From: Roseateles sp.
GTDB taxonomy: Bacteria > Pseudomonadota > Gammaproteobacteria > Burkholderiales > Burkholderiaceae_C
Length of the DNA stretch: 39,706 bases
Assembly: GCA_016790285.1 (NCBI GenBank)
Contig: JAEUPJ010000037.1
Coordinates: 1 to 39,706 of the forward strand
Direction of reading: 5' to 3'
The notes under the pieces were generated by a model, which worked only from the letters and a program-made list of their open reading frames with translations, searched no databases and was not told the DNA's origin. Made by a program: the position numbers and the translations under genes. This document shows, in pieces, positions 1-39,706 of the stretch. The first letter of the stretch is position 1. Every line of letters begins with the position of its first letter.

Positions 1-3000
1 CCTCGGCCACGGTGGCCAGCGCATCGAGCTTGAGCTTGAGCCACTGCGGGTCGTTGGCGCGCATGTCCATCGACAGCGTCTTGGCCATCGCCGCCAAGCC
101 GCGCGGCTGCTCGGCGCCGTTGACCCAGACCTCGAAGGGCAGCGTCTTGCCGAACAGCCCCATGTCCGGCCCGGCCTCGGCCGGCAGCTCGCCGACGAAG
201 AGCGCGACCTCACCAAACGGGTGCTGGATCATGAAGCTCCAGGCCGGGTTGCCGGCGGCCAGGTCGGGCCGGCTGGGCCAGCGCAATGAGGTGAGCACCG
301 GCGCGGGCAGGCGCTCGAGTTTCAGGCGCTGGTTGGCGCCGTCCGCCAGCAAGGGCTCGGGCATGCTGGCCTTGGGCGCAGCGACGCTGAGCACCGCGCC
401 GAGCACCGCGTTGGGCCGGTAGGTGGCCAGGCCCTTCAGCCCGGAGCGCCAGGCGGTCAGGTACAGGTCCTGGAAGTCGGCATAGGGGTAGTCCTCGGGC
501 ACGTTGACGGTCTTGCTGATGGCCGTGTCCACATAGGGCGCCACGGCCGCGACCATGGCCGCGTGCGCGCGCGCCGACAGCTCCAGCGCCGAGACGAAGG
601 ACTTGGGCAGCGGCGCATCGTTGCCCTTCAGGTGGCGGAACAGCCGCCAGGCGTGGTCTTCGACGGCAAATTCCTTGAAGCTGCCATCGCTCTCGCGCTT
701 CTTGCGCGTGTAGCTCCAGCTGAAGGGCGGCTCGATGCCGTTGCTGGCGTTGTCGGCAAAGGCCAGGCTGATGGTGCCGGTGGGCGCGATGGACAGCAGG
801 TGCGAATTGCGCAGGCCCTGCACCCGGATCTTCTCCTTCAGGCCCTGGGGCAGGCGCGAGGCGAAGCTGCCGCCTGAGAGGTACAGGTCGGCATTGAAGA
901 GCGGGAAGCTGCCGCGCTCCACGGCCAGGTCGCTGGAGGCCGCGTAGGCGGCGTCGCGCATCAGCTCGGAGATGCGGCTGGCCATGTCGCGCGCGGCGGG
1001 CGTGTCGTAGCGCAGGTTGAGCATGACGAGGGCGTCGCCCAGGCCCGTGAAGCCCAGGCCCACGCGACGCTTGTTCGCCGCCTCCTGCTTCTGGGCTGGC
1101 AGCGGCCAGGGCGTCACGTCGAGCACGTTGTCGAGCATGCGCGTGGCGACCTTCACGACCTCGGCGAACCCGGTTTCGTCGAACACCGGCTTCGGGCTGA
1201 ATGGGTCACGCACGAATCGGGTCAGGTCGATGGAGCCGAGGCAGCAGCAGCCATAGGGCGGCAGTGGTTGCTCGGCGCAGTTGTGCACGTAAAGACCATT
1301 GGCGTCGAACGCGTGCACATGTTCGACGGTGACGTCATAGACCGCCTCTATGCCATCAGCCTCGATCGCCTCGACCGTGGCTGTGAATCGCTCACGATTG
1401 AGCTGGCGGCGATAGCTGCCCAGCAGGTCGGCCAGGCGCGCCCCTTTGGTACTGTCCTCGAAGCCGACGAGGTCTGCGAAACGCGGAAGGTTGTCACCGC
1501 TGATGACCAATTCGTGGACTGCGCGCCGCTCGTAGTCGCGCTTGCCGCCGCGCCCATCCGGCAGGCGCTGCAGGCCGGCTGGATGGCGCTCGCAGTAGAT
1601 CGTCGAAGCGATACCGAGTCGACCGAGCATGCGCTGCACGGCTTGCAGCTGCGCCAGGTCGGCCTGGGTCAATCGGACGCTGACGCCCTTGTCCTGCGAA
1701 CCTTGCACCGATCCGTCGGCGTCGAACAGCCCGCGCAACAGGCCGACGTGGAAGGCCGATGACGTCGCTTCCATGGCCGGGGTAATCCGCTTGTTGCCGA
1801 CGTTCGCACCGAGGCCCTGAGCGAGATCGCGCAACCCGGTCGAGGCCAGGCGGTACTCGCCCCGAGCCGCGATTGGGCGCTGCCAGCCCGAGAAATCGGA
1901 CCGACTGACGATGGCTTGTGCCATGGCACTTTCTGCGGCCTGCATCACGGCTGCAACGCTTGCCGGACGGTGCGCCAGATCGCTGCCGACCACTTTGAGC
2001 TCCGGCGCCCAGACGGACAGCACGGCCTTGTCAGCCTTCAACGTGCCGTCGCCGATCAACAGACCCAGCAGGTATCCCTCCGCCTCGGTACGTGGGCCCT
2101 CCCAGCCGGCCAGCGCGCGATGGTTGTGCAGCATCAGCTCCTGCCCCGGCTGGACTTCGCCGGCGGCGACCCATTCGGCCTCGATGACGTAGCGCGTGCG
2201 GCGAGTGACGCGCCGCACGGGATGGTCTGCCGTGAGCCGGAGTTCGTGACCCTCGCGGGTTCGCAGGCGCAGGACCGACTTGGTGCCGGTCTGGAAGAAG
2301 CCAGCCGATTCGGTGGCGTAGGCCTTGCCGTCGACGATGGCGTGAAAGGATTGGCCGATCAGGTCGCGAACCTGACGGGGGCCTTGGCTTGTCATCGTCC
2401 AGGTGTCGGCCGTGACACAAGGGTTGGTCGCAGCGATCGTCTCGCAGTAATGCAGGTTGTTGTCGGCATTGATGCGGTCCAGGAAGAGCACGCCGGGCTC
2501 GGCGTGGTCGTAGGTGGAGCGCATGACCTGGTCCCACAGCGCGCGGGCGCGCACCTTGCGGTAGACCCACAGGCCGTCGCCGCGCTGGTAGGCACCGGCC
2601 TCGATCTGCTCGGCGCTCGGCTGCGCCTTGTGGGCGAGCTCGACCTCGCCGTCGGCCTGCACGGCCTGCATGAAGGTGTCGGTCACGCCGACCGAGATGT
2701 TGAAGTTGCGCAGGTCGCCCTGGTCCTTGGCGTGGATGAAGGCCTCGATGTCAGGGTGGTCGCAGCGCAGCACGCCCATCTGGGCGCCGCGGCGGCTGCC
2801 GGCGCTCTCGACCGTCTCGCAGCTGCGGTCGAACACGCGCATGTAGCTGATGGGGCCCGACGCATGGCTGCGCGTGGAGCCGACCCAGGCGCCCGCCGGG
2901 CGGATGCGGCTGAAGTCGTAGCCCACGCCGCCACCGCGGCGCATGGTCTCGGCGGCTTCGGTCAGGGCCGTGTAGATGCCGGGGACGCCGTCCTCGGCCG

Positions 3001-3289
3001 TGGCGATGGAGTCGCCCACGGGCTGCACGAAGCAGTTGATGAGCGTGGCCGACAGCTCGGTGCCCGCTGCCGACATGATGCGGCCTGCCGGCACGAAGCC
3101 GCGTTGCTGGGCGTCGAGGAAGGCGGCGGCCCAGCGGGCGCGCTCGGCGGGCTTCTCGGCCTGGGCCAGCGCCTGGGCGACCCGCTGGCGGAGTTCGTCG
3201 GGCGTCTGCTCGCCGCCCTTGGCGTATTTCTCGATGAGGACTTCGCTGGAGATGTCCTGCACGGGCAGGTCGATGGTGCTGCTGCTCAT
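1..3289 (-). CDS. nrdJ: Class II (adenosylcobalamin-dependent) ribonucleoside-diphosphate reductase NrdJ, intein-containing, 3' end beyond window
   Basis: Reduces ribonucleotides to deoxyribonucleotides using a B12-generated thiyl radical. The frame is open from ATG 3289 to the left window edge (1096 codons seen, no stop). The N-terminal extein is residues 1-290, the intein 291-670, and the rest is C-terminal extein. Visible family landmarks are the first redox cysteine in LINCFVQP (Cys86), [10 protein letters not shown], the N-x-C-x-E radical-cysteine motif TNP|CAEQPL split by the intein, the downstream [11 protein letters not shown] cysteines, and the [12 protein letters not shown] loop. 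The extein resembles Burkholderiales NrdJ throughout. The C-terminal cysteine pair that should end the protein lies outside the window. The start codon is preceded only by a weak ribosome binding site. A LexA-like box and a TAGACT -10-like hexamer lie within 40 bases upstream. Identification is secure for the family. Confidence 0.95.
1280..2419 (-). mobile_element. NrdJ intein with LAGLIDADG homing endonuclease (380 aa)
   Basis: In-frame protein-splicing element within nrdJ. It starts with Cys1 (CVTADTW) and has a block B T-x-x-H motif (LTADHPV). There are two LAGLIDADG motifs: LLGLLIGDG at about precursor residues 406-414 and [10 protein letters not shown] at 517-526. It ends in block [17 protein letters not shown] followed by LYVHN, with the penultimate His and terminal Asn directly before extein Cys+1. 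All residues needed for class 1 splicing are present, and both DOD-type endonuclease motifs keep their acidic residue, so it looks able both to splice and to home. Base composition is visibly less GC-extreme than the flanking extein, and the codons differ (for example GGT, CTT, ACA, CGA), consistent with a later arrival. Boundaries follow from joining TNP to CAEQPL, which restores the conserved NrdJ sequence. Confidence 0.95.
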
Positions 3290-3305
3290 TGTTCTAGGCC
3301 CCGAA

Positions 3306-3325
3306 TACTGGATAAAAAATCAGTC
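3306..3325 (-). promoter_or_regulatory. LexA (SOS) box candidate upstream of nrdJ
   Basis: The plus-strand sequence TACTGGATAAAAAATCAGTC has the CTG-N10-CAG core of the gamma/betaproteobacterial LexA operator and an A/T-only interior apart from G at its edge. By eye it matches the E. coli consensus at about 15 of 20 positions. It lies 17-36 bases upstream of the nrdJ ATG. It also overlaps the end of a minus-strand TAGACT hexamer (3327-3322) that could be the -10 element, so a bound repressor would cover the transcription start. The outer halves are CTGG/TCAG rather than CTGT/ACAG, so affinity may be reduced. Confidence 0.5.
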
Positions 3326-3453
3326 TAAGCCTCGCGAGCGGCGAGCGCCTTTGATTTTTCCGATGGTTGCGGACTGACAGGCCCGAAGCCTGACATCCGC
3401 GACCCGCCTTCACCTTGACGCCCCTCAGACTTTGGCGCCGTGCAGCCGCGCGG

Positions 3454-4023
3454 TCAGAACGGGTTGATGCTCTTCTCGCGCCGGTAGTGCATGTAGCCCA
3501 CGCTCGCGCCCGCGCGCAAGCCCACGCCCAGGCGGATGGGCGCCAGCGTGATGCCGTTGCGGCGCTGGTAGTTGATGCCGGCGCCGCCCACGTAGTAGAG
3601 GCTGCCGTCCACGCCGGGGAAGCGCTGGTAGATGGCGCTGGCCTTGGGCAGGTGATAGATCAGGGTGAAGACCTTGGAGGCGTTGCCGCCGACGTCAAAG
3701 CCGATGGAGGGGCCCGCCCAGTAGACCTTGGCGCTGCCGCCTCCCTTCATGATCAGCTCGCCGTCGCCGTAGCGCAGCCCGACCGTCAGCGCACCGCTGG
3801 CTTCCTGCCCGCGGATGTAGGCGTTGGGCCGGCCCTGGTCCTTGAACGCCTTCTCGATCACCTTGGCCAGGCCCTCGGTGGTTTCCCCGAAGAAATCGGT
3901 GGCGGCCTTGACGATGGATTCCTCGTCGTAGGTGGCGTCCTTGTCCTCGGCAGCGAGGGCCGGCAGGGCGGGGGCGGCGGCCAGGGCGGCCAGGTAGTGC
4001 AGGTGCCGGCGGCGGTCGATCAT
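3454..4023 (-). CDS. EipA-like DUF1134 exported protein
   Basis: 189-residue protein with a Sec-type signal peptide: MIDRRRH, then a hydrophobic Ala/Leu stretch ending ALPALAA at about residue 25. The mature part contains YDEESIVKAATDFFGETTEGLAKVIEKAF, split here as YDEESIVKAATDFF and GETTEGLAKVIEKAF, then a Gly-rich beta domain with AYIRGQEASGALTVGLRYG, GPSIGFDVGGNASK and GVDGSLYYVGGAGINYQ. These are typical of DUF1134. The family includes EipA of Brucella, a small periplasmic beta-barrel-like protein needed for envelope integrity. The start ATG at 4023 is chosen because a GGAG lies about 9 bases upstream and the signal peptide begins there; the longer open frame upstream lacks sense. The gene is divergent from the next one (100 bases between starts) and stands alone. 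The envelope role is inferred from the family. Confidence 0.85.
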   Translation of the reverse strand: MIDRRRHLHYLAALAAAPALPALAAEDKDATYDEESIVKAATDFFGETTEGLAKVIEKAFKDQGRPNAYIRGQEASGALTVGLRYGDGELIMKGGGSAKVYWAGPSIGFDVGGNASKVFTLIYHLPKASAIYQRFPGVDGSLYYVGGAGINYQRRNGITLAPIRLGVGLRAGASVGYMHYRREKSINPF

Positions 4024-4123
4024 GGGAAGGCTCCGGGTGGGGTGGACTTGGCCGTCGAGCATAAACAAGCCACTGTGAACTTTGTCCGCCCGTTGCCCCT
4101 GCACACAACCTAGACTCTTCCGA

Positions 4124-4555
4124 ATGTCCAACCCCGACCTGCAGCGGCTGTCCGCAGCCCTCGAATACGTGGACCTCGCCGCCGGGCTGTACCTGGCCGG
4201 CGGGGCCGACCAGGCCGCGCGGCTGCTGGCCGCGGCGGCCGAGCAGCAGTTGGGCGACCTGGTGCAGCTCATCGACGCGCCCAGCGCCACCGTCGACACC
4301 CGCGAGCTGCTGGCGCGCATCGCGCGCGCGCACCGGCCCGCCGTCGTGGCGCCGCGGCAGCCGCCCGAGCGCGCCCTGGGCGGTGAACCCGTCGAGACCG
4401 ATGCCACCCGCGAGGAAATCGTGGCCTACCTGCGTGCCGCCTGGTTCATGCTGGAGGCCATGGGCCTGTCGTCGCTGGCGCCGGCGCGGCTGCAGGAGGC
4501 GGTGGACCACAGCACCGTGCTCAGCAGCGGCACGGCGCTGGAGCCTTTCGTCTAG
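4124..4555 (+). CDS. Hypothetical protein, alpha-helical, 143 aa
   Basis: I do not recognise a named family. The protein starts MSNPDLQRLSAALEYVDLAAG and continues with Ala/Leu-rich amphipathic helices (QAARLLAAAAEQQLGDLVQL), a Pro-rich linker, and a second helical part (REEIVAYLRAAWFMLEAMG). The pattern recalls small HEPN-like helical proteins of Betaproteobacteria, but that is only an impression. The start at 4124 is preferred over the in-frame ATG at 4082 because the sequence from 4082 is low-quality (SARCPCTQ) and would overlap the divergent promoter region. A TAGACT hexamer (4111-4116) lies 8 bases before the ATG. Its TAG stop (4553-4555) is followed in the same frame, without interruption, by the PilZ gene, so the two are very probably co-transcribed and may once have been one frame. 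Confidence 0.7.
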   Translation: MSNPDLQRLSAALEYVDLAAGLYLAGGADQAARLLAAAAEQQLGDLVQLIDAPSATVDTRELLARIARAHRPAVVAPRQPPERALGGEPVETDATREEIVAYLRAAWFMLEAMGLSSLAPARLQEAVDHSTVLSSGTALEPFV

Positions 4556-4579
4556 CTTCGCCGCCGTCTGGAGACCATC

Positions 4580-4954
4580 ATCAGCACCGAACGCCGCCAA
4601 TTCGCCCGCGTCGCCTTCGCCGCTGGCGCCGAGCTGATCACCACGCAGGAGCACCTGCGCTGCCAGGTCATCGACATCTCCCTGAAGGGCGTGCTGCTGC
4701 AGCTGCCCGCAGGCCACCGGCCGCAGGCGGGCATGCCCTGCCTCGTGAAGCTGCCGCTGTCCACGGGCGACATCGTCATCGCCATGGCCGGCGAGCTTGC
4801 CCACGTCGAGAACGGCCACGCCGGGGTGCTGTGCCGCAGCATCGACCTGGAGTCCATCACCCACCTGCGCCGCCTCATCGAGGTCAACCTCGCCGACCCG
4901 GCCGCCTCCGAGCGGGAACTCAAGGCCCTGATTGCCGCGGCCAGCACGGCCTGA
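4580..4954 (+). CDS. PilZ-domain c-di-GMP receptor, apparently starting at a non-canonical codon
   Basis: About 125 codons encoding a single PilZ domain. It has the R-x-x-x-R motif in ERRQFARVAF and the D-x-S-x-x-G motif in DISLKG, the two signatures that bind cyclic di-GMP, followed by a beta-barrel (GVLLQLPAG, MPCLVKLPL, IVIAMAGELAHVE, GVLCRSIDLESI) and a C-terminal helix. No ATG, GTG or TTG exists in this frame between the preceding TAG (4553) and GTG 4691. Starting at 4691 would delete both signature motifs. The most plausible start is ATC 4580 (giving I/M-STERRQF), six bases after a GGAG (4570-4573); ATC 4577 or CTG 4568 are alternatives. A single C-to-G difference would make 4580 ATG. 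The window also encodes a c-di-GMP synthase at 29751. Confidence 0.75.
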   Translation: MSTERRQFARVAFAAGAELITTQEHLRCQVIDISLKGVLLQLPAGHRPQAGMPCLVKLPLSTGDIVIAMAGELAHVENGHAGVLCRSIDLESITHLRRLIEVNLADPAASERELKALIAAASTA

Positions 4955-5009
4955 GCCGATTTCGTCGCACGCCGGCCCGGGGCCCAGGCCCCCACGGGAC
5001 AATGCCGGC

Positions 5010-6107
5010 ATGGAGGACACGACCCCCTTGCAGGCGTTTCGCCGCGTGTGCAACCTGCGCATGCTGGCGGGCGTCTACTACTTCTGCCTGCTGCACGCGG
5101 TCTCTCGCTCGCTGTCCTGGTTCGGCGAGGAAGGCAAGCCGTTCGGCGCGGCGCTGTTCGAGCTGGTGCGCTTCAGCCGCCAGTCGCTGCTCACGGGCGT
5201 GTCGCTGCTGCTCGTCATCGCGCTGGCCGAGGCGCTGCTGGCCGGTCGCCGCTGGCGGCCGGCCACCACGCTGGCGGTGCAGGCCCTGGCCGTGGGCTGC
5301 GGGGCGGCGCTGGGCACCTACCTGCGCTATGTGGTGGCGTCGCTGGACGAACCCACCATGCGGATCAAGCCCGCCTGGGCGTTGTCGACCATCGCCATCT
5401 GGACGCTGCTGGGTGGCATGGCCTATGCGCTGCTGCGCGTGAGCCGGGCCCAGCGCGCCGGGCGCGACGAGCTGACCCGGCTGTTCCGCGAGCGCGAGGC
5501 CCTCAGGACGCAGCAGACCGAGGCCCAGCTCTCGGCCCTGAACGCGCAGATCGAGCCGCATTTCCTGTTCAACACGCTCGCCAACGTGAAGCGTCTCTAC
5601 GAAACCCACCCCGAGCGGGGCCGCAACATGCTCGTGGCGCTGATCGCCTACCTGCGCGCCGCGCTGCCGGGCATGCGCCGCCATGAATCGACGCTCGCCG
5701 AGGAGCTGGAGCTGGTGCGCCATTACCTGGCCATCCTGCAGATGCGCATGGGCGAGCGGCTGTCGTTCGCCATCGACGCCGCACCCGAGCTGCTCGCCGC
5801 CCGGCTGCCCACGCTGGTGCTGCCCACGCTGGTGGAGAACGCCATCAAGCACGGCCTGTCACCGCTGCCCCAGGGCGGGCACATCGACATCCGCGCCGGC
5901 CACGCCGCCGACGGCGGGCTGACGGTGGAGGTGGCCGACAACGGCCAGGGCTTCGGGGCGGCGAGCGGCGGGGCGGGCGTGGGCCTGGCCAACACGCGCG
6001 CGCGGCTCGCGGGGCGCTTCGGCGACGCCGCCACGCTGGAGCTGCAGGCGGCCGAGCCGCACGGCGTCGTGGCCCGCGTGCACCTGCCGGCCGAGGCGCT
6101 CGCGTGA
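5010..6107 (+). CDS. LytS/AlgZ-type membrane sensor histidine kinase
   Basis: 365-residue kinase of the His_kinase (LytS/YehU) class. The N-terminal third has three to four hydrophobic segments (around SLLLVIALAEALLAG, LAVGCGAALGTYL, IAIWTLLGGMAYALL). They are followed by a helix with the phospho-accepting motif QIEPHFLFNTLAN (His184). The ATPase domain has N-box LVENAIKHG (Asn277), G1 box ADNGQGFG and G2 box GVGLANTRARL. All catalytic elements are intact. ATG 5010 is used because it begins the recognisable protein; the longer in-frame extension is Pro/Arg-rich and atypical. Its stop overlaps the GTG start of the next gene (GTGA at 6104-6107), and a LytTR regulator follows, so the three form one operon. 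The signal sensed is unknown. Confidence 0.88.
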   Translation: MEDTTPLQAFRRVCNLRMLAGVYYFCLLHAVSRSLSWFGEEGKPFGAALFELVRFSRQSLLTGVSLLLVIALAEALLAGRRWRPATTLAVQALAVGCGAALGTYLRYVVASLDEPTMRIKPAWALSTIAIWTLLGGMAYALLRVSRAQRAGRDELTRLFREREALRTQQTEAQLSALNAQIEPHFLFNTLANVKRLYETHPERGRNMLVALIAYLRAALPGMRRHESTLAEELELVRHYLAILQMRMGERLSFAIDAAPELLAARLPTLVLPTLVENAIKHGLSPLPQGGHIDIRAGHAADGGLTVEVADNGQGFGAASGGAGVGLANTRARLAGRFGDAATLELQAAEPHGVVARVHLPAEALA

Positions 6108-7150
6108 TCCGGCACGTGCTGACGTCGTGGCGCTCGCTGCGCCGGGAAGAGCTGCTGGCCTTCGTCAGCGCCGCGTTGCTGTTCGGCGCCATCGACCTGA
6201 CCTCGCTGCTGGAGATGAACGTCGGCGACGAGCTGCCCCAGGTGCTGGCGCGGCACTTCATCGTGCCGCTGGTCAGCTGCACGGTGCTGGTGCTGTGCTG
6301 GCTGCCCGTGGCGCGCAGCAGCCCCGTGCACCCGGCGCGCCGGCAGCGCCTGGTGGCCGCCACGCTGCTCGGGTCCATCCTGACCATCGCCGTCGTCTAC
6401 CCGCTGGCCGACGCGCTGCCCTGGCGCTCCCTGTGCGACATCTACGCCGCCCACCGCGGCAAGCCCCGGTGCATGAACCTGCGCCTGAGCGCGGTCATCG
6501 GCGACACGCTGTGGGTCTTCATGCCCGCGCTGATGATCGTGGGCGTGCTGGAGTTCCGCACCGTGCGCCGTCGCCAGGAGCAGGCCGCGCAGCATCTGCT
6601 GCGCGAGCACAGCCAGCTGCGCCGTCATGCGCTGGGCGCACGGCTGGCGGCCCTGCAGGCGCAGGTCGACCCGGCGCTGCTGTTCGACGCCCTCGTCTCG
6701 GTCGAGCAGGCCTACGACCGCCAGGACGCGAGTGCCAGCGCGCGGCTGGAGCGGCTCATCCGCCACCTGCGCGTGGCCTTGCCGCGGCTGCGCGAGGCCG
6801 GCGCGACGTTGGGCGCCGAGGCCGAGCTGATCGCCAGCTACCTCGACCTGCTGCGCGACCTGCACGGCAGCGCCCCCGCCTTCGACTGCGAACTCGGCTC
6901 GCTCGGCGCCACGCCGCTGCCGCCGATGCTGCTGCTGCCGCTCGTGCAGCGCGCGCTGCGGCTGGGCCAGCCTACGCGCTGCTGGCTGCGTGCGGCCGGT
7001 GGCATCACCCTGGGCTTCGACCTCGCCGGGCTGTGCAGCGACGATGCCGAGCTGACCGCCCTGCGCGAGCGCGTGGCCGCACTCGACGCGACACTCATCT
7101 GCACGAGCGGCGAGGGCCGCACCGAATTCACCCTGGAGCTGTCAACGTGA
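6104..7150 (+). CDS. Degenerate LytS-like histidine kinase (pseudokinase)
   Basis: 348-residue protein with the same plan as its upstream neighbour: four hydrophobic segments (LLAFVSAALLFGAIDL, FIVPLVSCTVLVLCWL, LLGSILTIAVVYPL, TLWVFMPALMIVGVL), then a His_kinase-like and an ATPase-like region. The catalytic residues are gone. The motif EPHFLFNTL of the neighbour reads DPALLFDAL here (Ala191 in place of His). The N-box LVENAIKHG reads LVQRALRLG (Arg283 in place of Asn). The glycine boxes are replaced by DLAGLCSDDAELTALRERV. The frame is full-length and uncorrupted, so it appears maintained as a protein rather than decaying. It starts with GTG overlapping the previous stop and ends overlapping the GTG start of the regulator. 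Probable role: a partner or modulator of the active kinase (inference). Confidence 0.8.
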   Translation: MIRHVLTSWRSLRREELLAFVSAALLFGAIDLTSLLEMNVGDELPQVLARHFIVPLVSCTVLVLCWLPVARSSPVHPARRQRLVAATLLGSILTIAVVYPLADALPWRSLCDIYAAHRGKPRCMNLRLSAVIGDTLWVFMPALMIVGVLEFRTVRRRQEQAAQHLLREHSQLRRHALGARLAALQAQVDPALLFDALVSVEQAYDRQDASASARLERLIRHLRVALPRLREAGATLGAEAELIASYLDLLRDLHGSAPAFDCELGSLGATPLPPMLLLPLVQRALRLGQPTRCWLRAAGGITLGFDLAGLCSDDAELTALRERVAALDATLICTSGEGRTEFTLELST

Positions 7151-7917
7151 GCCTGATCGCGCCGACCGCCGTGGTCGCCGAAGACGAAGCCGCCCTGCGC
7201 GGCGAGCTGGTGGAGCAACTGGGCCGGCTGTGGCCTGAGCTGAGCATCGTCGGCGAGGCCGCCGACGGGCTGGAGGCGCTGCGCCTGCTCGACCTGCACC
7301 GGCCCGACATCCTGTTCCTGGACATCGAGATGCCGGGTGCCACGGGCATTGACGTGGCCCGCCAGGTCAACGGCCGCGCGCACGTCGTGTTCGTGACGGC
7401 CTACGACCAGTACGCCATCGCAGCCTTCGACCAGGGCGCGGTCGACTACCTGCTCAAGCCGCTGGCCGGCGCACGCCTGTTCACGGCCATCTCGCGGCTC
7501 AAGTCACGGCTCGGCCAGGCACCGGCGCAGTTGGCTGGCGTGCTCGAGCAGATCGGCAGCCGCCCGGCTGCAGCACCTTCCGCCACCCGGGCGCCGCTGC
7601 GCTGGATCAACGCCTCGGTGGGCCAGACGCTGCGCCTGATCACGGTCGACGAGGTGATGTTCTTCCAGAGCGACAACAAGTACACGCGGCTCGGGCTGAA
7701 GGACGGCGAGGCGCTGATCCGCAAGCCGCTCAAGGAGCTGATCGACGAACTCGACCCGCAGCAGTTCTGGCAGATCCACCGCTCGACGCTGGTCAACGTG
7801 AACGCGATCGCCAGCGTGAGCCGCGACTACCGCGGGCGGATGCAGATCAAGCTCAAGCATGGGACGGAGAGCTTGTTGGTGGCGGAGAGTTGCGCGCACT
7901 TGTTCAGGCAGATGTGA
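7147..7917 (+). CDS. LytTR-family response regulator (AlgR/LytR type)
   Basis: 256 residues. The receiver domain at 5-125 has acidic pocket AEDEA, phospho-acceptor Asp59 in FLDIEMPG, the Thr in FVTAYDQYA and Lys in LLKPL. A linker follows, then a LytTR DNA-binding domain from about 148 to 256 (LRLITVDEVMFFQSDNKYT, WQIHRSTLVNVNAI, LLVAESCAHLFRQM). It presumably is phosphorylated by the kinase at 5010 and binds promoter DNA as a dimer. The GTG start at 7147 is in a GTGA overlap with the preceding stop; the open frame continues far upstream but only as a shadow of the other gene. Typical LytTR sites are paired 9-10 bp repeats; I did not identify one in the window. The gene is followed by a long repeat-rich gap. 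Confidence 0.92.
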   Translation: MSLIAPTAVVAEDEAALRGELVEQLGRLWPELSIVGEAADGLEALRLLDLHRPDILFLDIEMPGATGIDVARQVNGRAHVVFVTAYDQYAIAAFDQGAVDYLLKPLAGARLFTAISRLKSRLGQAPAQLAGVLEQIGSRPAAAPSATRAPLRWINASVGQTLRLITVDEVMFFQSDNKYTRLGLKDGEALIRKPLKELIDELDPQQFWQIHRSTLVNVNAIASVSRDYRGRMQIKLKHGTESLLVAESCAHLFRQM

Positions 7918-8042
7918 GGGTGGGGCGCTGGGTGCGCCGTGCCTCCGGATGTCTTTTTCGAAAGGCCCTTCGCGGCGTTGAGTTGGTCGCTGGTGGCTTT
8001 TGCGAAGAGCCTTTCAACTCGGTGCACCGTGCCGGGAGTCCT

Positions 8043-8068
8043 GCCTTGCCGCTTGCAAGCGGCAAGGC
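8043..8068. repeat. 26-bp perfect palindrome
   Basis: GCCTTGCCGCTTG followed immediately by its reverse complement, with no spacer. It lies in the left-half-only insert of the foldback element. It could form a cruciform or be a protein-binding site; there is no gene close enough to suggest a regulated promoter. Confidence 0.8.
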
Positions 8069-8079
8069 CTTCGCCAGGC

Positions 8080-8108
8080 ACAAGACAGCCCGCAGTGGGC
8101 TGTCTTGT
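8080..8108. terminator. 12-bp perfect hairpin, possible terminator for the LytTR operon
   Basis: ACAAGACAGCCC, loop GCAGT, GGGCTGTCTTGT: a perfect 12-bp stem 163 bases after the LytTR regulator stop. No T-run follows, so intrinsic termination is uncertain; it may only be part of the repeat element. Confidence 0.35.
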
Positions 8109-8769
8109 GTCCGGGCTCAGCCCCGGCGGGCGGGTAACTTTTCTCTGTCTTGCCAGAGAAAAGTCACCAAAAGAGAGGCGCTAACCGCACACCAGCGGGC
8201 TGGCGCAAAGGCTCGCGCGCGAAAACTCGCTCTCTGCTGGTACGCCGAAGCGACCCGCTGCGCTCTCGCTGCTGCCCCTGTCACGAGCGCCATCCATCGT
8301 GCCGCTCGGCCAGTTAACGCCGGCTGCACGCCGGGCTCACCAGTGAACGCACCACACTCCACGACGCGCCGCTCGGGCGGCGCTTGGGTTTCCCCTCGTG
8401 AATTCGGCGTGCAGCCGACGTTAGGCGCACGGACGGTGGGTGAGTTTGGGCGGTGACAAGGACAGCAGCGAGAGCGCAGCGGGTCGCTTCGGCTAAGCCT
8501 CTGAGTGTCTGTTTTCGCGTGCTGTCCGTCGCAGGCTCTGGGCGACTTGCGGTTCAGCGCCTCTTCTTTGGTGACTTTCTTCTGGCGCAGCAGAAGAAAG
8601 TTACCCGCCCGCCGGGGCGGACTCCCGGCACGGTGCACCGAGTGAGAAGGGCTCAACGCAAAAGCACCCCACCCAACGCCCGTCGGTCGGCACAAGCCCT
8701 CCATGACCAACAGCCCCGCTCACTCACATTCCTAGAATGCCCAGCCCCTCACCCCCAGGGGCCCCATTC

Positions 8770-8782
8770 AGGAGACCCCTTG
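8770..8782 (+). promoter_or_regulatory. Ribosome binding site that decides a TTG start
   Basis: AGGAGA at 8770-8775 followed four bases later by TTG (8780-8782). The signal peptide of the S9 peptidase begins exactly at this TTG, and there is no ATG nearby in frame. Confidence 0.7.
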
Positions 8783-11458
8783 AAGCCCCAGACCTTTGCT
8801 GCCCTCGGCAGCCTCGCCCTTGCGCTCACCCTGACGCTCGCAGCCCCCGCGCCGCTGCAGGCGCAAACGGCGCCTTCGAGCGTGCCCACGCTCGAGCAGA
8901 TCTTCCGTGCCCAGCCCTACCGGGCCGACAACGCCAAGGCCGTTGCGTTCAGCCAGAGCGGCCGCTACCTCGCCTACCTGTGGAGCCCGTTCGGCGAACC
9001 GGGCAGCGACCTGTGGGTGCACGACACCCGGACCGGCAAGACCACGCGAGTCACCTCACCCCAGGTCATGGCTGCGTTCGAGGCGCCGGAGGACATGGCG
9101 CGCTTTGACAGGAAGCTGCAGCAGCGCGACACCGAGTACGCCGAGCGCCAGGCGCGCGAGCTCGCGCAGCAGGCCTACCTGCGTGGCGAGAAGGTCGACC
9201 TGTCGCAGTGGGAGGCGGCCGCCATCGAGGCGCTGAAGAAGGAGCTCGCCGAGAAGAAGGCCAAGGACGACGCCCAGAAGGCCGCCGACAAGGCCGAGGC
9301 CGAGGCCGAGAAGTACGCCGCCGCGGTGCTTGCCGCCAAGCGCGCCGGCAAGCCGGTGCCGCCGGCGCCGGCCGCCTCGGCAGCGGACAAGAAGGACGAC
9401 AAGAAGGACGACAAGGACAAGGAGCTCTGGGAGCTGCGAGATGAGCTCAAGAAGAAGCTCGCCCGCGACAAGCTCAAGCCTGCCGACCTCTACCCCGGCC
9501 CGGCACAGTTCGTGTGGGCGCACAAGGCCGATGAGCTCGTCTTTCAGTACCGCGGCGGCCTGTACCGCTGGATGCCGGACGCCAAGGCGCCCATGCCGCT
9601 GGTGGCCACACAGCGCGAACTGCGCACTGTCGCCTACACGCCCGATGACGCGGGCTTCATCTACATGGACGAGACCCGCGTGCTGCGGCTGTCGTTCAAG
9701 CAGGCCGGCGTGCAGGTGGTCAACCGCGAACTCATCCACCCCGACGACGAGCAGAAGAAGTACCGCATCGACCAGACCGTCATCAGCGAGGACGGGCGCT
9801 GGATGTCGCTCGTGGCCAAGGCGCCGCTGAAGGCGGGCGACGACAAGCCGGCCCCCGCGGCCGCCGCCTCGGGCCGGCAGGTCGAGATCATGAACTACAG
9901 CGAACGCTGGGCCACGGCCAAGAAGGTCAGCCGCGAGGTGTCCGACGACAAGCGCACCGAGAAGCCGCTGGCGCTGTACATCCGCGCCGTGCCCACCGGC
10001 GCGGAGCCGCCGCGCAAGCAGCCCGAGCCCGTGTTCGTCAACGGCGGGGGCGACGTGTGGTTCGAGATGAGCGACGTGGCCTGGGCGCGTGATGGCAGCC
10101 GCTACGCCTTCACGACCTGGGAGCGCGAGAAGGAGCTGCTGCGCGTCTACCTCGGCAAGGCCGACGAAACGGCCAAGCCCGAGCTCGTGCTGGAGCGCCG
10201 CGGCGACGTCGGCCACGAGGTCGTCAACGTCCTCAAGCCACGCTTCACGCCCGACGGCAAGACCCTCGTGCTGACGCTGGACGAAGCCGGATGGCGCCAG
10301 CCCTATGCGATCGACGTGGCGACCCGCGCGCTGCGCCCGCTGCTCAAGGGTGAGTTCGAGGCCCACCAGGTCATCGGCTTCACGGCCGACAGCAAGGCCC
10401 TGTTCGTGCTCGCCAACCAGGGCGACAGCGCAGCGATGAACGTGCTGCGGGTGGACATCGCCAGCGGCGCCACGCAGGCCGTGGGCGCGCCGGGCGAGTA
10501 CCACCGCGCCGCGGCAGTCTCGGAGGACGGCCGCTGGGTGGCCGCCAACGCCGGCAACTGGGCGCGCCGCCCGGAGCTCAAGCTGCTGGCGGCCGATGCC
10601 CGCACGCCGGCACGCGTGCTGACCGACAGCAGCGACAAGGCGCTCGCGGGGCTCAAGCTGCTGCAGCCCGAACGCTTTGCCTACACCAACCGCCACGGTG
10701 ACCGCATCGAGGCCTACGCCTTCAAGCCCGCGGGCTGGAAGGCCGGCGACAAGCGGCCGGCCATCGTCTACGTCTACGGCGGCCCGCTGAATGACCGCCA
10801 CATCGTGGAGGTGGACAGCTTCCAGAACACCGCCTACCTGTTCGGCCAGTACATGGCGGCCCGACACGGCTACGTGACCATCGCCGTCGACCCGCGCGGC
10901 CACAGCAACTACGGCCGCAAGTTCTCCGGCGCCAACTGGGAGCGCGCAGGCGAGCCGCAGGCCGAAGACCTGGAAGACCTCGTCAAGCTGATGCCCGCGC
11001 AGTTCGGCGTGGACGGCAGCCGCATCGGCCTGAACGGCTGGAGCTTCGGGGGCTTCCAGACGCAGTACACGATGTACACGCGCCCCGACCTGTTCGCCGC
11101 CGGCATCGCCGGGGCCGGCCCGACCGAATGGGAGAACTACAACAGCTGGTACAGCGGCCGCACCATCGGCAAGGTCGACCGCAGCAAGCCGGTGCTGCGC
11201 AAGTACTCGCTGCTGCCGCTGGCCAAGGGCCTCAGGAAGCCGCTGATGCTGGTGCACGGCATGCAGGACCCGAACGTGCTGTACCAGGACACGGTCAACG
11301 TCTACCGCGAGCTGCTGGACTCGGGCAAGGAGTCGCTCGTCGAGCTCTTCCTGGACCCGGACGGCGCGCATGCGATGGGGGGCGTCGTGAAGCCCGCCGG
11401 CTGGCACCGCAAGTACGAAGCCTTCTGGCTGCAGCACCTCGGGCGCGTGGCGCCCTGA
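8780..11458 (+). CDS. S9 family serine peptidase (prolyl oligopeptidase-like), exported
   Basis: 892 residues from TTG 8780. A signal peptide (MKPQTFAALGS, hydrophobic ALALTLTLAAPAPLQAQ) sends it to the periplasm or outside. A long beta-propeller region follows. The C-terminal alpha/beta hydrolase has nucleophile Ser755 in GWSFGG, Asp830 in HGMQDPNVLY and His864 in DGAHAMGG, the complete S9 triad, plus the oxyanion-side YVYGGP motif. A 120-residue Lys/Ala/Glu-rich insertion around residues 150-230 (KKAKDDAQKAADKAEAEAEK and KKDDKKDDKDKE) interrupts the propeller and probably forms an exposed charged helix. It cleaves oligopeptides, probably with proline or dipeptidyl preference; specificity cannot be read from sequence. 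The gene ends back to back with the kinase gene on the other strand (shared TGATCA). It is not in an operon. Confidence 0.9.
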   Translation: MKPQTFAALGSLALALTLTLAAPAPLQAQTAPSSVPTLEQIFRAQPYRADNAKAVAFSQSGRYLAYLWSPFGEPGSDLWVHDTRTGKTTRVTSPQVMAAFEAPEDMARFDRKLQQRDTEYAERQARELAQQAYLRGEKVDLSQWEAAAIEALKKELAEKKAKDDAQKAADKAEAEAEKYAAAVLAAKRAGKPVPPAPAASAADKKDDKKDDKDKELWELRDELKKKLARDKLKPADLYPGPAQFVWAHKADELVFQYRGGLYRWMPDAKAPMPLVATQRELRTVAYTPDDAGFIYMDETRVLRLSFKQAGVQVVNRELIHPDDEQKKYRIDQTVISEDGRWMSLVAKAPLKAGDDKPAPAAAASGRQVEIMNYSERWATAKKVSREVSDDKRTEKPLALYIRAVPTGAEPPRKQPEPVFVNGGGDVWFEMSDVAWARDGSRYAFTTWEREKELLRVYLGKADETAKPELVLERRGDVGHEVVNVLKPRFTPDGKTLVLTLDEAGWRQPYAIDVATRALRPLLKGEFEAHQVIGFTADSKALFVLANQGDSAAMNVLRVDIASGATQAVGAPGEYHRAAAVSEDGRWVAANAGNWARRPELKLLAADARTPARVLTDSSDKALAGLKLLQPERFAYTNRHGDRIEAYAFKPAGWKAGDKRPAIVYVYGGPLNDRHIVEVDSFQNTAYLFGQYMAARHGYVTIAVDPRGHSNYGRKFSGANWERAGEPQAEDLEDLVKLMPAQFGVDGSRIGLNGWSFGGFQTQYTMYTRPDLFAAGIAGAGPTEWENYNSWYSGRTIGKVDRSKPVLRKYSLLPLAKGLRKPLMLVHGMQDPNVLYQDTVNVYRELLDSGKESLVELFLDPDGAHAMGGVVKPAGWHRKYEAFWLQHLGRVAP

Positions 11459-14296
11459 TCAGCCCCGGGCGCCGAGCGCGGCCTCCAGCCGCTTGAACGG
11501 CGCCTGGCGGTAGTCCGACGCCCAAGGCCGCGCGGCGAAGCTGCGCCGCGCCAGCTCGGCCTGTTGGCGGGCGAGCGCAGGGTCGCCTTGGGCGAGGGCG
11601 CAGGCACCCGTGAGGGCATGCAGCCGGGCGAGTTCGGTGTCCAGCGCATCGTCGCGCGTGCGTGCCGCCAACGCGAGGCTGGCCTGCAGGTCGGCCAGGC
11701 CCGTCGCGGTCTGGCGCAGGGCACAGCGCGCTTCTCCCCGCAGGCCCAGGGCAACCTGGGTGTCGTAGAGGCTGACGCGGTCGTCTCCCGCTGGCCGGGC
11801 CAGTTCCGGCGGCAGCGCGGCCAGGGCCGCGGCGGCCTGGCCGGCGTCCATCAGCGCCCGGGCGCGGCTGAGCTGCAGCAGGTGCGTGAAGCGGCGCGGG
11901 TTGGGGGCGGTCGCGTCCGCCAGCGGTGGGAACTCCGGCGCCTGCTCGAGCAGGGCCAGCGCCTGCGCGCTCTGGCCACCCGCCGACAGGTTGGTGGCTG
12001 CGGCCATGTACTGGAACGCCGTGAGCGGATGCCGGGCATAGCCGCCGTCGATGCGCGCCTGCAGGGCTATGCGGTAGTAGCGGTCGGCGTCGGCATGGCG
12101 GCCGAGCGCCTCGTAGATCTCGCCGAGCGTGTGCCCCAGGCGCAGCCGCTCCGGCGGCGTGCGGGCGTCGGCCTCCAGGGCCGCGCGGCTGCGCTCGATC
12201 AGCGGCAGCGCGGCGTCGATGTCGCCGCGGCGCGAGAGCACGCTGGCTTCGTACAGGTCCAGCGGTGCGGTGACTTCATCGGGCAGGGCTTCGCCGCGTG
12301 CCACGAGGCGTGCGCGGCTGGCGCGGATGGTGGCCAGGGCCTCCTCGGCGCTGATCTGGAAATACCCCGTGTAGCGGGCGGTGGCCATGCGCGCGGCCAC
12401 CAGCGCCGAGCGCACGGCATGCGCGCCGCCGAGGCGGTCCAGCGTGGCGAGCGCGGCGTCGAGCTGGGCCTGCAGGTCGCGGCGCTGCCCGGCGCCGAGC
12501 AGGGCGTCGGCCGCCGCCAGGCGCAGCGCCACCACGTCCAGAGAATTCGGCCCGGCCGCGCCGAGTGCGGTGGAGACCGCGCGCTGCAGCCTAGGCAGGG
12601 CGTCGTCACGGCGGTTCTCGGCCAGCAGCAGCCGGCCGCGCAGCGACTGTGCCCAGGCCGCCGCCAGGCTCCCGTTGGGCACGCGCGCTTCCAGCGCGGC
12701 CAGGCGCGGCGCTGCGTCGGCGAAGCGATGGCGCGCGACGAGGCTGCGCAGCAGCAGCACCTCGGCCTCGATGTCGCTCGGTTGCAGCGCCAGGGCCTGC
12801 CGCGCGCTCGCTTCGGCTGCCTCGGGGTCGCGGGCGTCGAGCTGCAGCGCGGCCTGCTGGCGCCAGGCCGGGGCCCGCGCGGCGGCGGTGGCCTCGGCCT
12901 GGTCGAGCGCGGCCAGGCGCCGGCCCCCCATTTCCGCGGCCAGCCGGGGCGCGCCCATGTCGGCCAGCAGATGGCTCAGCCCGGCGTACATCTCGGCCCT
13001 GGCCGCGGGCTCGAAGCGCGGCTCGATGAGGGCCGTGCTGCGGGCCAGCACCTCGGCCGGGGTCTGCGTGGCGGCGGAGGCCGGGGCCTGCAGCTTGAAG
13101 ACCTCGGTGACGAAGGCGCGCGCCGCCTGCTCGCGGTCGTGCGCGGTGGCCGCGCGCTGGGCCTGCACGACGGCCATGCCGGCGCCCAGGCCCAGGGCCA
13201 CCAGCACGCTGGCGGCCAGGGCCACGGCGCGCCGGTCGCGCCGGCCCGCCGGGCCCAGCCGATGGGCCTCGGCCTCCAGCGCCGTGGCGAACGCGGCGGC
13301 GCTGGCAGGGCGCCGCGCCGGCTCCGGCGAGAGCGCGCGCATCAGCAGCGCGTCCACGCCGCCACGCAGCGCGCGTGCGCGCGCCGGGTCGGCGCAGCGC
13401 TGGCTCGGCGGGCGAAGCGAGTCGCCGTCGCGCGGGCCGGCGGCGCCGTGGGGCAGCTCCCCGCTCAGCAGCTCGTAGGCCAGCACGCCCAGGGAGTAGA
13501 CATCCGCGGCCTCGCTCGGCGCCGCGCCGGCCAGCTGCTCGGGTGCGGCGTGGGCGGGCGTGAGGCCGGCGGATGTCGGCGTGGCGGCCGGCCCCGCACG
13601 CAGCGTGGCCACCCCGAAATCCAGCAGCCGTGGGGTGCCGTCGGCCGCCACCATCACATTGCCGGGCTTGAGGTCGCGGTGGATCACGCCGCAGGCGTGG
13701 GCGTAGGCCACGGCGCGCGCCACCTGCGCCAGCAGGTGCAGCGTCGCCGGCACGCCCAGGCCTGCCTGCCGCACGTGGGTGTGGATGGGCAGGCCGTGGA
13801 CGAACTCCATCGCGAGGTAGGGGCGGCCCTGGGCGTCCACGCCAGCGTCGTACAGGCGGGCGATGTGCGGGTGCTCCAGCCGCGCCGTGATGCGCAGCTC
13901 GGCCGCCAGCCGCTCGGCCAGTGCGCCGTCGGACTGCGGTGAGCGCCGCGAGCGGCGCGGCAGCTTGAGGGCCACCTCGCGCTCGAAGACGCCATCGGCC
14001 CGCGCGGCCCGCCAGACGCTGCCCATGCCGCCGCGGCCAACCTCCTCGATCAGCCGCCAGGGCCCGATGCGCTCGCCCGGTGCGGCCGGCGGCGGCTCGG
14101 CCAGGCGGGGCAGGGCGCTGAGCGCGCCGCTGGCGGGCAGGGCGGCGTGGTCGGCCAGCATGCGCGTGAGGGCCTCGCGCCAGCGCGGGTTCTCGACCTG
14201 GGCCAGCCAGCCGGCCCGGGCCTCGGCGGGCAGGGCCAGCGCCTCGTCGAGCAGGGCGCTCAACGCGGCGAGGTCGTCGGTGCTCAGCGAGGCCAT
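11459..14296 (-). CDS. PknB-type Ser/Thr protein kinase with transmembrane segment and TPR domain
   Basis: 945 residues. After an N-terminal helical part of about 75 residues comes a complete Hanks-type kinase (about 78-335): glycine loop GRGGMGSVW, VALK lysine, VIHRDLKPGNV catalytic loop, LLDFGVATL metal motif. A single transmembrane helix follows at about 355-378 (VALAASVLVALGLGAGMAVV), then some 550 residues of Ala/Arg-rich helical repeats of TPR type, predicted to lie outside the cytoplasm. It follows the ECF sigma gene with 11 bases between. In the known ECF43 group, such a kinase activates its sigma factor by phosphorylation (EcfP/PknT of Vibrio parahaemolyticus). The same is likely here, with the TPR region as the sensory or partner-binding part (inference). 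Confidence 0.9.
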   Translation of the reverse strand: MASLSTDDLAALSALLDEALALPAEARAGWLAQVENPRWREALTRMLADHAALPASGALSALPRLAEPPPAAPGERIGPWRLIEEVGRGGMGSVWRAARADGVFEREVALKLPRRSRRSPQSDGALAERLAAELRITARLEHPHIARLYDAGVDAQGRPYLAMEFVHGLPIHTHVRQAGLGVPATLHLLAQVARAVAYAHACGVIHRDLKPGNVMVAADGTPRLLDFGVATLRAGPAATPTSAGLTPAHAAPEQLAGAAPSEAADVYSLGVLAYELLSGELPHGAAGPRDGDSLRPPSQRCADPARARALRGGVDALLMRALSPEPARRPASAAAFATALEAEAHRLGPAGRRDRRAVALAASVLVALGLGAGMAVVQAQRAATAHDREQAARAFVTEVFKLQAPASAATQTPAEVLARSTALIEPRFEPAARAEMYAGLSHLLADMGAPRLAAEMGGRRLAALDQAEATAAARAPAWRQQAALQLDARDPEAAEASARQALALQPSDIEAEVLLLRSLVARHRFADAAPRLAALEARVPNGSLAAAWAQSLRGRLLLAENRRDDALPRLQRAVSTALGAAGPNSLDVVALRLAAADALLGAGQRRDLQAQLDAALATLDRLGGAHAVRSALVAARMATARYTGYFQISAEEALATIRASRARLVARGEALPDEVTAPLDLYEASVLSRRGDIDAALPLIERSRAALEADARTPPERLRLGHTLGEIYEALGRHADADRYYRIALQARIDGGYARHPLTAFQYMAAATNLSAGGQSAQALALLEQAPEFPPLADATAPNPRRFTHLLQLSRARALMDAGQAAAALAALPPELARPAGDDRVSLYDTQVALGLRGEARCALRQTATGLADLQASLALAARTRDDALDTELARLHALTGACALAQGDPALARQQAELARRSFAARPWASDYRQAPFKRLEAALGARG

Positions 14297-14307
14297 GGCG
14301 GCGGGGG

Positions 14308-14850
14308 TCAGCGCAAGAGGGCGAGCAGCAGCAGCCGGGCCTTGTCCCAGTCGCGGCGCACGGTGCGCTCGGTCAGGCCCAGCACCTCGCCGATCTCGAC
14401 CTCGGTGTAGCCCCCGAAATAACGCATCTCCACCACCTGCGCCAGCCGCGGCTCGGCGGCCTGCAGCGCCGCCAGCGCCTCGTGCACGCGCAGCACCTCG
14501 TCGGCGCCGCTGGACAGGTCCAGCTCGGCGGCGGTGTCCAGCGTCAGCGGCTCACCGGCGCGGGGGCGGCGCAGCGTCTCGACGATGAACTCACGCATCA
14601 CGCGCGCGGCGAAGGCGAAGAACTCGCGACGTGTCTCGGGCTTGAGGCGCGCACTGCGGGCCAGGCGCAGGTAGCTCTCGTGCACCAGCTGCGTCGTGTT
14701 GAGCCCGCCGGCATGGCCGCCGCCATCGCGCAGCCGCGCACTGGCCAGCTCGCGCAGCGCCGGGTAGGCGGCAGCGAACAGGGCGTCCTGGGCGCCCGCT
14801 TCGCCAGCGTTCACGCGGGCGATCAGCGCGTCGACTTGATGCTCATCCAT
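14308..14850 (-). CDS. ECF sigma factor, kinase-linked (ECF43/TIGR02999-like)
   Basis: 180-residue sigma-70 family protein. Region 2 runs about 10-85 with LNTTQLVHESYLRLA and the FFAFAARVMREFIVETLRR segment. Region 4 runs about 120-178 with VEMRYFGGYTEVEIGEVLGL and TERTVRRDWDKARLLL, the helix-turn-helix that reads -35 elements. The TTQLVHE signature and the downstream Ser/Thr kinase place it in the kinase-controlled group rather than the anti-sigma-controlled groups; no anti-sigma gene is adjacent. ATG 14850 is chosen because MDEHQVDALIARV begins the usual N-terminus. It is divergent from the histidine kinase gene at 14900, with only 49 bases between the two starts, so both promoters must overlap. 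Confidence 0.9.
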   Translation of the reverse strand: MDEHQVDALIARVNAGEAGAQDALFAAAYPALRELASARLRDGGGHAGGLNTTQLVHESYLRLARSARLKPETRREFFAFAARVMREFIVETLRRPRAGEPLTLDTAAELDLSSGADEVLRVHEALAALQAAEPRLAQVVEMRYFGGYTEVEIGEVLGLTERTVRRDWDKARLLLLALLR

Positions 14851-14899
14851 CCCGCCATCTTGCCGCACCCGGCCCCGGTCATGCCATAAGCTCGCGGTC

Positions 14900-17281
14900 A
14901 TGGTGACTTCGCCCCTGCCGCTCGACGAGGACCAGCGCCTGGCCCGGCTGGCCGCGCTGTCCGTCATGGACACCGAGCCTGAGCCCTTGTTCGACCACCT
15001 CACGGCCCTGGCCGCACAGATCTGCGGCACGCCCGTCGCGCTGCTCGGCCTGGTGGACGAGCGGCGGCAGTGGTTCAAGGCGGCCGTGGGTTTCGGCCGG
15101 CACGAGACGCCGCGCGCCCTGACCTTCTGTGCCCACACGCTGGCGGGCGAAGGTCTCTTCGAAGTGCCCGACGCGCTGCTGGACGAGCGCTTCGCCCAGC
15201 ATCCCGACGTGCTGGCCCAGCCGGCGCTGCGCTTTTACGCCGGTGTGCCCATCCGGCTGGACGACGGCAGCCACCCCGGCACCTTGTGCGTCGTGGACTT
15301 CCGCCCGCGCGAGCTGGACGAGCGCCAGCGCGAGGCGCTGCTGCGCCTGGCCGACGCGGCGGCCGAGGCCCTGATGATGCGCGAGCGGCTGCAGGCGCGC
15401 AGTGCCGTCGGCGACCCCGCCGCGCCCTTTGCCGTGCTGGCCGAGACCGCGCCGATGGGCGTCTTTCGCACCGATGCCGCCGGGCGCTTCACCTACACCA
15501 ACGCGAGCTGGCAGGCCGCCAGCGGCCTCACGGCCGAGGAGAGCCTGGGTGACGGCTGGGCGGCCACGCTCGTGCCCGAAGACCGCGCCTGCGTGCTGGA
15601 CCACTGGCGGCGCAGCGTCGAGCGGCGCGAGCCCTTCGAGATGCGCTACCGCGCCCGGCGTGACACGGGGCTGCGCCAGTTCTGGGCGCGTGCGCGGCCC
15701 TTGCCGGGGCCAGGCGGTGCGCTCATCGGCTACGTGGGCATCGTGGAGGACGTGACCGACCGCATCACGGCGGAGCGCGAACTGCGCGAGAGCAAGGCCC
15801 TGCTGGACCGCACCGGGCGCGTGGCCGGCATCGGCGGCTGGAGCCTGGACCTGCAGACCGAGGAGCTCGTCTGGAGCGACCAGACCTGCCGCATCCATGA
15901 CCTGGAGCCCGGGCACAGCCCGACGCTGCAGGAATCGTTCAGCTACTACAAGCCCGAGGCGCGCGCCGCCATCCAGGCCGCCGTGCGCCGGGGCATGGAG
16001 CATGGCGAGCCGTGGAGCCTGGAGCTGCCCCTGGTCACGGCCAAGGGGCGGGAGATCTGGGTGCTGGCGCAGGGGCAGGTGGACTGGCAGGACGGCGTGC
16101 CCGTGCGGCTGGTGGGCGCCTTCCAGGACGTGACCGAGCACCACCGCGCGGCGGTCGAGCTGGAGCACAACCGGCAGCGGCTGCGCGCGCTGTACGAGTC
16201 CACTCCGGCCTTGATGCACTCGGTGGACGCCGCGGGCCGGCTGCTCAGCGTGTCGGATCGCTGGCTGGAGCGGCTGGGCTACAAGCGCCAGCAGGTCATC
16301 GGCCGGGCGCTGGACGACTTCATGACGCCGGAGTCGGCCCAACAGGCGCGCGAGCGGCACCGGCCGGCGCTGTGGCGCGACGGCCAGTTGACGGACTGCG
16401 CCGTGCAGCTGATCAGCGCCGACGGCGGGCTGCGCGACGTGCTCATCTCCGCCGTGGCCGAGTACACGGCCGAGGGCCGGCCGCTGCGCGCGCTGGCGCT
16501 GGTGGACGACATCACCGAGGACCTGCAGCGCCGCGCCGAGCTCGCCCACGAGCAGCAGATGCGCCGCCAGACCGAGCGGCACGTGCAGGAGCTCGACCAG
16601 CTGCTGCGCGAACGCTCGGAGATGCTCGACGTGCTGGCCCACGAGGTGCGCCAGCCCCTGAACAACGCCAGCGCCGCGCTGCAGAGCGCCGCCGCCAGCC
16701 TCGCCGGCCAGGGCGAGCGCGAGGCGCAGATGCGGCTCACCCGGGCGCAGTCGGTGCTCAGCCAGGTGCTGGCCGGTGTCGACAACACGCTGGCAGCGGC
16801 CAGCCTGCTGGCGGGCGGCGGGCGCATTGCGCGGGAGGATGCCGACATCGACACCCTCATCGCCGTCACCATTGCCGACCTGCCCCGCGAGCAGCGCGGG
16901 CGCATCGTGGTGCACCGCCACACCGCCACGCGCACCGCCCTGATGGACATGAGCCTGTTGCGGCTGGCGCTGCGCAACCTGCTGTCCAACGCGCTGAAGT
17001 ACGCGCCGGGTGTCAGCACGGTGGCGCTGCACGTGATGGACTTCGACGAGCCGCCCGCCCTGCAGCTCGAGGTGGCCGACGCGGGCCCGGGCATTCCGCG
17101 CGAGCTGCTGCCGCGGCTTTTCACGCGCGGCGCGCGAGGCAGCGGGGGCACGGAGTCCACCCACGGCCTGGGGCTGTACATCGTGCGCCGCGTCATGGAC
17201 ATGCACGGGGGCCGCGCCGAACTGCTGCGCACCGGCCCCCTGGGCACGGTCATGCGGTTGACGTTGCCCCAGGCCGACTAG
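14900..17281 (+). CDS. GAF-PAS-PAS-PAS sensor histidine kinase
   Basis: 793 residues, no transmembrane segment, so a cytoplasmic sensor. Order: GAF about 25-160 (EPLFDHLTALAAQICGTPVA, ALLGLVDERRQWFKAAVG), PAS1 about 175-295, PAS2 about 300-420, PAS3 about 425-545 each with its C-terminal PAC strand (YVGIVEDVTDR, LVGAFQDVTEH, ALVDDITEDL), a coiled coil, HisKA with His at about 581 in LAHEVRQPLNNA, and ATPase with N-box NLLSNALKYAPG, ADAGPGIP and HGLGLYIVRRVMDMHGGRAE. It lacks a receiver domain and no regulator is next to it; it could phosphorylate receivers of the following cluster or act elsewhere. A strong hairpin follows the gene, so it is probably transcribed separately from the 17388 operon. 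Ligand unknown. Confidence 0.9.
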   Translation: MVTSPLPLDEDQRLARLAALSVMDTEPEPLFDHLTALAAQICGTPVALLGLVDERRQWFKAAVGFGRHETPRALTFCAHTLAGEGLFEVPDALLDERFAQHPDVLAQPALRFYAGVPIRLDDGSHPGTLCVVDFRPRELDERQREALLRLADAAAEALMMRERLQARSAVGDPAAPFAVLAETAPMGVFRTDAAGRFTYTNASWQAASGLTAEESLGDGWAATLVPEDRACVLDHWRRSVERREPFEMRYRARRDTGLRQFWARARPLPGPGGALIGYVGIVEDVTDRITAERELRESKALLDRTGRVAGIGGWSLDLQTEELVWSDQTCRIHDLEPGHSPTLQESFSYYKPEARAAIQAAVRRGMEHGEPWSLELPLVTAKGREIWVLAQGQVDWQDGVPVRLVGAFQDVTEHHRAAVELEHNRQRLRALYESTPALMHSVDAAGRLLSVSDRWLERLGYKRQQVIGRALDDFMTPESAQQARERHRPALWRDGQLTDCAVQLISADGGLRDVLISAVAEYTAEGRPLRALALVDDITEDLQRRAELAHEQQMRRQTERHVQELDQLLRERSEMLDVLAHEVRQPLNNASAALQSAAASLAGQGEREAQMRLTRAQSVLSQVLAGVDNTLAAASLLAGGGRIAREDADIDTLIAVTIADLPREQRGRIVVHRHTATRTALMDMSLLRLALRNLLSNALKYAPGVSTVALHVMDFDEPPALQLEVADAGPGIPRELLPRLFTRGARGSGGTESTHGLGLYIVRRVMDMHGGRAELLRTGPLGTVMRLTLPQAD

Positions 17282-17305
17282 GGCTTCCCTGCACGGCGGC
17301 GACGG

Positions 17306-17341
17306 GCCTTGCGGCAGGGTTGCGACCCATTGCCGCAGGGC
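17306..17341 (+). terminator. Hairpin after the PAS kinase gene
   Basis: GCCTTGCGGCAGGG (17306-17319), loop TTGCGA, CCC, two-base bulge, TGCCGCAGGGC (17331-17341): 14 pairs with one G-T wobble. It starts 25 bases after the stop codon. There is no T-run, but the stability is high. The right arm overlaps the predicted -35 of the next operon. Confidence 0.5.
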
Positions 17342-17357
17342 GAACTGGGCCTAGACT
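17330..17357 (+). promoter_or_regulatory. Candidate sigma-70 promoter of the phosphorelay operon
   Basis: TTGCCG (17330-17335), 16-base spacer, TAGACT (17352-17357), 30 bases before the ATG at 17388. Each hexamer matches the consensus at four of six positions. TAGACT/TAGAAT hexamers also precede other genes here (4111, 8733, and 3327 on the minus strand), which suggests a local -10 preference. Confidence 0.4.
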
Positions 17358-17387
17358 CATCGGGCCTCAGCTTCGCTTCCACCTGCG

Positions 17388-20300
17388 ATGCCCTTGCGCC
17401 CCGATCCCACCGTGCTGGAGGACTTGACCGACCTGGCCTGGGCGGGGCAGCACCAACGTCTCATCGATGCGAGCGGCGCCTGGCCTCACGACGGCCGGGT
17501 GCTGGAGCTGCGCGTGGAGAGCTTCATTGCGCTGGGCGACCTGGCGGCGGCTGCGCAGGCGGCCGACGGGCTGGCGCGGCTGGCGCAGCGGCGCGCCGAG
17601 TGGCGGTTGCGCGCGCAGCTGGCGCTGGGATTGGTGCAGATGCGCCGGGGCGAGCTGGTCGCGGCCATCGCCACGGCCGAGGCTGCGCTCGAAGCCGCCG
17701 GCAGCGACCCGCTGGACCGCGCCTACGCGCTGGCGCTGCTGGCCGAGGCGCGCTGCCGCAGCCAGCGCGAGCCGGCGATGGCGCTCGCGCAGGTGCGCGA
17801 AGCGGCCCGCTTCTTCGCCGCGGCGGGGCGGGCGGTGCAGCAGGGGCGCTGCGCCTATGTGGAGTCGCTGCTGCTGGGCATGCTGGGCGAGGTCGCCGCG
17901 GCCCGCGTGGCTGCCGAAACCGCCCTGGCGCTCGCCCAGGCCACCGGCGACCTGCTCGGCCAGGGCAATGCGCACAACGCGCTGACCTTCAACAACCCCG
18001 ACCTGGCCGACTGCCTGCGCCGCGCCAAGCTCGCGCTGGCGGCTTTTGCCTCCGCCGGCTACGCCGAGCGCCAGGGCACCGCCATCCACAACATCGGCAA
18101 CCACTACGTCACGCTGGGGCTGAACCGCCGGGCGCGGCGCCACTACCTGGCGGCACTGGACATCTGGCGCCGCTCGGGGGCCACGGCGCTGCTGCCCTAC
18201 ACGCTGACGGCGCTGGCGCGGCTGGACCTGGAGTCAGGTGCGCTGGCCGGTGCGCGCGCCTATGCCGACGAGGTCGAGGCGCTCGGCCTGGCCCGCCAGA
18301 ACCCGGGCTTTCGCTCCGAGATCGCACGGCTGCGCGGCGAGATCGCCATGGCCCAGGGCGACGCCGCGGGTGCGGCGGCCTTGTTCAGCCTGGCGCTGGC
18401 GCATTCGCCGTCGGCGGCACAGCGCATGGCCGACCTCGGGCTGGTGGCCTGGGCCGAGCTCGCCGCGGGCCGGCTCGCGCAGGCGCTGCAGGCCAGTGGC
18501 GAGGCCGCCGGCCTGCACGCCGCGCAACGCCTGGCCCCGCTGGAGAACCTGGACCTGCCCACGCTGTGGTGGCGGCGCTGCGAGGCGCTCGGCGCAGCGG
18601 GGCGGCGCCGTGACGCCGCCGTCGCGCTGGCGCGGGCCTACCGCTTCCTGTGCCTGCGCCTGGGCGGCCTGTCCGACGAAGGGCTGCGACGCAACTCGCT
18701 GGCCAAGCGGCCGGTGGCGCGTGCGGTGGTGCAGGCATGGCTCGGCAGCGGCGGGCGGCCGCGGCATCTGGCCGGCGCCATCCACCTGGACGAGCGGTTC
18801 GGGCGCCAGGTCGACGTGGGCCTGCGCCTGGCCGAGCTTGGCACCGGCGCGGAGCTGCACGAGTTCCTGGTGGACGAGTCCGCCGAGGTCAGCGGCGCGG
18901 AGCGCGTGCTCCTCGTGCTGGAGGACCGCGGCGGGCAGCGCCGCATCGCCAGCCATCTGCTGCCGCAGGCAGAGGCGGGGGGCGAGCTGGTGCTGCTGCA
19001 GGCCATCACGCCCTGGCTGGACGAAGCCCGCAGCACGCGCGCGGCTGCGCTGCGCATCGGGCCCGAAGGTGCGCCCGACGTGCAGCAGCGCTCGTGCCTG
19101 GTCGCGCCGTTGATCGCCGAGCGCGAGCTGCTCGGCTACCTCTACGCCGACCTCGACGGCAGCTTCGGGCGCTTTCGCGAGGCCGACCGCGACCTGCTCG
19201 TCATGCTGGCCGCGCAGGCCGCCGTCGCGCTGGCCAACCTGCGGCTGCGCGAGGGCCTGGAGCTGAGGGTGGCCGAGCGCACGGCCGAGCTGCTGGCGAG
19301 CAAGGCGCAGGTGGAGCGGCGCGTGCAGGAGCTCGCCATGCTCAACAGCCTGCAGCAGAGCATTTCGCCGGAGCTGAGCTTCGAGGCCATCATCGAGCGC
19401 GTGGGCGACCGCCTGTGCGAACTGCTCAAGACCCAGGACATCGGCATCCGCTGGTACGACCCGGTGAGCGGCCTCAACCACTACCTCTACGAGCGCGAGC
19501 ACGGCATGCCCATCCAGCTGGCGCCGGAGCGCCCCGCGCCGGACGGCCCGTTCGAGCGGATGCGCCGCACGCGCGAGCCGCTGGTCTGCCGCAACCTGGC
19601 CGAGATCGAGGCCGCCGGGCTGCTGGCCGTGCCGGGCACCGACCAGGCCCTGTGCTTTGCCAATGTGCCCATCATCGGCAGCGACCAGGTGCTGGGCTCC
19701 ATCCTCGTGGAGAGCTACGAGCGCGAGGACGCCTTCAGCGAGGCGGACGTGCGCTTCCTGAGCACGGTGGGCGCCAGCGTCGGCGTGGCGCTGGAGAACG
19801 CGCGGCTTTTCGACGAGATCCAGCGCCGCAACCGCGAGAGCGCGGCGCTGGCGGAGGTGGGCCGCGAAATCTCTTCCACGCTGGACCTGGCCACGGTCAT
19901 GAACCGCATCGCGCTGCACGCCAAGGAGCTGCTGGCCGCGGACAACAGCGCCGTCTTCGTGCCCGAGGAGGAAGCGGGCGGCGGCGCAGACAAGCGCTAC
20001 CGGGCCATCGTGGCGGTGGGCGGCTATGCGCTTGCGCTGCGGGACGCCGTCATCACGGCCGGCGAGGGCATCATCGGCTCCCTCATCGCCAAGGGCGAGC
20101 CGGGCGTCATCAACGCCACCCGCGAGGACCCGCGCGGCGTGCGCATGGAGGGCACCGACGAGGACCCCGACGAGCGCATGATGGTGGCGCCGCTGCGCGC
20201 CGGCCCGCGTGTGGTGGGGGCGCTGGCGGTCTGGCGGCTGGGGGGCAAGCCCTTCATGCGCAGCGAGCTGGACTTCCTCGTGGGGCTGGGCCTGGCGGCG

Positions 20301-21503
20301 TCGGTCGCGATGGAGAACTCGCGGCTCTTTGCCGAGGCGCAGGCCGCCAAGGCCGCAGCCGAGCAGGCCAACGCGGCCAAGAGCGCCTTCCTGGCCACCA
20401 TGAGCCACGAGATCCGCACGCCGATGAACGCCGTCATCGGCATGAGCGGGCTGCTGCTGGACTCCCCGCTCAACGACGAGCAGCGCGACCACGCGGCCAC
20501 CATCCGCGAGGCTGGCGAGGCGCTGCTGACCATCATCAACGACATCCTGGACTTCTCCAAGATCGAGGCCGGCCGCATGGACGTGGAGAGCGCGCCCTTC
20601 GTGCTGCGCGACTGCGTGGACGCCGCGGTGGACCTGATCGCCCCGCGCGCACGTGAAAAGGGCCTGGCGCTGGCGGTGGACATCGCGCCCGGCGTGCCGG
20701 CCGCCGTCGTGGGCGATGTGACCAAGCTGCGGCAGATCCTGCTGAACCTGCTGTCCAACGCGGTGAAGTTCACCGAGGCGGGCAGCGTCAGCGTGGAGGT
20801 CGAGGCCGCCCCCGTGCAGGACGAGGTGGAGCTGCGCTTCGTGGTGCGCGACACCGGCATCGGCCTCACCCCCGCGGGCCTGGCGCGCCTCTTCCAGAGC
20901 TTCAGCCAGGCCGACGCCAGCACCACGCGCAAGTACGGCGGCACGGGGCTGGGGCTGGCCATCAGCCGGCGCATGGCCGAGCTGATGGGCGGGCGCATGT
21001 GGGCCGACAGTGACGGGCCCGGGCACGGCGCGCGGTTCAGCTTCACGATGCGGGCCGCCGTGGCCACCGGCATCAGCGCGCCGCTGCGCCGCCAGCGTAC
21101 CCAGCCGGTGGTGACGCAGAACCTCGCCGAGCGGCACCCGTTGCGCATCCTGCTGGCCGAGGACAACGTCGTGAACCAGAAGCTCGCGATGCGGCTGCTG
21201 CAGCAGATGGGCTACCGCGCCGACCTGGCCGCCAACGGGCTGGAGGCCATCGAGGCCGTGCAGCGCCAGGTGTACGACCTGGTGCTGATGGACGTGCAGA
21301 TGCCCGAGATGGACGGGCTCGAAGCGTCGCGCCGCATCAGCGGCGAGGCCTCCAGGCCGCGCATCGTCGCGATGACGGCCAACGCCATGCAGGGCGACCG
21401 CGAGGTCTGCATGGCCGCGGGCATGGACGACTACCTCACCAAGCCGATCCGGGTCGAAGAACTCGCGGCGGCGCTGACGAAAACCGCGGCCAGGGAGGCC
21501 TGA
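17388..21503 (+). CDS. Hybrid histidine kinase: TPR-like region, three GAFs, HisKA, ATPase, receiver
   Basis: 1371 residues, cytoplasmic. Residues 1-430 are Ala/Leu/Arg helical repeats of TPR type. Three GAF domains follow at about 480-625, 660-815 and 825-985 (each ends in an ALENARLF-type helix: [40 protein letters not shown]). A coiled coil separates the first two. HisKA has His1007 in [10 protein letters not shown], the ATPase has [25 protein letters not shown] and [11 protein letters not shown], and the C-terminal receiver has LLAEDNVVN, Asp1302 in [11 protein letters not shown] and a TKPIRVEE lysine. The layout resembles the C-terminal half of large kinase-AAA-TPR-GAF hybrid kinases but without the AAA part. 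First gene of the cluster; the next ATG follows its TGA with no gap. Because it carries its own receiver, phosphate probably passes on to the HPt protein at 25928. Confidence 0.9.
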
Positions 21504-23698
<2,195 letters not shown>

Positions 23699-23702
<4 letters not shown>

Positions 23703-25843
23703 CGCCGGACGAGCTGCGCGAGCGCCTGCGCCTGGCCGAGGCCCGGGCCGAGCAGCGCGAGGCCGAGCTGGCCGTGCTCAATGCCGTGCAGGAGGCGCTG
23801 GCCGGGCAGCTCGAGCTGGCGGCGATCTACTCCGCCGTGGGCGACCGGGTGCGCGCGGTGTTCGGCGGCGAGCGTGACCTGCAGATCCGCGTCGTCGACG
23901 TGGAACGGGGCCGCATGGATGTGCCCTACCGCATCCACCAGGGGCAGTCCGTGCCCGTGTACGGCCAGGTGTTGCGCGGCTTCACGGCCGAGGTCGTGCG
24001 CACGCGGCGCACGCTCGTCGTCAACCGCGACCTGCAGGCCCTGGGCGACCGCCTGGGCAGCACGCCGGTGCAGGCTGGCGGCAGGCAGCCGCGCTCCCAG
24101 GTGCTGGTGCCCGTGCTGACCGGCGGGCGGGTGGGCGCCAGTGTGGGTGTCGTGCTCAGCGTGCATGACATGGACCGCGAGGACGCCATCAGCGAGTCGG
24201 ACGTGCGGCTGCTGGAGACGATCGCCGGCGCCATGGGCGTGGCGCTCGAGAACGTGCGCCTGTTCAACGAGGCGCAGGCCGCGCGCGCGGCGGCCGAGGC
24301 GGCCAACCATGCCAAGAGCGCCTTCCTGGCCACCATGAGCCACGAGATCCGCACGCCGATGAACGCCGTCATCGGCATGACCGGGCTGCTGCTGGACACG
24401 CCGCTCAACGCCGAGCAGCGCGAGTTCGCGGCCACCATCCGCGACAGCGGCGAGGCGTTGCTGACCATCATCAACGACATCCTGGACTTCTCCAAGATCG
24501 AGGCCGGCCGCATGGAGATCGAGGCCCAGCCCTTCGACCTGCGCGACTGCATCGAGTCGGCCTTCGACCTGGTGGCGCCGCGCGCCGCCGAGAAGCACCT
24601 GGACCTGGCCTATCTCTTCGAGGGCGACGTGCCCACCTCGGTCAATGGCGACCTGACAAGGCTGCGCCAGGTGCTGCTGAACCTGCTGTCCAACGCGGTC
24701 AAGTTCACCGAGGCGGGCGAGGTGGTGCTCACCGTGGCGGCACGCCCGCTGGGCGAGGCCTGGGAGGTGGCCTTCACGGTGCGCGACACCGGCATCGGCC
24801 TGAGCGAGGCGGGGCTGGCCAAGCTCTTCCAGAAGTTCAGCCAGGCGGATGCCAGCACCAGCCGCAAGTACGGCGGCACGGGCTTGGGCCTGGCGATCTC
24901 GCGCCTGCTGGCCGAGCTGATGGGCGGGCGCATGTGGGCCGAGAGCGCCGGGCCGGGGCAGGGCGCGAGCTTTCACTTCACCATCGTGGCGCCGCTGGCC
25001 GAGCCGCAGACGCTGGCCCGGCGCGAGTTCTTCGGCCCGCAGCCCGCGCTCAAGGGGCGGCGGGTGCTGGTGGTCGACGACAACGCCACCAACCGCCGCG
25101 TGCTGGCGCTGCAGCTGGCCAAGTGGGGCCTGGTGCCGCAGGACACCGAGTTCCCCGCGCAGGCGCTGCAGTGGCTGCAGGCGGGCGAGCCGTTTGACCT
25201 GGCCATCCTGGACATGCACATGCCCGGCATGGACGGCGTGGCGCTGGCGCGCCGCATGCAGCCGCTGGCGCCCGCGTTGCCCCGGGTGCTGTTCAGCTCG
25301 CTGGGCCGCAAGGAGGTGGGCGAGGGCGCGGATGCTTTTGCGGGGTATCTGCACAAGCCGCTGCGCCAGAGCCAGCTGCATGACATGCTGATGGCGCAAC
25401 TGGCCGGCAAGGCGCTGGCCAGTGCGACACAGCCGGCCGCAGCGCGCCTGGATGCGGGCCTGGCGCAGCGCCACCCGCTGCGCATCCTGCTGGCGGAGGA
25501 CAACGTCGTGAACCAGAAGCTCGCCCTGCGGCTGCTGCAGCAGATGGGTTACCGCGCCGACGTGGCCGGCAATGGCATCGAGGCGCTGGAGGCGATCGAG
25601 CGCCAGGTGTACGACCTGGTGCTGATGGACGTGCAGATGCCCGAGATGGACGGGCTGGAGACCACGCGCCGCGCTGTGGCGCGCTGGGGAACTGCGCGGC
25701 CGCGCATCGTGGCGATGACCGCCAACGCGATGCACGGCGACCGCGAGGTGTGCCTGGCGGCCGGGATGGATGACTACATCACCAAGCCCATCCGCGTCGA
25801 GGCGCTGGCGCAGACCTTGCAAGACACGGTGGTGCGGTCATGA
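23699..25843 (+). CDS. Cytoplasmic GAF hybrid histidine kinase with two receivers
   Basis: 714 residues. A short coiled coil leads into one GAF domain (about 20-185: [20 protein letters not shown] to [14 protein letters not shown]). HisKA (His215 in [12 protein letters not shown]), ATPase ([36 protein letters not shown]), receiver 1 (Asp505 in [11 protein letters not shown]) and receiver 2 (Asp644 in [11 protein letters not shown]) follow. The kinase and receiver parts closely copy those of the neighbour at 21504, and the sensory part differs. Start ATG overlaps the previous stop (ATGA). It is followed by an 84-base gap before the HPt gene. No transmembrane segment is seen. Confidence 0.92.
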
Positions 25844-25927
25844 TGCGGGTGGCCGCAAGAGCCACGGGATCCATGCCGGATGTGCGCCAGTGCAGCGCAC
25901 GGCCCGGCGTGCAACACGGGGGTAGCC

Positions 25928-26269
25928 ATGGCAGTGATCGATGACGAGGTCTTCGCCGCGCTGGTGGACAGCGCGGGTGCGGACTTCATGCCCGAGCTGA
26001 TCGACTCCTTCCTGGAGGACGCGCCGCAGGGGCTGGCCGCATTGGAAGCGGCCATCGCGGCGGGTGACGCGGTCGGGTTCCGGCGCGCCGCGCATTCGCT
26101 CAAGAGCAACGGGGTCACGTTCGGGGCGCACGCCTTCGCCGAGGCTGCGCGGGCGCTGGAGCACACACCGCTGGGCGAGCTCGGCGACGCGGCCACCGCG
26201 CAGGTGCAGGCGCTGGCGGGGCTGTTCGACGGCGTGGCGGCTGCGCTGCGGGAGCGCCGCCATGCGTGA
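25928..26269 (+). CDS. Stand-alone HPt (histidine phosphotransfer) protein
   Basis: 113 residues, all helical, with phospho-accepting His56 in RAAHSLKSNGVTFGA, the classic HPt motif. Such proteins carry phosphate from the receiver of a hybrid kinase to the receiver of an output protein. Here it sits between three hybrid kinases and a receiver-cyclase, exactly where a shared relay is needed. ATG 25928 is preferred over the in-frame ATG at 25880: a GGGGG run lies just upstream, and the residues encoded from 25880 (CASAAHGPACNTG) do not fit the family. Its last eight bases overlap the start of the cyclase gene, implying coupled translation. Confidence 0.92.
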   Translation: MAVIDDEVFAALVDSAGADFMPELIDSFLEDAPQGLAALEAAIAAGDAVGFRRAAHSLKSNGVTFGAHAFAEAARALEHTPLGELGDAATAQVQALAGLFDGVAAALRERRHA

Positions 26270-27302
26270 CCGCCGCGCCAAGCGCGCCCGCATCCTGCTG
26301 GTGGAGGACAACCGCGTCAACCGGCTGCTGCTGGCCCGGCACGTGGAGCTGCTCGGGCACCAGGTTGAGTCGGTGGAAGACGGCCTGGCCGCGCTCACGC
26401 GCGTGCAGCAGGAGTCCTTCGACCTGTTGCTGGTGGACATCCACATGCCCGGCATGGACGGCTTCGAGCTGCTGGAGAAGCTGCGCGCCAGCGCCGAGTT
26501 GCATGAGCTGCCGGTCATCGTGACCTCGGCGGTGGAGGGCCTGGACAGCGTGGTGCGCTGCATCGAGCTGGGTGCCGAGGACTACCTGCACAAGCCCGTG
26601 AACCTCGTGCTGCTGAAGGCGCGCATCAACGCGAGCCTGGAGCGCAAGCGGCTGCGCGACCAGCAGCGCGAGCTGGTGCGGCGCTTTGCCACGCGCGAGG
26701 TGGCCGAGGACATGGAGGCCGCCGGCTTTGCGCTGGGCGGGCGCAAGGTGCAGGCGACGGTGATGTTCTGCGACATCCGTGGCTTCACGACGCTGGTCGA
26801 GTCCCAGCCACCCGAAGACATCATCGAGCTCCTCAACACCTACTACACCCTGATGTTCGCGGCCATCAACGGCCACGGGGGCGTGGTCAACCAGATGATC
26901 GGGGATGGGCTGATGGCCGTTTTCGGGGCGCCGCAGCCGCTGCAGGCGGCGGGCCGCTGCGCGGTGCTGGCCGCCGCCGAGATGATCGAGATGGTCGCGC
27001 AGTTCAGCGAGGAGCAACGCACGGCCGGGCGGCCCGAGATCCACATCGGCGTGGGCATTGCCAGCGGCGACATGGTGGCCGGCTACACCGGCACCCGCCA
27101 GCGCGCCACCTACACCTGCATCGGCGACGCGGTGAACATCGCCGCCCGGCTGGAGGCCCACACCAAGGTGGCGGGCCATGCGGTGCTCTTCGACGCGGCC
27201 ACGCAGGCCCAGCTCGGCGAGGACCTGCCCAGCCAGGCGCTCGGCCCCGTGCAGTTCAAGGGCAAGACCTGCACGGTCGACGTCTACGGGCTGACGCTGT
27301 GA
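26262..27302 (+). CDS. Receiver-class III nucleotide cyclase
   Basis: 346 residues. The receiver is at 10-125: LLVEDNRVN, Asp59 in LVDIHMPGMDG, Lys in LHKPVN. A helical linker follows, then a class III cyclase catalytic domain at about 160-345. Metal-binding aspartates are Asp171 (FCDIRGFT) and Asp215 (IGDGLMAVFG). Transition-state residues Asn292 and Arg296 are in DAVNIAARLE. The position that normally holds the adenine-selecting Lys is Gln211 (NQMIGD), and its partner is Thr285 (YTCIGD), so the nucleotide made is not certain. Phosphorylation through the HPt at 25928 presumably controls dimerisation and activity. The following two genes encode cyclic-nucleotide-binding proteins, which strongly suggests local use of the product. 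Confidence 0.9.
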   Translation: MRDRRAKRARILLVEDNRVNRLLLARHVELLGHQVESVEDGLAALTRVQQESFDLLLVDIHMPGMDGFELLEKLRASAELHELPVIVTSAVEGLDSVVRCIELGAEDYLHKPVNLVLLKARINASLERKRLRDQQRELVRRFATREVAEDMEAAGFALGGRKVQATVMFCDIRGFTTLVESQPPEDIIELLNTYYTLMFAAINGHGGVVNQMIGDGLMAVFGAPQPLQAAGRCAVLAAAEMIEMVAQFSEEQRTAGRPEIHIGVGIASGDMVAGYTGTRQRATYTCIGDAVNIAARLEAHTKVAGHAVLFDAATQAQLGEDLPSQALGPVQFKGKTCTVDVYGLTL

Positions 27303-29131
27303 TGACCGAGGGCTACCACGACCGATTGCTCGGCGAGCTGCTCGCCCAGGCGTTTGGCGAGCTGGATGCGGCCACGCTCGCGCTGCTGCGCGAGCAGCTG
27401 ACGTGGGTGGAGGTGGCGGGTGGCCAGGCGCTCATGCAGCAGGGCGAGCCAGGCGATTCGATGTACCTCTCGGTCAGCGGCCGGCTGCGGGCCTACGTGA
27501 GCCAGGACGGCGAGGCGCCGCGCATGGTGCGCGAGATGGGGCGGGGCCAGGTGATTGGCGAGATGAGCCTCTACACCGATGCGCCGCGCTCCGCCACGGT
27601 CGTGGCCATCCGCGACTCGGTGCTGGTGCGGCTGGACAAGGCGCAGTTCATGCGGCTGATCGAGCGCCAGCCCGGCGTGGGCGTGGCGCTCACGCGGCAG
27701 ATCGTGCACCGCCTGCAGACCGAGCACGCGCCGGCACCGTTCGCTGCGCCGGTGGTGCAGGCGCTGCTGCCCATCACCCCCGGCGTGGACGCGCCGGCGC
27801 TCGCGCGCGGGCTGGCGCAGGAGCTGTCGCGCTTCGGCCGCGTGCGCGTGCTGGACGCCGCCGCCGTGCAGGCCGCGGTGGGCGAGGCCGCGGACGAGAG
27901 CGAGCGCTACCGGCAGGTATCGCTGTGGCTGGACGAGGTCGAATCGGGGCACGACTTCGTGCTGCTCGTGGCCGACGACACCCCCACAGCCTGGACGCAG
28001 CGCTGCTGCCGCCATGCCGACGAAGTGCTGCTGCTGGCCGATGCGGCCGCGCCCGTGGCCGTGCATGCCAGCGAGCGCCAGTGCCTGGTGGAGCGCCCGC
28101 CGCGCACCGAGGCGGCCGAGATCCTCGTGCTGCTGCACCCGGCCGACACGCCAGCCCCGCGCGGCACGGCGGCGTGGCTGGCGCGCCGGCCGGTGGCCGA
28201 CCACTTCCACGTGCGGCCGACCCTCGCGCGCGACCTGGCGCGCCTGGCGCGGCTGCAGGCGCGCCGGGCGGTGGGCCTGGTGCTCGCCGGTGGCGGCGCG
28301 CGGGGCTTCTCGCACCTCGGGCTGCTGCGCGCGCTGCAGGAGGCGGGCGTGGAGGTCGACTGCGTGGGCGGCACGAGCATGGGGTCGGTCATGGCGGCCC
28401 TGGCCGCGGCTGACCAGCCGCTGGGGCGCGTCATGGACGTGGCGCGGGCCGCGTTCAAGGTCAACCCGACCGGGGATTTCAACCTGCTGCCGCTGATCTC
28501 GCTGATCCGCGGTCGGCGGCTGCGCGTCGCGCTGGACCGTGCGCTGGGCAGCCTCGTCGGCGCCGACGCCGGCATCGAGGACCTTTGGAAGCCGTTCTAC
28601 TGCGTGGCCACGAACTACTCGCAGGCCTCGGAGGCGCTGCTCACGCACGGGCGGCTGGAGCGGGCCCTGCGTGCGAGCACGGCCATCCCCGGCGCGCTGC
28701 CGCCCGTCATCGTCGATGGCGACCTGCTGTGCGACGGCGGCAGCTTCAACAACTTCCCCGTCGACGTGATGCGGGCGCGCCGGGGCGTGGGCCTCGTCAT
28801 CGGCGCGGACCTCAGCCTGCACAAGGTGCGCAAGGTGGACTTCGACGAGGTGCCCAGCCCCTGGGCGCTGCTGCGCGACCGCTGGCGCCCGCGGGCCCAG
28901 CGCCGCTACCGGCTGCCGGCGCTGTCGGCCTACCTGCTCAACGTGACCATCCTGTACAGCAGCTCGCGCCGCCGCGCCGCGCGGGCCGCCTGCGACGTCT
29001 ACTTCAACCCGCCGCTGGAGCGTGTCGGCCTGCTGGCCTGGCAGCGCTTCGATGCCATCGTCGAACAGGGCCATGCGCACGCCCTGGGCGTGCTGGCCCA
29101 ACCCGATGTCCGTGCCCTGCTCAACCCATGA
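27302..29131 (+). CDS. Patatin-like phospholipase with N-terminal cyclic-nucleotide-binding domain (NTE-like)
   Basis: 609 residues. The N-terminal CNB domain (about 20-135) has a phosphate-binding cassette with VIGEMSLYTDAPRSATVVA, keeping the Glu and Arg that contact cyclic nucleotide. The middle part (about 150-310) resembles the linker seen in bacterial and eukaryotic neuropathy target esterase homologues. The patatin domain (about 322-500) has glycine-rich oxyanion loop GGGARGFSHLG, nucleophile Ser359 in GGTSMGS and Asp478 in DGGSFNNFP, the full Ser-Asp dyad. It probably hydrolyses (lyso)phospholipids in response to a cyclic nucleotide. ATG 27302 overlaps the cyclase stop by one base; GTG 27299 is an in-frame alternative one codon earlier. 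No transmembrane helix is evident; membrane association would be peripheral. Confidence 0.92.
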   Translation: MTEGYHDRLLGELLAQAFGELDAATLALLREQLTWVEVAGGQALMQQGEPGDSMYLSVSGRLRAYVSQDGEAPRMVREMGRGQVIGEMSLYTDAPRSATVVAIRDSVLVRLDKAQFMRLIERQPGVGVALTRQIVHRLQTEHAPAPFAAPVVQALLPITPGVDAPALARGLAQELSRFGRVRVLDAAAVQAAVGEAADESERYRQVSLWLDEVESGHDFVLLVADDTPTAWTQRCCRHADEVLLLADAAAPVAVHASERQCLVERPPRTEAAEILVLLHPADTPAPRGTAAWLARRPVADHFHVRPTLARDLARLARLQARRAVGLVLAGGGARGFSHLGLLRALQEAGVEVDCVGGTSMGSVMAALAAADQPLGRVMDVARAAFKVNPTGDFNLLPLISLIRGRRLRVALDRALGSLVGADAGIEDLWKPFYCVATNYSQASEALLTHGRLERALRASTAIPGALPPVIVDGDLLCDGGSFNNFPVDVMRARRGVGLVIGADLSLHKVRKVDFDEVPSPWALLRDRWRPRAQRRYRLPALSAYLLNVTILYSSSRRRAARAACDVYFNPPLERVGLLAWQRFDAIVEQGHAHALGVLAQPDVRALLNP

Positions 29132-29754
29132 TCGACACCCTCGCCACCGTCATCGGCCTGATCGGCGCCGCGCTGATGCTCGCCAGCTACCTCATGAAGA
29201 GCATGCTGCCGCTGCGCATCGCCGCACTCACGGCCTGCTGCTTCCTCGTCGCCTACGGTGCGCTCAAGGCGGCGTTGCCCACGCTGCTGCTCTACGGCGC
29301 CCTGATTCCCATCAACATCAAGAAGACGCTGCAGATCAGGAAACTCGTGAAGGCGATCGAGAACGCGCGTGCCGACGCGCCGGTGTCCGAGTGGCTGCTG
29401 CCGCACATGCACCGCCGAACCGTCGCGGGTGGCACGACGCTCTGGCGCCAGGGCGACGCGGCCACCGAGATGCTCTACCTGGACAGCGGCACCTTGCGCC
29501 TGGTTGAGTACGACGAGCTGTTGCAACCTGGCAGCCTGGTCGGCGAGATCGGCCTGTTCGCACCGGACAATCGGCGCACCCTCACCCTGGAGGCGGTGGG
29601 CGACTGCGTCGTCTACAGCCTGACCGCTGAAGAAATGGCCCTGCTGTACTACCAGAACCCCAAGCTCGGTTTTCATGTCATGCGCCTCATCGTTGCGCGC
29701 CTCATGCGCGACGTGCAGCGCCACAGGCCTGCCCCAGCGCCCGCGGCCGCATGA
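29128..29754 (+). CDS. Small membrane protein with C-terminal cyclic-nucleotide-binding domain
   Basis: 208 residues. Residues 1-70 hold two or three hydrophobic segments (TVIGLIGAALMLASYL, IAALTACCFLVAYGAL, ALPTLLLYGALIPINI) that resemble the YgjV/Imp membrane family (LR-x-x-A pattern, YG, PINI). Residues 85-200 form a Crp-like CNB fold with TTLWRQGDAATEMLYLDSG and GEIGLFAPDNRRTLTLEAV, again with the Glu and Arg of the binding cassette. There is no DNA-binding domain. ATGA overlap with the patatin gene and with the next gene places it firmly in the operon. It is probably a second receptor for the cyclase product, acting in the membrane; the output is unknown. Confidence 0.8.
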   Translation: MIDTLATVIGLIGAALMLASYLMKSMLPLRIAALTACCFLVAYGALKAALPTLLLYGALIPINIKKTLQIRKLVKAIENARADAPVSEWLLPHMHRRTVAGGTTLWRQGDAATEMLYLDSGTLRLVEYDELLQPGSLVGEIGLFAPDNRRTLTLEAVGDCVVYSLTAEEMALLYYQNPKLGFHVMRLIVARLMRDVQRHRPAPAPAAA

Positions 29755-31463
29755 AGGGGCAGCTGAGTCTGCGCAGCCAGCTCAGCCTGGTGCTGGGCGG
29801 GCTGGCCCTGGCCATCCTCGGTGGTGTGGGGGGCTACCTGGGCGGCATCGCCACGGACGAGCTGTTCACGGCCCAGCAGGCCGTGGTGCGCTCGACGGCG
29901 CAGTCAGCCGCCGAGCTGCTGGCCTCGCAGCTGCGTGACCGAGAGCGGGAGATCGAGCTGCTGAGCCTGGCGCCACACCTCGCGCAGGGCGGGCTGGACA
30001 GCAGCCTCGTGCGCGATTCGCTTGACCGCCGCGCCGCGCTGCATGACGAGTTCGCCTGGCTCGGCGTGGCCGACCCCGATGGCAAGGTCCTGCAGGCCAC
30101 GGGCGGCATGCTGATGGGCCGCTCGGTTGCGCAGCGGGAGTGGTTCATCGCCGCGCGCGAGCGCGTCTACGTGGGCGACGTCCACGAGGCCAAGCTGCTG
30201 GCGACGCTGCTGCCCGCGCAACCCAGCGGCGAGCCAACCCGCTTCATCGATTTCGCAGCCCCCATCCGCGATGCCGACGGCCGCCTGCGGGGCGTGGTGG
30301 GCGCGCATGCCCACTGGCGCTGGATCACGGGCCTGGTGGACGGCGTCACCCGAAGGCAGAGCCCGGGCGGGGGCATCGACGCCCTCATCCTGGACCGCGA
30401 CGGGCGCGTGCTGTACCCGGAGGCCCTGAAGGCGGCGCAGGCCGACGGGCAGCCCGTGCTGCCCACGGCGCTCGTCAACGGCCGTGTCGAAGGCGCGCTG
30501 CGCTTTGGTGACGGCAAGGAGTACCTCACGAGCGAGGCCGCCCTGCACGCGCGCACCAATGCCGAGCTGGGTTGGCGCATCGTGGCCCGCCAGCCGATGG
30601 AGCTCGCCCTGCGGCCGGTGCACGAGCTGCGCCGGGAGCTGGCGCTGCTGGGCGTCTTCGTGGCCGCGGCGCTGGTGCTGTCGGCGCTCGTGCTGGCCCG
30701 CCGGGTGAGCCGCCCGGTGGAGGAACTCGCACGCATCGCCCGTCGCGTGGAGACCGAGCGCGTGGTGCCGGAGTTCCCGGAGCGGCCGGCCTACCTGGAA
30801 CTGGCCCACCTCAGCGACGCGATGCGCTCCATGACGCGCTCGTTGCTGGACACCGAGCATGAGCTGCAGCAGTCCAACGCCACGCTGGAGTCGCAGGTAC
30901 AGGAGCGCACCGCCGAGCTGCAGGCCGCCAATGCGGCGCTGGAGCACCTGGCCACGCGCGACCCGCTCACCGGGCTGCACAACCGGCGCAACCTGGACAC
31001 CCGGCTGGACGAGGCACTGGCGCTGGACCGGCGCTACGGCGTGCCGCACGGGCGCGTGCACGGGCTGCTGCTGATCGACGTGGACCACTTCAAGCACATC
31101 AACGACGCCCACGGCCACCCGGCCGGCGATGCGGTGCTGCGCCAGCTGGCCCAGCTGCTGCTCGCCACGGTGCGGGCGAGCGACGTGGCGGCGCGGTTCG
31201 GCGGCGAGGAGTTCGCCGTGCTGCTGCCCGAGCTGACCGGGGCGGTGGACGCGGTCATGACCGCGGAGAAGATCCGCCAGGCCGTGGAGTCGACGCGCTT
31301 CGGCGCCGTGGGCAAGGTCACGGTCAGTGTCGGGGTGAGCCTGGCCACGCCCGAGGACGCCGATGCGCGACCGCTCATCGACCGGGCGGATGCGGCCCTT
31401 TACGAAGCCAAGCGCAGCGGGCGCAATTCGGTCGTGCTCAAGAGCGCCGAGCCCGCGGCCTGA
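29751..31463 (+). CDS. dCache-HAMP-GGDEF diguanylate cyclase
   Basis: 570 residues. There is a transmembrane helix near 15-33, a periplasmic dCache sensor (about 35-295; FAWLGVADPDGKVLQATGG, SVAQREWFIAARERVYVGD, DFAAPIRDADGRLRGVVGAH), and a second transmembrane helix (LALLGVFVAAALVLSALVLA). HAMP, a coiled coil (LQQSNATLESQVQERTAELQ) and a GGDEF domain follow, with GGEEF at 484-488 and the inhibitory I-site RASD at 475-478, five residues before it. It should make c-di-GMP with product inhibition. It is the last gene of the run, overlapping its neighbour by ATGA. Its presence couples a periplasmic small-molecule input and c-di-GMP to the phosphorelay cluster; a PilZ receptor lies at 4580. Confidence 0.93.
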   Translation: MKGQLSLRSQLSLVLGGLALAILGGVGGYLGGIATDELFTAQQAVVRSTAQSAAELLASQLRDREREIELLSLAPHLAQGGLDSSLVRDSLDRRAALHDEFAWLGVADPDGKVLQATGGMLMGRSVAQREWFIAARERVYVGDVHEAKLLATLLPAQPSGEPTRFIDFAAPIRDADGRLRGVVGAHAHWRWITGLVDGVTRRQSPGGGIDALILDRDGRVLYPEALKAAQADGQPVLPTALVNGRVEGALRFGDGKEYLTSEAALHARTNAELGWRIVARQPMELALRPVHELRRELALLGVFVAAALVLSALVLARRVSRPVEELARIARRVETERVVPEFPERPAYLELAHLSDAMRSMTRSLLDTEHELQQSNATLESQVQERTAELQAANAALEHLATRDPLTGLHNRRNLDTRLDEALALDRRYGVPHGRVHGLLLIDVDHFKHINDAHGHPAGDAVLRQLAQLLLATVRASDVAARFGGEEFAVLLPELTGAVDAVMTAEKIRQAVESTRFGAVGKVTVSVGVSLATPEDADARPLIDRADAALYEAKRSGRNSVVLKSAEPAA

Positions 31464-31469
31464 GCCGGC

Positions 31470-32159
31470 TCAGATCAGCTGCAGCGGCGCGCGAAACACG
31501 TAGCCCACGCGCGACTTGCTCTGCAGCGGCACGAGGGTGGGCGTGGCGCGCTCGATGCGGCGACGCAGGCGGTAGATGGTGGCCGACAGGCCGTCGTCCG
31601 TCTCGCCCTCGTTCACCTCACGGCCGAGCTTGTTCAGCAGCGTCTCGCGCGTGACGGGCTCGCCGCCGGCCTGGGCAAAGCATTCCAGCAGCTGCCGGTC
31701 GGCCTCGCTGAGCTGGATGCGGGTGCCGTCGGGCACGATCAGCTCGCCGCTGGCGCGGTCCAGCTTCCAGACGGCGTCGGCCGCGGACGGCTTGGCCACG
31801 CGCCGCTGCACGGCGGCAATCGCCAGGGCCACCTGCTCGAACTGCACCGGCTTGACCAGGTACATGTCCGCACCGGCCGTGATCACTTCCCTGAACACTT
31901 CAGGCCCGAGGCGGCCGGAGACGACCACGACACCGGCGTCGGTGCGCCGGCGCAGGATCTTGATGAGCTCCACGCCGTTGACGCCGGGCAGCATCAGGTC
32001 GACCAGGTAGAAGTCGAAGGAGAAAGCGTCGGGAGCGGCCAGCAGCGCATTGCTGTCATCGAACCGGCTGACGGTGATGCCCTGCTCCTGGAGGAACTGG
32101 GCGAGGAATTCGGAATATTCGGCGTCGTCGTCGATGAGGGCGAGGTTCTTGGGCTGCAT
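31470..32159 (-). CDS. OmpR/PhoB-type response regulator
   Basis: 229 residues. The receiver at 3-118 has LIDDDAEYS, phospho-acceptor Asp54 in YLVDLMLPG, the Ser of VVVVSGRLG and Lys in YLVKPVQ. The winged-helix DNA-binding domain at about 130-226 has IQLSEADRQLLECFAQ, TRETLLNKLGREV, LSATIYRLRRRIE and KSRVGYVF. No kinase is adjacent on its own strand. It ends seven bases from the diguanylate cyclase stop, converging on the phosphorelay operon, so it may be a second phosphate acceptor of that system or an orphan. There is a GGAG about 12 bases before the ATG, somewhat far. Confidence 0.92.
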   Translation of the reverse strand: MQPKNLALIDDDAEYSEFLAQFLQEQGITVSRFDDSNALLAAPDAFSFDFYLVDLMLPGVNGVELIKILRRRTDAGVVVVSGRLGPEVFREVITAGADMYLVKPVQFEQVALAIAAVQRRVAKPSAADAVWKLDRASGELIVPDGTRIQLSEADRQLLECFAQAGGEPVTRETLLNKLGREVNEGETDDGLSATIYRLRRRIERATPTLVPLQSKSRVGYVFRAPLQLI

Positions 32160-32199
32160 GGCGGCGGGGGGCTCCGGAGCAACCGCGGAGTTTGCCGCA

Positions 32200-32213
32200 T
32201 GACGGAGCCGTCA
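32200..32213. promoter_or_regulatory. Possible operator palindrome between divergent genes
   Basis: TGACGG-AG-CCGTCA, extended on both sides by CA/CATG with one offset base. It sits 41 bases upstream of the OmpR-type regulator gene and 110 bases before the divergent small gene. It could be a binding site for a regulator; nothing identifies which. Confidence 0.3.
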
Positions 32214-32270
32214 GCATGCAATCAAACGCGCCAAGCGTGCCGATTTGCGCAGTCTTCAGGCCATAAATGA

Positions 32271-32300
32271 TTGACAACGGTTGAATGCCGTGTGAAATCT
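32271..32300 (+). promoter_or_regulatory. Weak promoter candidate for the 32322 gene
   Basis: TTGACA (32271-32276), a perfect -35 hexamer, an 18-base spacer and AAATCT (32295-32300) as a poor -10. This 50-base stretch is clearly more A/T-rich than the coding DNA around it, as expected for a promoter. Confidence 0.35.
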
Positions 32301-32321
32301 GAATAACACAGGAGACAAGCC

Positions 32322-32672
32322 ATGGATGACGCTCCAAGCGAAGCCGGCCCTGACCCGATGGAGTGGCTGCTGCCTGGCCACCGCGCCGCGCCGGCCGACG
32401 CGCTCAAGCGCATCCAGGCCCTGTGCGGGGCGTGGGCCGACCTGCACGCGGCGATGTTCATCGTGCTGGCCACACACCAGAACCTGCCGCGCGACGTGCT
32501 GGCCGTGGCGCTCAAGCAGTACCGCGCCGACCTGGAGCCCTACAGCCGCGAGGACGTGGTGAGCCTGCTCACGGCGGTGTGGAACGGTGGCAAGAGCGGC
32601 TTTGACGCCGTGCTGCGCACGCGAGCCAATTCACCCAAGCGCGGCGGCAGCTTTTCGTGGGTCAAGGAATAG
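32322..32672 (+). CDS. Hypothetical protein, 116 aa
   Basis: I do not recognise a family. It starts MDDAPSEAGPDPMEWLLPGH, then a helical core (ALKRIQALCGAWADLHAAMF, LPRDVLAVALKQYRADLE, REDVVSLLTAVWNGGKSGFDAVL), ending in basic RANSPKRGGSFSWVKE. No transmembrane segment or cysteine pair is present. A good ribosome binding site (GGAG at 32312-32315, 6 bases before ATG) supports the start. It is divergent from the OmpR-type regulator with a promoter-like AT-rich gap between, and converges with the DUF1415 gene 28 bases downstream. The small size, basic tail and single-gene transcription give no functional clue. Confidence 0.7.
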   Translation: MDDAPSEAGPDPMEWLLPGHRAAPADALKRIQALCGAWADLHAAMFIVLATHQNLPRDVLAVALKQYRADLEPYSREDVVSLLTAVWNGGKSGFDAVLRTRANSPKRGGSFSWVKE

Positions 32673-32700
32673 CGTCAAGGATTTGCGGCGCCGTCGCGCC

Positions 32701-33243
32701 TCAACCCTTCAACCCGAGCTTGCGCCAGCCATCCAGCCCCAGGCGCGCCAGCGTGTCGAGGTTGCTCTCGAAGATGGCCGCGGTGTCGGGCATCGACTCC
32801 ACGGCGCGCGTGATGCTCTCCTCGCGCAGCAGGTGCAGCGTGGGGTAGGGCGAGCGGTTGCTGTAGTTGCCGATGTCGCCCTCGGGCGTGCCTTCGAACT
32901 GGTAGTCGGGGTGGAAGTCGGCGATCTGCAGCGTGCCGTCGAGCTCGAGCTCGTCCACCAGCGCGTCGGCCGCGTCCAGGAAGTCGTTGAATTCCAGGAA
33001 GTCGGTCAGCACCCCGGGGTGGATGAGCAGCGTCGTGTCCACCTCCAGCGGGTCGGCGCGGTTCAGCGCGAGCAGCTCTCGGGCAAGGTCCTTGAGGAGC
33101 TGCTCCGGGTCTGTGGCGTCGCTCACCACGTAGCGGATGCGCTCGTTGACGTGCACCGCCTTGGCGAAGGGGCACAGGTTCAGGCCGATGACGGCCTTGA
33201 CGACCCAGTCGCGGGTGTCGGTGATGACTTGTTCGTGATTCAT
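32701..33243 (-). CDS. DUF1415 family protein
   Basis: 180 residues. Hallmarks are the N-terminal DWVVKAVIGLNLCPFAKAV segment with its conserved N-L-C-P-F-A motif, LEFNDFLDAADALV, IADFHPDYQF and NRSPYPTLHLLREESITRAV, which together define DUF1415. The family is found mainly in beta- and gammaproteobacteria. Its biochemical function is unknown to me; the conserved Cys-Pro and His-Pro motifs suggest an active or metal site, but this is speculation. ATG 33243 is chosen as the family start; an upstream in-frame ATG would add CLWLCSKSAE, which is repeat-derived sequence. The gene lies downstream of a CACAGAG hairpin that separates it from the amidohydrolase on the same strand. Confidence 0.85.
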   Translation of the reverse strand: MNHEQVITDTRDWVVKAVIGLNLCPFAKAVHVNERIRYVVSDATDPEQLLKDLARELLALNRADPLEVDTTLLIHPGVLTDFLEFNDFLDAADALVDELELDGTLQIADFHPDYQFEGTPEGDIGNYSNRSPYPTLHLLREESITRAVESMPDTAAIFESNLDTLARLGLDGWRKLGLKG

Positions 33244-33262
33244 TTCAGCGCTCTTTGAACAC

Positions 33263-33327
33263 AGCCACAGACACACAGAGGCACAGAGAAAGTCGCGCCC
33301 CCTCTGTGCCTCTATGCCTCTGTGGCT
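33263..33327. repeat. Long hairpin of CACAGAG type between two minus-strand genes
   Basis: Left arm 33263-33288 pairs with 33302-33327 around a 13-base loop (26 positions, three mismatches). The arms consist of CCACAG/GGCACAGAG units. Repeats of this kind (CACAGAGGCACAGAG) are widespread between genes in many bacteria. Positioned just after the amidohydrolase stop, it may serve as its terminator and in the other orientation insulates the DUF1415 gene. Confidence 0.75.
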
Positions 33328-33336
33328 TGTTGTTTC

Positions 33337-34527
33337 TCAGGTTCGATTCAACCAGGCTTCAGCCATGCGGACCCACATGGAGCCCCCGAGCGGAATGAGC
33401 TCGTCGTTGAAGTCGTAGCTCGGGTTGTGCAGCGTGCACGGGCCCAGGCCGTGGCCGCCGACGCGGTGGGTGCCGTCGCCGTTGCCGATGAGGAAGTAGC
33501 AGCCGGGCTTGTCGAGCAGGTAGTAGCTGAAGTCCTCGGCGCCCATCGTGGGCTCGAACTCCTGCACGTTGTCGGGCCCGACCATGTCGGTCAGCACGCG
33601 GCGGGCGAACTCGGTCTCGGCGGGGTGGTTGATGGTGGGCGGGTAGTTGCGTCGGAACTCGAACTCGGCAGTCAGCTCGAAGGCGCCGGCCAGCTGCTCG
33701 GTCATGTCCTTCATGCGGCGCTCCAGCAGGTCCAGCAGCTCCAGCGTGAAGGTGCGCACCGTGCCCTCCATGACGACGGAGTCGGGCACCACGTTGGTGG
33801 CCTCGCCGGCGTGGATCATGGTGACGGAGATGACGCCGGGGTCGATGGGCCGCTTGTTGCGGCTGATGATGGTCTGGAAGGCCGTGACCAGCTGGCAGGC
33901 GGCGGGCACCGGGTCCACGCCCAGGTGGGGCATGGCCGCGTGAGAGCCCTTGCCCTTGAGCGTGATCTTGAACTCGTTGCTGCTCGCGAACACCGGCCCG
34001 CTCTTGAGCGCGAACTGCCCGGCCTTCATGCCCGGCCAGTTGTGCGCGCCGAACATGGCCTCCATCGGGAACTTCTCGAACAGGCCGTCCTTGATCATCT
34101 CGCGAGCGCCGCCGCCGCCTTCCTCGGCAGGCTGGAAGACGAGGTAGACCGTGCCGTCGAAGTTGCGGTTCTTGGCCAGGTGCTTGGCCGCGGCCAGCAG
34201 CATGGCGGTGTGGCCGTCGTGGCCGCAGGCATGCATGCGGCCGAGGTAGGAACTGGCGTGCGGGAACTGGTTGCGCTCGGTCATGGGCAGCGCGTCAATG
34301 TCGGCCCGCAAGCCCACCGCGCGGTCCGACGTGCCGTTCTTGACGATGCCCACGATGCCCGTCTTGCCCAGGCCGCGGTGGATGGGAATGCCCCAGTCGG
34401 TCAGCGCCTTGGCAATGACATCGGCGGTGCGCTCCTCGTGGAAGCAGAGTTCGGGGTGCTTGTGCAGGTCACGGCGGATGGCCGTGATCTCTGGCGCGTC
34501 CGCCAGGATGGTGTCGATGAGCTTCAT
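33337..34527 (-). CDS. M20D-family amidohydrolase (hippurate hydrolase/N-acyl-amino-acid amidohydrolase type)
   Basis: 396 residues, full length for the family. The N-terminus has IRRDLHKHPELCFHEERTA, typical of M20D. Metal and catalytic residues are visible: Cys101/His103 in HACGHDGHTAML, Glu135/Glu136 in FQPAEEGGGGA, His162 in GAHNWPG, and a final His in LHNPSYDFND. The dimerisation domain contains GKGSHAAMPHLGVDPV and EATNVVPDSVVMEGTVRTF. Cytosolic; no signal peptide. It hydrolyses N-acyl or N-benzoyl amino acids or similar amides; the natural substrate is not predictable. It is divergent from the small secreted protein at 34578 with 50 bases between starts, and probably transcribed alone. 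Confidence 0.93.
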   Translation of the reverse strand: MKLIDTILADAPEITAIRRDLHKHPELCFHEERTADVIAKALTDWGIPIHRGLGKTGIVGIVKNGTSDRAVGLRADIDALPMTERNQFPHASSYLGRMHACGHDGHTAMLLAAAKHLAKNRNFDGTVYLVFQPAEEGGGGAREMIKDGLFEKFPMEAMFGAHNWPGMKAGQFALKSGPVFASSNEFKITLKGKGSHAAMPHLGVDPVPAACQLVTAFQTIISRNKRPIDPGVISVTMIHAGEATNVVPDSVVMEGTVRTFTLELLDLLERRMKDMTEQLAGAFELTAEFEFRRNYPPTINHPAETEFARRVLTDMVGPDNVQEFEPTMGAEDFSYYLLDKPGCYFLIGNGDGTHRVGGHGLGPCTLHNPSYDFNDELIPLGGSMWVRMAEAWLNRT

Positions 34528-34577
34528 GACAGGGTGACTTCAGGCTCGGTGGAAACGCTGAGTTTAGGATTGCGCCC

Positions 34578-34892
34578 GTGAACCCTGGTCGTTGGTCAAG
34601 AAAGTGGCTGCTCTGGCTGGCCCTGCTGCTCCCCGTCGCGCAAGCGCTGGCCGGGGCGCATGCGCTGTCGCACGCCACCGGCGAACGACAGGGCGACAGC
34701 ATCGCCCACCTGGTTCACTGCGACCTTTGCCTGACGGCTGCCGACCTCGGCACCGGCGCGCCCGTGGCTGCGCCGGCGTTGATCGCGCTGGCCGACGCGG
34801 CTCACGCAGCACCCCTGCCGGCGCGTGGTGGTGCACCGCACGCGGTGTCGCTCGGCCTGCCGCCGGCCCGGGCCCCGCCGGCTTCCGCCTGA
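34578..34892 (+). CDS. Small secreted protein with CxxC motif, upstream of TonB receptor (DUF2946-like)
   Basis: 104 residues from a GTG start. A signal peptide (MNPGRWSRKWLLWLALLLPV, cleavage near AQALAGA) is followed by His-rich ALSHATGERQGDSIAHLVHCDLC, written here as ALSHATGE and HLVHCDLCLTA, and an Ala/Pro tail. The H-x-x-x-HCDLC arrangement resembles DUF2946 proteins that often stand directly before genes for metal-related TonB-dependent receptors. A role in metal handling is inferred from that context. The GTG is chosen because the signal peptide begins there. A 67-base gap separates it from the receptor gene on the same strand, so they are likely co-transcribed. Confidence 0.65.
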   Translation: MNPGRWSRKWLLWLALLLPVAQALAGAHALSHATGERQGDSIAHLVHCDLCLTAADLGTGAPVAAPALIALADAAHAAPLPARGGAPHAVSLGLPPARAPPASA

Positions 34893-34959
34893 ACTCCAAG
34901 CCCCTCCCGCGCGCCTGAACGGCCCGTGGGTTCTTGCGTTTTCTCGTGGAAGTCTCCTC

Positions 34960-36969
34960 ATGCGTTCCTTTGCCCTGGCGCCGCTCGCGGCCGCCTGCCT
35001 CACCCTGGCCGCCCAGGCCGCCCTGGCCGATGCCGCCGAATCCCTCGACAAGGTCGTCGTCACCGGCAACCCCCTGAAGAGCCAGGTGCTGGCCCAGCCC
35101 AGCGACTCGCTCAGCGGCGACCAGCTCGTGCTGACCCGGGCTGCCAACCTCGGCGACACCCTGCAGGGCCTGGCCGGCGTGTCGGCCACCAACTTCGGCC
35201 CCAACGCCAGCCGGCCCAGCATCCGCGGCCTGGACGGCGACCGGGTGCGCATCCTGAACAACTCCGGCGCGTCGGTGGATGCGTCCAACCTCAGCTTCGA
35301 CCATGGCGTGGCCATCGACCCGCTGGTCATCGACAAGGTCGAGGTGCTGCGCGGCGCGGCTGCGCTGCTGTACGGCGGCAATGCGGTGGGGGGCGTGGTC
35401 AACACGCTGGACAACCGCATCCCGCGCACGCTGATCGACGGACTGAGCGGCGCGGCGGAAGTGCGCCTGGGCGGCCCGTCCAACGACCGCAGCGGCGCCG
35501 TCGTGCTGGACGGCGGCAGCGGCCGGCCCAACGCCGGCTGGGGCTGGCACGCCGACCTCTCCGCCCGCGACGCCGGTGACCAGCGTGCGCCGCGGTTCTC
35601 CAGCCCGACCGACGACGGCAGCGAGAGCCGCACGACCGTGCGCAACTCGGCCACCCACAACCACAGCGCCGCCCTGGGCGGCTCGGTGTTTTTCCAGGGG
35701 GGCTTCGCGGGTGTGTCGGTGGACGACTTCCGCACCACCTACGGCACTACGGTGGAAGACGCCGCCAAGATCAAGATGAAGCGCCAGCGCGTGGCCACGG
35801 CCGGTGAGTGGAGCACCAACGAGGGGCCGGTGCGCTCCGTCAGCTGGCAGCTCAGCCGCAACCGCTACGAGCACTCCGAGATCGAGGATGGCCAGGTCGG
35901 CACCACCTTCAAGAGCACTGGCACCGACGGCCGGCTGGAGCTGACGCATGCGCCCCTGGGTGGCGTCAGTGGCGTGGTGGGCGTGCAGTGGGAGAGCCTG
36001 GACTTCTCGGCGCTGGGCGAGGAGGCCTTCGTGCCCAGCACGCGCACGCGCAACACCGGCCTGTTCATCCTGGAGCAGTACCGCGTGGGTGAGCTGCAGC
36101 TCTCGGCCGGCGCGCGCCACGAGCAGGTGCGGGTGCACTCCGAGGGCGACACCGACACCAGCGACGGCCGCTTCGGCTCGCCGCAGCAGCGCAGCTTCAG
36201 CCCCACGAGCCTGGCGCTGAGCAGCGTCTACGGCCTGGGCGGCGGCTGGAGCCTCAGCGCCAACCTGAACCGCACGCAACGCGCGCCGGCCTACTACGAG
36301 CTGTACGCCAACGGCCTGCACCTGGCCACCGACGCCTTCGAGCGCGGCGACCCGACGCTTGGCCTGGAGCGCTCGCGCGGCGCGGACTTCGGCGTGAAGT
36401 GGGAGGGCGAGCGCAGCCATGTGCACATGAACGTGTACGAGACGCGCTTCTCCAACTACATCGCGCTGCAGGCCAACGGGCAGACCGTGGCGAACCCGGA
36501 CGGCGGTGACCTGCCGGTGTACGTGTTCCAGGGCGTGCCGGCGCGGCTGCGCGGCGTCGAGCTGGAAGGCCGCTGGCAGGCCACGGCCATGCTGGCGCTG
36601 CTGGGCCAGTTCGACACCGTGCGCGGCGAGAACACGCAGACGGGCGAGCCGCTGCCCCGCCTGGCGCCGCGACGCGCCATGCTCGGCGTGGAGGCCCAGC
36701 AGGGCCCGTGGTCGGCGCGCGTGGAGTGGCGCCTGGCCGCCCGCCAGGACCGCGTCGACGCATTCGACCGGCCCACCGCCGGCTATGGCACCGTCAACGC
36801 CAGCCTGGCCCGCCAGCTCAAGCTCGGCGAGCTGGACGGCCTGTGGTACCTGCGGCTGACCAACCTGGGCAACAAGCTGGCCTACAACGCCACGGCCGTC
36901 CCCACGATCCGGGATTTGAGCCCGCAGGCCGGCCGCTCGGTCATGACCGGGGTCCAGGTGAGGTTCTGA
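34960..36969 (+). CDS. TonB-dependent outer-membrane receptor, ZnuD-like
   Basis: 669 residues. There is a signal peptide (MRSFALAPLAAACLTLAAQA, cleaved near ALA-DAA). A TonB-box-like LDKVVVTGNPL is followed by the plug domain (about 45-155: LGDTLQGLAGVSATNFGPNA, RPSIRGLDGDRVRILNN, VIDKVEVLRGAAALLYGGNA, GGVVN) and a 22-strand barrel region ending in the usual C-terminal aromatic (VQVRF). The barrel segment PAYYELYANGLHLATDAFE resembles the ZnuD zinc receptor family, as do the His-containing loops (NSATHNHSAALGG). It imports a chelated metal, probably zinc, with TonB energy. ATG 34960 is preferred because the signal peptide starts there. I did not see a clear Zur site upstream. Confidence 0.85.
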   Translation: MRSFALAPLAAACLTLAAQAALADAAESLDKVVVTGNPLKSQVLAQPSDSLSGDQLVLTRAANLGDTLQGLAGVSATNFGPNASRPSIRGLDGDRVRILNNSGASVDASNLSFDHGVAIDPLVIDKVEVLRGAAALLYGGNAVGGVVNTLDNRIPRTLIDGLSGAAEVRLGGPSNDRSGAVVLDGGSGRPNAGWGWHADLSARDAGDQRAPRFSSPTDDGSESRTTVRNSATHNHSAALGGSVFFQGGFAGVSVDDFRTTYGTTVEDAAKIKMKRQRVATAGEWSTNEGPVRSVSWQLSRNRYEHSEIEDGQVGTTFKSTGTDGRLELTHAPLGGVSGVVGVQWESLDFSALGEEAFVPSTRTRNTGLFILEQYRVGELQLSAGARHEQVRVHSEGDTDTSDGRFGSPQQRSFSPTSLALSSVYGLGGGWSLSANLNRTQRAPAYYELYANGLHLATDAFERGDPTLGLERSRGADFGVKWEGERSHVHMNVYETRFSNYIALQANGQTVANPDGGDLPVYVFQGVPARLRGVELEGRWQATAMLALLGQFDTVRGENTQTGEPLPRLAPRRAMLGVEAQQGPWSARVEWRLAARQDRVDAFDRPTAGYGTVNASLARQLKLGELDGLWYLRLTNLGNKLAYNATAVPTIRDLSPQAGRSVMTGVQVRF

Positions 36970-36976
36970 CCCCCAC

Positions 36977-37014
36977 GGCGCCGGCCCCGGGACATACCCT
37001 GGTGCGCCGGCGCC
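36977..37014 (+). terminator. Possible hairpin terminator after the receptor gene
   Basis: GGCGCCGG (36977-36984) pairs with CCGGCGCC (37007-37014) around a 22-base GC-rich loop that can pair further in part (CCCGGG/CCTGG). It begins 8 bases after the stop. No T-run follows. Confidence 0.35.
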
Positions 37015-37117
37015 TGCGGCACGGGCATGCTGCACCTGAACAGTGCCTGCGCGCACCACAAGCCACCGCCCCATGTGGGCGCGGAACTTGCGTCGCAGGC
37101 TCTGAAGAGGAGCAACG

Positions 37118-38551
37118 ATGCAGACCGCTTTTGACGAGATGAATGCTGCGGGGCCCGTCACCCGCGCCCACTACGAGTCCTACGCCCGCTGGCTGGCCGA
37201 CCAGCCCGAGAGCCTGATGCGCGAGCGGCGCGAGCAGGCTGAACTGATCTTCCGCCGCGTGGGCATCACCTTCGCCGTCTACGGCGACAAGGACAGCGGC
37301 GAGGGCACCGAGCGCCTGATCCCCTTCGACCTCATCCCGCGGGTCATCCCGGCGGCCGAGTGGACGTCCATGCAGGCGGGCCTGGCCCAGCGGGTGACGG
37401 CGCTCAACCGCTTCATCCACGACGTCTACCACGGCCAGGAGATCCTCAAGGCCGGCCTCGTGCCCGCCGACGAGATCCTGAACAACGCCCAGTTCCGCAA
37501 GGAAATGATGGGCGTGGATGTGCCGGGCGGCGTCTACAGCCACATCGCCGGCGTCGACATCGTGCGGGCTGGCCACGCCGACGGCAGCGGCCACTACTAC
37601 GTGCTGGAAGACAACCTGCGCGTGCCCTCCGGCGTGAGCTACATGCTGGAGAACCGCAAGATGATGATGCGGCTCTTCCCCGAGCTGTTCGTCAACCACC
37701 GCATCGCGCCGGTCGCCCACTACCCGGACTTGCTGCTGGACACCCTGCGCAGCGTCGCCCCCTCCGGCGTGGCCGACCCTACCGTCGTCGTCATGACGCC
37801 GGGCATGTACAACTCGGCCTACTTCGAGCACGCCTTCCTCGCGCAGCAGATGGGGGTGGAGCTCGTGGAGGGGCAGGACCTGTTCGTCGACGGGGGTTTT
37901 GTGTACATGCGCACCACGCGCGGCCCCAAGCGCGTGGACGTCATCTACCGCCGCATCGACGACGACTTCCTCGACCCCAAGGTGTTCCGCCCCGACTCGC
38001 AGCTCGGCTGCGCGGGCCTTGTGGACGCCTACAAGGCCGGCAAGGTGACGCTGTCCAACGCCATCGGCACGGGCATCGCGGACGACAAGTCCATCTACCC
38101 CTACGTGCCGAAGATGATCGAGTTCTACCTCGGCGAAAAACCCATCCTGCAGAACGTGCCCACCTACGTCTGTCGCGAGAAGGACGACCTGGCCTACACG
38201 CTGGCCCACCTGCCGGAGCTGGTGGTCAAGGAGGTGCACGGCGCCGGGGGCTACGGCATGCTCGTGGGGCCTGCGGCCACCAAGGCCGAGATCGAGGCCT
38301 TCCGCGCGCAGCTGGTGGCCAACCCGAGCAACTACATCGCGCAGCCGACGCTGGCACTCAGCACCTGTCCGACCTTCGTGGAGAGCGGCATCGCGCCCCG
38401 TCACATTGATCTGCGACCCTTCGTGCTGTCGGGGGCAAGCGTACGCATGGTGCCCGGCGGCCTGACCCGCGTGGCCTTGAAGGAGGGCTCGCTCGTGGTG
38501 AACAGCAGCCAGGGCGGCGGCACCAAGGACACCTGGGTGCTGGAAGACTGA
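37118..38551 (+). CDS. Circularly permuted ATP-grasp type 2 family protein
   Basis: 477 residues. Landmarks of the family are RREQAELIFRRVGITFAVYG, IPFDLIPRVIPAAEW, LNRFIHDVYHGQEILKAG, YYVLEDNLRVPSGVSYMLEN, VVMTPGMYNSAYFEHAFLA, the DVIYRRIDDDFLDP metal region and VVKEVHGAGGYGMLVGP nucleotide loop. The family is predicted to ligate amino or carboxyl groups using ATP, forming a peptide-like bond on an unknown substrate. A strong GAGGAG ribosome binding site lies 5 bases upstream of ATG 37118. The alpha-E gene follows after 13 bases, the usual partner. Cytosolic. Confidence 0.92.
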   Translation: MQTAFDEMNAAGPVTRAHYESYARWLADQPESLMRERREQAELIFRRVGITFAVYGDKDSGEGTERLIPFDLIPRVIPAAEWTSMQAGLAQRVTALNRFIHDVYHGQEILKAGLVPADEILNNAQFRKEMMGVDVPGGVYSHIAGVDIVRAGHADGSGHYYVLEDNLRVPSGVSYMLENRKMMMRLFPELFVNHRIAPVAHYPDLLLDTLRSVAPSGVADPTVVVMTPGMYNSAYFEHAFLAQQMGVELVEGQDLFVDGGFVYMRTTRGPKRVDVIYRRIDDDFLDPKVFRPDSQLGCAGLVDAYKAGKVTLSNAIGTGIADDKSIYPYVPKMIEFYLGEKPILQNVPTYVCREKDDLAYTLAHLPELVVKEVHGAGGYGMLVGPAATKAEIEAFRAQLVANPSNYIAQPTLALSTCPTFVESGIAPRHIDLRPFVLSGASVRMVPGGLTRVALKEGSLVVNSSQGGGTKDTWVLED

Positions 38552-38564
38552 GGGAGACGACAAG

Positions 38565-39524
38565 ATGCTTTCTAGGACCGCAGACCACCTTTTCTGGCTG
38601 AGCCGCTACATCGAACGCGCTGAGAACACGGCGCGCATGCTGGACATCGCCTACCAGACCTCGCTGCAGCCGCAGTCGGCCGACGAGTCGGAGCAGACGT
38701 GGCACAGCCTGGTGTCGATCTCCGAGCTCAACAGCCTGTACGGCGCCAAGTACCCGAGCATCAACGGCCGCAACGTCATGGAGTTCATGGTGGCCGACGA
38801 GAGCAATCTCTCGTCCATCTTCAATTGCCTGCGCGCGGCCCGCGAGAACGCGCGTGCCGTGCGCGGCGCCCTCACCACCGAGGTGTGGGAGACGATGAAC
38901 CAGACCTGGCTGGAGTTCCGCCGCCTGCTGCGCGAAGGGGCGCTGGCGCGCGACCCGTCGCAGCTGTTCGAGTGGGTCAAGTACCGCAGCCACCTCTCGC
39001 GTGGCGTGACGGTGGGCACCATGCTGCAGGACGAGGCCTTTCACTTCATCCGCATCGGCTCCTTCCTCGAGCGGGCGGACAACACCGCGCGGCTGCTGGA
39101 CGTGAAGTTCTATCGCCAGGAGCAGACCCAGGGCGGGCCGGAGGCTTCCAGCCACGACGCGGCGCGCGACTTCTACTACTGGTCGGCCGTGTTGCGCTCG
39201 GTTTCGGGGTTCGAGATCTACCGCAAGGTCTACAGCAACGTGATCCAGCCGGAGAAGGTGGCGGAGCTGCTCATCCTGCGCCCGGACATGCCGCGCTCGC
39301 TCTCGCACTGCGTGACGCGCATGCAGGCCAACCTCAAGCGCGTGGCCAACCCGCAGTCGGGGGAGACGCTGCGCCGCGTGGGGCGGCTGGAGGCGGAGCT
39401 GGCCTTCGGACGCATCGACGAGATCCTGGCGGATGGCTTGCATCCGTTCCTGGATGGGTTCCTGGCGGAGGTGGCGGACCTGGGGGGGCGCATCAGTCAG
39501 GACTTCCTGGTGCCGTCGGTGTGA
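38565..39524 (+). CDS. Alpha-E domain protein (DUF403)
   Basis: 319 residues, wholly alpha-helical. The family signature is at the start, LSRTADHLFWLSRYIERAEN, with TARMLDIAYQ and later SHLSRGVTVGTMLQDEAFHF and IGSFLERADNTARLLDVKFY. Alpha-E proteins nearly always travel with the circularly permuted ATP-grasp protein and are thought to act with it in an unidentified peptide ligation or modification pathway. A ribosome binding site (GGGAG) lies before the ATG, 13 bases after the previous stop. A transglutaminase-like gene, which commonly follows in this operon, does not begin within the 180 bases remaining. Confidence 0.93.
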   Translation: MLSRTADHLFWLSRYIERAENTARMLDIAYQTSLQPQSADESEQTWHSLVSISELNSLYGAKYPSINGRNVMEFMVADESNLSSIFNCLRAARENARAVRGALTTEVWETMNQTWLEFRRLLREGALARDPSQLFEWVKYRSHLSRGVTVGTMLQDEAFHFIRIGSFLERADNTARLLDVKFYRQEQTQGGPEASSHDAARDFYYWSAVLRSVSGFEIYRKVYSNVIQPEKVAELLILRPDMPRSLSHCVTRMQANLKRVANPQSGETLRRVGRLEAELAFGRIDEILADGLHPFLDGFLAEVADLGGRISQDFLVPSV

Positions 39525-39546
39525 GCGGGGTTGCCCTTGCCTATGG

Positions 39547-39635
39547 CCTTTCGACTCGTTGCACCGTGCCGGGACGTCGCCCCGGCGGGCGACCTTCTTT
39601 TTGAGCGACCAAAAAGAAGGCAAAAAGTCGCCCCC
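39547..39635. repeat. Second locus of the dispersed palindromic repeat family
   Basis: CTTTCGACTCGTTGCACCGT, GCCGGGA, GCCCCGGCGGGCG follow the order and nearly the sequence of 8011-8040 plus 8120-8132. Then comes an 11-bp hairpin: CCTTCTTTTTG (39593-39603), loop AGCGAC, CAAAAAGAAGG (39610-39620). The 8.1-kb copies have a different stem sequence in the same position but the same design. The element probably continues past the window edge. No gene is seen from 39525 to 39706. Confidence 0.75.
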
Positions 39636-39706
39636 GTTCCGTCCGGCCCTTTGCTTCGCAGCGGGCTGCCCTGCGCTGCTCAGGCCTTGAGGGCTCGCGC
39701 GGAACT

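What the first reader, a model, noticed from the sequence alone, without database searches (positions are those of the whole stretch)
17388..31463. A 14-kb multi-input phosphorelay that appears to end in a cyclic-nucleotide-controlled phospholipase and membrane receptor
Seen: eight same-strand genes, nearly all with overlapping or abutting start/stop codons: three hybrid kinases with different sensors, one HPt, receiver-class III cyclase, CNB-patatin, TM-CNB protein, diguanylate cyclase. Known: HPt proteins connect hybrid-kinase receivers to output receivers; CNB domains bind cyclic nucleotides. Inference: TPR/GAF, membrane and GAF inputs converge via one HPt on a cyclase whose product switches a phospholipase and a membrane protein. 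This would be a signalling route to membrane lipid remodelling, with c-di-GMP as a parallel output. The cyclase plus lipase/TM receptor arrangement is formally similar to the Pycsar and CBASS immune logic, though the regulatory kinases argue for environmental signalling.
Basis: partly seen in the sequence, partly recalled or inferred. Interest (0 to 1): 0.75.

Follow-up and report, generated by a model that had tools for sequence, protein, structure and literature searches.

The report
Kinase relay driving a cyclic-nucleotide switch
A bacterium carries a seven-gene set in which several sensors appear to feed one relay that controls an enzyme making a small messenger, which is probably read by a fat-cutting enzyme and a membrane protein encoded next door; the relay-plus-enzyme core is shared by distantly related bacteria.

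Summary
The eight genes are there as described; comparison changes borders and ranking. (1) Core: hybrid kinase, HPt and receiver-class III cyclase form a module in records labelled Beta- and Alphaproteobacteria and Chloroflexota. An HPt lies upstream in 72 of 80 retrieved cyclase loci (72 of the 74 at 50% identity or more). Phospho-acceptor and catalytic residues are intact. (2) Readers: the membrane CNB protein and the CNB-NTE-patatin are add-ons. In the genus, cyclase and full TM-CNB occur in the same 8 of 20 genomes, the patatin in 7 of those 8, all at one chromosomal site. (3) The diguanylate cyclase is a resident flank: 9 of 11 non-carriers read there also have it, so the c-di-GMP branch is not supported. 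(4) Elsewhere the readers sit near other cyclase types in a minority of cases (4 of 15 TM-CNB loci outside the genus, 5 of 22 patatins). (5) The adenine-reading lysine is absent in 72 of 72 aligned cyclases (Q 52, L 17, M 3), so the messenger need not be cAMP. Defence is unlikely. Phosphotransfer, product, ligand and lipase control are inferred.

The parts
17388..21503 (+).
   Evidence: Pfam; motifs; complete or nearly so in some carriers, fragments in others
21504..23702 (+). HK2: hybrid kinase with hydrophobic N-terminus, HisKA, HATPase, two receivers
   Evidence: Pfam; 5 to 6 hydrophobic segments before the kinase; motifs
23699..25843 (+). HK3: GAF hybrid kinase with two receivers; by best tblastn match the kinase type most often next to the HPt in other loci
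   Evidence: Pfam; maps
25928..26269 (+). HPt phosphotransfer protein, H56
   Evidence: Pfam; alignment; His kept in 70 of 70 clade loci with an aligned HPt
26262..27302 (+). Receiver-class III nucleotide cyclase: D59 acceptor, D171/D215 metal, N292/R296, base-reading pair Q211/T285
   Evidence: Pfam
27299..29131 (+). CNB - NTE P-loop-like - patatin phospholipase
   Evidence: Pfam; across 30 loci CNB Glu and Arg, GGGxR, the catalytic Ser and the Asp-Gly are kept, while the last Gly of GGGxRG and of DGG vary
29128..29754 (+). TM-CNB: hydrophobic N-terminus, probably three helices, then a CRP-type cyclic-nucleotide-binding domain
   Evidence: hydropathy; AlphaFold model (low confidence in the helices); Foldseek
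29751..31463 (+). dCache-GGDEF diguanylate cyclase: resident right flank, not part of the variable set
   Evidence: Pfam; follows upHK0 in 9 of 11 non-carrier genomes read
14900..17281 (+). GAF/PAS histidine kinase (upHK0): resident left flank
   Evidence: Pfam; present at the site in 11 of 11 non-carriers read
31470..32159 (-). OmpR-type response regulator (dnRR): resident right flank
   Evidence: Pfam; found in 20 of 20 genus genomes

Best explanation
The unit is a seven-gene set (17388-29754): a many-to-one phosphorelay that controls a class III cyclase, plus two dedicated readers of its product. Signals are sensed by interchangeable hybrid kinases. Each passes phosphate through its C-terminal receiver to the single HPt (H56) and on to D59 in the receiver of the cyclase, which changes cyclic-nucleotide output. 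The nucleotide then binds the CNB of the patatin, switching a phospholipase, and the CNB of the membrane protein, giving a membrane-localised response. Shown by sequence: gene order, domains, intact phosphotransfer, catalytic and ligand-pocket residues, deep conservation of kinase-HPt-cyclase, and joint presence/absence of cyclase and TM-CNB in the genus. Inferred: phosphotransfer itself, its sign, the identity of the nucleotide, ligand binding by the readers, and membrane lipid remodelling.
For: HPt upstream of the receiver-cyclase in 72 of 80 loci, HPt plus kinase in 67 of 80. Receiver Asp in 71 of 72 aligned clade members (one gap), catalytic D/D/N/R in 72 of 72, HPt His in 70 of 70. The three kinases have different sensors, but HisKA are 83-89% and C-terminal receivers 79-80% identical to each other, against 71-73% for the ATPase domain. 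The same 8 of 20 genus genomes hold cyclase and full TM-CNB, 7 of those 8 the patatin; kinase sets vary. Patatin and TM-CNB distances track each other (rho 0.98, 21 pairs), and the pair also occurs in another genus without a cyclase on the 20 kb read (L038). Readers near unrelated cyclases: patatin then CHASE2-cyclase 20 bp apart (L149), patatin - acetyl-CoA hydrolase/GNAT protein - AAA/TPR cyclase (L185), TM-CNB - Crp-like - SAM/AAA cyclase (L152). CNB Glu and Arg kept in 30 of 30 patatin loci and in 19 of 19 TM-CNB rows.
Against: 11 of 23 TM-CNB loci show no cyclase on the stretch fetched. 17 of 22 patatins have no cyclase seen within 5 kb. So the readers can exist without this cyclase. One carrier (G004) lacks the patatin. 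Distances of cyclase and TM-CNB agree only moderately (rho 0.50, 28 pairs), those of HPt with patatin or TM-CNB weakly (0.43, 0.38) and those of HK1 with them hardly (0.22, 0.14; 10 pairs). The own genome has 13 CNB matches and 3 class III cyclases, the window's included, so cross-talk is possible. For the animal NTE, the start of one abstract (PMC9319352, listing) says that its CNB domains were shown not to be essential for something that the listing cuts off. No biochemistry.
Confidence: 0.68

Rival explanations
1. The relay and cyclase are real, but the product acts globally through Crp-like regulators. The patatin and TM-CNB are passengers, or read a nucleotide made elsewhere.
For: 74 of 80 cyclase loci have neither TM-CNB nor patatin within 4.5 kb downstream, and 70 of 80 have no CNB within 5 kb on either side, some on short contigs. 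The own genome holds 13 CNB matches. Readers occur without a cyclase nearby.
Against: 4-bp overlaps Cyc/Pat/TM-CNB; same 8 of 20 genomes; the set is absent together in non-carriers; readers near other cyclase types in other genera.
Confidence: 0.17
2. It is an anti-phage system of the Pycsar or CBASS kind: the cyclase senses infection and the patatin and membrane CNB protein kill the cell.
For: Cyclase plus CNB-TM and CNB-phospholipase resembles the writer/effector layout; PADLOC PycC models match the cyclase (best E 1.1e-24) and CNB-effector models match both readers; patchy presence, 8 of 20.
Against: PADLOC matches cover the cyclase and CNB domains that such proteins share with many others. 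Fixed chromosomal site between genes present in non-carriers. No plasmid match for the cyclase-patatin-TM-CNB stretch at megablast sensitivity. The TM-CNB protein, the only one searched there, matches 3 phage-collection records, over half its length at 29% identity, two annotated as catabolite activator and one not annotated. The kinase-HPt-cyclase core is found without these effectors in most retrieved loci.
Confidence: 0.06
3. The phosphorelay restrains the cyclase: phosphorylated D59 or a phosphatase mode of the kinases lowers output, so the readers act when signals are absent.
For: Sequence gives no sign of control; hybrid kinases often also act as phosphatases (general knowledge).
Against: None from sequence.
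Confidence: 0.09

Closest known systems
Two-component controlled class III cyclases (e.g. cyanobacterial CyaC, a hybrid kinase-receiver-cyclase; recalled)
   Same: Receiver domain ahead of a class III cyclase domain; input by histidine kinases
   Different: Here a separate HPt and several separate hybrid kinases; base-reading Lys replaced by Gln/Leu/Met in 72 of 72 aligned members
NTE/PNPLA6 family (animal CNB-patatin phospholipases)
   Same: CNB plus NTE P-loop-like plus patatin domains (PF00027, PF24179, PF01734)
   Different: One CNB against three cyclic-nucleotide sites in the animal protein (PMC9025805, passages); encoded beside a cyclase
POPDC (Popeye) proteins
   Same: Layout: probably three transmembrane helices, then a CNB; the closest non-POPDC sequence is said to be CRP (PMC6562197 and PMC5872366, passages)
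   Different: No match to Pfam PF04831 in 19 of 19 members scanned and none above cut-off in the own genome; has the CRP-type Glu/Arg pocket
Pycsar (PycC with PycTM/PycTIR)
   Same: Class III-type cyclase beside a CNB effector that can be membrane-bound
   Different: Kinase/HPt input, receiver domain, patatin reader, fixed chromosomal site, wide spread of the core without effectors
CBASS phospholipases (CapV/CapE; names recalled)
   Same: Patatin-type phospholipase thought to be switched by a nucleotide
   Different: CNB domain and mononucleotide cyclase; NCBIfam CBASS_lipase far below cut-off (19.8 against 200 bits)

Membership tests
Two-component phosphorelay with cyclase output | Kinase His, receiver Asp, HPt His, output receiver Asp all present | tested here: met
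Two-component phosphorelay with cyclase output | Conserved linkage of kinase, HPt and output regulator | tested here: met
   HPt 72 of 80, HPt plus kinase 67 of 80
Two-component phosphorelay with cyclase output | Phosphotransfer between the partners | not testable with these tools
   needs protein work
Class III adenylate cyclase | Metal Asp pair and transition-state Asn/Arg | tested here: met
   72 of 72 aligned clade members
Class III adenylate cyclase | Lys at the adenine-reading position | tested here: not met
   Q 52, L 17, M 3 of 72; position fixed by alignment to 5x4t and 6fht (Lys) and 2w01 (Glu); the role of the position is recalled
NTE/PNPLA6-like CNB-patatin | CNB, NTE P-loop-like and patatin domains in one chain | tested here: met
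   all three above Pfam cut-off
NTE/PNPLA6-like CNB-patatin | Phospholipase activity controlled by cyclic nucleotide | not testable with these tools
   needs enzyme assay
POPDC (Popeye) | Match to the Popeye domain model PF04831 | tested here: not met
   not among the families matched by 19 members at E up to 10; in the own genome only a sub-threshold match elsewhere, 11.9 bits
POPDC (Popeye) | Three transmembrane helices before a CNB-type domain | tested here: inconclusive
   hydropathy: two windows at 1.6, three at 1.2; model: helices 2-21, 27-42, 46-81, but pLDDT only about 51-64 there
Pycsar | Membership of a PycC clade | tested here: inconclusive
   PycC models match the cyclase domain, best E 1.1e-24, which other class III cyclases might give too; no tree was built
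Pycsar | PycTIR effector (CNB plus TIR) | tested here: not met
   PycTIR/TIR-effector models match only over the CNB; no TIR domain in Pfam
Pycsar | PycTM effector (CNB plus transmembrane) | tested here: inconclusive
   TM-CNB has that general layout; no hit named PycTM, but I did not check that the library holds such a model
Pycsar | Pyrimidine product and anti-phage activity | not testable with these tools
   needs assay
CBASS | CD-NTase | not tested
   none named among hits for the five proteins scanned; the rest of the window was not scanned with PADLOC

The most novel reading that the evidence does not exclude
The module carries a private messenger that is not canonical cAMP. The writer lacks the adenine-reading Lys in 72 of 72 aligned clade members, in records labelled Betaproteobacteria, Alphaproteobacteria and Chloroflexota. 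Both local readers keep the CNB Glu and Arg but are non-canonical where CRP reads adenine: by gapless alignment, TM-CNB has D195-V196 and the patatin E142-H143 in place of CRP T127-S128. Writer and readers would then form an insulated channel beside global cAMP/CRP signalling, with a bacterial NTE-type phospholipase and a Popeye-like membrane protein as its outputs.
Probability: 0.25. Interest if true: 0.85.

Novelty: new variant of a known kind. Interest (0 to 1): 0.6.

Why it matters
If right, it is a widespread way for bacteria to merge several environmental inputs, through one HPt, into a mononucleotide signal; ten literature searches (listed in Tried and rejected) returned no listing that describes it. 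It would also give a bacterial system in which it can be tested directly whether an NTE-type CNB-patatin is controlled by a cyclic nucleotide. The review read here (PMC9025805, passages) presents that control for the animal enzyme as suggested by its binding sites and by cell data. The conserved absence of the adenine-reading Lys raises the question of which nucleotide is made.

Tried and rejected
c-di-GMP branch: rejected, because the DGC follows upHK0 in 9 of the 11 non-carrier genomes whose site was read (G001, G003, G007, G009, G011, G013, G015, G016, G018; in G003 the DGC matches in two pieces, in G013 and G018 a TM-CNB remnant lies between) and is missing there in G005 and G008; G010 was not read. 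Three carriers (L032, L035, L036) have TM-CNB followed by dnRR without a DGC; L031 was not read as far as dnRR.

Popeye membership: rejected at model level; layout likeness kept as a lead. The structure search listed CRP-type and other CNB proteins in its first 50 rows; the model is modest (mean pLDDT 69, 7 sequences).

Defence system: considered and held unlikely.

Pycsar base-reading residues (PMC11224242, passages) were not mapped onto this cyclase, so a pyrimidine product is not excluded.

Literature: ten searches gave no listing that describes a kinase-HPt-receiver-cyclase-patatin unit. I saw listings only, and passages of four papers (PMC6562197, PMC9025805, PMC11224242, PMC5872366). Subscription papers are mostly not held.

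The 80 are not independent: L051-L053 are contigs also held as G012, G006 and G017, L071/L093 and L082/L086 are pairs from one assembly each, and several genera recur. Organism labels are the records' own and some MAG labels are doubtful. Locus maps rest on HMMs built here from few sequences and on a simple ORF caller. Dropped rows: one search aligned 86 loci; one search used 72 of the 74 named clade members, leaving out two partial ones and the six distant loci. In some searches all 22 patatin loci were examined; the 23 loci with a TM-helix match were examined, the two remnants left out.
Full report
What is in the window. Eight + strand genes run from 17388 to 31463 with almost no gaps. Pfam gives: HK1 with three GAF, HisKA, HATPase and one receiver; HK2 with HisKA, HATPase and two receivers behind 5-6 hydrophobic segments; HK3 with GAF, HisKA, HATPase and two receivers; HPt; receiver-class III cyclase; CNB - NTE P-loop-like - patatin; a short protein with a C-terminal CNB; dCache-GGDEF. 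The expected functional residues are present.

The core is widespread. In the map of these loci (HPt counted if its domain starts within 1.7 kb upstream of the cyclase domain on the same strand), 80 of 80 have the receiver, 72 an HPt, 71 a kinase and 67 both. The eight without HPt are six distant relatives at 37-41% identity (L123, L124, L125, L128, L129, L130), one contig that begins inside the cyclase (L121) and one exception (L071). Among relatives of 50% or more the figure is 72 of 74. Records are labelled Variovorax, Paucibacter, Rubrivivax, Inhella, Ruegeria, Leisingera, Sulfitobacter, Tateyamaria, Anaerolineales and others. The kinases ahead of the HPt often carry several GAF domains. 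In 72 of the 74 clade members that could be aligned, the receiver Asp is kept in 71 (one gap), the receiver Lys and the catalytic D/D/N/R in 72; the HPt His is kept in 70 of 70. The 80 are not independent of each other (see Tried and rejected).

Why one HPt for three kinases. The sensors differ, but the HisKA domains are 83-89% and the C-terminal receivers 79-80% identical in pairs, against 71-73% for the ATPase domain. That is what shared docking on one HPt would require; it is not proof of transfer. Across carriers the number and kind of kinases change while HPt-cyclase stays.

The variable set and its borders. The genus is represented by 20 genomes. Three of them match named contigs by length: G012 = Pelomonas sp. 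Root1237, G006 = a Comamonadaceae MAG, G017 = an uncultured Pelomonas MAG; placement in Roseateles is recalled. The flanking regulator is in 20 of 20. The cyclase is in 8 of 20, a full TM-CNB in the same 8, and the patatin at 80% or more in 7 of those 8, with a further 57% patatin elsewhere in the non-carrier G007. The site was read in 11 of the 12 non-carriers, all but G010. In 9 of the 11 the left kinase is followed by the DGC and then the regulator, the DGC of G003 matching in two pieces; in G005 and G008 the DGC is missing as well. Two of these 11, G013 and G018, keep a decayed C-terminal piece of TM-CNB between kinase and DGC. In a tree of the two flanking proteins (19 genomes) these two group with the window genome and the carrier G019, which points to loss there; elsewhere carriers and non-carriers are mixed and several nodes are weak, so the history of gains and losses is open. 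The unit is therefore HK1 to TM-CNB, 17388-29754, and the DGC belongs to the flank. Three carriers have no DGC between TM-CNB and the regulator (L032, L035, L036); L031 was not read that far.

The readers. Across 30 patatin loci the CNB Glu and Arg, the GGGxR motif, the catalytic Ser and the Asp-Gly are kept. The TM-CNB alignment (19 rows) has an invariant CNB Glu140 and Arg150. Its best solved relatives by profile are cGMP-dependent kinases and CRP, by single sequence CRP, and by fold CRP (from the modest model). Pairwise distances of patatin and TM-CNB agree closely among carriers (rho 0.98, 21 pairs), and both agree with the left flank (0.86 and 0.84, 15 pairs), in line with joint vertical descent. 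Other comparisons agree less: cyclase-patatin 0.73, cyclase-TM-CNB 0.50, HPt with the readers 0.43 and 0.38, HK1 with the readers 0.22 and 0.14.

Do readers follow cyclases elsewhere? Of 23 TM-CNB loci examined, 12 have a class III cyclase within 2.2 kb, all 8 carriers among them; outside the genus it is 4 of 15, one of these on the opposite strand. Three further named loci outside that set (L055, L068, L074) have the core cyclase followed by a TM-CNB. Of 22 genomes with a patatin in a 300-genome sample of the order, 5 have a cyclase within 5 kb (window, L149, L147, L159, L173), of which the window and L149 are immediate same-strand neighbours; in the other 17 none was seen, some on short contigs. 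Notable cases are L149 (patatin, then CHASE2-cyclase after 20 bp), L185 in the same genus (patatin, acetyl-CoA hydrolase/GNAT protein, AAA/TPR cyclase) and L152 (TM-CNB, Crp-like, SAM-cyclase-AAA). With three such cyclases in 5.88 Mb (one genome only), a random gene would lie within 5 kb of one in roughly half a percent of cases; this is a rough figure, not a matched control.

Which messenger? Aligned to solved cyclases, Q211 falls on the Lys of 5x4t and 6fht and on the Glu of 2w01, and T285 on the Thr of 5x4t. That 2w01 is a guanylate cyclase and that Lys/Glu decide between ATP and GTP is recalled. In 72 clade members this position is Q 52, L 17, M 3, never K or E, and the partner position is T in 72. 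At the CRP positions T127/S128, TM-CNB has D195/V196 and the patatin E142/H143. This is by gapless extension of a printed alignment and by hit ranges, and the residue numbers of the patatin's CRP-like match are recalled, so it is tentative. At the S128 position the paper read gives Ser/Thr for cAMP, Glu for cGMP and Asn for cUMP (PMC11224242, passages). The product is therefore open.

Verdict. A conserved multi-input phosphorelay to a class III cyclase, extended in this lineage by two CNB readers, one an NTE-type phospholipase and one a membrane protein of Popeye-like layout. It is a new variant of a known kind. Phosphotransfer, product, ligand binding and lipid remodelling remain inferences.

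Noticed in passing
window 14900-17281 and 31470-32159: A GAF/PAS histidine kinase and an OmpR-type regulator flank the variable set; the regulator is 90% or more identical in 19 of 20 genus genomes, the window's own included (77% in the other), a possible ancestral pair.
   Followed up: partly
L185:3257-10868: Second CNB-patatin in the same genus (G007), in a run with an acetyl-CoA hydrolase/GNAT protein and a 1212-aa cyclase-AAA-TPR protein.
   Followed up: partly
L148:7151-11074: CNB-patatin followed by a glutaminase-STAS-CNB protein, another enzyme with a CNB.
   Followed up: no
   Followed up: partly
L150:7527-10476: A TM-CNB homologue lies beside a 721-aa protein with eleven hydrophobic windows and a CNB.
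   Followed up: no
L039:7533-7856 and L050:14658-14939: A decayed C-terminal remnant of TM-CNB marks loss of the set in two genomes.
   Followed up: yes
window 37118-39524: Circularly permuted ATP-grasp gene followed by an Alpha-E domain gene, outside the finding.
   Followed up: no
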